Shown here: one piece after another, positions 1 through 64,000 of the stretch
Layout of the letters: the number at the start of each line of letters is the position of its first letter
How positions within the stretch are numbered: the stretch's first letter is position 1
Assembly (NCBI GenBank): GCA_963922205.1
Contig: CAWUHX010000083.1
Location: 1 to 64,000 of the forward strand
Direction: 5' to 3'
Source of the DNA: Romanomermis culicivorax
Lineage: Eukaryota; Nematoda; Enoplea; Mermithida; Mermithidae
Length of the DNA stretch: 64,000 bases
Made by a program: the position numbers and the translations under genes
The notes under the pieces: generated by a model
What the model saw: the letters and a program-made list of their open reading frames with translations, nothing else
Told to the model about the DNA's origin: nothing
The model's database searches: none

Positions 1-186
1 GGGACGCCAGCAAATATGTCAAAAAATATAATGAAAACGATATAAAGTGAAGAATGACTTTCACTATCTTTCTTGGTCTTTTGGTGGCGCTCCATTCTAT
101 GCAAATGTCTGCGCCGCTGGTCGTCCCTGTCGTCGATTTGCATGTCGATTTCCCCACACGAATTGGCATCAACAGGGTGCCCAACA
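1..186 (-). repeat. 3' LTR of family A copy 1 (partial)
   Basis: This matches 13438-13621 almost base for base. The LTR starts (minus strand) at 186 with TGTTGGGCACC. The remaining roughly 430 bp of the LTR lie left of the window. The bases just before the LTR on the minus strand, at about 187-196, are purine-rich (gaggga) and are a weak candidate polypurine tract. Confidence 0.9.
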
Positions 187-926
187 TCCCTCGCGCGTCG
201 AAACCGACCTACGGGAGGTAGAAAAAAAACTTTTGGCTGGGTTACCCCGGCATTAAAAAGAATTAATCAAAAAGAAAAAATCTACAACTCCGGCTGACTC
301 CTGATAAACAGTTTGTCTCACCGGACTCCCGTTTCACAGTCTGTCCTAATAGAACTCCTGTGCTGGTCGTTGGACACAACGAATACCAAGGGCTTTGCCG
401 CAATGGCTGGCAAGTGACGTCCATTTTGACCTCGGCGTTGATGGAATAACCTCCTGCCCTAAGGAGTACGACGTAAACGTCGGTGCCGAATGTGGCCGGT
501 TTCGGGCTCGGCCGCTCGGTCTGCATGCTGTGTCAATTCGTTGGCCGTGGGTCTAACCGCATGCAAATCGACTTCCTGCGTCTCTATTTTTTCTAAATTA
601 AACTAAAATACGAGATTATATGGCGATACAAAAAGACGACGCGGGAATGTACGGATATCACAAAATTTTAAAATGCGCTAAAAAATTTGAGCAAAAATGT
701 GGCCAAAAATTTAAAATATTTTTACGGTTGCGTTTTTGCACCGGTTTTGTCAAAAGGAGATTTTTGATGGCCAGCAGCACCGAAAATAATGTTTTTGGAT
801 TTTTTGTTTTTTGATTTTTTTTGGATTTTTTGTGATTTTATTAGTGTTTTTGGGTTTTGTGTTTTATGAAATAAGTAAAAATATATGTACGAAAAAGAAA
901 TTTTTGGGCCAAAATTTTGCGGCTTT
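187..926 (-). other. Family A untranslated stretch between ORF3 and 3' LTR
   Basis: About 740 bp lies between the ORF3 stop and the 3' LTR. It has AT-rich low-complexity runs at about 780-900 and no convincing reading frame or known motif. Only the short purine run next to the LTR has a suggested role, priming plus-strand synthesis. Confidence 0.5.
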
Positions 927-3900
927 TTACTGCTGCTGCCCGCCGCCTCGGTAACCTCCTCGAGGTCTACCTTGATAGTACCCCCTCTGACCTGGTTGGC
1001 CTCGGGTCTGACCTCCATCTTGGCCTCTATTTTGGCCTTGTTGGCTTCCGCCGCGTCTACCTAGCGGCATAAAATTCGGATTATGGAATTGAGCATCCGG
1101 GTCTTGACCTTGGTGTTGCCAGGTTCCTCGGCCTCTGTAAGGTCGCTGAGGGCGCCCTCTGAAGCCTCCCCTGGGTTGACCTTGGTCATACCCCAGTCTA
1201 GCCCTGTACGGGGCCGGGTTTGAGAACATATCGTCTCTCCCCTGCTGCCTTTGACCACTGCTAGTGGAGCTGCTGCGTTGCGGTTTTTGTGTCCGGTAAG
1301 TTGAATTAAGAGATTTAGATGAAATTGATTTTGACCGAGAAAGCGGACTTTTGTAAGAAGTGCTAGCAGCTTCACTATATGACCTCTGGCTGGTCGTAGC
1401 CGATGATTGTTGTATCATCGGTGGTTGTTTCTTAGCCGGAGGGAGTCTAGGCACCTTGAACTTACTCGGGCTCTTGGCAGCCGTTCGCTGGAATTTATCA
1501 GCTTGCGACCTGTCATCGCCTGGTGCCTTCCTCTTAACACCCATCTGGTTTAACCTTTGCGAGCCCATAAAAATATACTGATTAAAGGCTGCAATGTAGA
1601 CATCGTCTACGCGGTTTCCCTGGGCCTCAACGACTAGTTGTCTGTTCGCAAACGAACACGCCTGGGCATACCACCTACCAATTGCCGTTGGCGTGATCGG
1701 AGCGAAGTCCAACTGAAGAAAAATCATTAGGGTCACATACCTAATGGCCGTAAAGACGTCTGAGGCATCGTAGTCCTGAAGCCATCTGGGGATGAGAATT
1801 AAAATTATCCATTCCCAGATCTCCTCAGGGATGCGCTCTCCGTCAAACATAAATCCGCTTTGCATTTCGAATTGCTGGCGGTAATTTTCGTGAATCTCGG
1901 CCATGGCATCATTGACCATTCTGTAAATTATCGGCCGTTCTTGCCGATCAAAGGCGAAGTAATTGGCGACCTCTGGATTTTCGAATGAGATCGGCCCAAT
2001 TAAACGCCTTTGTTCCCATTGCCACTCCCAATAATCAATCAGAGTTTCGGCTAATTGACCAGGAGTGACAAACTGCTGTGGTTCCCTTTCGGGTCTACTA
2101 GCTACCACATTCAGTTTGACCTTCTTGATCAATTTCTCCTCCGATTCAAGATCGGGCTTCACCAATACGCTTCCCGCAGGTTTGCTACTTCTTGCGGTAT
2201 AGCTGGAGGGCACGGATTTACTTTTGCCAGAAGAAGTACTAACCTCTCCGCCGGTTTTCGATACCGTTCGCGTCTGAGTGTACGATGTTGTCGCAGTGGA
2301 CCCTGTTGTCCTATCCGATTTTGTCTGGCCTATGGAGGTCTCCGTTCGCGTCTGACTTTTTGAAGTCTCCGTTCTCGTCTGACTCTTTGAAGTCTCCGAT
2401 CTCGACTTTTGGCTCGTCGAGTATTGTGGGGTCGTCGTTTCTTCGGCCGTATCGTAGGCGTCATTTTCGGATCCGGTGGCGGCCGCTCCTTGTTGCTGCT
2501 GTCCTTGAGCTGCAAGTCTGCGTCGCTTGGCCTTACCTATCCTCTTTCTACGCCTTACCTTTTCCTTGGCTAGGTGTCGGATAAATTTTTCTGACATACC
2601 TTCAGCTAACATCTGCTGAACTTTGTCTGGGGAATAAATTCCAGGAATACCTTCCTCGGCAATTCTTCCCCTCCGCATCAGCTCTGTCGCTGCAATGGCT
2701 GAATCTGAGCTATCGTCGGCTAGTGCCTGCTCCTTCAGCTTTCTTTGGATTGCCCTCTGACGCAGGAATTCCTGCTGCGTCAGCCTTCTCTGTTCTTGAA
2801 TTTTGGCCTGTAGGGCCTCTTGCTTCGCTTGACGGTCATGATCCTTAGGATCTTTGGCCTTCACAGGTATCTCCTGGGATGCTTCCTGCATCTTCTCCAG
2901 TCTGACATCGATCCCTGACATTTTGGTGACTGCTTCGTTAATTTGAGTCTGGATTTTTTCCTCCTCAAGAGCCTGTTTCTGAGTTTTGGCCTCCATCGCA
3001 TCCTTATTCTCTGATGTCTGGCCCTCAGATTCCAGAATTTCACCCTCTTCTTCTTCTTCTACATCCTCCTCTGAACTGGACTCAGAGTCTGAATTCCGTA
3101 TCTTCGGCAACAGCTGCTTTACTTTAGCCGGCAAAACAGCTGGTGCTGGAGGTACTGATTGCATTATGGTGACAACCTCTGGCTCAGGCTCGGCCGGCTG
3201 TTGTACTTGAGGTACTTGAGTCGGCTGTGCCACCGCTGGTTGGATTGGCGGCGGCACCACGACAACTACTGCAGCTGCCTGCGTAGCAGCAGTGTCCAAA
3301 GCTGGTGTAGCTTTGACCACTGGCGCTAGCGCCTGCGGCTGCGCTTTAACCTGTCCCGTCCCTCCGGCTTGCGCCGTTTGGGAAGTTGAGGGACGATTTA
3401 CCGGTACCTTTGATATTAACTCACCGGCTGGGGTATATGTTAATGTATACCCGGGCATTTCCGAAGCGATTGTTCTCTCCCGGAAGCTTTTACTGACAAA
3501 CTCCGGTCTGAGCTCGAGCGGATTTCTTGGTGCGTAGGTAATCGGGTAGTCGGTTGGCGATGCGTCTTCCATCATGGGATACCGCAGTCCCGGCGTTAAA
3601 GTCTCGAAGCCTACGTAGTAAAAGGTTACATAAAAATAAGGATTTACCTTGTAGGCTCCGTCCTTCAATAACGATTTGTCGTCGCCAATTTGTAGGATCT
3701 CCTCGGCTTCTCGAAATCGTAGCGGGACAAAACCGAACCGATTCTGCCATGCGTATACCCCTTTTTTAGATGGAAAGCGGGGTTCCGATGGCGGTAGCGT
3801 CGCTGCTAACTCTAAATAGTAAGCCAGGCGGTCGCCTGACTTCCAGGACATTTTCTTTATCATTTCCTGGCCTTCCTTAGTATAACTATTTAGAAAGTTA

Positions 3901-5360
3901 TAATTTAGCAGAGCCCTAGTTTCATAGTCGCACTCCGCTCTGGAATGAGGCCATGCCAAATGATAGGCCAATGGCATAAATTTGCAGATGACCTCTAACT
4001 CTGGGAAGTTTCGCTCATCCAGCATACCTGAAATTTTTGCCAAGTTTGGCGTGTAAAAATTGGTCTTATAGGCCTGTCTATGGCCCTCGATACCCACTGG
4101 GTAGTGGTTATTAGAGGAAAACACCTCTTGTGGAATGGTATCGGGCTTCCCGGCTTGTTGCCAGTATAGCTTGGCGTTTTCGTACAACGTTAAAGAAATT
4201 TTCCCGTCTAAATCCCAGTAGGTTCCACCTGACTTGAGATTTTCCAGGATATCTTTTGAAATGTTAACCCAGTCTGGTATCTGGACATCCTGGATTTCGT
4301 CAGGATCACTGTCTTCAGTGTATCCGTCGTCCTTCATCGGCTTACCATCTCTGGGGAGTAGTGGATAGAAACCACTTGGCAGCTGAACTCCCTGCGGACG
4401 AACTGGATTACACTCCGTGGGCGCGGTATAATAACCTGTGTTATTTCCCTGCATCTGTACCGCCCAACGGTTATACATCTCACACTTCATCATGTGATAG
4501 ACCATATTTGGTTGAACCTGATCGGTTTCCATAACTGGGGTACCTAGCCCCATTTCTCGATTCACATTGCCCGGAATCATTAGATATTGTTGATAAAAAT
4601 GCAGGGCAATGGTGTTGATCTGTTTGGGATCCACCTTGTCATGGTCGAAAATCTGCATTTGCATAAGCAGTTGATCGGCCATGCCATAGTGAATGGCGGC
4701 AAACATGACCAATAAGGAGTAGTATGCGTCTAGAGCGGCGTATCTGAGCTCTTCCGGCAATATACCCCTTTTGGCAAACCGATCACGGTTCGCTTTTAAC
4801 GAAAAGTCATATTGGTAGGGGCCCACGTCTATCAAATAAAATTCCGTGAACAGTCCCTTTAACCGAAAGGTTTCGGGACATATACCTGTCTGAAAGCATT
4901 TTTTCTCCAGGTTTACTCCTACCATGGTGAGGGCGAAACGGTCTAAGTCAAAGTATCGACCTTTGGTCTTTCTTAGAAATTCCCGTAAGGGGACAGTTTT
5001 GTCCCTGTCCTTATTATCTCGCCCTGCGCCACACACGTTATAGATACTCACCAGATCCTCCAGTACGGCATATCGGGCGAAAAGCATGTCGGAGTTCAAG
5101 AAGTCGTGGAGGCTGGTCCACTCTTTGATCATCATCGATGTTGTATCAATAACGTAGGTTTGACCATTCGTTAGCGCGAAGCTGATATATCGGGCAAACT
5201 GCTTTCCCATTGGATTGTCGACCTCCCTTGTTTTGAACAAGGCGGCGACCTTATCCTGGTTGACTTTTTCAACATCGAAGCCACAAACTGGTTGTCCTCT
5301 GAAGATTGACACTTCTCGGATAAAATGGAGTACCTGGCTGACCTTCCCGATGTCTACCAT
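927..5360 (-). CDS. Family A ORF3: large protein with RNase D/WRN-like 3'-5' exonuclease domain and RGG tail
   Basis: This is an intact 1477-residue ORF in the place where env would normally sit, downstream of integrase. The N-terminal 230 residues show the three exonuclease motifs of the DEDDy family in order: motif I GFDVE (D29, E31), motif II around LEDLVSIY (D102), and motif [15 protein letters not shown] (Y207, D211). All four acidic residues and the tyrosine are present, so the fold may be catalytic. After this come a middle domain of unknown type, a Pro/Ala/Gln-rich linker, an acidic Ser/Glu stretch near residue 750, Lys/Arg-rich helices, near-repeats of TETSKSQTR, a second folded-looking region, and a C-terminal Arg-Gly-Gly/Gln tail typical of RNA-binding proteins. 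The frame stays open about 32 codons upstream of the ATG, to a possible splice acceptor at 5456-5457, so expression from a spliced mRNA is plausible. No signal peptide or transmembrane segment is seen, so it is not an env. The family assignment is inferred from motifs. Confidence 0.8.
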
Positions 5361-5455
5361 TCGAGGTTCCTTGGGATTGGCCGGCCAGTACCCAAATGTG
5401 GCTTTAAACCACTGATCCAGTTCGTGGATTTGTACGGCCCGTTTGACGTTATAAT

Positions 5456-5457
5456 CT
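5456..5457 (-). promoter_or_regulatory. Candidate 3' splice acceptor for ORF3
   Basis: On the minus strand a T-rich tract ending in tttag precedes the open frame that leads into ORF3. The frame is closed by a TAA shortly upstream, which fits an exon boundary here. Possible donors are the GTAAG motifs in the 5' LTR. This is inference only. Confidence 0.3.
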
Positions 5458-6679
5458 AAACATAAAGTACTATTAATTTTAGTGTTTTATTCCCCTTTTT
5501 TCAGCGCATTTTCGGGTCTATACTACACCAGCACCACAACACCAAGCGGGTTAAGTTTAGCAGAAAATTAAGTTTAGTGCAGGTTGTTAGGTGAGCCACT
5601 GATATACAAACATTGAGCTGGTAGGCAACTAACACCTTACCAAATCTTACCCTTGCTACCTCTATATGTTGAGGAGGGTAGACCTGATCCGATTGTCCAC
5701 CACTTGATCGGACACCAATCTCTGACCAGCTGCTTGAGCGACCAACTACGCTCCATTTATGGCACTGTATTTACAATTTTTATAGCGCTCGAAATTGATA
5801 ATTTTTAATGAATTTTATATCGAAAAAGTGATATGATTTGATTTGAAAATAAATAATTTTTGATAAATTTTTGAATGATAAAACTTTAAAACGGGCTGAA
5901 CCCAAGGTTCTAGGTTTCCCTTGAATCGTATAGCTCTCGGTGGTATCAGGTATATTTCCAAGTTTGGAAATTCCCTGCTTGGCTTCGAGCTTCCGCTTCT
6001 CAGTACTCCCATTTTTTGTTCCCTCTAAGTTCTAACCTCGTCTGCCCTTTGGGGCGCCGAGCTGGTCTTCCAGTGACTTCTGGGCATTACCTGCGGTTTC
6101 CAAGAATATTTGATAAAAATAAGTTCGAAACTTACCGTCGATGAAGAAAAAACGATTATCTTGGCGGTGCTGGGCCCTGCCAAATTCGACGTGGTGCTCT
6201 GTGTGCGACCACTCCCGCGTCGGAGCTTGTTGGCGGTTCCGCGCGCCCTTTCCCATCTCTTTTCGTTTCGAAATTTTTCTTTCGATGGATAAATTTATAA
6301 ACTTTAAAAATTTTTTGAACGCTGAAAAAGTTTAATCTAGCAGTTCTGCTAATTTCCTTTTTATCGCGATTCGGGGAATATTTTACTTCTTCCTTCGGAT
6401 GGAAGTTTAGAGTTCAGATAAGCGGGGCAGCTATAGTTTGATTTTAGAAAAAATGAAAAATTTGAAAATTTAATTTTTTGGAAAAATATCCGAAATATTT
6501 TGGGTTGTCACTTTGGTCTAAAATTCCGAAGAATTTTACCCAAAGTCTGAGATTAATATGAAAAATTAACAAAATTAATACGAATACTACATAAAGGCGA
6601 TAAATATTACAAATTAATACAATTTTAATTAAAATTAGTACTTACACGCGCGAGATATGTACATAAAATAAAAAAAAAA
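5458..6679 (-). other. Family A spacer between integrase and ORF3
   Basis: About 1.2 kb lies between the end of pol and ORF3. It is AT-rich with only short unrelated frames, the longest about 74 codons at 6032-6256. No known domain is recognised. It may be an intron or an untranslated spacer for ORF3 expression. Confidence 0.45.
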
Positions 6680-8803
6680 TCAGCGCGAGATCGCGCATAG
6701 ATTCGCCTTGAGCGAATTTTCAAATGATTTCATTTGAATCGGCGCTCCAGTCGTAACTGTTTGTGCCATATTGGAAAGTGACGTATTTTCGTCACGTGGC
6801 GCGTCCTGATTGGCTCGCGCTATTCGCGGCAAGACCCTAGTGGTCTCGTAGCGAAAATGTTTCAACCTGCTGATTGAAACTGTTTGGCGATTTAGCGGGT
6901 TGTCCCAATGCACAATGGTGACAACGTTCTCTGCTTCTCGCGAAATGTCCGTAACTATGAACGGACCGGACCATGGTAGTCCTAGTTTTTTCTGCTTGTC
7001 TACTTTGAGCAGAACCCAATCCCTTTCTTTAAATCCATTTTGTTTGGACTTTTTATCGAAGTATTTCTTCGATTTTTCGGCAGCACTCTGGATATTTTTG
7101 GCAATATCCTCGTAAAGGTTGACTAAATGATTTGTCAACACAAATTTGTATGCCTCAGCATTGCTGTCCGGCATTACAATATCGTATGCTTTCGATAAGT
7201 TTAACCCGAAGGTTGCCTCATGACCTCTAAGCAACGAGAATGGGGATTGCCCCGTGGCTGCATGTGGTGTGGCATTATATGCAAACACCACGGCTCTCAA
7301 GTATCTTGGCCAGTTGTCTTTTTCCTCGATGGCCACCTTTCTGAGCTGTTTGATGAGTGTCTGGTTGAACCTACCATTTCCTTGTGGGTGGTAGGCTGTT
7401 GTAAAAATTTTTTGACACTCCAATAACTTGCAGATCTCCTTCATTAGATCTGAGGTAAAACAACCTCCTCTATCGCTGAGTAGTCTCCGTGGAGTCCCGT
7501 GCCTAAATACAATAGCTTGTAGAAAAGTATCTACAACGGTGCTAGCTGACTGATCCGGGATCAGTTCAGCTTCAACCCACTTTGTAAAATAGTCTTGAAA
7601 GACTATGACATACGGTCTCTTCTCACTGAGTGGAGAAATACCCACGATATCCACTGATACTATGTCAAAAGGACCTTGTGGAATAATTGGTATCAGTGGC
7701 GGAATTTCGGTGTTTCCCTGATTAGCCATTTGACAAACTGGACAAAACTTGATCCAGTGCCTGACATCCTTTTCAATTCCAGGCCACCAGAACCGTTTTT
7801 TAATCATAGCAAGGGTTCTTTTGAACCCCTGATGAGTCATCATTACGGCACCGTGGTACTGGTACAAAGTATTGTCCCTAAGGCAGGATGGGACGACCAC
7901 CTGATCATCCGATCCCTGTCCGGCTTCGCGGTATAACACTTCATTTTGGATATAAAATCCACTATGATACTTGGTTGTCCCATTCGGACCCAATCTATCA
8001 AAGTATGGTCGTAGTACCTCATCTTTTCTCTGCAAGAGGGCCATGAGATCATCTCTAATTAGCCCTTTTGGTAATTCATCTTCTTTAGGGTCTGCCAAAG
8101 TAAACTCCTGTTCCTTTTCTGGGTATAACCAGGTTACTCTTTTTTCCTTACCTTTGTCCTGGTTTCCCCTACTTACCTTTTCGTTGACCTGATTGCCATC
8201 AGGCTGGATCTGAGCCTGATTGCTCTTCTCCGCTTCCTTCACCATGCTCCTTGTAGTTACGGCATTTATCAAGTCTGCAGGCGAGTTTGATTCTGGATCA
8301 CCCTCAGAATCTTCTGGATAAATTTGAGTGAATCTCGGACTTACTTCAGTCCTCTGATTATTCTTACCTTTTGGCTCCGGATATAACGGAGTACCGTCTT
8401 CAGGATTCCGATCTGTCAGAATTCTGAATCTCTTCACCAAATTGAGATGTTTTTTCTCAATAAGCTGTGCCTCAAGATCTTTCAGATTTTCGGACTCTCG
8501 TTTATCCTTTGAGAACATGTGTTCCCATTTCGGCGGTATCTTTTCTGCTTGATCGTCTGGTTCATCCATCCTGGACAAAAAGTCTGCCATGGCATTTTGT
8601 TTTCCAGGCACATACTCTAGTTTGTGGTTGAACTGAGAGATGAATGAGTACCATCTCTTCAACTTACCATTGGTCATGGCGTTAACCTTCATTGACAACA
8701 AAGGTTTGTGATCAGTTCTTATGATCACCTTATGACCCACTAAGTAGTGCTTGTATAACTTCAAGCCATACACAATTGCCAAGCACTCCCTTTCCGTGGC
8801 TGA
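6680..8803 (-). pseudogene. Family A pol, C-terminal part: RNase H end and integrase
   Basis: The frame continues pol after a TAG at 8804-8806. It begins with the rest of RNase H (SATERE, then RTDHKPL, then NAMADFLSR) and a roughly 230-residue charged linker. The integrase zinc finger follows (H310, H317, C347, C350, counted from position 8782), then the catalytic core with D378 (VSVDIVG) and D437 (LLSDRGG). The third catalytic residue is missing: after YHPQGNG the protein goes straight to RFNQTL, where this family normally has three more residues including the glutamate. The shortening is in frame (9 bp, near 7367-7376). A C-terminal domain with a chromodomain-like position follows (WSGPFIV and onward). 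Integrase from this copy should be inactive. Confidence 0.85.
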
Positions 8804-9526
8804 CTACTTTTTCTCATCCGCTTTTAAAATTCTGCTATTATAAGCAATTACCCAGCGGTCTGACTTGGTCTCCTGGTAAAGGACTGCTCCTAGTGCCGTT
8901 CCGCTGGCATCTGTCTGAAGGACAAAGTCCGCAGACCCGTCCAAAACCGGATACCTAAGGAATGGCACAGACAAAAGTGCTTCTTTCAGGCTCCTAAAAG
9001 CCTGATGGTGATCATCCATTCTAGGAATGGGATACTTATCATCCTTGGTAACGTCATTTATACCCCTAAAGTCCACTACTGGTCGCTTGGTACCATCCTT
9101 TTTACCTACCAGGAATAACGGAGCTGCCCAAGGCGACTTTGATGGCTCAATTACACCCTTCTTGAGCATATCTTGCACATGCTCACGAACATGTGGCCGT
9201 AAATTTATAGCGGTCCTGTGGTACCTTTTGGCCACAGGGGCTGCATCGCCTGTATTGATTTTACAGGTCAGGTAGGGTGTAGTAGTTGGCGGATCATTGG
9301 GCAAGCTGAACACGTCTCTATATTTTGCGAGACACCGTAGAGCTTGTTCCAATTGCCCTGATGGTATGTTGGATTTAGCCAGCATATTGTACAAAGCTTC
9401 CTTGAATGTTTTCTCATCGGATTGAGGAGCTTCAAGTCTAGCTTGAACTGCACAAGTTTGCAGCTTCTCCAGATCCTCAACTATTTTCCCCTTGAGTTGA
9501 TCCTGGTTATCAGTATCACACAACAC
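8804..9526 (-). pseudogene. Family A pol, reverse transcriptase with its catalytic core deleted
   Basis: The N-terminal RT motifs are clear: KKGVIEPSKSPWAAP, KRPVVDFRGIND and YPIPRMDD. Immediately after (junction near 9010) comes HHQAFRSLKEALL, which belongs to the connection region after RT, then the first RNase H motif QTDASG. The palm and thumb, including the YxDD box, are gone, a loss of very roughly 170-200 residues without a frame change. The frame ends at TAG 8804-8806 where a tyrosine codon is expected (ADEKK-stop-SATERE). The upstream edge is a TAA at 9527-9529 in the same frame as protease. This copy cannot make a working RT. Confidence 0.88.
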
Positions 9527-10588
9527 TTAATTAGTATGGCCAATTATTTGATTTCTTTTCAAATGGCATCCTGATCCTGTGTTGTTGGATACCATAACAA
9601 CAAAATCATCTTTTGTACCATCTACTATGGTACTATCAATGTGGAACCTTTCTTCATTGTCTTCAGACTCTATTATGATTCCATTAAGGCGATTTTCGCC
9701 TACCTTATCCCAAAGCTTTGCTCTCAGAAGTATATCAGTACCACTAGGTAAGTAGATGGGATTCACACTCACCACTGGTACCGAAACCTTTAGCAGGCAA
9801 ATCTTTGGCTGGTATTGGTCGGCGGCGCTCATCGTGGATTCCCCGGCGCTCGTGGTCATGACCTCTCTACAATTGGATTGGGGCTGGTCCGGCGTCACGT
9901 ATATCTGTTGTTGACGGTTGTTGAGCGTCATCGTCCTATTCCTGAAATCTATTATGGCTCCTACCTGAGGATGAGCCAAAAAGTCTGTACCCACAATAAC
10001 ATTTTCACCTGCTTCAGGAATTACAATTGCTTTAACGGGGAACTGTCCACACAATGTATCCATCCTAAATTGGATATACCCATGGGCTTGGACTGTCTTA
10101 CCGTTGGCTACAGTGACATTTAATATCCTGGGATATTCAGTATAATCTGGGCCCAAAGTTTCTTTCAGAAACTTAGCCGACATGACAGTGCACTGAGCTC
10201 CTGTGTCAATTAAAGCCATTGTCTTACGACCTCCTATAACAACCTCAATGTGGAATGGGGCTGTTCTGGGGTACGTATCCAGCAAATGTTGTTCCTGAGG
10301 ACTAGCTGGTGTGCCTCTCCTTATTACTTGTACTGATGGTACTACAGGTTGTGGTGCAATTGCATTCATTTGCACAATACTACCTAATACAACATTTGGG
10401 CAATTCACTCTCTGGTTTACTTCACCTGACGGACTCATTTGAGATTGCCTTGCAACCATAACACTCGAATAATCCTTCTGAGGTGGCTGATTTGTGAATT
10501 GACCCTGTTGAAGAGTCTGAGTCGGACCCATAATAGCCTGAGGCGGCTGAGGTTGCTGTAATGCAGCTTGTTGCTGATATTGCTGCAT
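9527..10588 (-). pseudogene. Family A pol, aspartic protease region
   Basis: A retropepsin-like core is visible: MALIDTGAQCTVMS with the catalytic DTGA, followed by the typical NVIVGTDFLA segment. A Gln-rich N-terminal region links it to gag in the same reading frame across a TGA at 10649-10651. It is closed by TAA 9527-9529 before RT. The role is cleavage of the Gag-Pol polyprotein. Because gag, protease, RT and integrase share one frame, the element probably once made a single long polyprotein, and the stops are either decay or suppressed codons. Confidence 0.8.
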
Positions 10589-10648
10589 CTGTTGGAACTG
10601 CTTCTGCAGCTCCCTCTGTTTTTTAAACTCCAGAAATTCATTATAGTC

Positions 10649-12094
10649 TCAATTCTGTTGATAACTCTCGTGGCTATCCTGATAACCTGAATAGCCTACA
10701 TTATACGCACCTCTACCTCTGCTATTATAGTTGGCATTTGGGTAACCTCCTCTACCTCTATAGTTACCTCGAGCAAAAGTGTTGAAGCCTCCCCTGTTGA
10801 AGGTAGGGAAGCTGGCTCTACCTCTGCTCCTGCGCTCGGACAATACTCTCAATGTCCTGCAGTCTGCAGTATTATGTGTTATGTTCTTGTGGAACTCACA
10901 CCATGGCTTAGTCGGATCTCGGGAAACTTGACCTCCCTGACTGGTACTAGGTATGGCCACATCAGACCGATTTTCCATTTGCCTGTTATCAACCTTTTGC
11001 TGGAGCTGGTCGAACCTTTCGACCAGTTGTACCATCTCTTTAGAGATTTTCAATAGAAGAGATTCTTTCTTACCTTTTTCGGTCTGAGCCCTAGGGGCTT
11101 CCCGAACTGGAATCTCCTCTATTTCAGGAGAATCACTCCTTGACCTTTGGGTTTGGGCCTGCACCTGATTACCTACGGTTTGATATGGTTGCCGAAACCT
11201 TTGCCTCTGGCCTTGTTGATATCCTTCTGACTGGTTCCTAGCAACTACGGCAATTTCAGGATCATGCCCACTAGGCATACCTACTTCATTAATTACTATA
11301 GGATCCTGTTGTGTACCCTTGGGTCCATATCTCTGGAAGGCATTCCTATATCTGCGTTCGATGTCATGAACTTCAACTGCTAAATCATACCAAGTTCTAA
11401 AGGTATGTTTTGAATTCTTAAGTTCAGACTGGAACGTGGGGTCACTCTTATATATGAAGGTGTCAATGATCAGTCTCTGTTTAGACTGGTAGTCCAAATC
11501 ACCTTTAACTAGTTCCACTAATATACTGACCCTTTTTGAAAACTCTACGGCCTGTTCATTGGGTCTTTGTTGGATCTCAAACAATTCCCTGGTTAACATT
11601 TCCAGGTTACACTCAGGTGCAAAGACATTAATAATGGCTCTCCTGGCCTCCCTATAGGTCATGTTGTCTCCTGCAACAGCCTTCGGTCTACCTTTAGAAA
11701 GCCTCAGCAGTGCTTCATACTTAGCTGATTCGGGTGTATCCCTACGGAATTCCCCTTCAAGTGCTGTTAAGAAGCTAAGCACCTGCTGATTTACCATACC
11801 CTCATCTAAAAGTTTGGGTAACACACCTTTAACGATATTCCTGACTACAATCTCCTGTGCCAAATTATTTGATGGCACTTCCCTCTGATCATAAGCTGCT
11901 GTTAATACTGGATCAAGATCAGAGTTCAGGGATTGCAGCATAACCCTATTTGGATCTCGTTGAGGTGGTACACCTCCTTGATATGATGGCATATTGTCTT
12001 TGTCAAACCTGTAATCCCTATATGGGAAACATGCCAATTGATCTGGTCTAAGGGTATTTGGATCAACTATATTTCCTCTACCATCATAGACCAC
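10649..12094 (-). pseudogene. Family A gag, main part (capsid and nucleocapsid)
   Basis: This is a 481-residue frame with a Ty3-type capsid-like helical region (around [21 protein letters not shown] to [13 protein letters not shown]), a charged linker, and a zinc-knuckle-like motif [15 protein letters not shown]. The knuckle spacing is C-x2-H-x4-H-x4-C, with His replacing the second Cys of the usual CCHC. An Arg/Gly/Tyr-rich tail follows. Open frame continues upstream of 12094 to about 12,300, so the first codon shown is not the true start. It is joined to the N-terminal gag frame only by a frameshift, and it ends at TGA 10649-10651 in frame with protease. Confidence 0.8.
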
Positions 12095-12380
12095 TCTAGT
12101 TAAAGTTGGATGCTGCGGAGCTATCTGACTTTGATTCCTGAAGTCTGCCGATTGCTCAGCTCCTTCGAATCGAAGGTCTCTAGCTGGACCTCTCCAACTT
12201 TTGGGCTCAAAGTTAAGCCTTTGCCCTTCATCAACATCAGGCCTATTACTAGGCCCTGCGCCTGCACTTATTTCAGCAGCGAGACGGTTGTCTCTTTCTG
12301 CACCCCTATTGCATGGTCTAACCTGTCTATCCGGCTCCTGTCGGCTTCCCTTTTGTTGTCCTCTGTGGCGGCATTTGCAA

Positions 12381-12908
12381 TTATGTCGAACAAAGCTTCG
12401 ACGACAACTCGCGTAGCTGCGTCGCCAACTCCTGATTGGACATCTCGGGAGCTCTTTCCTGCGGTTGGAATCGCTCTTGTTCCTGGGGAATCCTCTCTAA
12501 TCTTTGATCGATTTCGGGGTCCCTTTCTTCGAAATTTGGTCGAATTTCGGGCGTAACGACGTCCCTTTTTGGTCCTGCTAATTCGACCTTTGGCGGCGGT
12601 GACCTTTTGAAATTTTGCTGCGGCGGTCCATCGGCGTCTGGGTTCGGATTCGCCGGGCCTGCCTCCTGCGGATCGATGGCAATCGCTGGCGGTCGGTCAA
12701 TTGGTACGCCTGCATCTTGAGGCGTAAAATGCATTGCATTTTGTTGCAATGGTTGAACCCTCGCGGGAGTTTGATCTGGGATCACTGGGTCCGGAGCAGC
12801 ATGCCGTTGCTGATCTCTGTCTCCCAAATTGACTAGATTCCCAGCACTCGCCACTCTGGGTGGTGATCTACGTAAAGTATTACCTCTCGGTATCCTTTCG
12901 TTAGGCAT
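12381..12908 (-). pseudogene. Family A gag, N-terminal part
   Basis: This 175-residue frame starts at ATG 12906-12908 (MPNERIPRGN), 11 bases after the stop of a short upstream ORF. The same start and sequence are found in the second copy at 63633, supporting the start choice. The protein is Pro/Asn/Gln-rich and ends in a heptad-like segment. The frame stops at 12381, and neighbouring frames carry the continuation, so at least one indel lies between about 12,420 and 12,260. Confidence 0.75.
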
Positions 12909-12919
12909 TTTAAATCCTG

Positions 12920-13102
12920 CTAACTTTCTGTAGAAACCTGGAGGATTTTCTTTTCTCCTAGTCTGACTACGAAGTTCCGTGGTAAGGAGTTAAAAGTCAC
13001 CACTTGTTGTGCAGGTCTTTCCTTAAGAGGCGTAAGAAAAGATTGGGTCTGAACTGACCTGTTAGAACTGATACCTTGGCTAAGCCTCGGTGATCTGTGC
13101 AA
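12920..13102 (-). CDS. Short upstream ORF across the LTR/PBS junction of family A
   Basis: This 60-codon ORF stops just before gag ATG. It is present in both family A copies; the last 36 residues, from SFLTPLKER to LQVSTES, differ at two positions. Both differences in that stretch are nonsynonymous, so there is no sign of selection on the protein. It may be only a leader ORF affecting gag initiation. It contains the PBS. Confidence 0.3.
   Translation of the reverse strand: MHRSPRLSQGISSNRSVQTQSFLTPLKERPAQQVVTFNSLPRNFVVRLGEKKILQVSTES
12986..13002 (-). other. Primer-binding site of family A copy 1
   Basis: On the minus strand the LTR ends CAACA, then two bases, then TGGTGACTTTTAACTCC. A start with TGG complementary to the CCA end of a tRNA is what a PBS needs. 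The second copy has the same site with one change (63539-63555). The tRNA was not identified. Confidence 0.6.
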
Positions 13103-13621
13103 CAGTCCGGTTATCCCCAGACCTACAACAACAAAGATACACTTTGTTCTGAATACGGGGGCCTTACCAAAGACCTCCGCAGTCTCCTAGATGAGACAAG
13201 GAATCCCCTCAGGGATAAACTTACTTGGGTATAACCCGGAAGGGGTTTCCCAAAACTTACTTGATGTAAGCCGGCGCCTGGGCCTTTGGCCCTCGGCCTT
13301 CGTCGATCGCTAATAATATCTAAATAAACAAACGAATATATTAAACAATAAGTCCGACGAATTATGCAAAAAGAATGTGGGTATACCACAGTGAATAACT
13401 CAGTAAGAAAACAAGTTGCTGGGAAAATTGTATTTAGGGACGCCAGCAAATATGTCAAAAATATAATGAAAACGATATAAAGTGAAGAATGACTTTCACT
13501 ATCTTTCTTGGTCTTTTGGTGGCGCTCCATTCTATGCAAATGTCTGCGCCGCTGGTCGTCCCTGTCGTCGATTTGCATGTCGATTTCCCCACACGAATTG
13601 GCATCAACAGGGTGCCCAACA
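13005..13621 (-). repeat. 5' LTR of family A copy 1 (complete, 617 bp)
   Basis: It starts TGTTG at 13621 and ends CAACA at 13005 (minus strand), a perfect 5-bp inverted repeat. The limits are supported by the second copy (62923-63536) and by a diverged solo LTR at 22908-23453. It contains a conserved stem-loop (gtctc, six-base loop, gagac; about 13180-13196) and several GTAAG donor-like motifs in its 3' half. Confidence 0.88.
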
Positions 13622-13771
13622 GTCCCTCCCCCCTGGAAAATTCTTGCGGTGCATGTCTGACAGACACTATGTTTTTGTTCTAAAATTTTTTGATAATTCA
13701 GTCTTATTCTCGTTTCCCACTACCTTTTCTGAAATTCTTCTCTCTAAAAAGTTCAACGTTTAATCTTATAG

Positions 13772-13955
13772 GGACTATTTATCGTTCCTACGGGTCCTAT
13801 TACAGTTACCGGCAATCAAACTCCAAGAACTACTAATTTTGTAGCCAAGTGGACTGATGGTAATGGAAGCAGTTTCATATGGCGTACGAATTTCATGAAA
13901 AGCGAAGGAATGGTATCATGGACGAACAGTTCTTTGCAAATTGACCGTGCTGATG
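13772..13955 (+). CDS. LAMP: LAMP exon (domain 1, middle)
   Basis: The acceptor is ttatag at 13766-13771 after a pyrimidine-rich tract, the donor gtacgt at 13956. It is read in frame 0 (GLFIVPTGP to LQIDRAD) and ends in phase 1. It is the first visible exon; its upstream intron contains the whole family A element or borders it. Confidence 0.8.
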
Positions 13956-16900
13956 GTACGTTTCAATTCAGTTAATCATTTTATGTAGTGTTGAACATAA
14001 TGACTATCCAGTAATGTAGTCATTTTTCACACAGGTGTATAAAAAGTGCCATCTTCACGTATAATTTGTTCCCTTTATTTTTCAACTCGACTCGTCAACT
14101 ATATGTAGTATTTCGTATTTGATAATTTTTTGACCGATTTTTCTTTTTCTTGTAGGGACGTCAGTGAATTCAACGTGGGATTTCCATGAAACACTGGTCG
14201 AAAATTCGAGCTTTTCCTACGTCTGTTCAAATTTGAACATAATTAATGGTCAAAATGATGCAATTATGATGGAAAACGTTCGTCTGCAGCCTTTCGATTT
14301 ACAGAATGAAACGTTCGGGCAAGGTACACAAAAACTAAAAATTGTGACTGGTAGCGATTGCCTTCGCATTACACTCATCAAACTGGTTCATGATTCACAA
14401 TAGCTGATAAAGCTAACAATGTATTTTTTGTTGTTAGGGATGGGCCAGGTATCTGGATCTGGATATGCAAATATCTGGCTAAATTTTCAGATCCAGATCT
14501 GCTGACCCAAATTTTTTTGAATCCCGATGTGCTGCTGTCAAACATTAAGATCCGGTCATAATCAGATCTTTATTTATTTCAATTTGCATAAGCTTCCACA
14601 AAAATTTCAAGCCAGCAGCAATTTTTCAATGTATCACCTTTCAAACGATTTCTGGTAGAATCATAAATTTGACCAGTACCACTTAATAACTATCTAGAGT
14701 GGACACTCGTTGCTGGTGCAAACAAAATTTTTTTTATATCAATGACAGGTTCGGCAGTGAGGTTTGATTTAGGCACCATCAGGTCAATAGATCTTCTTGT
14801 AGTGAAATTCTTTTCATCTTCTTCAATTATATTTCGATTTCCTGTAAATTCTATGAATAAGTATATATAAAGAAGCAGCCAATACAAGAAATGCTTTTTT
14901 CGTTATATTTGTATTTTCTGGTTCAGTTTGATTTTCTTCATCATCACTGCTGCTTGCTATAAAATCATTAGACGAACCAATTCCATGCCAATTTTCAGTT
15001 TTTTCCCTCTTAGCAGGCGTTGGCATTATGATCTGGCCTTGATCATTGATATTATTACCTAACTAAAGTTTTCAATGTTTCCACTATATTTGACATCATT
15101 CCATATTTGTCGAAAAATTTGCCTTGTATCTAACAGACAGCCCCATCGAGAGGGTTATGAGGGGGTATTACCCCCATCTAAGGTCCTAAAAATTGATCAC
15201 TGGTTGCCTAATTTTGAGATAAAATAAAGTGTTCAGTAAACATTTAGCTACACTACCCCGAAAATTTTTAAATTTACCTTTGACCTTGGAGCCTCTGGTA
15301 TCTAGGATCAATAAGTAATTTCTCTATTAAAATTGAAAATATATTCTTAGATTGTATAATATTGTTTCCATTTCTCAATTACTTTATTCTTTCGAGATTT
15401 CCAGATTTGATATCAATGTTCGACTGTAAAGCTTCAACAAATGAAGCGATTACTCTACTGACCAAATTTTTCGGCATATTTTTGAGTCAGCATACAGTCT
15501 AAATGACACAGCTGCATTTGCAAAACTTGAGCTCAACTGAAAGATTTCCATTTAAAAGGATTGAATGTAATAACAAAAATATGTATGAAAAAATTAGCAC
15601 ACCTTATCAGTAGCATTCTGAAAGGACAGCAATTCAGAAACAATTTTTTCAAGAATGGATGTTGGAATAGTCCATTCTGTAATATCTTCTTCAGCTGCAA
15701 AGAGCACCAATGATTGTTTCAGTTTTAGATTTCTTAAAAGCATGGCCAGAGTTGAATTCCACAATATGGGGACTTCCTAAAAGCAAGGTATTCTGCGTTC
15801 CTGTGAAATAAATAATATTCCTATTCCTCATCTGCTAACTTGAATAAGTCACAAAGATGTTTGATTAGGCTTCAGTTCAGACATGTCTGGGTTTCTGCTA
15901 ATTTTTTCCTAGCATTATCTGAACAATGAAAATGTCCAACAATTTGTCGACAGGTCTAAGTGGTATTCTTTACCAACTGCTAGGTATCCAATGCTGCAAA
16001 AGTGCTAATTGAAATGAAAATCATTTTTATGGCAAGTTTATTGTGACTTACCTCGAGTGACTATCAAGTTCATTTGATTAGCTGCACAACTGATATCTTT
16101 TAACTTGGAATCATTTAGAGCTTTTAAGATATTAGAGCCAGAATCACAGACTATTATGTGTACCTAAATTAGAAGTTTGAATTAAATTTCATCAAAAAGT
16201 CCAATAAGACATGATTTATTTTGTTTATATTCTATTTGTTCAACACTTCGTCAAAAATTTGGGATAAATGTGCACCACTGTGGCGTTCTGAACTAAAAAG
16301 GCTGTGGGTGCAATAGATACTTTTCCTTTCATAGGCAGCTGTTATCAAGTAGGCTGTCAGACCAAATACAAATAGAACAGATGCATTCAAAAAAATCCAA
16401 CATTTTACACTCTGAAACAACCTGAAAACAGCTTCTACTTGATTTGACCATATATTAGTTGTAAATGAAATATGATTATCATTTCCTTGATTTTCTCTTC
16501 AATTTTTGTTTGAAGTTTGCTGTGATATGCAAACAAAGTCCTTTTGTAAAATTTGCGCTTTTTCAATTCATATTCAGGAATCTAAATATGAAAACATTTG
16601 TCCATATTCTAAATGTCTACTCACACATTTTTATTAACCTCTGTCATTAAATCTTGAAATCCAGTTGATTCCACAAATTTGAAATGCAAATCGCAAATCA
16701 CCAGCATTCATGCCATTTTGAAGTCGAGATGAACTGATTTTAGATCATTTTAGGGCAATTTTTTTTTGCAAAAAAGCATGTTATATTCATTTGTTATTGA
16801 ATTGGCTGATTTAATTTTACTTTCTGCATGGGTAGCAATTGTCCAAAGATGTTTATGATTTGAGCTCATGCTTTAATTTGATTTCTGGATCACTAGGGCC

Positions 16901-19900
16901 ATTTTTCTGACTATCTTTGAAGAAAAATAAAGGAATTAATTTTTTAAAATAGATATTGACAATTTTTTCTTGAATTACTTTTCTTTCATTATCTTCTTTT
17001 ACTTTAGCCGCAAACTGCTTATATATTGCCAGGTGTTTCCTCTCCAAATGTTTTCTCTGACGTCCAGTATCACAGCCTTTTCTGGATAGTTGTATCCCCC
17101 ATTCATTGCACTTTGCTTTTTCTTCATCATCTCGGGACACTGTGAAGTAATCCCGCACTGTGTTAGTGAGAGAAGAACTTGAATCCATAGATTCTGAAAA
17201 AAATAGTTCCTATTTCTATTCATTTCTTTTTTGATGAAACCAAAATTAATCTAAACATGAATATAATTTAATGAATGAAAATTAGTACACGTGAACTATT
17301 TCAATAAAGAAACACCTCAACCATCAGTAATTCATGGATACTAAAAAATATAAATTCATACAACTTAGTTTCATTTTAATTAGACATAATGTACATAGTT
17401 ATTAATGAGCATGCTATCATACATTATCTCCGTCCAGTCGGATCTGTCACTCGAGGTCGGGATCCGGATCCACTGAACCAAATTTTTTTGGACCCGGACA
17501 GGCTTAACCAATTTTTTTTATATCTGAGTCATTATATTTATAAAAGTATATCCGGCTCATCCCTAGTGTCAAGATACATGTAGACAGGCCTGTAGGCAGC
17601 TGGGTTGAGGAGCGATGTCCCCCGAAATGTTTCAAGTCTTAAAAAAGCCAAAGGGGACCTTTGATTTTTTTTCTTCAAGAAAAAGTCAAATCAGAAATGC
17701 CAATTTTATAGTGAATTAAGTGGAAAAAATGTGTGCACCGTCCCACCCCCAAAAAAAAATTCCTGGCTACAGGACTGTATATAGATGCTGTTTTTTAGGG
17801 ACATATCCATTAGCACAGCCATTAATTCTCCCCACTTTGTATTAACTTTTCTTAGTGTGACCAAAAATTTTCATCAGCGCAGGCCCAACTTTATTTACTG
17901 AAAAACGGTTTATGCACATGTCATCAAGAGAAGTGTCATAGCAACCATACATGTAACGGAGCCCCGAGGCCTGGGGAGGGGGGGGGGTTGGGCAACTTTT
18001 TTGGGGCTGGAGGTCAGTAATTCCCAAAATTTTGGGGGGAGGGGTCTCTCAAAGGAAAAAAAATTTGATTCTTTCACGAAAAAAGTCCGAAAAATAGTTC
18101 AAAAAATAGTAATTTTTCCTACAAAGACCGAAAAAAATGTATCCATGGCGCGGAGCGCCAAGAAAATTCAAAGTTTTTACCATTTTTCGTTCAAAAATTG
18201 ACATTTTACAGTATTTCTCCGACCAAAAGTATGGGGGTTCCTACGGCTACCATATGGCTAGTCCTTGGATTGGAAAATCCTGGAGGGGGCGGTCGCCCAA
18301 TGGCTAGCCATATGGTCGATGATTTCTAGGGGGGGTTCCCATAGCACTTCCCCCCAATTACATGTATGATAGCAACCCTTTAAGGAATTTTCGGCCATAT
18401 GGGGATCCATCAGAATTTCCAATCACATGGCTAACTTTGGGTTAGCCATAGGAACCATACATGTAATTGAAAGGGGGAGTGCTATGGAACCCCCCCCCCC
18501 CCCCAGAAATCGTCGACCATATGGCTAGCCATTGGGCGACCGCCCCCCCCAGGATTTTCCAATCCTATGGCTAGCCATATGGTAGCCGTAGGAACCCTCA
18601 TACTTTTAGTCGGAAAAATGTCCCTTTTTTCAAGAAAAATGTTAATTTTTGAACAAAAAATTGTCAAAAACGTCAATTTTCTCGGCGGTTCGCGCCCTAA
18701 GTGCATTTTTTATCATTTTTTAGACAAGAATTACTACTTTTTCAACCGTTTTTTGGACTTTTTTCATGAAAAAATCGAATTTTTTTCTCTTCAGAGACTC
18801 CTCCCCCCAAAATTTTGAGAATTACTGACCCCCGGCCCGAAAAAAGTGCTCCAACCCCCCCCCCCCTCCAGACCTCGGAGCTCCGTTACATGTATGATAG
18901 GAACCCCATCTTTCTGGACGAAAAACACTCAGAAATGTCTATTTTTGTGGAAAATGGTCATGTTTTGAACAAGCAAACTCGAAAATAGCAATTTTTTGAT
19001 GCTTCGCACCATAAATAAATTTTTAATGGTTTGTTAGACAACATCTATTATTTTGGGAACATTTTTCTTTCTTTTTAGGCTAAAAATTCAAAATTTTTTT
19101 CAATGAACCGCCTAAAGTTTTAGACAATCAATGACTCCACAGTCCACCCATAAAACACTGTTCTCCACTGCAGATCTCGGGGCTCTCTTACATGTATGAT
19201 CAAATATATTGTATAAACTTCCCGAACTGTGGCTGTCTCTAAGGCTTCACGATCACACCTGACTTTAGAATGTGAACTCCATTTTGGAATTTGATTTGAT
19301 CTGCTATTTCATTACCCAAGTCATTGAATCCAAATATCTTTATTTCTTTGTGGAATGTCATATACAGTGGAATAAATGTGATGGAGAACATGAACAATCC
19401 TTTGTAGATTCTCTTTGCGCCAAAGACAGGACTACTACTGTTGCTCCTACAACTCCATCGACACCAAAACCAAAGCCTGTGATTGGAAATTGGACCGTTA
19501 CGCAAAACGATTTTTCTTGTATTCGACTAATTGCTGATTTACGTCTCAAATTGGCCTATAAGACCGCTGATGTACGTAATGTTATTTTCTGTAACCTGTA
19601 TGAAGACATCAACAGTCTCTGTAATTATGATAAGGTATCACAGTCACCGTTTTTTAGTCATCAACATTTCATACGGGGTGTCAGTAAGTGCACTATCGAT
19701 ACAGTCATTTTTTCATTTTGATAATGCTTCTGTGCTTGAATCCTCTTCTGTTTTGTGAAAAGGAAATGAATGTTGTAATGCTTTTAGAATCTGAAAATCA
19801 TGAACTCTAAGAATTTACTTGATAACAAATAAATAGCTCAGGAATAATTGGAAAATTTATCAAAATCACGCTAAAGACTATTGGTGCATCAGCATCAAAT

Positions 19901-22900
19901 TTTTATTAGCCTTTTTTACTTTTTTCAGTTTACTGTATTTTCAGCTTCAAAAGTCAGTGCCTGATCATTGTAACTAAGGATGTCCCAGGCGCCGGCACCA
20001 GCAATTGGCACCATGCTATCTGGTAGGGATGCAACGGGTACCCGAACCCGAATATCGGGTACCCGAGCTATTTTCAGCTACCCGAACCCGAATAAAAGGC
20101 TTCTCAGATACCCGAACCGAACCCGAATAGTTTTGACACCTTTTTCGGGTTTTATTCGGGTTTATAGGAGACTTTAGAGCACCTATATTCCGGAAAATCA
20201 GTGCATCAACAACAATATTTACTTATCAATATTTGTAATTGCATTTTACCAAATTAATTTTAACAAATAATAATTTTTCAGCAGTTTCACCCTTCATTCT
20301 GTTTCGACTTGGTTCATAAATTAGACATGCATGGCTATACAATCTTTCTGAGTGCAATGATGCGGATGGTGATGCCAAATATCTTCTTACAACATGCACC
20401 AAAATGGGAAAGTTTTTTTATTTTATGGCCACCAATCCAAAGGGTCTTCATGAATCTCAAATCGTTTCTTCTTTTTGTAATTTTCAATTTCCTGAAAGAT
20501 CTATATTGAAGTATATATGATTGAGGAAGCATGTTCAAGATTACCATATTAAGCATAAGTGTATTGGCTTGTTGAGTATTTTCTTCTGAACTGCTATATG
20601 ATTCATGAGCAATGTCTTCCATACTCAAGCCTGCCGAAGTTGTAGATGGTTTTGTTTTGTTTCATTTCTTCATTGGCTGAGGTTCTATATCTATTGCCCT
20701 TTGTTCAATGTATTTTTCAACGAGACTGGCCACCAGTCTTACCATTGAATTTTTGGTAAAAAACCTATTCTTGTAACATGGATCAAGGTATGTTGCGATG
20801 TGACAATGTGCATTCTGAAATGTCATTGCTCCTTTAAACTTGTGCTCTACTTTCTACTGCAATTTTTTCTTACTCATCCTGTTTTACACTCCCAAATTGT
20901 TTCTCGATACCTTCAAAAATCGTGTCAACAAAAGTACTGATACTTTATTATATGAGAAGCATTGACACAATGAACATAACCCATGTACAAGTATGCATAC
21001 TGCAATGCAGTAATACAAAAAAATTAACCTATGTTTATTGAATTACCCGAACCCGAGTAATTTTAGAATCAATACCCGAACCCGAATAAATCAAATAGGA
21101 CTACCCGAACCCGAATAAATCGAAATTCACTACCCGTTGCATCCCTACTATCTGGCATTGGCAATTACCTTGAATATTATATACATGTTGATGAGCATAA
21201 TACATACTTAGATACAAAAAATACAATGATGTTTAAATTAATTTATCTCCATGATTCTTAATCAACTTTTATAGTCCTCAAATTTTTTGACAAATACACT
21301 AACATTTCAAGTCTTTCCGGCATTAATCTTGTCCTAATATTGGAGCAAATAATGCCACTTGTGCTGAATAAACGTTTGCTGAATGCACTTGTTGGTGGGT
21401 CACATAAAAATCATCATGTGAGGTTTGCAAGCAAGCAATTATCATTCTTCTTGATTTTCCAATAGCCCATTGGATTTTCAATTTTTGTTGTTTTGTCATT
21501 TGAAGCTGTAAAATGCAAACAAAGAAATTTAATTGGTTTTTCCTCATTTATTACTTAAATATTTTTGTAATTCAAGTTCCGCATTTATTTTGTTCGATGT
21601 TTCATCATCAGACTCCCGGCAAATTTCCTGAGAATTGAAGAAATTCATGAAAGATGTAAAAATTAGAAATTAACATTCTTCTAGTTTACCTCTACAATTT
21701 TATCAAAATCGGACAATTTATGTATCTTCTTTCATTTTGTTGGCAGTTCGCTGACTATTTCCTGATTTTCATCTTCTGTGTCAGCAGACATGGCCAACAT
21801 ATAGTCAATAGCTAAACACTTTATTTGATTCTTCTGTTTATCATTGAAGAAACAGATCTTGTATCCAGGATGGAGCAAAGTTGACATGCAACAAAAATTG
21901 TTATCTAATTGTAAGGTGATCCATTCATGAAGCTAATCCTGTGATGACATAAACAACAATGAGTAAACTTGTATGCCGAAGAAAATCCTAGTTACAAGTA
22001 AAATATGATTTTACCTTGCAACATTTGTTGCTTTGACAAAATCAAGATGCTATTACTGATCGGTTTTTCTAAAAGATGTTTCAAAGTTGCAACAAAATGA
22101 ATCATTTGAGAAACATAAGTGGATTTCAGGCATTAAGTTTCCGGTTGCAGATTCAAAGGGTTCAGATATTTACACGAGGTTGGCAACTAAGGTCCACTGG
22201 TTGTCCCACAGCAAAAGCTTTTTGTCACCTTGAAGTGCGGCCATTATGGGAAAATTTTGTTCGATTTAACAGTCTAACATATAATACCGCGTATTCCAGC
22301 GAGTTGGTTCAGCTTGCAATAAGTGATGTCGTTTATTTTGGTAAAAGCACTTCTTGAAACTTCTTTAAATTTTCTCTTGCCTTTAGCGAATGTTTGAAGT
22401 GGCCAACTAATTTTTGAACTGCTGCTAACAATTACCTAAAAAATAGCATCATAAAATATTTGAAAAACATTGATTGAGACTACATGTAATTGGGGGCAGT
22501 TCTATAGGAACCCCCTAGAAATTGCCGGCCTTATGGCTAGCCATTTGACGACCCCCCAGGATTCTCCAATCCTATGGCTAGCCATATGATAGTCATAGGG
22601 ACCCCCATATTTGGTTGGAAATATATTGAAAATGTCAATTTTTGAACAAAAAATGGTCAAAAATGTAAATTTTCTGGGCACCCAACGCCATAAATACACT
22701 TTTTACTGTTATGTTAGACAAAAATTCCCATTTTTTGAACCATTTTTCAGACTTTTTTTGGTGAAAAAATCAAATTTTTTCCTTCAGAGACCCCTCCACC
22801 TAAAATATCAAGAATCACTGACCCCTGGTCCCAAAAAAGTTGCGTGACTATCCCAGACTTCAGGACCCCATTACATGTATGATTTAAACACCAGATTTTG

Positions 22901-25900
22901 AAGCAATTGTTGTGCAGGTCTTTCCTTAGAAGTAAAGAAAAATGGTTGTTCAGATATAGTGCAACAGTTCTCACACAGACCTGGAAACAACAACCACTAA
23001 TACTAACTAACGGGCCCTCACAGAGTAGACCTCGAAGACTCCTAGAGGAAAATGCATACCCATTAGAACAAATGATATAGAAGAGTCACTCTAGAGGTCT
23101 GTCTTCTGTGTGATGTCTGCAAGAGACGACGCCTGGGCCTAAAGCCCTTCGTATACCTACAGTATGCCGATGCAATATGTAAATAAATATAGTACACAAA
23201 TAATAATGTTAAGAATGTGGACAGACCACTAAAATTATTATGCCAAACAGACACTGGGATAAAGTTTATTCATGGGTGCTGGCATAAACTACCAAAATAT
23301 AACTAAAAAATGAAATATTAATTTTCATGATAATTTTTTTTCTTTCTTTGACGCTCCGTGTCTATGTAAATTTGTCTACGCCACTAGTCACCCATCGTTG
23401 ATTTGCATATCGACTTCCCGATTGCAGAATGGGCAGCAATAGGGTGCCAACATAATTTTGATGCATTTTTTAGAGATAAATTAAATTACCAATAACACTA
23501 TCCAATTTGCCCAAACCGTCATTGTTAACTACATTTTGGATTATATGTGCCAAGCAATGTAGGCTTGGTAAGTCAAAAATTCAAAATCCAGCCGCCATAT
23601 TCAAACTTCTATCTCGTAAAATCATTTGTGTTTTTTCGAAGACACTGTTCTCTTGCAGCATTTTGGACTTTTTCGGGCCAACATTTTCCCTAGTATGTCC
23701 ATCTAAACAAAAATGATGAATCAAAAATAATTTATATTTAAAGTGAAAGAGAACACAAAAGATTGAGTGACATTCATCACCTGGAAAATACGAAAAGCAC
23801 AAAATAAGTTCTTCTCGTTTGAAGTCTTCATTTATGTAATGGCAAGTAAGGCTACAATAACTTTCCAAAGTGACCGGAAGACCAAATACCACATGTGAAT
23901 GCTAAATATTTATGTTCTTCCAAAAAAGAAACAATTTTTGTGCAAATTATTTTGTGCAGGGATAGAATTACAATTTCCCAAAAATAGTGACGTTTAGGAC
24001 TTTTAAATTTTGGTGCAATGTGTTTCATAAGCTCTAAAAAACCTTCATCTTCTACAATAGAAATCAGCTGTTGATCTAAGCAAATAAACCGTGTAATTTT
24101 CCGAATTAAAGCTTGGGAACTTTCATGGTCGATGTTCCAAGCTTTTATAAAACTAGCTTTTAAAGTCATTTGATTCGTATTATTTGTATCATTTTTCACT
24201 GCGTGAAGTTCATTTTTCATTTTTTCTGCGGATTTCTGCTCGCCTAAATATTTCCCATTAATCGGTGGATGGGTCGCCAAGTGTTTTTTCAGGCTGCTGT
24301 CCCCGAACCCATGTTTATCTTGACCACCAGCCTTTTGTTCGTCAGTCGTCGAAATGGTAAAAAAATTATATATAACAGCAAAATGATTAAAAGTCGTTAT
24401 TCTTCAAAATTTATGTATAATTTGACTAAATTAAAGAATGAAATCTGCAAAAAAACAGAAAAATAAATATTGTACATACGGTCCAGAACATATTTATGAA
24501 TAGATTATGTTAATAGCAAATATTGAAGGACACAAGATTCATAATAAATAGGTCAAAAAACATGTATGATTGGCACCGGCACTGGCACAAGTTCTTAGGC
24601 ACCAGCAAAAAAGGTGGCGCCGGGATGTCCCTGATTGTAACCTGCAAAAACTGACACAAAAAGTTTTGGCAAAGCCGCCAAAACTTTTGTACTGCAAGAA
24701 ACGTACGCTAGCATTCATTAAAACATCGATCGTGCTTTTCGAACAAATATCTTTGGTTTTGGGGGAAATTAATAAAAATATTTGGTCAAAAATTCGAATA
24801 TTTTGGTAATTTAGAAAAAGCCTCCATGTCTTGTCTACTCTGTCAGCCAAAAAATCTTTCTATAATGCGTTTTTATATTCTGCTTTTTACTTCTCTTACA
24901 AGGGTGGCAATTCTACTGTTGTTGTGCAAATACCACCGAACGCGGAAGTCGTGAAATCGACGAGTACTTGTGGCTATAATGTCATCACGGCAACTTCTGA
25001 AAGCGACGAACAAGTTATACAATTGAAATTTAAAATTCAATCGAGCGACTGGTTCTTGACGCTGAATTTTACGAATAATTCTATTTTGGCGCACATACCG
25101 ATCGATCAGTATCCATCCCTGGCTTACTATGCTCGACTGGATTACGTCGCAGACGCATGGACTTTCGTGAATGTCTCAAAACCCAACGAAAGTGAGTTTC
25201 TACAACGCTTATGTAGATAAAAGAAATTAGGCTACGTTTCTCATGTAAGTTGGGTATGTTTTTCATATCCATTTGATTATTTTGGATGAATCTTACACCC
25301 ACGGAATATTGACTTGTAAAGAGTGAATTTGCGCGCCACTAAGATATTTTTAAGATACAGACAGGGCCGTTGTCTTTTATATTTTAGAAATAACGTTGCA
25401 AAATTTGGTCAACAAAACTAGTGGCGAAGGTGCTTTATCCCTGTTCAAATCGGATACGACCCATTTCTATCGCTGCAATGGCGAAGAAAAGACGCCGGTG
25501 GTGGAAGGTTTCGAAATATGGACCAAAAGTTTACGCGTCGAAGCTTTTCTCAATAATAGCACCACTTTGATGAAAGGTATAAAATATATTCATGTTAGAA
25601 TAGGCGTCTGCGTACTTTACCGCGTAATTAGTTATTTTTATCGATAGAACTGCTGATTGCATTTCTGACTGACACATCCAAAGGAATACATTTTTGGTTT
25701 CGGACCAGAACACTGTTCTTGGCATGTATGGTTTTTTTTACAGCCGATCAAGTATTGTATAGTTTCGATTGATTTGAAATAATTTTCACGCGGTGGGTGG
25801 TCTTGAACTTTTAAACAGACTTGACAGAAATCAATTTAAGTTACGGGTTCCGATGTCTTTAAGTTAGAATAGTGTTCACACCAGTTTTATAGTTTATATA

Positions 25901-27965
25901 TTTATATATATATATATATATACATAAGTAGAGATGAAACGGGTACCCGAATCCGGATTACCCGGAAGTTTTCAGGATCTGGATCCGGAAGAAGCATTCT
26001 CAATTACCTGGATCCTGAAGAACCATCTCATCTACCCGGATCCGGATAATTCCAAATGAAGTTTGGACATAACTGATACTAATTAAGTGGAAGTGTACTC
26101 TTTTACTATAAGTATATTTTGACACTAAGGTAACGTTATAGGGTAAAGTAACAAACATTTATTTGATAAGTTGTTCAACAGTTTCAACCACGATTTTTTG
26201 TGCACCGCGCCCAATTTTTTAGCTTGTGCACAAATTTTTATGACGTTTTGTGCACAGAACAGACGTCAATTTTCATATCATACAGGTTTTCAGTGCGGTT
26301 CTTATGCTGTTATTTTAGCCGATTCTTTCACAACTTGAACGTCTCACTTTATTGTTTAGTCTATGATTTTTGATATTTTAATCTATGATCTTCATCTTGG
26401 TATTTGACCAAAAAATTTGAAGAATCTAAATTTTTGGTTGCTAGTTTGATTTTTGGGTTGCACTTGCATGCTGTCAATACGATTTTTGCATTCTATTCTT
26501 CAATGCAAAATGGTTTAATTGACTGCAAATTCTTATTCTTATTCATTCTTATTCAGCTTATTCAGGAAATAACTGCTGCCAGAACTCATTTTTCAGCATC
26601 GTAACATCAAAATCCATAGAAATTTTTGGCGCTTTGCCCTGGAACTTTTTTATCATTCTTTCTGTTTGGACTGAATTTATTAAACATCATTTGCTTCGAG
26701 CTGATTTTCTCGCTGGTTAGCTGATTGAAAGCATCATGTCATGGCTCAAGTAGGAACATTATTCTAGACTAAAAAATTAAACCTTAGCCATGGAATAATT
26801 CTTGAAGACATTCATTTATCAGCGTCCTAGAGTATAAAATTCAAAAAAATTTCCCGGCGCTCCGCGCCGGAATCAAGGATAAGTTATAAATGCAGTCCAT
26901 AGTTTTTTATATTGACTGATCACAGAGATGTCGCCAGTGGAATTTCTAGGCGATTTAGGATTTTTTGCCTCAGTTTTTGGTTCCAGTGAAATCGGTTATT
27001 TTAAAGCTGCAGACGTTAGAATGGTTTCCAGTCTCACAACCTCTCCTCACTCAGATGTCAGCGACAGTGATTCAGCACATATGAATTCTTGTTATGAAAG
27101 TGCAGATTTTTTACTCACAGTAAAGATTAGACTTGAAGGAGGATAAAGTTTTTTTATTGAATATTTCATTATGCAGATTGCTACAGTAATTTACATTCCT
27201 GAACTTGTTTAGCTTTACACAGCAGATATTAGGCATCTGATAAACACTTAAACAGAATCATTTAAGGACGCATGAATCAAAATGCCTGCATAATCATAGC
27301 AGCTGTATAACAGATTATTACTACCCGGATCCGTGAAACTCATTTTCAATTACCCGGATCCGGAATCGGATGGAAGCAAGTTGATTACCCGGATCCGGAA
27401 GATTGAAAATCTTGGATCCGTTTCATCTCTAATATACAGGGCCCTGCACGACGGGGACAGGGAGGCGGCCGCCCCCCCCCACCCCCGATTGAGGCAGCAT
27501 GCACACAGTGTATCGCGTAAAATCAACATTTTCTGGGGCTATTCAGTAAAAAAAATTTAGTCTGCCCCCCATGAAAAAAATCCTTTATATTCGTTATATA
27601 ATATATTTTTTGGCTCTGTACAATCATTTGTTTGGTATCTTTGTATTAAATTATGCAAAATCGAAAATCGTTTCCCAGTTAACCAGTTAGTACTACCATC
27701 ATTGTTTCAGGAGAAAGATATTTTTCCAGTATCTTAAAGCTGGCATATTCCGGTTATAGAATATTGCACATAGAACATTACATGTGTTGCGAGTCTGATG
27801 AATAATTTTTTAGAACGCGTTTGCTTGACCGATCAACAAAACGAAACCAGTGATTTAGTTCCTATTATCACTGGTGCGGCTTTGGCGGCTTTGGTTTTTT
27901 TCGTTTTGATCGCCTATTTAGTCGGACGAGCCCGAGCTCGAGCCAATACCTACGAGACCATATAA
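13772..27965 (+). CDS. LAMP: Lysosome-associated membrane glycoprotein (LAMP family), six exons, 5' end outside or upstream
   Basis: LAMPs are type I glycoproteins of the lysosome membrane with two luminal domains, a Pro/Thr hinge, one transmembrane segment and a short cytosolic sorting tail. Exons seen: 13772-13955, 14156-14323, 19408-19571, 24903-25191, 25388-25576, 27814-27965. All are bounded by GT-AG and all phases agree, giving 381 codons plus stop. Exons 1-2 hold the second half of domain 1 (SYVCSNL and VRLQPFDL). Exon 3 has the hinge TTTVAPTTPSTPKPKP and the start of domain 2 (GNWTVTQNDFSC). Exons 4-5 finish domain 2. Exon 6 has the membrane helix and the end VGRARARANTYETI, closely like vertebrate LAMP tails ending GYQTI (a YxxI sorting signal). 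Many N-x-S/T sites fit a heavily glycosylated lumen. The signal-peptide exon is not in view; family A copy 1 lies directly upstream and may sit in an intron. An AATAAA lies at 28105. Confidence 0.9.
14156..14323 (+). CDS. LAMP: LAMP exon (domain 1, end)
   Basis: The acceptor is ttcttgtag, the donor gtacac at 14324. It codes TSVNSTWDF to NETFGQ and includes the SYVC and VRLQPF segments typical of the end of a LAMP luminal domain. Phase 1 at both ends. Confidence 0.85.
14435..17565 (-). mobile_element. Decayed hAT-like transposon in LAMP intron
   Basis: The ends form an inverted repeat: tagggatgggcc at 14435 and ggctcatcccta ending at 17565. Subterminal stretches repeat (a/c)tccggatcc-like words. 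A minus-strand BED zinc-finger frame (16853-17188) near the right end fits the N-terminus of a hAT transposase, and the rest is AT-rich and broken. Flanking octamers (tttgttgt, gtgtcaag) do not match, so the TSD is lost. It carries a 180-bp segment (15130-15310) that also occurs at 51325-51510. Confidence 0.6.
16853..17188 (-). pseudogene. BED zinc-finger fragment of a hAT transposase
   Basis: A 111-codon frame with VRDYFTVSRDDEEKAKCNEW, then SRKG and HLERKHLAIY, has the layout of a BED finger (aromatic, Cys pair, His pair). The second cysteine of the pair is replaced by Trp (KCNEWG), so zinc binding would be damaged. No continuous DDE or dimerisation region follows. Confidence 0.6.
17946..18368 (+). 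mobile_element. Inverted-repeat MITE, TSD ATAGCAAC
   Basis: The element starts CATACATGTAACGG and ends TTACATGTATG. The 8-bp TSD ATAGCAAC is at 17938-17945 and 18369-18376. An 8-bp TSD fits hAT mobilisation. It is non-coding, with internal ccatatggctagcca palindromes. It is a near-inverted copy of the next element. Confidence 0.85.
18456..18896 (-). mobile_element. Second copy of the same MITE, opposite orientation, TSD ATAGGAAC
   Basis: It starts CATACATGTAATTG and ends CGTTACATGTATG. The TSD ATAGGAAC is at 18448-18455 and 18897-18904. Relative to 17946-18368 it is inverted, so the pair could form a long hairpin in RNA or single-stranded DNA. Confidence 0.85.
18905..19198. mobile_element. 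Older MITE remnant carrying both younger copies
   Basis: The sequence between the two young MITEs (18377-18447) and after them (to ttacatgtatg at 19198) is a diverged member of the same family (ggctaactttgggttagccataggaacccc and so on). The young copies therefore landed in an old copy. The left end of the old one is not clear. Confidence 0.55.
19408..19571 (+). CDS. LAMP: LAMP exon (hinge and start of domain 2)
   Basis: The acceptor is cctttgtag, the donor gtacgt at 19572. It codes the end of domain 1 (SLCAKD), a Thr/Pro hinge, then VIGNWTVTQNDFSC and LRLKLAYKTAD. It starts in phase 1 and ends in phase 0. Confidence 0.88.
20024..21147. mobile_element. Non-autonomous hAT element, perfect TIRs, TSD CTATCTGG
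   Basis: The ends TAGGGATGCAACGGGTA and its exact complement are flanked by CTATCTGG at 20016-20023 and 21148-21155. Both subterminal regions carry several copies of acccgaacccgaata, likely transposase-binding sites. A 97-codon minus-strand fragment (20335-20628) may be transposase debris. Confidence 0.9.
21250..21547 (-). pseudogene. hAT transposase C-terminal (dimerisation) fragment
   Basis: In one minus-strand frame around 21250-21400 the protein reads SKRLFSTSGIICSNIRTRL then MPERLEMLVYLSKN. This is the pattern of the hAT C-terminal dimerisation region (serine, arginine, FSxxG, then leucine-rich helix). It belongs to the outer element and is broken in frame from its N-terminal part. Confidence 0.6.
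22480..22881 (-). mobile_element. MITE copy of the TACATGTA family
   Basis: The termini are tacatgtaattggggg and ccattacatgtatg. The interior follows the 18456-18896 copy (ccttatggctagcca, then the lesser repeats). The outer bases on the left are mutated and no TSD is recognisable, so it is older. Confidence 0.7.
22908..23453 (-). repeat. Diverged solo LTR related to family A
   Basis: On the minus strand it starts TGTTGGCACC at 23453 and ends CAACA at 22908, like the family A LTR. Shared blocks include gcaggtctttcctta, gtgcaacagt, cgcctgggcct and gatttgcatatcgacttccc. There is no internal region, so it is a solo LTR left by recombination. No clear 5-bp TSD is seen. It helped define the inner LTR edge of family A. 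Confidence 0.75.
23852..24280 (-). pseudogene. hAT (ZBED-type) transposase, N-terminal to core fragment
   Basis: This 142-codon frame includes TRFICLDQQLISIVEDEGFLEL, MKHIAPKFKSPKRHYFWE and an ending resembling the TxxxW start of the hAT core. These motifs are typical of ZBED1/hAT transposases just before the first catalytic Asp. The rest of the core is missing or scrambled because other elements are inserted downstream. Confidence 0.7.
24903..25191 (+). CDS. LAMP: LAMP exon (domain 2, central)
   Basis: The acceptor tacttctcttacaag is strong; the donor is gtgagt at 25192. It codes GGNSTVVVQIPPNAEVV, STSTCGYNV, then WFLTLNFTNNS. The Cys followed by beta-strand pattern and N-glycosylation sites are LAMP-like. 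It ends in phase 1. Confidence 0.88.
25388..25576 (+). CDS. LAMP: LAMP exon (domain 2, end)
   Basis: The acceptor is ttatattttag, the donor gtataa at 25577. It codes KITLQNLVNKTSGEG, then HFYRCNGEE and LRVEAFLNNSTTL, matching the C-terminal part of a LAMP domain. Phase 1 at both ends. Confidence 0.88.
25903..25922. repeat. Short TA-rich simple repeat
   Basis: An alternating TA tract lies next to the following transposon. No function is suggested. Confidence 0.6.
25929..27431. mobile_element. Non-autonomous hAT-like element with ACCCGGATCCGG subterminal repeats
   Basis: The ends tagagatgaaacgg and ccgtttcatctcta form a perfect 14-bp inverted repeat. Multiple acccggatccggaa words lie just inside both ends. 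No transposase is seen; short frames at 26404-26604 and 26928-27146 are unrecognised. Flanking octamers (tacataag, atatacag) do not match. Confidence 0.75.
27814..27965 (+). CDS. LAMP: LAMP terminal exon (transmembrane helix and lysosomal tail)
   Basis: The acceptor is aataattttttag. It codes ERVCLTDQQNETSD, a hydrophobic helix (IITGAALAALVFFVLIAYLV), then GRARARANTYETI and TAA at 27963-27965. The tyrosine-based YETI ending is the AP-complex sorting signal expected for LAMP. Confidence 0.93.
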
Positions 27966-28104
27966 ATTATTCGGCGTACAATCGTAAGAATTTTTTTGCC
28001 AAAACTCACGATTAATCATTACAATTATTGTCAGCCGGTAAGATTTATATTTGTCCCCGGCAATCATCGATGTTTATTCAAGTCAATTGATGCAGTATAA
28101 TTTA

Positions 28105-28110
28105 AATAAA
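28105..28110 (+). promoter_or_regulatory. LAMP: LAMP polyadenylation signal AATAAA
   Basis: AATAAA lies about 140 bases after the LAMP stop, followed by a T/G-rich stretch. It is the nearest canonical signal. Confidence 0.55.
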
Positions 28111-28117
28111 TATATAT

Positions 28118-28344
28118 GTGCCCTTGCACAAACGCAGCTAACTTTAACACGCGTTAGGTTTAATGCCTACAGATATATGATGGGTATTTCACCGAATTCA
28201 CATTAGCTGAAACGGATTATTCTAAAGCACCGAAGCCGGTTTCATCAAAGAGACTTGAGTTCTAGCTGTAGTTTAATTCTGTAGGATGAAAACGGCCCTT
28301 GCATTTAACATGTGTTAAAGATAGGGGCGTTTGTAACGGCCCAT
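28118..28344. mobile_element. MITE with GCCCTTGCA / CTTTAACACG inverted ends
   Basis: The left end gtgcccttgcacaaacgcagctaa and the right end aggggcgtttgtaacggccc are imperfect inverted repeats. The interior includes a piece related to 35447-35746 (agccggtttcatcaaagagactt). Non-coding. Confidence 0.5.
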
Positions 28345-29982
28345 GTTTCAAAGTAAATTTCGTTCAATATTTTTTTTGATTTCATTTTAACCGTGGCCTT
28401 AATAATTAATCATTTACAAATTGATTATTTACTATTATCACGTGTAATACGAATTCCATGTTGATATAAATTTATTTAACTTCATTGATTGAAGCGAGAA
28501 AGAATGAGTTAGGAATCACTTAGGAAATAGACTGATTTACTTAATCTTGAACACAAATGCAAGAAGTCTTTTCGTGCTTAATTCGTCTCGATTTGACAAG
28601 TTACCTTTAAAACTTGAAGCAAAATTTTACTCACTCATTCTCTGTATACTTCTACTTCCCATTCATCAAATACACTAATTTTTGCGTCTGAGGAATGAAT
28701 TCTTTTGAACTAAAAAGTTTCAGTCAGATCCCAGTTTCTCCATAGGAACACTTTTTGCAGGGGAAGCTTAGTATCTCTAGCAGCAGTGTGCCATTCCTGA
28801 ATTCGAGCCAATAATCATTGAACAATAATTATTGGATTGATATTTCCACAATCGTCTACTTTTTTTCCCGCAGAATATGTACAACTAGGTGGTCCAGTTC
28901 ATTAACAAAACTTTCCCATTGTATGAACAACGCGTTACCTGGACGTTCATAGTTTTTTGTGACATAATCTTTGAAAATTTAGTATAAAATATGGTTACTG
29001 TACGCCTAACGATTGATAATTGCGCAACTTTCATGTAAATGAGTATCACGAAGGGAAATTGTGCTCCCAAAATTGGTGTTGACGATGCTTATGTAATAAA
29101 GCTTTGTGGTAGACAGATGTTCATTTTGTTTTACTTTTCGTATTCATTTTTGACTAATTAAGCATATTTGAATTGTGCTCAAAACTGTTTTATAGGAGCG
29201 AGTGACCGACAGTCTGCTTCCCACTTTTTTGTATTTATGCTTACATTGGTGATAACAGTGTATAGGGTAACCTGTATAAGCTTAATTTTCTCAAAGCAGC
29301 TGTTTAGAAGCAAACAAACGTGTTTCATGAGAAATGCTTACTATGCCATAAATCGAAAAAACACAGAATAATGATCGACAAACAACATCTAATCCAATCC
29401 AAGCATGTATTTGTATCATAGGAGCAAACGTAGACTGCAACCAACATTAACATTTTCAGCCTGATTTTCATGTCCCGGATACTGCTATAGGCACAAAAAT
29501 ATGAAAATCTCATTTTCCAAGATTTTTGGTGATGAATTTGAAGTCTGTTTTATGCCGCTAAAACCGCAGGCTATAGTGAGTTTTCTTGGTTGATCGATCC
29601 CTCAGATTTCTGGCAGAGTGCTATCAAAAAATGAGTCGAATATGTATGTTACTTATAGCTGACACCATCAGTTGTTTTTATTCGTTTTAGCTTTAATTTA
29701 TGTCTGATACGCCTTTATAAGGTCGTCAGAGCTCGAATGCATTGTTATTATTTCTGCGAGTGTTTTAGTAACTACACCAGAAATTTTTCCTCGATAGAAA
29801 TTCTTCGAGTAATTAATCATTACATCGCAAAAGTAAGCAATATTGGCTTCTGTTCGATACTCTGTTGAAAGTTCAGAATTCGAGATTGCTGTATCGTATC
29901 TGAAGCTATCGTATTCAACTTCATAAATATAAGAGTTCGCTTCTAGCCGAGTGACCGCCAGCGCATTTAGGGGCCAAGAAAT
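28345..29982. other. Intergenic region between LAMP and the methyltransferase gene
   Basis: AT-rich with no frame that resembles a protein. The promoter of the downstream gene should lie here, but no TATA box or other clear element could be placed. A 120-codon minus-strand frame (29698-30060) overlaps exon 1 and is judged a chance frame. Confidence 0.5.
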
Positions 29983-30069
29983 ATGATTTACGACGAAATA
30001 TTCGGAGAAATTAGAGTCATGGACGGTGGATTGGGTTCTTTGTTGAGTCAAATGGGACATCCAATTGAA
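29983..30069 (+). CDS. Homocysteine S-methyltransferase exon 1
   Basis: ATG 29983-29985; it codes [21 protein letters not shown] and ends at GHPIE with donor gtgagt. The DGG motif is the family's N-terminal substrate loop. Confidence 0.85.
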
Positions 30070-33000
30070 GTGAGTTTATTTCTGGAGCTCTTAGTTCCCT
30101 GTTAGCCTTAAAAATATTCATTGTTGTTTACGGGATGATAATTTATGGAGTGCTCGAGTTTTGATCGAAAGTCCCAATGATGTTGTGCATGCTCATAAAC
30201 AGTAAGTTGTTTCGATTTTTATACAATTCCTTGGATTCGTTATGGATTTGGATTTTTCCGAAAATTCGAATGCGGGAAGAGCTGCATTTATTACTGAACA
30301 GTTATTAATATTTTTGTTAATCCTGTCGTTCTTTTTTGCTTATATGATTAACTCATTCGTCATAGTGGGATATTAGAAAATGCCCCGATGGGGCAGAAAA
30401 ATGATGGATATACTTGTTTGGATAGTTGCCAAGCTAGAAAAAAAATTGAACTAGATTTTTGAGAACTTGAGTTAGAGTTGGGAAAAACTCACTTTCGTTA
30501 TATTGCATTTTCATTCTTTCTCAAAAAAAATTTTCCATTTCTGTGAAAAAATATATTCTGCAGCACCGTGCATTTTTTCCTTCCCCTGACATCAACTGCA
30601 GTGAAATTTTTCTATATGAAAATAATATGCACATGACTTCAAAAGGAAAGAAATGGTGAACCAATATAGCATTTTGACTCCCGATCAATTCAAAACTCCT
30701 GCCTCTCACACTAGCTGAAAACTAGTGAGGGAGGCATATTATAGTCATTTTCAGAACAATAAAGAAACCTGAGGCTGGTTGCACTAACCCAACATAAGGA
30801 TAATCTCAACATCGCGAGTAAATTGATGATCCCGAGTTTGAGCTAATCGTAATGTTCAAATTATTCTCTTCCAGTGCACAATGAATACTCACTTCAGGAT
30901 TAACTACTACTGAGGTGTAAGTTCGAGTTTGAGAATTGCAAACATTTGAATGTTTATTTGCTTTAGAGATAAGAAAATTATGCGAAAATGTTAGTGCAAC
31001 CCGACAGCTCGAGTTGGGGATAATCTCGACATTGAGCTCATTATAATCCTGATGACATTGAAATTATACCGAACTTGAGATCAAACCGAGTCACTTTTTT
31101 GTTCGAGATTATCTTGAACTCGAGCTCAGACCCCTTTAGTGCAACTGAGCCTTGGTTACAGTCATTAGGCACCGATCTGCAAATGGGAAAACAGGGTAAA
31201 GCATACAAAAATACTCCTGATTCAGCCGTGCCTATATTAGGGGTGTGCGCCAAATCCCGTACCCGGTTCTCCCCGACTCTACTCGCACTCCCACAGCAAC
31301 AGTGCGACTTTTTTGAAAGCAGGAGCGAAGCGACAGAGATGGGTGAAATTGCTTCCAGTCTGAAATCCCGCAAAAAGCGCTCTTTCTGCAAATTTCAGTT
31401 TAAATTCAAAAACTGTGAATGGTGATATTTTGTTGAATTAGTTAAACATAAAGAAATAAATTTTTTTATAGCTTGTAATCAGTAGAACCTACAGAGTGAA
31501 TTCTATGTGATATGTTATATAAAATAAATAAATTAAACGTATCTCGCACAGTCGATTTAGTTCTGAGAAGACTTTGTGCTGTAGCTTTTTTTCTAAAAAA
31601 GCTGAGTGGAATTTTATGTGCCGCTTTCCCACAGTCGATTCCTGTTTTATTGACACTAAATTTAGCACAACAGTTCAACGCAGTTAGAGGCACACATGTG
31701 TGAGGGTGTAATGGGGGTACAGACTACCCCAAAGGGTTTGAAACTGACAATGTTGTTATTAAAAAAAATTTGTTGATCAACTTTTTTTTGAATTTTTTGT
31801 CTCAAAAAACGCCGAAAAGCCAAGGTTCAGCCCTGTACTCTCCTCAAAATTGTGGAGATCCACGTGTTTGGTTGGAAAGTGTGTTGATGCACTCAGCTGC
31901 AGAATATTCTTTTTTACAGACATGGAAAATTTTTTTCTAGAAAGAATAAAAATCCAATATAACGGAAGTACATTCTTTCAACTTTAACCCAAGTTCTCAA
32001 AAATCTAGTTCAATCCTTTTTCTAGCTTGGCAACTATCCAAACAAGTATATTCTTTTTTCTGCCCCATCGGGGCATTTTCAAATAAACTAGTGCACCTCT
32101 TTTTAGTGGACCTGAACCATGCATGGAAACCTTCATAGAAGCGTATTGAAGTTTTAAATTTGGTCGTTTTCACATCGAAGAAACAATAAAAAATCTTAAA
32201 GCTACAAATTCTCACTTTCGGTGAAAGTAAAAGATGTTTAAACCGCGTAGAACTTAAATCACGTTGTAAACAGGGTGTAAAGTGACCATTTCCATTGAGT
32301 TCCCCATAATCAAGAACCTCTCAACCCAAAAAACTGCAGAAATAGCTTTGTTTACACACAGAACAATTTTTTGTGTAAAGTAATCGCATTCATCAAATTC
32401 CCGTGGTCAAAAACCCCTTCCACAAAAAAATCAGGAAAATACGCTTGTTTACACCCGGGATAATTTTTCGTGTAAAGTGACCGCGTCCATCGAATTCTCA
32501 ATGGCCGTAAACCCCTACAGTTCAAAAATCCCAATAAAGCGACCGGTTCAATTAAAACTGCAAAAAATTATTTTTTTTGAAGCCGCAAGTATTATATAGT
32601 AAAATTGGGGAATTTCGCGTTTCCCGGGACTTTGGATCACCATATAATTGAATTGTAGCCATATTTTAAAAAAAAATAAAAAATCGCGTTTGAGATTGCA
32701 CCCCCAAGATGCTTGGGCCGAAGTATGAAGCTTGGATATGCCACACCCATTGTGGGGCATGGTGGGACAGGGTGCCCTCAAAAAGTGCGTTTTCTGCATG
32801 TTTTTGGGGCCCCACCGAGCACCACTTGCGGATAGAGGCGAAATGACGAAAGGCACCCCATTCCCATAGTTTGCCCCTATGCCCGAAATCATGCAAAAAA
32901 CCCGAAGGTTCTAGCTCTTATTGTTTTGGCTCTAGGATAAGGGGGACATGAAATTTGGGGGCCGAGTATAGGTTGACGCTATCGCGCCGTCTTCACCAAT

Positions 33001-36000
33001 AGTCATTATATTTCTGCCTATCGTTAAAATGATTGAAATGCGTATTTCAGATTTTTGTATTCCGGAGCTACGATCATTGAAACCTGCAGTTATCAAGCTG
33101 GATTGGCCAATTTACAAGAGCAGTTGAAAATTTCTTCAGGAGAAAGCAAGATTTATTTAAAAAATAGCGTGGCCCTGGCACAAGAAGCTGTTGCCGATTT
33201 CATGAAAGACGAAAATCCTGGTTATAAAATCTACATCGCCGGATCTATCGGAAGTTACGGTTCGAACCTACATGATAGATCTGAATATACTGGAAGTTAC
33301 ATTAGGAAAGTTGATCCGGTAAGCATTTAAATTTAGTTTCCATTCGCAGATCTTTCCTGTCTTCTAAGAGGAAAGATAAATGCCGTTTTTCTCGGATTAA
33401 AGTTTGATGTATATCGCGACTCTAGTCATTGATTTATTCCACTTTGTGAATTAGCTCATGTTTCTTTTGGTTTTCAGACTATGTTGCGGGAGTACTATGA
33501 AGGCCAAGCAGCCGTACTCATGGAGGCTGGAGTTGATATTCTCGTTTTCGAAACCGTCCCAACACTTGATGACGCTTTAATTATTGCCCAATTGATGATC
33601 AGTCCAAAATTTAAGGACTTCCCTTTTTGGATCTCATTCTATTGCAAAGTAAGCAACGTTTGTTTTGAAAAGTTTCTCCAGAGATTACGATCATTACAAT
33701 AGTGGCGGTTTCGTGCAAATCGTTGAAATATTCATACGATTTTCGACTCTTTGCATTGTAATGACGTTTTTTCGGTTTTTAAATCATTTTATTTAAAGCC
33801 ACTTCGTGAACAAAAACTTCGTTTTGACTCGTCCGAAACCCTGAGACGTGCATGCCCCCGATTATGATGCTGTTTTACAGGACAATTATTCTATCGGCTC
33901 AAACGAAAGCTTTAGGGAAGTAATGAAAACACTGTCGAGGCTCGATCACGTTAAAGTTGTTGGAATTAATTGTACTGATTCGCGATTTATTGAAAGTTTA
34001 CTGAAATGTGATCCAGTTCAAAAGATATCAGTAGTTAATCCCAAGTAAGCTCAGAGACTTTTCATTTTAGCCCAGTCTAAAAATGGACTTACGGATGCAG
34101 CAGGGAAAATAAAGAGCAGCGCCTTGTAGAGCATTCAATTCTGAGTCGAATAATGATTTTCTCATAATACTATCTCCACGAATTAAAATTTCATTGATCA
34201 AAAATAAAACATAGTTCGAACTTGAAATTTTCAAAATTTTGAATCAATTCAAAAGTTTGTATTACTACTATTGGCTTGTCTTAAATGTTCAATTTTGAAT
34301 CAATTCAAAAGTTTGTATTACTACTATTGACCAGTCTTAAATGTTCAGACATCGAGTACAACAAACTTTCGAATAATTCCGCATAATATTCTGATTCATT
34401 CTTGTTCATTTAATACCGTATTTAAATTTGTCGATAATGTTTCCCGAGAATAGCGGCTAATTCCGGATTCCACGCGCGCGAGCCTTACAACTTTGTCTCA
34501 CAATTTTAACGAAATTTTTGGTTGCCTTCAGTGCCGAATTATTTGCAGGCCGATGATCGTTGCCCCAGCAATGACTTGCTTTACTTTCGAGGAAAGCTTG
34601 AGTTTAATGAGCCTTATTAGTAAAATTAAACAAAAACTAAATTTTCTGACTGATTGACTTTGTTGTCACGCTGACTATTCTAAAAAGTTTACACACTATT
34701 CGACGCCTAGTTAAATGCTCTACAAGGCACTAGTTTTCCATGACACCATGTACATGTAACGGAGCCCCGAGGTCTGGAAGGTCAAGTGACTTTTTTGTGC
34801 AGAGTCATCGATTTCCCAAAATTTTAGGGGAATCTCTGAGCGGGAAGCGCATACCATTTTTTGTTTAAAAATGATCATATTTTATTAAAAAACCGACATT
34901 TTTCAGTATTTTTCTGACCAAAGGTATAAGGGTCAATATGGCTAGTCACGATCCTATGGCACTTCCTCCCAATTACATGTATGCGGACGATGTCATTTAT
35001 GTTTTCTACAAGAGTCTTAAAAATTACCGTGCATCGAAAAACAAAACGAAACAAACATTCGCTATTTTCCACTTTTGAATGCACATACTTAAGCTTTAAT
35101 TTCATAATGAATAGTGATGTTCCTCAGATATTTTTTTGACATCTGGATATCCAGGTTTTCGAAGAGTTCGAATATCCCGGATATCTGGTCATATAAATCT
35201 GACAAAATTGAGTTGTTTACTGTTTTTAAATTTTATGATCTCTAAGCTTCTAAAATGTTTTTTGATGTCATCACTGACAATGACGATAGATTTTAAAAAT
35301 TTCCCTGTTTCAAATTGCCTTGCTTTGGGGTTTTTTAGCACGAATCCCATTAGCACTCGTGCTAATAAAATATTTCATTAGCACGGTTGACAAATGATAC
35401 TTAGTCAGTCGGAAACTAATGTGTAAGTTTGTCGATTCTAATAACCTGGGGCCGATTTAATCAAGGAGACTTAAGCTCCATCTGAGCTGCAGCTTAATTT
35501 TATACAATGTTATACCATCGCCGTTGAGGTGGTGAAAATTAAGCTACAACTGAGCTGTAGCTTAACTTTGTAGGTTACAACATTGTCGTTAAAGTGCAGC
35601 GCATTTGTAGCTTATTTTTCCGATATGTTTTGTGTGTAGGAGTTAAGCTACAGCTGAGCTGCACCTTGATGGCAGTGTTATAACGTATAGACTTAGGCTG
35701 CAGCTCAGCTGAAGTTGAAGTCTCTTTAATGAAACCGGCTCCGGCTTTTATTGTAATGTCGATTCATGAAATCATGCTTGATGTTGGTACTCTCAAAAAG
35801 AATTTGAACGAAGAAGAAAGGATTCGGGATAAATTTTTAATTTTGTGGAAGTTATGGAATTAATGTTAGAAAAGGATAATTTTTGATTTTTTGCCATTTA
35901 TTGGCATCTTTAATCTATTGTCTTCTCTAGCTTCTTTTTAAATTTCTCAGTTACAGCCATTAGTACACGTGCTAACGTCTGAAATTTCTATTAGCACGGT

Positions 36001-39000
36001 TCTGGTTCCATGAGCACGGTGCTAAAAAAACATACCTTACTTTAAGAATCAATGTCTTTAAGAATCAATGTCTGTAAGAATCCCCTGGATTTAGAACAAT
36101 GTGGATAAGTCAAAATGTTGTTTTTCCTCGTTGAGACATTAATGTACTTTTTTGCCCTGATTTCCCGTCTGATAACCATTTTTCACAATTTTTTTCGTTC
36201 TATCGCGATGTAAAGTTTTTACAATTCGCATACGCGACTAATTCCATATTACCACTTGGGTTATTCCATGTCAACTGTCTTGATATCAGAAATGGTCCAC
36301 GCTCGACAATTTCAGAATTTCTTCAAAATTTTTGTCGGTGTACATAACATGTGCTAGGACGTTATGCAAAATTTCAGCTCGATTTGTCAAGTGTAGGGCA
36401 CTTTTTGTAGGTCCATACTCGGTTGGAAGAACGCCGTGCGCAAAAAACTGGTCAACTATGACAAGTGCTTGTGCAATAACCAACTTATCAATTGGTTTGA
36501 AATTTTTTCTACAAGCACAACTCCCGACTCCGAATACATTTATACAATGCGAATTGGGCGGAAAATTACAGCCTTTGAATTATTCAGACTGAAAGTGCCT
36601 TACAAAATTTGTCAGGGAGAATTTGGACCGAACTTTAGCTATCTACAGTTCTAACACAAGAGTAGCTAACGCCCTGATTTTTTAGAAAAAGACTGATGGC
36701 CAGGGTGTCATCATACTTGAGCAGTGTCATAATTTTTGAGCCAGTGCATCGGAAGTCATTAGATTCACTGTGAACGGCTTGATGAAAGAATGCAAATTCA
36801 TGCTATTTTTCGAGCGAAATTTTATCGTGGGGTCCATCTTCGATTTTTTTTTTATTTTTACCACCATTGGAAAGAGCACATTTTTTATTTCAGGAATCCA
36901 CTTGAATCAAAATGACTTTTTCCGTATAAGGTTTTAATTTGACTCAGAAGTACCCCATGTTTTACTACGCACGTGATGCCTGTTTCCACGTATATACAGA
37001 TTCAAAGCGGGTCATGCTGATGATTTTGTTTACTCTAGATGAATAGAATATGATTCTACATAAAACAGTACATTTAGAACCAGTAAAATAGAACACAAGT
37101 AAGGTAACAAAACAATCAATTTTTGAGCATAGAATACTGTAAGTTTAGTCATATCTGCATTTCATTGTTTGGAACAAGTTTTCAATGTTGTTCATCAGAT
37201 CAGTGAAATAAGTGTATTTACGACCCATTGAACTAGCGTTTGGAGCTGGCAAGATGGCAATAATGTGCTCGTCTGGAATCCAGCAGGTGTCTTTTCTAGT
37301 AGGCCAATGAAAAGAAGCAGCCAACCCATGTGGATGCATGAAATCAACAAAAACATCATGTTCTTCAAGCAAGTTCATTGCCAATCCACCACTGATCATC
37401 ATACGCACAGGCTATGTTCTGACCGGGCTGAATAGTGTCAATTGTTTTGTGGTGACTGTCTATAAATTGGTTGACTGGTGCAATGAATGACACTGCGTCA
37501 TTGGAAACTCTGCTCATTTGAATCCGCTACTCATTAATTGGTTCGAAGCAATGATTTACCCTGGTTCCAGCAACAGTTTGACCATTTTTGAATCTTTTTT
37601 CTTAATTTAGCCTGACGGCATCAATTTCCTCTTTTGTGATAAAAAGTAGGTGATGTCATGAACTTGTTCATTGCAGAACTAGAATAAATCGAGTGGTGTC
37701 AGTATTTGGTCTGAAATAGGGCGTTGAAGGCTAGCTCTTGCAGCTAATCGCTCTGTTGTGCCACCAATGTCATCACGTGGCGATTTTCCATGGCTTGTTG
37801 CACAAAAGTGTCATTCAGCCCTAATTCCAAAATCATTGTAATGTTGGCGCAAATTCATGAAGTTCTTGAAATTCTTGTATTGGGCAGCTGAACCATCACT
37901 GAAATATTTGATATGCTTTATCTTTGGAAAAATGCTTTGTAGGTGATTGATCAATTTGGAGAGGAAGACGTAGATTGTAACTTTATCATGTCGAAGACAA
38001 TCACTGATGATGCAAAAGCTAAGGAATTCAATCATATCAATGGAAGTCTTTTGGTAGACAACAAATGGATGCAATGTTGCCTGACTATTTTCCCAGTGGA
38101 AGCCTTGCACTGCATCCTGCACAAGAAATGAATAATTCTCTACAAAATCCATGAGCACAATCAGCACTCCATTTTTTTAGTTTTTTTGCTTTCTTTCAGG
38201 TATCTACTTTGATGTTTCGCGATATAGTGTTGGAAGAAGTTTGTAATTTCGGCTGCCATTTCTGGAATAAACTCTTCTATTGTGGATTGTTTCACTTCAA
38301 GAGTGTCTCGATTTGTGTATATCCATTGTTTGTATTCTATGACATCATCAGAATCGCTGTCCTCTAATGCAGCTTTGATTAAGCTTTCTAACTCTGCCAA
38401 TCCAGGACATAAATCGCATCGATTGAGCATGCAATCTTTGGCTTCAATATCACAGACAGTTTTTGCCAGTAGGTCTTTTTAATCACAGTTCATAACAGTT
38501 GCAGCCAACATCAATTTGACGTTCTGGTGAGCACGACAAAGGCAAACATAGTGTATTCCTGCAGAACCAACTGTGATACACCATTTTGGATGTAGTTCGC
38601 AGAATTTTGAGAAATCAATCTCGGGTAAACTCTGCTTGCAATATTCATTGTAGGCTTCTTTCGAATTACAAAGCAGTAGACGTTTCTGCATATAAACCTT
38701 GATGATAGCTGGTGTCGTTATAGAAGCATAGTCTCTTTCCCAGCGCAGATTCGAGTTATTTCATCATCATCATAAAATCTGGCCACACTTTCTTTTACAT
38801 TGTCAAGTAACATTTTTTCACATTTAGGATCTGGTTTTGCTAAAATGCCTGTTCTTTCTTGAGTTTTCTGGCAGCTATCACCATCCGTTCAGAAACAGGG
38901 AATGCTTTCATTGTCTTTTCGATTTTCCAATCACTGGGTGTCAAAGTTAAAATCTGAATTCTTTCAGCCCTTGAGGATATTATCAACTTTGACCTCAGTT

Positions 39001-42000
39001 CACAAATGAGTACTACATATGATGAGCACTTCTTGCACATTGAAGTAATTGGCTCTTCAAAATCATTCAGCTTGAAGCCACCAACCTCAGCAATCTTTGT
39101 AGCCACAACCATTTGAGCTTTCTTTATTTTCTTCCCCACATGCCCATGCAAATTGTAGCTTGCGATACAGTGAAGTTTAAGAGGAGAAACGCCGATTGCT
39201 GTCAAGCTCTTGTCCAGGCCATCTTTTTCTGACTCTGATGGCTGTTCAGTTTCGATCCTCTTTTTGTTGAGTTTGACTCTGCATTGAGGACAAATCTTCT
39301 GGCCAGGTTTAACATCTATGTTAGTGATCTGCTTCAAAAAGTCTGCTGTTATAATAACATCAATCGAACGCAGATTATTTTTTATCCTGTGACAATTTAT
39401 TTTAAATGGATTGCAGCATGACGTTTGCAACTGTTCAAACCTTTTCAGCAGCTTTGCTCCATCATGAAAGCATATTTGGGCGCTGAAGTCAATGGAACCA
39501 CTGCCTCGAATGATCACATTTTGATCGTCCATAGGCAGCTCACTAATTAACCTCAGGCCATACTTTCCGTGAGTGAATCTAGTATGTTATTAATGGTTGA
39601 AGAACCTAATAAACTCGATGATGATACCAATGATAAAATGTAGAACGCATGGATGAAGCAAATGATAAATCATAGACACATTGCTGCTTATATACTGTGA
39701 CCTCAGAATACAAGAACCTTACAGCACTTTCTAGAATACAATCCAGAAAATTCTGAAAGTTTCTGGTGAGATTGATATAAAGCAACAGTGTCTGCACATC
39801 ATATTGTGTGTTTATACTGTAGTGAGTAACACAGTCAAATGAAATGCAAACTAACTTTTCTTATGTACTTCTGATAAAGCCTAGTTGTCGTTGTTTATAT
39901 CATCATGACCTGCTTTGAATCTGTATGTGGAAACAGGCATCACGTGCATAGTAAGACATACGGTACTTCCGTGGCAAATAAAAACCTTATACGAAAAAAA
40001 ACATTTTGCTTCAACTGGATTCTTGAAGTTATGTGCTCTTTCCAATGGTGGTAAAAATAAAAAGATCGAAGGTGGGCCCGACAATAAAATTTCGCTCCAA
40101 AAAATAGCATAAATTTGCATTTTTTCTTCAAGCATTCACAGTGAGTCTAATAACTTCTGATGTACTTGCTCAAAAATTATGATACTGCTCAAGTATGATG
40201 ACACCCTGGCCCTCAGACTTCTTCTTAAAAATCAGGGCGTTCCGTTAGCTACTTTTGTGTTATATAACTATAGATAGCTAAAGGTTGGTCAAAAGTTTCA
40301 ATCTAACCATACATGCACATGGTCAGGGGTCCCAGGGTATGGAAAATGACCAAAATTGGTCATATAGTAATTTTTTTCCAGAAAACTGGTGTAGAGTAAT
40401 TTTTTTACTTTAAAATGAAATTTTATTGCTTTCATATGAATAATAACTTGACAAAGTTGGTTGGTTGCTGACGTCAATAATAAACTCATTGATCATTTTT
40501 CATGTAATCTAATCTTTTCAAATTATATGTGGTAAATAAACTTATGACGACAGCATAACTGGAATACAAACAATGTTTTTTAAAAATTGGTCCAAACAAC
40601 ACTATCTAAGCTGCCGCACAACTTTTTTCTCTCAAATAATAGGCCAACCCAATTTTAATCCAAAGCTTGGTTGTTTTAACACCAATTATACTGCATAGAA
40701 AGTTTGTTATACATTTTTATTTTTGCTCTATTATTTCTGATAATATTGGTGGTATAGTCATGATGCTGAAAATTTTTCTAATAATAATTCCATTATTGTT
40801 AATTATATTCGATTATGGAAACCCTGAGACTGTTGTAATCAATGAAATTAACAGTGACGACCCAACAAAACCCGAAAATAGGGAATTCATTGAATTGATT
40901 GCCTATGGAATCCAACCTGGCACAACAACCACAATCCAGCTGCAAGATTAGAGTCTTCGGGGCTATAAAATTGTCATTTTGTCGGCATATCACCAAGGAG
41001 CAAAAGGTCCTACTATTGAATTAGTGGCAAACTTGTGGAATTCTCCTATTACAGGCAGATTCTTTGCATTTGGTGGGTTAGATCTAAATGCCAACTTGAA
41101 AGTCGACAGTCCATTAGTGACATATCGGTTAAAATTTACCAGAACACCAACATTATTCGGTTTTTTTCAAATGCTAATATCCACCCCCATGCTGTGCTTT
41201 TGTCATACCAAGCTGATGGACTTTCTGAAATAAAGCTAACAGAATGGATGCCTTACAAAACAGTCAAATCAAACAATTGCTCAAACAATCATTAATTGAC
41301 ATTGTTGTTTATGGCCGTCGTTCTGCTGCTGAAAACTGTGATATCTTTGAGGAAATTGCTCCGGCACTGGCTAACAGAAACTATGTGCTGCGTGAATTTG
41401 ACATTCCAGCTCATCTTGAATCAGATTATTCATTAAGCCGCTGTACAATAGAAATGGCACCAATAATGCCTGAAAAATTCATATTAGGCAAGCTAACACC
41501 TGGTAGCGATAATGATTGTACAGGAACACATTTTATTTTGGAAAACCATATAGTTGATGTTACTGGATCAGTCAGAAAACACTATCATGACAGCATTAAA
41601 GTAGAGATAATGGAAATCGCTCAATGCAGCAGTCGACTTGAGCCAGATATTTATTATAGGGTTAAAAGTCAAAAAGTCGACAAGGCAATACAAATGGAAA
41701 TTAACCTTCAAAAAATGAATGATATATGCACCATTATTAATGCTCCAGATGATCTATCGACACAGGGTAAATTTATACTGTTAATATGAATGTGAAGCTT
41801 AAAAAAACTGAGTAACACTCTCACATTTTTAAGTCAAAATGAGCAGGCGATCAAAGCAGCTGACCAAAATGCAGTTCATATGACACCATGTGTCCCTGAA
41901 AGGGAATGGGAAACAACTGCTTATTTCAATCCAGATTGGCTTAGGCAAATTGATGTTCATCAAAGTAAAACATTTATTTCTGCTTTATCTCATGTGCATT

Positions 42001-45000
42001 GTGCTTCATATGGTCCATGCCAGATCACTGATTACACATAGAGTTTTTTCTAAACTTATTTTTTTAATAAGGTAACCTTGTGCCACGGAAAACAATTGAA
42101 AGTAACCGCGTCTGGTTTGAGTATCTTCCAAATGCTCAAGACCCAACACAGTCGCAGTATCAGTGTGGTTTGTGCCACAAATATTATGACAACCTTGGGC
42201 TAGACACTCGATACCATCCTGCACTGGCTGATCCAACATTGAAAGCCTCTTTCAAGCACAATCATCAAAAAATTAGCGAACATGCTGGGCTTAGCCAACA
42301 TCAAATTGTCATCTCAAAGCTCCAAGAGGCAGCAAAAAATAACTACCCCAGCAGTTCCAGCAGATTCAAAAGCAAAACAAACTGGAAGAAAAGGGACAAA
42401 ATGCTGTTACCATGAGAAGGATACGTACTGTTTATGTTGAGACCAAGGTTTGGCTTTCATGTCACACCCAAAAGTTGTTAAACTTCAAGAAGCCAATGGC
42501 ATTTTCCTTGGTTATCATCATTATGATCGGATGTCAGCATCTCGCATGGTCACATCAATTAGTACGCAGATGCATGATGCCCTGTTACAACATTTGACGG
42601 AAAAGCAAAGTCTAGTTTCACTTACTGTAGACAGTGCAACAGACGCCAGTCAAAATCATTACTTAATAACATACTTTCAGGCACTGGAATTCAATGCCCC
42701 TGTTGTTTACTTTTATAAATTAATTGAACTGAAAGCTGACGAATCTGCCAATGGACTGTTAAGAGCTTTGCTCGAGGAATTTGAAAAAGAGAAATATGGA
42801 TTTGCATGCTATCTAAAGGTATGTACCCACTTCACAGTGCTGCACAATGGTTTTAATCCTGGCCAATTCCCAGTTTTAAAAATTTTGGTTCACTTGGTTG
42901 CCTGATTTCCTAATTTTGGTTGCTGGTTTCTTAGTTCAGATTAACCAATTCTTGATTTTTTGATGCTTTTTAAACCAAAATATGTGAAAGAACTAGTGAA
43001 ATCACACAATTTTTATACACAAAAAAATTCCACTGATCTGCTAATAAAAATGCTGGAAATCAGTTTATCCCACTTTTTCCTTGATTTTTAACAGTTTTCA
43101 ATTATGTTTCAGCAATAAATACACTCAAAAATCACTCATTCCCTTTTTCATCTCACCCTGTATAACAATTTCTTGTTTTCATCAGGCCAACCTCCGAGGA
43201 TTTGCTCCAGATGGGGCGGCTGTAATGCTAGGAAAATACAATAGCTTGAAAAAGCTGGTCAGTGACTGGGCTTCAAATAGCGTCTATGGGATCCATTGCA
43301 TGGCCCATAGATTACATCTTGCAATACGAGCAGCTATAGAATCAGTACCCTACTATGTAAGCTTTGAGTCCACAGTTAATGGCCTTCGCAATTTCTATAA
43401 CCGCCATGGTCATAAGAGAAAATCCCATCTACGTGCACTCGCCAGTGCCCTTGACATTAGCATGCTGGAACTTACTTATATTTTTGAAACACGCTGGATT
43501 TCATCTGAATTTAATGCCCTAAAGAGCATCAACAATACCTGGTATTTGGTTGTTACAGACTTAGATGCCATTTCTGTTGATCGAAGCCTCAATCATTTAA
43601 CTCGAAATGAAGCAAAGGGTTTTTCGCAAAAATTAAAAAACAATTTTTTGTTGGCCTTACAATTTACTTGTGATATCCTGTTAATGCTAACACATTGGTC
43701 AAAACGCTTGCAGCAAAGAAGTGGCGTCCTTATTGGGGCTGAGGAATACAAGGACAATCTAATTGATACATTTGAAAGCTTAAAATCAACGGATGGTAGC
43801 TTCCTTGCCTACTACCTGACGCATGTTGTATGTTCAGAAAGCCCAACAGATCGAAAATGTTCATTGGACAATTATGATCGATCAGCCAGTATTCAGTGGC
43901 AAACAGTGGAACTAGAATCGGACACAAGAGAACGAGTTCCAAAGTTGGACACTTATCATTCCCAATTCTTAAATGCCATCATTGATCAACTAAAAAGTTA
44001 TTTTCCAGAAGGTGATCTTAAAAACTTTGACGTTCTTGTTCCTGAAAAGTTGCCAAAAAAGGAAGCGCAGGTACTGTTCTATGGCATAGAGGACATTCAG
44101 GCTTTGGCAGAAAAATTCGGCTTGGACCCACAGACCACAACAGCACAATGGACACAAGTATTGGTCAAGATTATTGCAACAGAAGAATTCTGCCATTTCC
44201 AAGGTGTGCAGGCCATTTATTTTTGGCAGCATTATCTAAATTCAGATTCTATTGGCTGGGGTGAGGACATATCGAAGCTTATCAAATTGGCACTGATTCT
44301 ACCAATGGGAAGTGCAGATGCCGAACGGGGGTTTTTGATCATGAACCACATCTGAACAGCAAGAAGAGCGCGGCTCCAGGGCAATAAGCTTGATGATCTG
44401 CTTCATCTTAGAATTAATGGTCCCAATGAGATTGAAAAATTTAATGCAGCAAAATATGCAAAAGTGTGGGTGAGCGAAAATCACCTAAGAACTGATGATC
44501 CCTCAGCCCAAAAGAAGAAGCGACCAAATGAAATAGATTTGGAGGAAACTGAAAATGAAAATTATGTCTATTTACCATCAAGCACAATATATTAAAAATG
44601 AAAATATTTTTGTATCGGCTTGTAGTTAGAAATTTTACCAGCAGTATTAAAAAATTTGCCTTATCATTTTTTTCCATTAAAAATTGCACTTTCTTCTCCC
44701 TTGATTTAAATCACTAGGATTGCACATTTTAAAATTCTGTAGACTGAAGTTTTTGATAAATGCTGTCAGTAGATAATTTTAAATCATGTGTGATTTTGGG
44801 CAATACTGGGTTATTTATACAAAAATTTTCACTTTGTGAAAAAAATTCATGTAAATTTAAAACAATGTTTTGACCAAATTTGATTTTTTGCCCTAAAAGT
44901 TGTCCATCAAGAGTGACTATTCAGCTAATACAGGGCCTCATTGGCTTGAACAAATTTTTTATAAGAATATTCTTAATGCTTGTTGCATTTTACATTGCCA

Positions 45001-48000
45001 AATTTTAGGCCTATAGTAAACTTTTGCCAAATTTTTGGCCTATAGTAAACTTCTGCCAAATTTTTTAGGGTAGGATAAATCCATACCCTGTGTGCATGTA
45101 TGAATCTAACTAATCCAAAGGCTGGAATTTTCCGCTCAGTTCGCATAGTGTAAATGTGTTCGGAGTCGGGAGTTGTGCTTGGCAGAAAAAATTTCAAACC
45201 AATTGATAAGTTGGTTATTGCACAAGCACTTGTCATAGTTGACCAGTTTTTTGGAGCACAAAGGGTTTTTGAGAGGTCGTTTGTACCAGTACAAATGGAC
45301 GGAGAAAAAAAACTGCCACAACATGATCGATGTTATAGCTTCAACTGACATCAAAGAGACTGGTGAAATTATGTACCTACTCATATGTTCCTCTAATTGT
45401 ATGGCTCATTTAGAAGGAATGTTTACTGTAGAAGAACACCGATTTAATTTTCCTGCCACAAGTTTATAGAGGAAGATTCTTCTATCAATCATATCGTGTG
45501 AAGCTCGACTGTTGCATTATAATAAATCAAAAACTGATGCATCTTTCATTCCTGATTTTGTTTGGATCGCTGGAAGAATACGTATAGGACATAACAAAAA
45601 ACACTTTCACACAAATTGCAACTTATGATTTCAGCGCTGGATGCTGCGCTAGGGCATTCAAAGCATAAAAATGAGTAATGATTAATTTATCAGGACCATG
45701 ATTGATGGTTCACAGTCAGAACTAGGATTATTGTCATGCTCTGTCACTCTTCTGTCCTGCGAAAAGTACAGGTGTTCGGGTAAAACTTTAAAAAATATAT
45801 GAATGAGACTTCCTTTACGAACTTATGGTAGGAAATTATACCAGTGTTTCTTTACAGGAAGCATTCCTTCTAAATGAGTCACGCAGTCAGATGAACGAAC
45901 ATATCTGAGTACTTCATAAGACTCTTTGATGTGAATTACAGCTATAACATCAATCATGTGTGGAGAACTCACTATAGTCTGTATATTTCTAAATGAGCCG
46001 CGGCGCACAGAAGGATTTTCATGCAAATAATGAACCACGTGCGTATACGGACACATTTTTCTCTCGTATTGACTGCAGCAGTTGGGCGAACAAATTGAGG
46101 AAAAAAAATTTCGGCCTACGATGCAGGTTTATTGTCTGTTCATCGATTTCTAATGATTATTTTACTCTCCGATTCTCATTTGAAAATGAGTAGACCATAA
46201 ATGCTTGTTTCCTTTGTTAGCTTGATAGTCGACAAAATCCTGAAAACTAAATAATGTCTGTAATAATTTTGATCATTTGATTCAGATTTTTATCGTGCAA
46301 AGCGTATATGGATATTAGATGTGGTGTGAATATGAGGTTCGATTTTATTCTACCAAATGCCGAGTTCTTGTGTCAAGCATAAAATTAATCAATTGAAAAA
46401 AAATTATCACAATTCAAAAATGATATTTTTCAAAAATTTATTCCATGTTGCAGTGAAACTAAAAGTCCCAAAAACAACTGAATCACCCGTTTGAAGGTCA
46501 GTGGTCACATTAAAATACTATCGTTTAAAAAATTTCATGAAAAGTTATCGAAAATTGACAAAAACATGAATGATAACTTGAAGCAAAAACGTGCAATAAA
46601 TGATAAGTAAAACTGTAGTTTGATTTTCATATGATAAAATTGATCAAGAGGTTTTTATCATGCAGTTAGGCACATAGATGGTACAGGTTGTGGTCGAGTA
46701 AGGTCCGATTTAATACGACCAATCCGAGTTGTGAAGTTATGTCAAGAATGAAAGTTTAATTTTTTGAATCTCGTAACATGTTGCAGTGGAACTATAAGTC
46801 CATGAAACCACTGACTAATCTTTTGAAAGCTGCATTAAAATACTATCGTTCAAAAAATTTCATGAAACATCGAAAATTGATCGAAACATAAATGATAATT
46901 TGGAGCAAAAACGTGTTATACATATAAAACTAAGGTTTAAATTTCATATGCCGAAATTAGTCACTGGGTTTCTATGGCATAGCTTCAAATTTTTGCATGA
47001 GGTTAGGCGTATAGATAGTACATGTTATGGTAAAATAGAGTTCGATTTCATTCTACCAATCTCGAGTAATTGTGTTTCAAGTGGAGAATTAGCAAAACAA
47101 AAAATTTGGTTTTTTCGCCTTTTTATTGTATACTGTATCATAACTCAGATTCGGAAAGACGATTGCCTGTATATTCCTAGAAGCCTGTTCAATCTATTAT
47201 CGATTAAAATAAACTGCTGTTGAAAATCTTGAAAATTGTGAAATATACAAGTGATAATATGGAATTAGTCGCGTATCCAAATTTTGAGAACCTTATACAG
47301 CGACAGCTCAATGAAAAATTTTTTTGTGCAAAATGCTTATCAGATTTGAAATCAGCGTAAAAAGTTGTAGATATATCTCCGAACGAGCAAAAACAAAATT
47401 TTGACATATCCTCACTCAAGGTGGTCCCTACAGAAATTGACTCCTAACCATACATGCACGTGGGGGGGTTTGGGGGGTTTTGACCCCCAGCAGATTCTTG
47501 CTGACCCCCAGCAGATTTTAGTTCCCCAAAAATAGTTGGGAAGATGACGAAGGAAAATGAGCAAGAGAGCAGAGAAAGTCGTCATGAAAATGGAAATGAT
47601 GCTGTAGTTTGACAATTTTTCTAAACAAATCATACTTGATTCCAAAAAAGTAGCATGAAAACTTTAAAAAGTGCTGTCTAAGCAAATAATTTCACTTTTC
47701 TGACTAATTTAGTTTGAAGAATATGCTGCTTGGATGTTAAAAGACTTTCTGAGACCTTTTTTTCGTTATCAAGAACAAAAAAAAATTTTTGTATTCCACC
47801 CCCTGTCCTGGCTGACCCCCAGCAGAATCTCTATGCTGTGCATGTATGCTCCTAACAATTATCAATGGAAGAAAAAAATAAGAATAAAATCATCAGGAAA
47901 GTTAGAATCAAAAACTAAACGTTGAATATAAATGCTTAGTGAACATTACTGATTGTTATTGTGTTATTGACTGAGAAATGATACTTGACTTCCTGAGAGT

Positions 48001-51000
48001 TGGCTCGAGCCAAACTCAAATTAATAATGATAATGTATAAAATCAACGCGCGGCGCCCGTCAAATCAAAAGATTTTGACTTTCAAAAACGCACCAGAAGA
48101 TGCATTTTTCTTCTTGACGGCTGACTTTTTCTTATACTTTTAGTGGAAATAACTTTAGTAGAAAAAATTGTGTTTTGTTTGGTGCGTCCAGTCGATCATA
48201 TCACAACATGGCGTCCATCGCAATTTAGCGCCTTGTATTTTACTTTGGAGCCCATGTGAGGGTAGTTATTTTATAAATATTACTCGTAGTTTATAAATTT
48301 CAAAGTACATCCTGTCCGGTGGTTAGATCGATAAAAAAATATTGATTAAAAAAGAATATACTTACATAGGGCAGTAATTTTTATGGCCGACTAAAATAAT
48401 CCAGGATTACGTTTAATCCCCAATTATGTAATCGTGGATTAAAATTTAATCAGCGATTAAAATAATCAGTAAGTTCGTCGGTGTCGGAATGGGATTTGTG
48501 TTAGATATAATAAAGAGAATGAAAGGACCTAATCAGCTACTTGCTAATTCACCTAATCAGGCCGAAACCTTAGGTAGAAATAGAGTGCAACAGTTCGATC
48601 AATCCCAATCTAAAGAAATGATCAACTGCTTTTGTTCTAAAGAACTGCAGATGATCTGAGGACTCTCTGAGCTCAGGTAACTTCCAATCAATAGGCAAAA
48701 CTGAGAAGTCAGGCCGAGAATTGAGTTGTAAATGTAGACTTGCATGCAGGGTGGTACTCCAGTAATCTGGGTCACCTGCGTTCCCTCGGCTGCGAGAATA
48801 TCAAATAATGTTCAGGCGAATGATGTTGTATTTGGGCCATCCTACTCCACAAATAAACAAATCAATAACAATATAAAGTCTTGCTGCCGATTTCTTCTTA
48901 TATAAAAAATACACAAACACAATGACCAAAAACATAGAGGCATGGTCCTTTTATGCCTGTCGTCTATGCAAATCGGCGTGACACAGATTGCTTCGACTTT
49001 GGCTAATTTGCACAACCATGAGATAGACTATGTTCAACCCCGACATCAGCCGATTAAAGGAGGATTACGTAATTGCTGATTAAAATCATATAATCCAGGA
49101 TTAAAAGTATGATTGCAGATTGAAAATTGTACAACATAATATACTTTCTATAGTGTATACTGTCTACAGCTTTTCCTTCAGTACATCGCCTTTCATCATT
49201 ATCAATTTTTCTGGTGATATCCACTTCAAAGTCCATGTGTCCTTAGAAAACGACTAATTTTGATTCTGGAGGAATTGAATTATTTTGAAGAAAATTAAAC
49301 AAAATAGTTTGCTATAGGGTTTCAATTTTTGTTATTGAAAACTTTTTATAGAATTTTTATTTAAAAAGTTTCGTTTTTTTGTTTATTTCTTATTTTTATT
49401 GATTTTTTTATCCATTCAGCTCTCTTGCACTGTCCTTACATAGTTTAAATCGCGACCAGAATTTCTCATTTGAATATGCTTTCATCGGATTTGATCTATC
49501 CAGGGAATGACGAATTTGTACCTTATTTTCTGCTTCATTCTCATTTAAACATGATTTTATGCTTCATTCTCGTTTAAACTTGATTTTCTGCTTCATCCTC
49601 GTTTAGATCGTCCAAAAAATCAACAGCATTTATTCTTCAACTACTAAACCGACTATGCAATCGCAAAAACAGATATAATCGGCCTTTTAAACTTGGGGTG
49701 GGGCAGGATTGAAAACTCGGATTATTATAATCACCGGTTATGATAACCGAGCTTTATTTGACTGACGAACTAACAGATTGCTTTAATCCTGGATTAAATT
49801 AATTGACGTTTAATCGGCTCACAAACTTACTAAAAAATTTAATCCTGGATTATAAGTAGTGTTTAATCCCTGATTACTATAATCGGCCTTTTATCCGCCA
49901 ACAAACTTACTGCCAATAGAGTTCAGAAAAATCTGCCGAAGTAAGCAGAATAGATTATAAATCAAATTTGTATTCTGTGGTGGGCAAACTTGAAATTACT
50001 GATCCTTATGTTCATCCGAGTTTCTGATCGAAATTTAAGAATATCTATGTGAGACAACATGATAAAAAATTATTTACGTTTTCAATTGGATGTGCTGAAA
50101 ATTGATTACTGGAGCCCGGTTCATACTTCTGCTCATTGCTCTGCGAACGTGGTGAGAGCTGTGCTTAGAGATGCTCGGCGAGCACAGCTCCAAGCAAGCT
50201 GCTCGCCGAGCATACTCGGCGAGCAAATATTTGCATGGCAAACAGAACCCCGAGCCCAAAAAATTTGCTCTCCAACATGCTCGGGGTAGTACAAAATTTT
50301 TCTACTCCTCCGAGCATGCTGGGCGAGTAACACGGTTCTAGGACAATTCGCCCCCAGCAATTCGTCCCGCACAATTCGCCCCTGGTAATTCGCCCCCGGA
50401 CAATTCGCCCCCAACACAATTCGCCCCTGAGCAATTCGCCCCCAGTAATTCGCCCCTGGTACTATACTTACCTTGTTTTAGATTTAAAAGCAACTCCATG
50501 ATATGTTATGTAATATATCTCCAGATTTTCTTTTTCCAGCTTTATTTCTTGTAACTTTTTATCGGGATCTATGGAGAGCAATTAAGATTATGAAAAAGTA
50601 TCACAATTATTCTACGTGTGACTCTATCGTGTTCTTCACTATCTTTTTCGTGACAACTTTTCGGTGTACCAAAAACAAAAAAGAATAAAAGTATAAAAAA
50701 CAGAAGAAAAATATAAAGGGAAAAATCAGAAAAGGAGAATGAGTAAAAAGTAATCAAAAAAATATAAAAGAAACTAAACAAGAAAGATGAATGACAAAAA
50801 AAGGAATACAAGAAAAAATTAAATGAAAAAAGGAACAAAAAACATAAGAAACAAATGCAGATCGAAGAACATAAATGACTTGCAATTCTGCCTATGATAT
50901 CCGTGTTACAAATTACAGTTCTGCGTAAATTCTCCCAAGTATTCACGCCATTAGACTAAAGTTTGGCATGGTTTCTGGGGATTAGGACACCATCATTACA

Positions 51001-54000
51001 AACTTGAAAAAATATGAATTTGTAAATTGCCAGTGTTGAGATTTTTCACAAATTTTTGGTCGTAATTGATTATTTTCAGTCCGATAAACTTTAGCTGCAA
51101 GCTTTCATTTTGAACTCGGCCACACATTCTGTTTCAAGTGGAAAAGCAACCGGCCACTTCAATTATAGGGAACTACTGCTCAAACGCTGTATTGCTGACT
51201 GTACGAGTAAAAAATGCTTAAACTGACTTAGTACTAACCACATCAGTAAAAAAATCTTACATTCAAAGAAAATTTAAAAAAATTATTCGTGGACATTTAC
51301 TTCGAACATTGCTGTAGATCAGACTATCCCATAGGGAGAGGTATGAGGGGGGTATTAGGGGTATTACTTTTGCCTAATGTCCTGAAAATTGATCACTAGT
51401 TGCCTAATTTTAAGACAAAATGACGTGTTTAGTGGACATTTAGCTAACCCCGCAAATTTTCAACTTTACCCCTGCCTAAAAAATCTGACCTTGGGGACCT
51501 CTACTGTAGATCTTTTTCTTCTTGTACATAATACTTGCACTCTGCATGCAGAATTCATAAATAAACATGCTATTTCGGCTGGGAAAAATCTATAGGTATT
51601 GTGTATAGATATGTAGAAATGCTATTACATAACTGCTAACAACCTAGTGGAATTATTTTTAAATCTGAATTTTTTAAATTAAAAAACAGTGAATTGGGGG
51701 CTAATTACTGGGGGAGAATTGTGGGGGGGGGCGATTTGCTCAGGGGCGAATTGTGTTGGGGGCGAATTGCAGTGGGGACGAATTACCAGGGGCGAATTGT
51801 CCGTATCCCGAGTAACACATGCAATAAGTAGGCACGTCCCAGACTAGGCTAATTTATTCCAAAATTGAACAATGCGAAATTTTGCGTGCTCTGATCGATC
51901 AGTAATAGGGATGTATCGGGCCAGAGAATGTCGGCTCGGGCCAGGCAGTAAAATTACCAAGTCGGGTCACAGGTCTAGTCAGAGACCTCTAGCAAACAAT
52001 GTTAAGGGTAAAAAATACCTTCAGTTCATAAAGTGTAACATAACCACATACTCGCCATGGTACATGCTTGCCTATTATTTAGTGTGAATAAACTTTGAAA
52101 TTGACTCATCTTGTTGCTTTTAAATACGTATTGCTGTTTTGAGAAACGAGACAGGGAAATGAGAAATGAACAAAATCTTTCTCTTATCCAAGGCGAAAAA
52201 CGAAAATCAAACGATCCACAATTATTGGAAATAATCTGAAATGATAGCCAAAGATGGTATGCCCTTCTTGTCTGCCGAAAAAATGTTCATTAGGAATTTC
52301 ATTTTTTGCTCAATCTCGAAAACTGCTCCTCCAAAAATCTCCCAGGTAGAAGAGTTATTTTTGTCCCTTTTTTATTAAATTCCTTCAAATTGAAGAATGA
52401 GCGAAATCGGTACCACATTGTTCATACGAAAGTTTCACTATAGAACTTTTTGAACACAACAGAAACTATAGAACACTCAATTTGAAACAGTATTTTATCT
52501 CAAAAAGTTTTGTACACCATATCATTGCTTTTAGCATGATATTCATGAGTAATTCTTCGTTAGGGAAATTAAACGGTTTATAAGCATACTTTTTTAGCAG
52601 ATGAAGGCTAAAAATGTATTCATCAACCATTGTGACATAATGCATTGAAGGAAAAAATTACAATGTCATTCAACGTTTTTCTTATCACAAATAACCAAAA
52701 ATGACTTAAGATTTACACTTGCCCAGAAAATAATGCAAGCATGCAAGAATTGCCATGGAAAATAGGATTTTATCGATCACAGCTCGACCAAAAAACCATC
52801 GGCCAATTTTAAAAAGTCAATTATCAGTCGATGCCAATACATCGATCATTCGCTACATTCATGTGAAAACTGCCGAGAAAACTTTATGTATGTAATAATG
52901 CCTAAATTAATCTTGTGGAGTAAAACTTTGTTTTTTCTTCTAACTGTGAAAATGATCAACTGAATTTTTGGACCCGTGACCTCCAATGCGCAGAAATATA
53001 CCCTGGATAACGGGTAAAGTCAAGGGTATTTTTTCCTCTTTCGGATCGGATCAGAAAATATCGGGTGTAGGATCGGGCGGCATCCGATACATCCCTAATC
53101 GCTGGGAGATTTCATATGTTAGCTGAGTTTTTGTCATGGTACGAAAAAAAATTATCAGATGATGAAGAATTTGAACTTATTGAACTTGTTCGTCGAAAAA
53201 AAATCCTGTGGAACGTTTAATCTCCTGATTACTAGGACGTTAAGAAAAAACACCGTGTCTTCAAAGAAATTATATATTGATCTTATGGTTCATACATGGA
53301 AAGAAATATTCATGAGTATGCATTATAGGGGAAAAATTTTCTCGCGAAGTATGAACCAACTCCGTACATGTGCATGCTACCAGTTTCAGGCCGGGGATAA
53401 ATCCCATAATCGTTGGGTAGCAAATTTTTTTCATAATTTTTTTGGAATACCAACATGATGTTCAGTTATTTCTACTGTGTGGCACTTTTAATGTTCAGTG
53501 TGAATATCGATTTGTCAATAATGAAGCAAAGAATTGTTGCAAAAAAACCACAGCAAAGAAACCATGCACACAGGGTATGGATTTACCCAACCCTAAAAAA
53601 TTTAGCAGAAGTTTATTATAGGCCAAGAATTTGGCAAAAGTTTATTATAGGCCAAAAATTTGCGAAGTAAAATGCAATAAACATATTGAGAAGATTAGAT
53701 TACAAAAAAAGATCAGTTTAAAACATTATGTTTAATGTCAGCAAACAACTTTGTTGAATAATTATTTATACAAGAGACAATAAAATTTCATTTTAAAGTA
53801 AAAAAAAATACTATACGCCTGATTTCTGGAAAAAAATTACTAAAAGACCAATTTTGGTCACTTTCTACACCCTTGGACCCCTGACAGTGTGCATGTATGC
53901 AACCACTGATTGTACAGCTGAAGGCTGGTTGGCCAAAATTGACAGACAGTAAATCTCTGACCTAAGGCCCAGCCCAGGGATAATCCTCGGGCTCTCCCCC

Positions 54001-54699
54001 CTATGGGCATGTATGACCAACTCCGAGCATGCTCGGTGGCTCGCCGAGCATCCCGGGGCATGCTTTGCGAGCATACTCGGAAATGTTTGCCTAGCGGAAG
54101 TATGATCCCGGCCTTACACAGCAGGCTGCTTTTGGAGTGGGATGGGATAAATTCCTAGGAGTCAGCAGACAGACGTTTAAAACCATTTGCCAATATAAAT
54201 TCTCTGAACAATTAATTTTACCTAATAAATGGTGCTATTGATGCAGTCAGATGAAGGAAATTAGAGTAAGAAACCTAAAAGCGAGCAGAATATGTCAACT
54301 ACAGGAGAGGATATACCGAAAATCAAAACAGAAAAACTGCAAGTTTGTCAATAAAGGCATGATATATTTATTATTAGCTCTTATTTTTTTTACTTGATCA
54401 CTTCGCATTTATGTCATTTGAAAATTAGTTTGATTTGATTTCTCTATCGCCTGTTCAACAAATGTATTTAGTTAGTTTTTCCATTGTTTGGATATCTGAT
54501 GAACACGACTAATAATGAAACGTTTTGGTTATCTATGTTCAGCCGCCGCAACATTGATCAAAATGTCGATTTTGCCGATTTAATTCCACGTTGGCTGACT
54601 CACGGAGTTAAAGTTTTTGGTGGTTGCTGTTTCATTACTCCGAAAGATATAGCAGATATCGCATCTATTCTGAAATTGCGACGTGGTTCCATTGTGTGA
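29983..54699 (+). CDS. Homocysteine S-methyltransferase (pfam S-methyl_trans family), six exons
   Basis: The enzyme transfers a methyl group to homocysteine (often from S-methylmethionine) to give methionine, using a zinc held by three cysteines. Exons: 29983-30069, 30134-30201, 33051-33318, 33478-33648, 33881-34044, 54543-54699; total 304 codons plus stop, normal for the family. Motifs in order: [10 protein letters not shown] at the N-terminus, [32 protein letters not shown] and [26 protein letters not shown] (zinc Cys), and [10 protein letters not shown] (zinc Cys pair). All splice phases agree. The start ATG has an in-frame TAG upstream at 29968. Oddities: exon 2 has GG instead of AG at its acceptor, the last intron is about 20.5 kb, and the usual YPNSGE motif before the final exon is not seen. 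An AATAAA lies at 54735. Confidence 0.88.
30134..30201 (+). CDS. Homocysteine S-methyltransferase exon 2
   Basis: It codes [20 protein letters not shown] and ends in phase 2 at donor gtaagt (30202). Homology and phase place its start at 30134, but the two bases before are GG (gtttacgg), not AG. It is either a mutated acceptor or a sequence difference. Confidence 0.75.
30376..32080. mobile_element. TIR element with about 200-bp inverted repeats in methyltransferase intron
   Basis: The left arm from gaaaatgccccgatggggcag (30376) to about 30580 is repeated inverted at about 31905-32080. The arms agree closely, including ttgtttggatagttgccaagctag. The interior has no transposase and contains another MITE (30774-31152). 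The TSD is unclear. Confidence 0.8.
30774..31152. mobile_element. MITE with GTTGCACTAA ends
   Basis: The left end ggctggttgcactaaccc and the right end tttagtgcaactgagcc are inverted copies; gataatctc and ctcgag words recur internally. Non-coding, nested in the previous element. Confidence 0.55.
32277..32545 (+). repeat. Degenerate tandem repeat, period about 97-98 bp, about 2.7 copies
   Basis: Units start gtaaagtgacc(32277), gtaaagtaatc (32375) and gtaaagtgacc (32472), each with ttcatc(a/g)a(a/t)tt and gtttacac blocks. No open frame runs through it. Confidence 0.75.
32546..33050. other. Intron sequence, no feature identified
   Basis: A GC-richer block (32700-32940, gggcatggtgggacagggtgcc and similar) looks like a repeat fragment, but no partner is found in this window. 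It ends at the exon 3 acceptor. Confidence 0.4.
33051..33318 (+). CDS. Homocysteine S-methyltransferase exon 3
   Basis: The acceptor is gcgtatttcag, the donor gtaagc at 33319. It codes [15 protein letters not shown] to SYIRKVDP with GSIGSYG and SEYTG, the conserved barrel strands of the family. Phase 2 in, phase 0 out. Confidence 0.9.
33478..33648 (+). CDS. Homocysteine S-methyltransferase exon 4
   Basis: The acceptor is ttggttttcag, the donor gtaagc at 33649. It codes [20 protein letters not shown] then [10 protein letters not shown] and WISFYCK. Phase 0 at both ends. Confidence 0.9.
33881..34044 (+). CDS. Homocysteine S-methyltransferase exon 5 (first zinc cysteine)
   Basis: The acceptor is atgctgttttacag, the donor gtaagc at 34045. 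It codes [26 protein letters not shown] (zinc-ligand Cys) and KISVVNP. It ends in phase 2, which fits the exon at 54543 directly. Confidence 0.88.
34100..34740. mobile_element. MITE with gccttgtagagcatt inverted ends
   Basis: Left (about 34100-34150) and right (about 34695-34740) share gccttgtagagcatt and tcgaata in inverted order. The interior includes a tandem duplication. Non-coding. Confidence 0.6.
34235..34346 (+). repeat. 56-bp tandem duplication
   Basis: The unit aattttgaatcaattcaaaa and onward starts at 34235 and again at 34291 with few changes. Confidence 0.85.
34747..34983 (+). mobile_element. Short, diverged copy of the TACATGTA MITE
   Basis: It starts catgtacatgtaacggagcccc and ends ccaattacatgtatg. 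It is shorter than the other copies, with an internal deletion. No TSD. Confidence 0.65.
35447..35746. mobile_element. Palindromic MITE rich in AGCTGCAGCT words
   Basis: The ends gccgatttaatcaaggagactt and aagtctctttaatgaaaccggc are inverted repeats; between them ttaagctacagctgagctgca-like words repeat in both directions. A fragment of the same family is at about 28228-28268. Confidence 0.65.
37145..38691 (-). pseudogene. Transposase-like ORFs of the long-TIR element (core region)
   Basis: Broken or intron-split minus-strand frames: 38479-38691, 38161-38430, 37811-38167, about 37680-37810 and 37145-37408. The third contains [17 protein letters not shown], then (in a neighbouring frame) [15 protein letters not shown] and RLAARASLQ. 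The conserved Asp and His/Gly pattern looks like an RNase H-fold DDE transposase, but I cannot place it in a named superfamily. Stops and frame changes suggest decay, though some gaps could be introns. Confidence 0.55.
38840..39532 (-). CDS. Long-TIR element N-terminal ORF with cysteine-rich region
   Basis: This 230-codon frame begins [12 protein letters not shown]. It has [11 protein letters not shown], then [16 protein letters not shown], and later [10 protein letters not shown], a set of Cys pairs that probably bind zinc and DNA. It lies directly upstream of the transposase-like frames on the same strand, so it is probably the N-terminal DNA-binding part of the transposase. Not assigned to a family. 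Confidence 0.55.
   Translation of the reverse strand: MDDQNVIIRGSGSIDFSAQICFHDGAKLLKRFEQLQTSCCNPFKINCHRIKNNLRSIDVIITADFLKQITNIDVKPGQKICPQCRVKLNKKRIETEQPSESEKDGLDKSLTAIGVSPLKLHCIASYNLHGHVGKKIKKAQMVVATKIAEVGGFKLNDFEEPITSMCKKCSSYVVLICELRSKLIISSRAERIQILTLTPSDWKIEKTMKAFPVSERMVIAARKLKKEQAF
40760..41789 (+). pseudogene. Lamin-tail-domain (LTD) protein passenger
   Basis: ATG 40760 is followed by a hydrophobic signal-like segment ([15 protein letters not shown]), then [12 protein letters not shown] and REFIEL, the hallmark start of an LTD beta-sandwich. After a TAG at 40949-40951 the frame continues with LRGYKIVIL, then shifts frame near 41150 ([19 protein letters not shown]) and again near 41290 ([26 protein letters not shown]). 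This motif order matches secreted LTD proteins found in many invertebrates. Two frameshifts and one stop make it a pseudogene here. It lies between the left TIR and the transposase of a hAT element, so it is either cargo or an older gene trapped in the element. Confidence 0.65.
42080..42415 (+). pseudogene. hAT transposase N-terminal zinc-finger-like part
   Basis: This 111-codon frame starts [13 protein letters not shown] and has [12 protein letters not shown] with a Cys pair and later His residues, like a BED-type DNA-binding region of a transposase. It is out of frame with the core ORF that starts at about 42450. Confidence 0.6.
42450..44595 (+). pseudogene. hAT transposase core and dimerisation region
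   Basis: Frame 42450-42818 has [14 protein letters not shown] (first catalytic Asp region). A likely intron 42819-43185 (gtatgt ... tttcatcag) joins CYLK to [16 protein letters not shown], the second Asp region, then [15 protein letters not shown] with the CxxH/HRxxLA motif of hAT transposases, and [12 protein letters not shown]. The C-terminus [16 protein letters not shown] is the dimerisation signature. A TGA at 44353-44355 interrupts it and the frame then continues [16 protein letters not shown] to a TAA at 44593. It probably cut and pasted this element, now inactivated. Confidence 0.8.
45320..45990. repeat. Diverged inverted repeat pair
   Basis: 45333-45465 and 45830-45965 match in inverted order (catgatcgatgttatagct with cacacatgattgatgttat, and actcatttagaaggaatg). 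Both arms are open in related frames (IDVIA, IKE, HLEGM), so they may derive from coding DNA. The centre is about 360 bp without features. Confidence 0.55.
46255..47130 (+). repeat. Diverged tandem repeat, period about 333-364 bp, about 2.4 copies
   Basis: The block ttgcagtg(g/a)aact lies at 46448 and 46781; the block (g/c)gattt(t/c)attctaccaa...gtgt(t)tcaag occurs near 46335, 46699 and 47039. No protein-coding frame. Satellite-like. Confidence 0.65.
47449..47848. mobile_element. 400-bp MITE, TSD CTCCTAAC
   Basis: The termini CATACATGCACG and TGTGCATGTATG are flanked by CTCCTAAC at 47441-47448 and 47849-47856. gacccccagcagat repeats lie near both ends. It shares the outer TIR with the 4795-bp hAT element, so that transposase may have moved it. 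Confidence 0.88.
48370..49914. mobile_element. TIR element with GGATTAAA subterminal repeats
   Basis: The ends ggcagtaatttttatggccgac and its counterpart ending aaacttactgcc are inverted repeats. Many ataatccaggattaaa words lie in both arms. No transposase. An LTR-like sequence (48482-49045) interrupts the left arm. Confidence 0.65.
48482..49045 (-). repeat. Second diverged solo LTR-like sequence
   Basis: On the minus strand it starts TGTCGGGGTTGAACA at 49045 and ends CCGACA at 48482, giving TGTCGG/CCGACA terminal repeats. Blocks such as tctatgcaaat, gtgcaacagtt and ccctcggctgcga resemble the family A LTR. The interrupted host element resumes on both sides. No TSD was found. Confidence 0.5.
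50334..51808. mobile_element. TIR element with arrays of AATTCGCCCC units
   Basis: Direct flanks cgagtaacac (50324-50333 and 51809-51818) contain an 8- to 10-bp TSD. Each end carries six to eight units of (c)aattcgcccc(c/t)(a/g)g in opposite orientation (50342-50458; about 51695-51800). The interior is AT-rich with no transposase. Confidence 0.8.
51906..53097. mobile_element. Non-autonomous hAT-like element with tcgggcc subterminal words
   Basis: The ends tagggatgtatcgg and ccgatacatcccta are a perfect 14-bp inverted repeat, similar to those at 14435 and 20024. Subterminal gctcgggccagg and atcgggcggcatccgat words. No transposase; the flanking octamers do not match. Confidence 0.75.
53571..53898 (-). 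mobile_element. Short internally deleted derivative of the 4795-bp hAT element
   Basis: 53571-53690 matches the complement of 44975-45095 (cagggtatggattta, gtttattataggcc) and 53775-53898 matches the complement of 40308-40440 (gaccaattttggtcac). It is the two ends of the big element joined, in opposite orientation. This makes it a textbook MITE-parent pair in one window. Confidence 0.8.
54543..54699 (+). CDS. Homocysteine S-methyltransferase terminal exon (GGCC zinc motif)
   Basis: The acceptor is ggttatctatgttcag. It codes [18 protein letters not shown], then [19 protein letters not shown] and ends TGA 54697-54699. The two adjacent Cys are the remaining zinc ligands. Phase 2 entry fits exon 5. 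Confidence 0.92.
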
Positions 54700-54734
54700 A
54701 CTCACCAAATGATCTCATCATGTTCTGTATTATA

Positions 54735-54740
54735 AATAAA
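54735..54740 (+). promoter_or_regulatory. Methyltransferase polyadenylation signal AATAAA
   Basis: AATAAA lies 36 bases after the stop codon; a short 3' UTR is implied. Confidence 0.55.
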
Positions 54741-55052
54741 TCATTATCCGCCTTTTGCAGTACAAACTCGATAATCTTAAACATACACTATACCCCATTT
54801 ATTTTGAAGTGATCGATGCAGTTATCCCATGAAGGTTAGCTCGATACAAAGGAAGCGAGTTGGACCATGACAGTAATTAATGAAAAAAATTCATCAGTGA
54901 GTGGCAAACAAAGCTGAGTTTTTCCATAACCTAGTTAAGTAGTCAAATCAGTTATCAGCGCTGTTCTGTCCAAATCGATACTGGTAAGCATCGCACAAAG
55001 TGTGGAGAAAATTGACGTTTTTGAGAATTTTTTGTTCAAAAATGTTTCTCAG

Positions 55053-55176
55053 TATTTGTAACGTCCAAATGTGGGAATCGGTCGGTTCTCAATCTAATCC
55101 TAGGATTACTTTTACTTGGTGGAAGGACAATCTCGCTATGATCCAATTAGGCGGCGAAGGCGACAACTGCATGACG
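55053..55176 (+). CDS. Candidate exon of an unidentified gene
   Basis: The acceptor is aatgtttctcag, the donor gtaata at 55177. The open frame codes ICNVQMWESVGSQSNPRI, then TFTWWKDNLAMIQLGG and GDNCMT. The Trp-rich strand pattern has the look of an extracellular beta-sandwich, possibly the farnesoic acid O-methyltransferase-like fold, but this is not secure. No neighbouring exon was found before the family B element begins. Confidence 0.4.
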
Positions 55177-55749
55177 GTAATACAACGATAATACGACAAT
55201 AATTACAAAACGACTTCGCCAGTGGCTGCATGATTAGCTCGGCAAATAATGAATGCTTTCCGGATTACATGCCAAACACGAATTAATTTTACTCAACAAA
55301 ATCTGTAACCACGACTGACTGCCTTTTTTCATCATGCTTTGCTTCTTTTATACCGCTTCCTCAAACCAAACTGCACCTTTACGTCATGAGGGGTCTGCTT
55401 CTGTTTTGCTTTTCTAACCAATCGTTGCTTCGCTTTACATGCTTCCGTTTACTGTATGCTTTTATTACCATGCCTTCATGCTTTAATTTATCGTATGCTT
55501 AGCCACGCCTACATGCTTTAGCTTATGCTTAGCTTCCACACCTATATGTTTTAGTTTACCGTATGCTTAGCTATGTCTACATGCTTTCCTTTCCTACTAA
55601 TTATTATGTACACTTTTTGCAATGCAATGACAGCTACTGTTTCACTTGTAACGTACCTGCTAAAGCAGTACTGTAAATATGTAGCATACTGTATGTGATA
55701 GACATTTATTAGATATTATTTTATTTTCACATTTTATCGTCTCAAGGGT
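55177..55749. other. Intron or intergenic DNA before family B
   Basis: It contains degenerate direct repeats built on atgctttagtttatcgtatgcttag (about 55430-55590). These could be U3 repeats if the LTR of family B starts earlier than proposed. No gene is seen. Confidence 0.4.
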
Positions 55750-56543
55750 GTCTGGGATTCACACCCAAACATTCCTATAAAATTACGTGAAGTACTTTAT
55801 TTTGATCCGTTCACACCCCGGTAGCCCAATTAAGACGCCCTAATTAATTTGCACAAACGGCAGCTGTTCCCCTAGAACCTACACTGAACTACACATTCCA
55901 CAGCTACCGTAATCCCCCCGTAAAAATCGTAAACAACACCTGCACACAGTAAAACACGTAGAAGCCCCGCCAGACAGTAGTCTCAAGTGTAACGGTAGCG
56001 GCGGCCCCACAAAACATGTGTATACAGAGAAACTGATACAGGAAGCATGCACAGAAGCACAAAGGTGTGGCCAAGCCCACCGTAGAAAGCAAGCGAAGCA
56101 CAGAAAGCATACAGTACCAGAGCGTTAGAAAGGCGTAACTAAGAAAAGCATAAAAAGTGTAGCAGGAAATGACGATTGGCGGAAGAAGATGGACAGAAGC
56201 TTGACCTCCCGCGACGCCCAGGGAGTGGCCAAAATCGCCGTATAAAAGAAGAAGCAAAGCGTGATTTGATCATTCTTATTCTTGTGGTTTTACGTTTTTG
56301 ACTTCCGCGCTCGCCCCATCCTTTTTATACATTTGCAAGCGGCCAATTATCCAAAAGCAACTTAAACCGAGGCCCCCCGTTCGTATTATAAATCAAAACG
56401 CGTTTGTATTGTTGACGTTCAAGCGACCATTGATCATTTGTATATTATCGCCCCGTATTGTACCGCCGTGCCCCTTTTTTTGTCCCCGCCGTATCGACCA
56501 ATTGGTTAGAAGTAAAGTACCTCACACAAATCTGGTCGTTACA
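55750..56543 (+). repeat. 5' LTR of family B (left edge approximate)
   Basis: It ends ...cgttaca at 56543, just before the PBS. A TATAAAAG at 56240 followed by the likely R start near 56272 fits a U3/R/U5 layout. The left edge at tgtctgggattc (55750) is a guess from TGT...ACA ends; no second LTR is available for comparison. Confidence 0.45.
56240..56247 (+). promoter_or_regulatory. TATA box in family B LTR
   Basis: cgTATAAAAGaag is a strong TATA box; transcription would start about 25-32 bases downstream, near tcattcttattc. Confidence 0.6.
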
Positions 56544-56548
56544 TATTT

Positions 56549-56562
56549 TGGTGACCGTACCG
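56549..56562 (+). other. Family B primer-binding site
   Basis: TGGTGACCGTACCG lies six bases after the LTR end ttaca. This is the TGGxGACC form seen in many Ty3/gypsy elements. The tRNA was not identified. Confidence 0.5.
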
Positions 56563-56786
56563 TTACGTTAACCACTGGAACTCCCTGCCCCCAATTAGGT
56601 GTACTCTTATCCGGGCATTTAGAAGCATTAGATAATACAGTAGTAATCATTTCCTACAGTAAGACAGTATTCATAGAAAGCAAACTGGAAATCCCCTCCA
56701 ATGAGACATTAAGCGATACATTTAAACGAATACAGCGTGAAGCAAAAATTGAAGCATTTAAGCAGAAATCCCAACGTAAACCAAGA

Positions 56787-58571
56787 ATGACCCACCAAAC
56801 GCAAGATCATTTAGGAGAAATCGTTAGAGAGCAGATAAACGATTTATTTTCAGAACATTTTCGTACCCTATGCACACAATTGAATCAGAATACAGTAAAC
56901 CCTACCCTAATAGATGATCTAAGAACAGCAAACATTCGTAATAACATGGCAAATAATTTCTACGCGAAACCTACAGTATTCACGGGTGGCATGACCCAAC
57001 ATTTTGGTGAATGGAACAAAAGATTAGAACAATTCATGGCACTCCAAGGCATGAAAGATACAGACGTACAGTTAAAGTTGGCATGTTTAGAAATTCATTT
57101 AGGAGGAGCCGCATTAGCAAAATTCAAAAGTTTAGCAAATTCTGAAAACCCTCCCCACACATACGAGCAGTATAAAGTCGCATTACAGGCATTTTTCCCA
57201 AACAATAGAGATAATGAGCTACATCAACAATTCTTATGCGAAAGAAAGCAAAAGTGATCAGAAACAGTAACAGAACTCTTATTTGATCTAGAACATCTCG
57301 CAACCCTCGCCTACCCTAACTTTAACACAGACGCAGGAGAAATGATCATAAAACCCCTCTTTGTAGAAGGCATGCAAAACGAAATCAGGGAAGCAATTAA
57401 GTATAGAAGGTTCGCAACTTTAAAAGAAATGTCAGACGAAGCAGCTTACATTGAACAGCAAATCCTTAGAAACGAGTTAAAATCTAACATCCTTCCCTTC
57501 ATACCCCCAAAACCCGAACCCATCTTTTCCCTAACCAAAAACACAGACCAACAGGACCTTTTGCATCAGTTAGAACAACAAGCAAAAGATTTACAGTTGC
57601 AGATCAAACAAAAACTTCAACCCCCACAACAGAGTAGCTACAACAATTTCAGTAACAACACTTACAGTAGGAATAATGCTTACAGGAACAATACCACCCC
57701 TAGGCAGCCCACATGCTTCCAGTGTGGACAAATTGGACACGTAGCTCATAATTGTAAATCAGTAGGCACCCGAAAATCATGTGAAATCTGTTTCCGTAAT
57801 AATCACAGTACGCGTGATTGTAAAAGCCGATGCATCCACTGCTCCCAAACAGGACATAGATCAGATAACTGCCTTTCAAAACCCTGCTCCAATTTTCAAT
57901 GTTTCACATGCAAGCAGAGAGGTCATACAAGCAGGTATTGCCCAAATCAGCAGAGTCGTAATATTCAAAATTGCATTGAGTACAGGCAACCCCAACCCCT
58001 CATGGACATTGATGACCCCGCATTTTACTCAAAATTACCCGCCATAACTAACGGCCCTCAGACTACTTTAGGAACTATCATGCCCAACACCCACCGCCGT
58101 AGTGACGAATACGTCCTTGATCTGGACATACCCGATTGGTGCGCCATGTCACCATTCCCCACGCCTGAAGCCGCAAAAATCGAAAAATCGCCGCCCACCA
58201 TCCCCGTAGGCTACAAGATCCCCCAAAAGCAAGACACTACGCCGCCCACCGCCCCCGAAACGCCGTCGAAAGCAGGCCGCAACTTGTTGTCCCTTTTACA
58301 TAGCCTGACCCCCGAACCCTACCAATTCCACCCCGCCAAACATTGCTACCAACCCCCACAAGTAGGCAAGTCCAAACCCCATCCCATGACTCAATTTCTA
58401 AAATTTTACAGACCGTTCAGATTTCAAACCGGCCACCCCCCCAGCTCAAAACCGCAAAACGACAACACCAAAAGCCGCCACGCCAAATCGAGCAGAGCGA
58501 AAAAACACAGTGCCCCGCCGCCTCCACTAAAACATTCTATTGGCCGATGTTTTGTATTTTTCTTTGTATAA
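56787..58571 (+). pseudogene. Family B gag (one in-frame TGA)
   Basis: The first ATG after the LTR in this frame is 56787. The N-terminal part has a Ty3-type capsid region (NFYAKPTVFTGGMTQHFGEW and so on). A TGA at 57255-57257 interrupts it, and the same frame resumes as SETVTELLFDLEHL. Four consecutive zinc knuckles follow: CFQCGQIGHVAHNC, CEICFRNNHSTRDC, CIHCSQTGHRSDNC, CFTCKQRGHTSRYC. A Pro-rich tail ends at TAA 58569-58571 and overlaps the env frame by over 200 bases. The TGA is probably a CGA-to-TGA mutation. Gag forms the particle and binds RNA. Confidence 0.85.
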
Positions 58572-60294
58572 TAATCCCCACATCGTGTAGTGCCCAATTT
58601 CAGATGAGTGGAACTTCATTGAGTGGTCACTCAGTCAGCATACTCAAACTTGTATCATGCATGCCCCCTTCCACAGTAGACAAACCCATACAGACATTCG
58701 GAAAAATCTATATCCCCTCCACTAAGCCCCACATTACAGACGCATACAAATGCAGTGTTCGCAAACGCAAAATTTGTACTAATACAGGATTTTTTGGATC
58801 AAAAGGTATTGTCTTCGACCAAACCGAAATGCAAAATCTAACCCCACATGTTTGTAAGGCAGTTGTTATAGACAAAGAACACAACGGTCAAAAATTGTAC
58901 GAAACCCAACCAGGATTTTGGTCAACAAATAACTCCCTAAGCGTAGAATACACATGGTGTTGTACAGACCATTGTACCTCAGTCACTAACGTCATCATAG
59001 AAATAGGACAAATAGCATCTTGGAATGGAAAATCTATGACAGGTACATTAGGTGACCTGGGGTCATGCAAACCGAGGTCAGGTCATTGTGTCACAGCCGA
59101 CGGATCTATTATCTGGAATGAAACAGCATTTGAAAACTTATGCCCCTTCGAATACGAAAACACACATCCCATCAAACTCACACAAACCCACATGATAATA
59201 GAAGAGCTACAAGGTGCATTCTCGGTTGAAAATACACTCTTTTCGAACCCCAATTGCCCAGAAATCCAAGACAGCATTCTAACCGAACAAGGCATTATTG
59301 TACAATTAGACAAAAGCACCCTACATCGTAACACATTTTTAACCCCAAAAACCAACGAAACTCATACTACATTATACGATTTTGATGATTTTGAACCCAT
59401 TAATGCGAAACTAAACTATCTAGCAGACAAAATACAGGAATTCGAAATTCAAAATTTCAAAAACGTATGGAGTGAATTATGCAGACAGGCGCAGCGTCAC
59501 CTTGATCTCGTATGGCAAATTTTACGTCTTGATGCAACCCTTGGAGCGCAAGCATTCCTACAGCGAACAGACATCATAGCAGAATTCACAGGAGAAGCCC
59601 TCACAGTCTGGCCCTGCAAGCAGGTAAACGCATCCAAAGTCTTTTACAACCATAAAATCAACCAAACATGCTACAAACTTTTGCCCATTCTCACAGGAAC
59701 TGAACTCATGTTTTCAAATCCAGGAGGCAACGATTTGACCCCTTTTTCACAAACCATTGACTGCCATCACATGCATGTAGCCCTTTACAAACAGAATAAC
59801 ACATGGGTCAGTGAAACAGGATCCCCGCATGTCACAAATTTACCTTTAGAAATCGTCTGGAACCAAAATTTCTCCCTCTTCCATTTTAATACACCCGCCA
59901 TTTTTCATGATCAACTTGCAACTATTTCAACAAACTTACTTTTTTTGAAACAATACATTTACAAAACTCACACACTCGAAAACGTCGTCAAAAAACTCGT
60001 CAATTACACCGCCCAAATGTCTCTCAATTCTGATACAGTTTACAACATGATCTCAGGCACTGGCCAAGCACTGGGAAATACACTCTCTGGCGCCGGTCAA
60101 GGCATAGAACATGTAATAACCGGTACCACCCAAAGTCTCACAGACTGATTAAACAATTTACTCAAAGGACCTCTGCAAATCATTATTAATCTAGCCGTTA
60201 TTACTGTAGTTATTGCAGGCGTCTTTTATTTGTTTCTCGTTCTTCGAAAATATTTCCCCTCTCCAAAGCATCATGCCACAAACGAACATGCATA
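58343..60294 (+). pseudogene. Family B envelope-like glycoprotein, located between gag and pol
   Basis: The frame opens at 58343 inside the gag tail. A hydrophobic signal-like segment lies at about 58540-58600 (MFCIFLCIIIPTSCSA). The ectodomain of roughly 500 residues is rich in paired cysteines and in N-x-S/T sites, as expected for a viral surface protein. A TGA at 60146-60148 interrupts the frame just before a strongly hydrophobic membrane helix (about 60180-60245) and a short cytoplasmic tail ending at TAG 60292-60294. No furin-like site is obvious. The cysteine layout reminds me of glycoproteins of negative-strand RNA viruses of the chuvirus type, but this is only a guess. Signal peptide, glycosylated ectodomain and membrane anchor make the env call fairly safe. 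This copy would lose its anchor. Confidence 0.72.
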
Positions 60295-60374
60295 GGAAAT
60301 ACCATCGAACAGCAGACGTTTACATGAGACCATACCCCCATCATTCAGCCATGCTCTCTTAGAATTAGCTAATT

Positions 60375-62922
60375 GTGGTGGGGCACAAACCCAGCAGAAA
60401 TACGTCCTTGTCGATATTGATACCCCCTGAACTCCTGCAATCAAACTCATTAATCAAATTCACCAATCTGCATCAAATAAGCCACCCCAAAATGTACCTG
60501 AGAAACATTCATATTCCAATCACACTTAACGGCAAATTAATGACAAAAGGCATGATTGACACTGGTGCAGTTTACTCACTCATTGATGCCCGAATCGCTC
60601 AACTTTTACAGTTAGACATGAAACCCCCGCTAGTCCAAGCAAAAGCAGCGAATAATCTCCCGATTCATTTTGTAGGGACAACCTTTGTCACAGTGACAGC
60701 CCAAACAATCCAGGAAACAATCATGGTCCATGTCCAAAAAGATTGCACAGCAGACATCCTTCTAGGCATAAACTTTCTTAGTCGATTTTCGGAATATACC
60801 ATCAACAATCAAAAATCTCAGGTCAAATTTGGCAATGTCATACTACCCTGTGACGGCCTAGAATACAGCCCACTTTCGACCCGTGGTGGAACCTATCTAG
60901 ACGAGAAATTAGAATTACCACCCCGTACAGTAACCGAATTCACTGTCCCCTTGCCCAAATCGTACTTACAGGTCAAACAGCTTGAATTCACCCCGAAACC
61001 CAAACAGAATCCTAAAGTCCATTTTGCAGCTTGTGTCTCTGAAAATCAAAACTGTTGCATACGCATATCGGTCCTAAACACACAAGAAACAGCCCAAACT
61101 CTTTACCCTGGAACATGCATTGGTACAGTCTCATGTTACATCCCGAAACAAAATGCTCCCGCTACTCCAACCCCTTCAACGCAAAACCAGCCCAACTGTT
61201 TTGATACATTCACATGGTTAAAAGAAAATGTTAATTTAGCCTCCAGTGACCTCACAGAAGCAGAAAAAACGCAACTCCTACGCGCCCTATCGAAGTATCC
61301 CACATTATATGCTAAATCCAAAATGGACGTAGGTAGAACCACCCTTGTTTCACATACAATTGACACCAATGGCTCCCAGCCCGTACGTAGACAACTTTAT
61401 CGGACTTCCCCAAAAAAAAAGCAAATCATACAAGCAGAAGTCGAGCAACTTGCAGCAGCAGGTGTCATAAGCCAAAGCAATTCTCCATGGTGTACCAACA
61501 CAGTTTTAGTCCCAAAAAAAGACGGAGGCCATTGTTTATGCATCGACTTTAGAGGCCTCAACAAAGTTACAAAAAAAGATACCTACCCCTTGCCCGGCAT
61601 AGACGAAATTCTAGACACCCTACGTGGAATGAAATATTTTACGTCCCTTGACCAATCCAATGCATATTATTCCATTCCCATAGCACAAGCAGACAGAGAA
61701 AAAATGGCCTTTAATTGCTCGGCCGGCCAGTATCAATTCAACTACCTCCCCTTCGGTCTCACCAATGCCCCAGCCACATTCCAAAGGTTAATGGATGTTA
61801 TTCTTTCGGGTTTGCAATGGAACACATGCCTTGTATATCTCGACGATGTTTTGGTATTCGCAGGCTCCCATGCCCAAATGCTGGAACGTTTAGACACTAT
61901 TCTTGCCCAATTCTCACAAGCAGGCCTTAAACTAAACATACAAAAATGCAAATTCTGCCAGCCCCAAGTCCAATACTTAGGCCACGTCATTTCTCAGCAA
62001 GGCATTTCACCAGATCCCCATAAGGTACAGGCCATCTATGACATACCCACACCCAAAAGCGCAAAAGAAGTTAAGTCATTCCTTGGCCTACCCTCATATT
62101 ATCGCAGATTCATTCCAAATTGCTCTCAAGTTTCTAGCCCACTCACATCGCTACTCAAAAAGAACTCGGAATTTTCCTGGGGCCCCGAACAGCAAAACAC
62201 ATTCACTAAGCTAAAAGAATTACTCATCCATGCCCTAATACTGCAGCATCCCGATTTCACAAAACCGTTTATTCTGCAAACTGACGCCTCAAAACTCGGA
62301 ATTGGCGCCATTCTCAGCCAGCTAGATAGTAAAGGTCAGGATCGCCCCATTGCTTTTGGGAGCCGCACACTAAAACCCGCAGAACGCAACTACCCGATCA
62401 CTGAGTTGGAAACCCTTGCAGTAGTCGAGTTTGTCAAGTATTTCCGCCCCTACCTTTTCCAGCAGCATGTTATTGTACACACTGACCACAGAGCAGTTCG
62501 GGCAGTCTTACAAAAAGAAAACCCGTCCCCTCGCATTGCCCGTTGGGGATTAGCCCTCTCCGGAATTCAGCTAGACATTCGCCCTAAGAAAGGCACTGCT
62601 AACTGCAACGCAGATGCAGTTTCTCGATTCCCCTCACAAACAGCAAAGCAATCCTTTGATATTGAGCAATTAGAAACCCGCCCCGAAATATCCACTATCA
62701 ATTCGGTTTTGGAAGCTGAAGCAACTGAACAAGAAGAGCAACAGAAAAATTTTGCCGAACTCCAACGCACTGACCCAACTGTCAAAAGTATTTTAGCAAA
62801 AATCGCCCAAAAACACCCCCTTACTCTGATCAAATTTGCAGTGCATCAAAACATTCTCTTCCGTATAGTCGACAAACAGGAAAAACTATACATTCCCAAG
62901 TCGCAAGTCCAGCATCTCATCA
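60375..62922 (+). pseudogene. Family B pol: protease, RT, RNase H and truncated integrase
   Basis: The frame is open from 60375; the first ATG (60492) is just upstream of protease, so pol may have its own start. Protease has MIDTGAVYSLID. RT is complete: VIVSQSNSPW-type start (VISQSNSPWCTNTVLVPKK), CIDFRGLNKVTK, YPLPGIDEIL, TSLDQSNAYYSIPI, LPFGLTNAPATFQ and YLDD (61836-61847). RNase H shows QTDASKLGIGA, TELETLAVVE, HTDHRAV and NADAVSR. The integrase N-terminus begins (VHQNILFRI) and is cut at 62922 where the family A LTR starts; the frame runs on to 63050 in LTR sequence. The RT and RNase H catalytic residues look intact. This copy cannot make integrase from this transcript. Confidence 0.9.
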
Positions 62923-63536
62923 TGTTGGGCACCCTGTTGATGCCAATTCGTGTGGGGAAATTGACATGCAAATCGACAAGGATGGACGACCAGTGGCGCA
63001 GACATTTGCATAGAATGGAGCGCCAAAGAAAGACCAAAAAGATAAAGTGAAATCATTGTTCACTATTATCGTCAATTTTTATAGTATTTTGTTATTGCTG
63101 GCGTCCATTAAAACTTCCCAGCACTTCGTCTTATTTTGCATAATATTCATTGTGGTCAGTCCACATTCTTTTACATATTTCGTCGGACATATTGTTTAAT
63201 ATATTCGTTTGTTTATTTAGATATTATTAGCGACCGACGAAGGCAGAGGGCCAGAGGCCCAGGCGCCAGCTTACACCAGGTAAGCTTTGGGAAACCCCTT
63301 ACGGGTTATACCCGAGTAAGTTTATCCCTGAGGGGATTCCTTGTCTCAGCTAGGAGACTGCGGAGGTCCTTGGTAAGGCCCCGCTTTTTAGAGTTAAGTT
63401 TATCTTTGTTGTTGTAGGTCTGGGGAACCGGACTGTTGCACTATCACCGAGGCTTAGCCAAGGGATCAGTTCTAACAGGTCAGTTCAGACCAGATATATC
63501 TTTTCTTACGCCTCTTAAGGAAAGACCTGCACAACA
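62923..63536 (+). repeat. 5' LTR of family A copy 2 (614 bp)
   Basis: TGTTG...CAACA. It is closely similar to 13005-13621 but with a variable block near 62980-63000 and near 63060-63130. It contains GTAAGC (63286), GTAAGT (63317) and GTAAGG (63376) donor-like motifs (positions approximate) and the gtctc/gagac stem-loop. Confidence 0.9.
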
Positions 63537-63621
63537 AGTGGTGGCTTTTAACTCCTTACCACCGAACTTCGTAGTCAGACTAGGAGAAAAGAAAATCCTC
63601 CAGGTTTCTACAGAAAGTTAG
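63436..63621 (+). CDS. Short upstream ORF of family A copy 2
   Basis: 61 codons ending just before gag, the counterpart of 12920-13102. It contains the PBS. Conserved in position between copies, but protein function is not shown. Confidence 0.3.
   Translation: MHYHRGLAKGSVLTGQFRPDISFLTPLKERPAQQVVAFNSLPPNFVVRLGEKKILQVSTES
63539..63555 (+). other. Primer-binding site of family A copy 2
   Basis: TGGTGGCTTTTAACTCC lies two bases after the LTR end. It differs from the first copy at one base. Confidence 0.6.
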
Positions 63622-63632
63622 CAGGTTTCAAA

Positions 63633-64000
63633 ATGCCTAATGAAAGGATACCAAGAGGTAATACTTTACACAGATCACCACCCAGAGTGGCGAGTGCTGG
63701 GAATTTTGTCAATTTGGGAGACAGAGATCAGCAACGGCATGCTGCCCCAGACCCAGTGATCCCAGATCAAACTCCCGCGAGGGTTCAACCATTGCAGCAA
63801 AATGCAATGCATTTTACGCCTCAAGATGCAGGTGTACCAATTGACCGCCTACCAGCAATTGCCATCGATCCGCAAGAGGCAGGCCCGGCGAACCCGAACC
63901 CAGACGCCGATGGACCCCCGCAGCGAAATTTTAAAAGGTCACCGCCGCCAAAGGTCGTATTAGCAGGACCGAAAAGGGACATTATTACGCCCGAAATTCG
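63633..64000 (+). CDS. Family A gag, N-terminal part (cut by window end)
   Basis: ATG 63633; it begins MPNERIPRGNTLHRSPP and is open to the window end. Substitutions relative to copy 1 are few. Pro/Asn/Gln-rich N-terminal gag of unknown fold. It confirms the gag start used for copy 1. Confidence 0.8.
   Translation, partial: MPNERIPRGNTLHRSPPRVASAGNFVNLGDRDQQRHAAPDPVIPDQTPARVQPLQQNAMHFTPQDAGVPIDRLPAIAIDPQEAGPANPNPDADGPPQRNFKRSPPPKVVLAGPKRDIITPEI

Follow-up and report, generated by a model that had tools for sequence, protein, structure and literature searches.

Introduction

LTR retrotransposons with a DEDDy-type third open reading frame have been known since 2017, when Rodriguez, Kenefick and Arkhipova reported DEDDy ORF3s in the Juno and Vesta elements of bdelloid rotifers, and also in Athena (PMC5408684). 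A DnaQ-like exonuclease has since been named among the well-known accessory domains of LTR elements, with reference to that work (PMC6338049). According to the available text of the 2017 paper, ORF3s of LTR elements are typically expressed from spliced messages and DEDDy ORFs occur in distinct families; RNA 3'-end processing is proposed for the rotifer DEDDy ORFs, whose catalytic activity was yet to be demonstrated, and the intragenomic evolution of the rotifer extra ORFs showed no significant departure from neutrality (PMC5408684). The same text treats the metazoan proteins EXD1 and Maelstrom as inactive derivatives. Our search of the literature on DEDDy and exonuclease ORFs in LTR elements found no other such ORF beyond these two sources.

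Here we analyze a stretch of 64,000 nucleotides from the mermithid nematode Romanomermis culicivorax (the window), which is contig C83 (CAWUHX010000083.1) from base 1, in an assembly of 359 Mb and 595 contigs. An earlier account of this DNA, the sequence-only reading, had recognized an ORF3 with a DEDDy 3'-5' exonuclease-like domain in an LTR retrotransposon and knew of no well-described LTR family with such a gene in the env position. This claim of novelty does not stand, given the Juno and Vesta ORF3s (PMC5408684) and the accessory domain named in PMC6338049.

Organization of the element

ORF3 occupies positions 927-5360 on the minus strand of the window and encodes 1477 amino acids counted from its ATG (coding 930-5360, stop codon 927-929), open throughout as had been claimed; the surrounding open frame comprises 1519 amino acids and reaches up to 5486. 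Gag, protease, RNase H and integrase precede it, and LTR sequence stands on either side. Read along the minus strand, the parts are the 5' LTR (13005-13621; 617 bp, TGTTGGG...ACAACA), gag (10652-12989; split over two frames, with a weak Retrotrans_gag match), the aspartyl protease region (9530-10588; PF13975, 2e-10), the start of the reverse transcriptase (RT) joined to the RT/RNase H connection (8807-9526), RNase H and integrase (6683-8803; H2C2 and rve by Pfam), ORF3 and the 3' LTR (1-186), which is incomplete because the window begins with the first base of the contig. The position of ORF3 after the integrase and before the LTR supports its earlier description as env-like.

The element belongs to an autonomous-looking family of Ty3/gypsy LTR retrotransposons, family A, with a length of about 14.7 kb. 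Here gag-pol forms one frame of about 2305 amino acids, after which come ORF3, as the third gene, and the LTR. The Ty3/gypsy features of the family are Pfam domains in the order PR-RT-RH-IN in one copy, TG...CA LTRs and a short target duplication. Target duplications of 4 bp flank eight of the nine copies that could be judged; C9 is without one, and the tenth copy (C75) runs into N. Pfam detected no dUTPase family in the gag-pol of one open-frame copy and no env-type or fusion-protein family in ORF3.

The window copy itself is a deletion derivative. About 582 bp of the RT including the YIDD motif, present in all ten copies compared, is missing between 9011 and 9012, and both gag and pol are spread across several reading frames. 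The sequence-only reading had thought it telling that ORF3 is intact beside a broken gag-pol. The gag-pol of this copy is indeed broken, but this is a property of one deleted copy: gag-pol frames of at least 2200 amino acids are found in 82 of 150 copies selected by their integrase (one with a stop read through).

Relationship of the N-terminal domain to DEDDy exonucleases

A script confirmed D29, E31, D102, Y207 and D211 in ORF3, so that the five residues do stand in the order D-x-E ... D ... Y-x3-D claimed for them, and the motif III context of DEDDy exonucleases was found as well. The domain covers ORF3 residues 1-260 (4581-5360, minus strand). Direct searches were negative: Pfam matched no family to the whole ORF3 or to residues 1-270, and PDB sequence searches with the window ORF3 returned nothing relevant. 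When the same genome was searched with PF01612 (DNA_pol_A_exo1), 91 places matched with E values of up to 0.01, the window ORF3 not among them; 18 of these 91 were fetched for comparison with the window domain.

In blastp the window domain matched three family C sequences, L046 (E=1.4e-14, in a frame with two stops), L041 (2.3e-12) and L040 (1.9e-8); fourteen of the other places gave weak matches (E 0.005-0.6) and L043 none. Against the PF01612 cut-off of 23.6 bits, L041 (32.5), L040 (31.3) and the family B sequence L032 (44.9) pass, while L043 falls just below it with 22.5. At 23-25% identity to the window domain, L041 still has all five residues. HHalign aligned families A and C with a probability of 96% (E=4.4e-9) and families A and B at E=3.6e-5; with a narrow enterobacterial RNase D profile the window domain gave an insignificant E=0.21, and A and C together 0.1. 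The DEDDy identity therefore rests on an intermediate, since the window ORF has no direct Pfam match and its homolog L041 passes PF01612. The profile match expected by the sequence-only reading thus failed for the window ORF itself and was reached through L041, by way of which its call of a DEDDy-type domain is supported. Hence we conclude that the N-terminal 260 or so residues of ORF3 are very probably homologous to DEDDy 3'-5' exonucleases.

Family C also shows that the arrangement recurs in this genome. L041 belongs to a sister LTR element whose homologous ORF takes the corresponding place, after RT, RNase H and integrase, and at the C130 locus (L128, L129) a decayed family C element has a DEDDy ORF behind the same three domains. 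Identity between families A and C amounts to 54% in the RT, 47% in the integrase and 19-25% in the exonuclease. As the exonuclease is far more diverged than pol, it either evolved faster, under looser long-term constraint, or came from related sources by separate capture. Outside the exonuclease domain no significant similarity was found between the ORF3s of families A and C (for the C-terminal part, the best of ten fragments was equalled in 20 of 300 shuffles), and when the N-terminal extension was compared with families B and D, its similarity did not rise above that of shuffles. Among viral contigs searched for relatives, five pattern matches were obtained and none was confirmed.

Distribution and integrity of family A copies

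Whether other family A copies carry the ORF had been an issue in the sequence-only reading, and many do. A search with the exonuclease domain yielded 3018 candidates, and all 142 that were scored matched, so that the family has at least 142 copies; ORF3 frames of at least 1440 amino acids are present in 106 of these 142, three with a stop read through. In a search with the integrase, free of selection for ORF3, 150 of 6748 candidates were scored. At least 106 of these 150 have the exonuclease domain 2.2-3.3 kb away, including at least 70 of the 82 with long gag-pol frames. Five of the remaining 12 long-frame copies were checked; four carry the domain, and C113 has none at the expected place.

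The five residues are kept in all seven copies of a family A set that includes the window, and in three of the four exonuclease-bearing copies just mentioned, the fourth having a stop at Y207. The catalytic residues are thus kept in nearly every copy looked at. Some copies nevertheless look relaxed or dead: L141 is the copy with the stop at Y207, one of the four has a stop ahead of the splice acceptor described below, and L140 differs from the window by 6 synonymous and 12 nonsynonymous changes.

A further ten copies were analyzed as individual segments. As they head a list ranked by similarity of the exonuclease domain, they may be younger than average. In every one of them the ORF3 frame measures 1517-1519 amino acids and the RNase H-integrase side 720-736 amino acids; the gag-PR-RT side forms a single frame of 1524 amino acids or more in nine and is split in C69. 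The LTR pairs are identical in C43, C25, C28 and C46 and 99.5-99.8% identical in C42, C58, C69 and C77, whereas those of C75 can be compared over 112 bp only. The LTRs of C9 are 88.7% identical; this copy has no target duplication and is probably a recombinant. A second copy in the contig of the window (C83, from 62923 onward; the right-hand copy) is older, with LTRs of 97.6% identity.

Constraint on ORF3

Since the ten further copies were ranked by exonuclease similarity, the omega of the domain that they give is biased, and we relied instead on the right-hand copy, which was found through its LTR without use of ORF3. The unbiased value for the exonuclease domain is accordingly that of one comparison, window versus right-hand copy. 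Residues 1-260 show a dS of 0.55 (64.5 synonymous changes) and a dN of 0.016 (9.5 nonsynonymous changes), which corresponds to an omega of 0.028, the lowest within ORF3. The same pair gave 0.071 for the whole ORF3 and about 0.05 for residues 261-680. Constraint is weaker in the low-complexity, charged linker (residues 681-1100; 2061-3320, minus strand), with 0.09 for residues 681-900 and 0.15 for 901-1100. A constrained C-terminal region without significant Pfam match follows (residues 1101-1300; 1461-2060, minus strand; omega 0.066), and then a basic region with an RGG-rich tail (residues 1301-1477; 930-1460, minus strand; 0.153). The long linker and RGG-rich tail of the earlier description are hence plain in the sequence.

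For comparison, the right-hand copy and C43 gave 0.041 for part of gag, 0.049 for the RT and 0.30 for the protease. Across the ten copies and the window, omega was 0.008 for the exonuclease domain (the biased value), 0.056 for ORF3, 0.053 for the RT, 0.073 for RNase H-integrase, 0.075 for the protease and 0.213 for gag. Closer copies gave higher and noisy values, 0.03-0.27 between the window and L133-L137 and 0.12-0.54 against the four integrase-selected copies; this is expected when dead copies decay. The sequences thus speak for strong purifying selection on the exonuclease domain, and the constraint on ORF3 among copies that the sequence-only reading had raised is supported by the omega of 0.028 in an independently found copy.

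Translation start and predicted splicing of ORF3

The first methionine of ORF3 is present in 14 of 21 distinct copies, including all eleven of the set formed by the window and the ten further copies. In the other seven it is replaced by leucine (four of the seven copies in the set that includes the window, three of the four integrase-selected ones); two of these, L133 and L134, come from frames of 1529 amino acids. The next methionine is residue 51, behind D29 and E31. The ATG at 5360 can therefore not be the start throughout the family.

The open stretch upstream of ORF3 contains a splice-acceptor-like sequence, TTTATGTTTAG (5456-5466, minus strand; last intron base 5456). Its TTTAG is kept in all 17 copies compared (window, right-hand copy, L133-L137 and ten others), while the preceding letters vary in some. 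Position 5455, given as the end of ORF3 in the sequence-only reading, is the first base past this AG. Within gag, a donor GAG/GTAATA, with GTAATA from 12883, is kept in all 12 copies compared (window, right-hand copy and ten others). In the predicted ORF3 message, the 5' exon would be the gag start at 12884-12908 on the minus strand (ATG at 12908), that is, the first eight codons and one base, and exon 2 would be 927-5455 on the same strand, whose ATG at 5360 is absent from some copies. The phases fit in frame, with one base before the donor and two after the acceptor. On these grounds, ORF3 is probably translated, in an env-like manner, from a spliced message in which the first eight codons of gag are joined to exon 2 at 5455. 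The model is not unique, because the first methionine is kept in 14 of the 21 copies and because the gag donor fits six of nine consensus positions and better-fitting donor-like sites occur in the LTR and in gag. The gene model of ORF3 is corrected, its start being probably spliced.

Possible function of the ORF3 protein

The best explanation overall, which we consider fairly likely, is that ORF3 is a third gene of an LTR element, of DEDDy type, expressed by splicing, whose product acts as an exonuclease on RNA-protein particles. Gag leader codons would be joined to exon 2, as in env expression, and the resulting protein would be an active metal-dependent 3'-5' exonuclease. The RGG tail may hold it on RNA-protein particles, where it would trim or remove RNA 3' ends. 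The domain is probably catalytically active. Its likeliest targets would be RNA of the element, RNA associated with the particles, or small RNAs that the host directs against the element, and any one particular substrate is less likely than not to be the right one. The most specific version, in which a spliced, selected and active RNA 3'-end exonuclease trims or destroys host small RNAs of the piRNA type that act against the element, is unlikely; if true, it would mean that an LTR retrotransposon brings along an anti-silencing nuclease of its own.

An alternative is a catalytically idle DEDD-fold RNA binder like EXD1 or Maelstrom, which would help to package or localize element RNA or would capture parts of the piRNA pathway. 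The RGG tail and long linker do suggest RNA binding, and EXD1 and Maelstrom bind RNA without catalysis (PMC5408684); retention of the five catalytic residues in all seven family A copies and in the diverged L041, together with the strongest constraint of ORF3 in residues 1-260, makes an idle domain rather unlikely. DEDD enzymes can also act on single-stranded DNA (PMC5408684), and the element is large, both of which would suit an exonuclease that proofreads or trims cDNA ends and so helps the RT to copy 14.7 kb, an idea of the sequence-only reading by analogy with nidovirus ExoN. ORF3, however, is a separate, predicted spliced product outside Gag-Pol, and such a role seems quite improbable. 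ExoN belongs to another DEDD subgroup.

The failure of ORF3 to match any profile directly would fit a chance motif in a protein of env-like or structural kind that does not descend from a nuclease. This is largely refuted and hardly credible, given a Pfam-positive homolog at E=2.3e-12 that keeps all five residues at such low identity and the absence of an env-type Pfam match from ORF3; with the domain omega of 0.028 also in view, we rejected it.

Comparison with known systems

Family A shares with Juno and Vesta a DEDDy ORF3 placed behind the gag-pol of an LTR element (PMC5408684). It differs in lacking the dUTPase, which in the rotifer elements lies between PR and RT (PMC5408684), and in having gag-pol in one frame. 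Its LTRs of 614-620 bp compare with 159-551 bp in the bdelloid elements (PMC5408684), and it differs further in its at least 142 copies and in an ORF3 of 1477 amino acids that has additional constrained regions as well as an RGG tail. A retroelement-borne DEDDy ORF is also shared with the Terminons/Athena Penelope-like elements (PMC6431247). Terminons are described as telomeric and endonuclease-deficient (PMC6431247), whereas family A has LTRs, an integrase and 4-bp target duplications.

With the cellular exonucleases of the RNase D/WRN/Rrp6/EXD1 type (PF01612), ORF3 shares the five residues, the motif III context and, through family C, homology; unlike them it is not directly detectable by profile and is fused to an extension of about 1200 amino acids. 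The spacing from D102 to Y207 is 105 residues in ORF3 and, counted by eye, 66 in E. coli RNase D (D85 to Y151, which we take to be its catalytic residues). ORF3 resembles the env gene of retroviruses and errantiviruses in following pol and in the predicted use of a splice donor early in gag. The env message of avian retroviruses likewise borrows gag codons. Unlike env, ORF3 has an enzyme-like domain and no fusion-protein Pfam match.

Family A, with its long constrained ORF3, is thus a variant of the LTR elements with a DEDDy ORF3. It offers many open-frame copies and subfamilies diverged enough for constraint to be measured, the exonuclease domain being the most constrained part of ORF3, and so turns the question why retroelements keep such enzymes into a testable one.

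Family-A copies and an interrupted LTR element

Synonymous divergence along the second family-A copy, which begins at position 62923 of the window, was uneven and ranged from 0.09 in the protease to 0.55 in the exonuclease-like domain, the former value being measured against the copy on contig C43 and the latter against the first family-A copy of the window. As judged from these sequence comparisons, such unevenness suggests recombination between subfamilies. At 62923, this copy breaks a further LTR element (56298-63050, plus strand) with a CCHC gag ORF, a fusion-protein-like ORF and then PR-RT-RH. The middle ORF (58343-60148, plus strand) matched Monjiviricetes_fusion (PF24664) in Pfam with 3.8e-19. 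In the sequence piece L132, an integrase-like frame was seen by eye downstream of the second family-A copy. The window also holds a diverged family-A LTR remnant (22908-23456, ~70%). Elsewhere in the assembly, a family-A copy at G000:C113:281905 (L139) has a gag-pol frame of 2305 aa, and no family-A sequence was found at the expected place of ORF3.

Family-B loci and PF01612 repeats

On contig C101, an open frame of 1055 aa (L130 166-3330, minus strand) matched RNase H and the integrase zinc-binding domain but gave no match to a reverse transcriptase; a family-B DEDDy ORF lies directly downstream of it. In L044 (contig C105), a C-terminal reverse transcriptase piece, recognized by eye, is followed by the family-B DEDDy domain within a single open frame. 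The PF01612 search of the genome returned three fragments on contig C158 (G000:C158 182213, 187991 and 193769), which probably form a tandem array, since they are of equal score and spaced by exactly 5778 bp.
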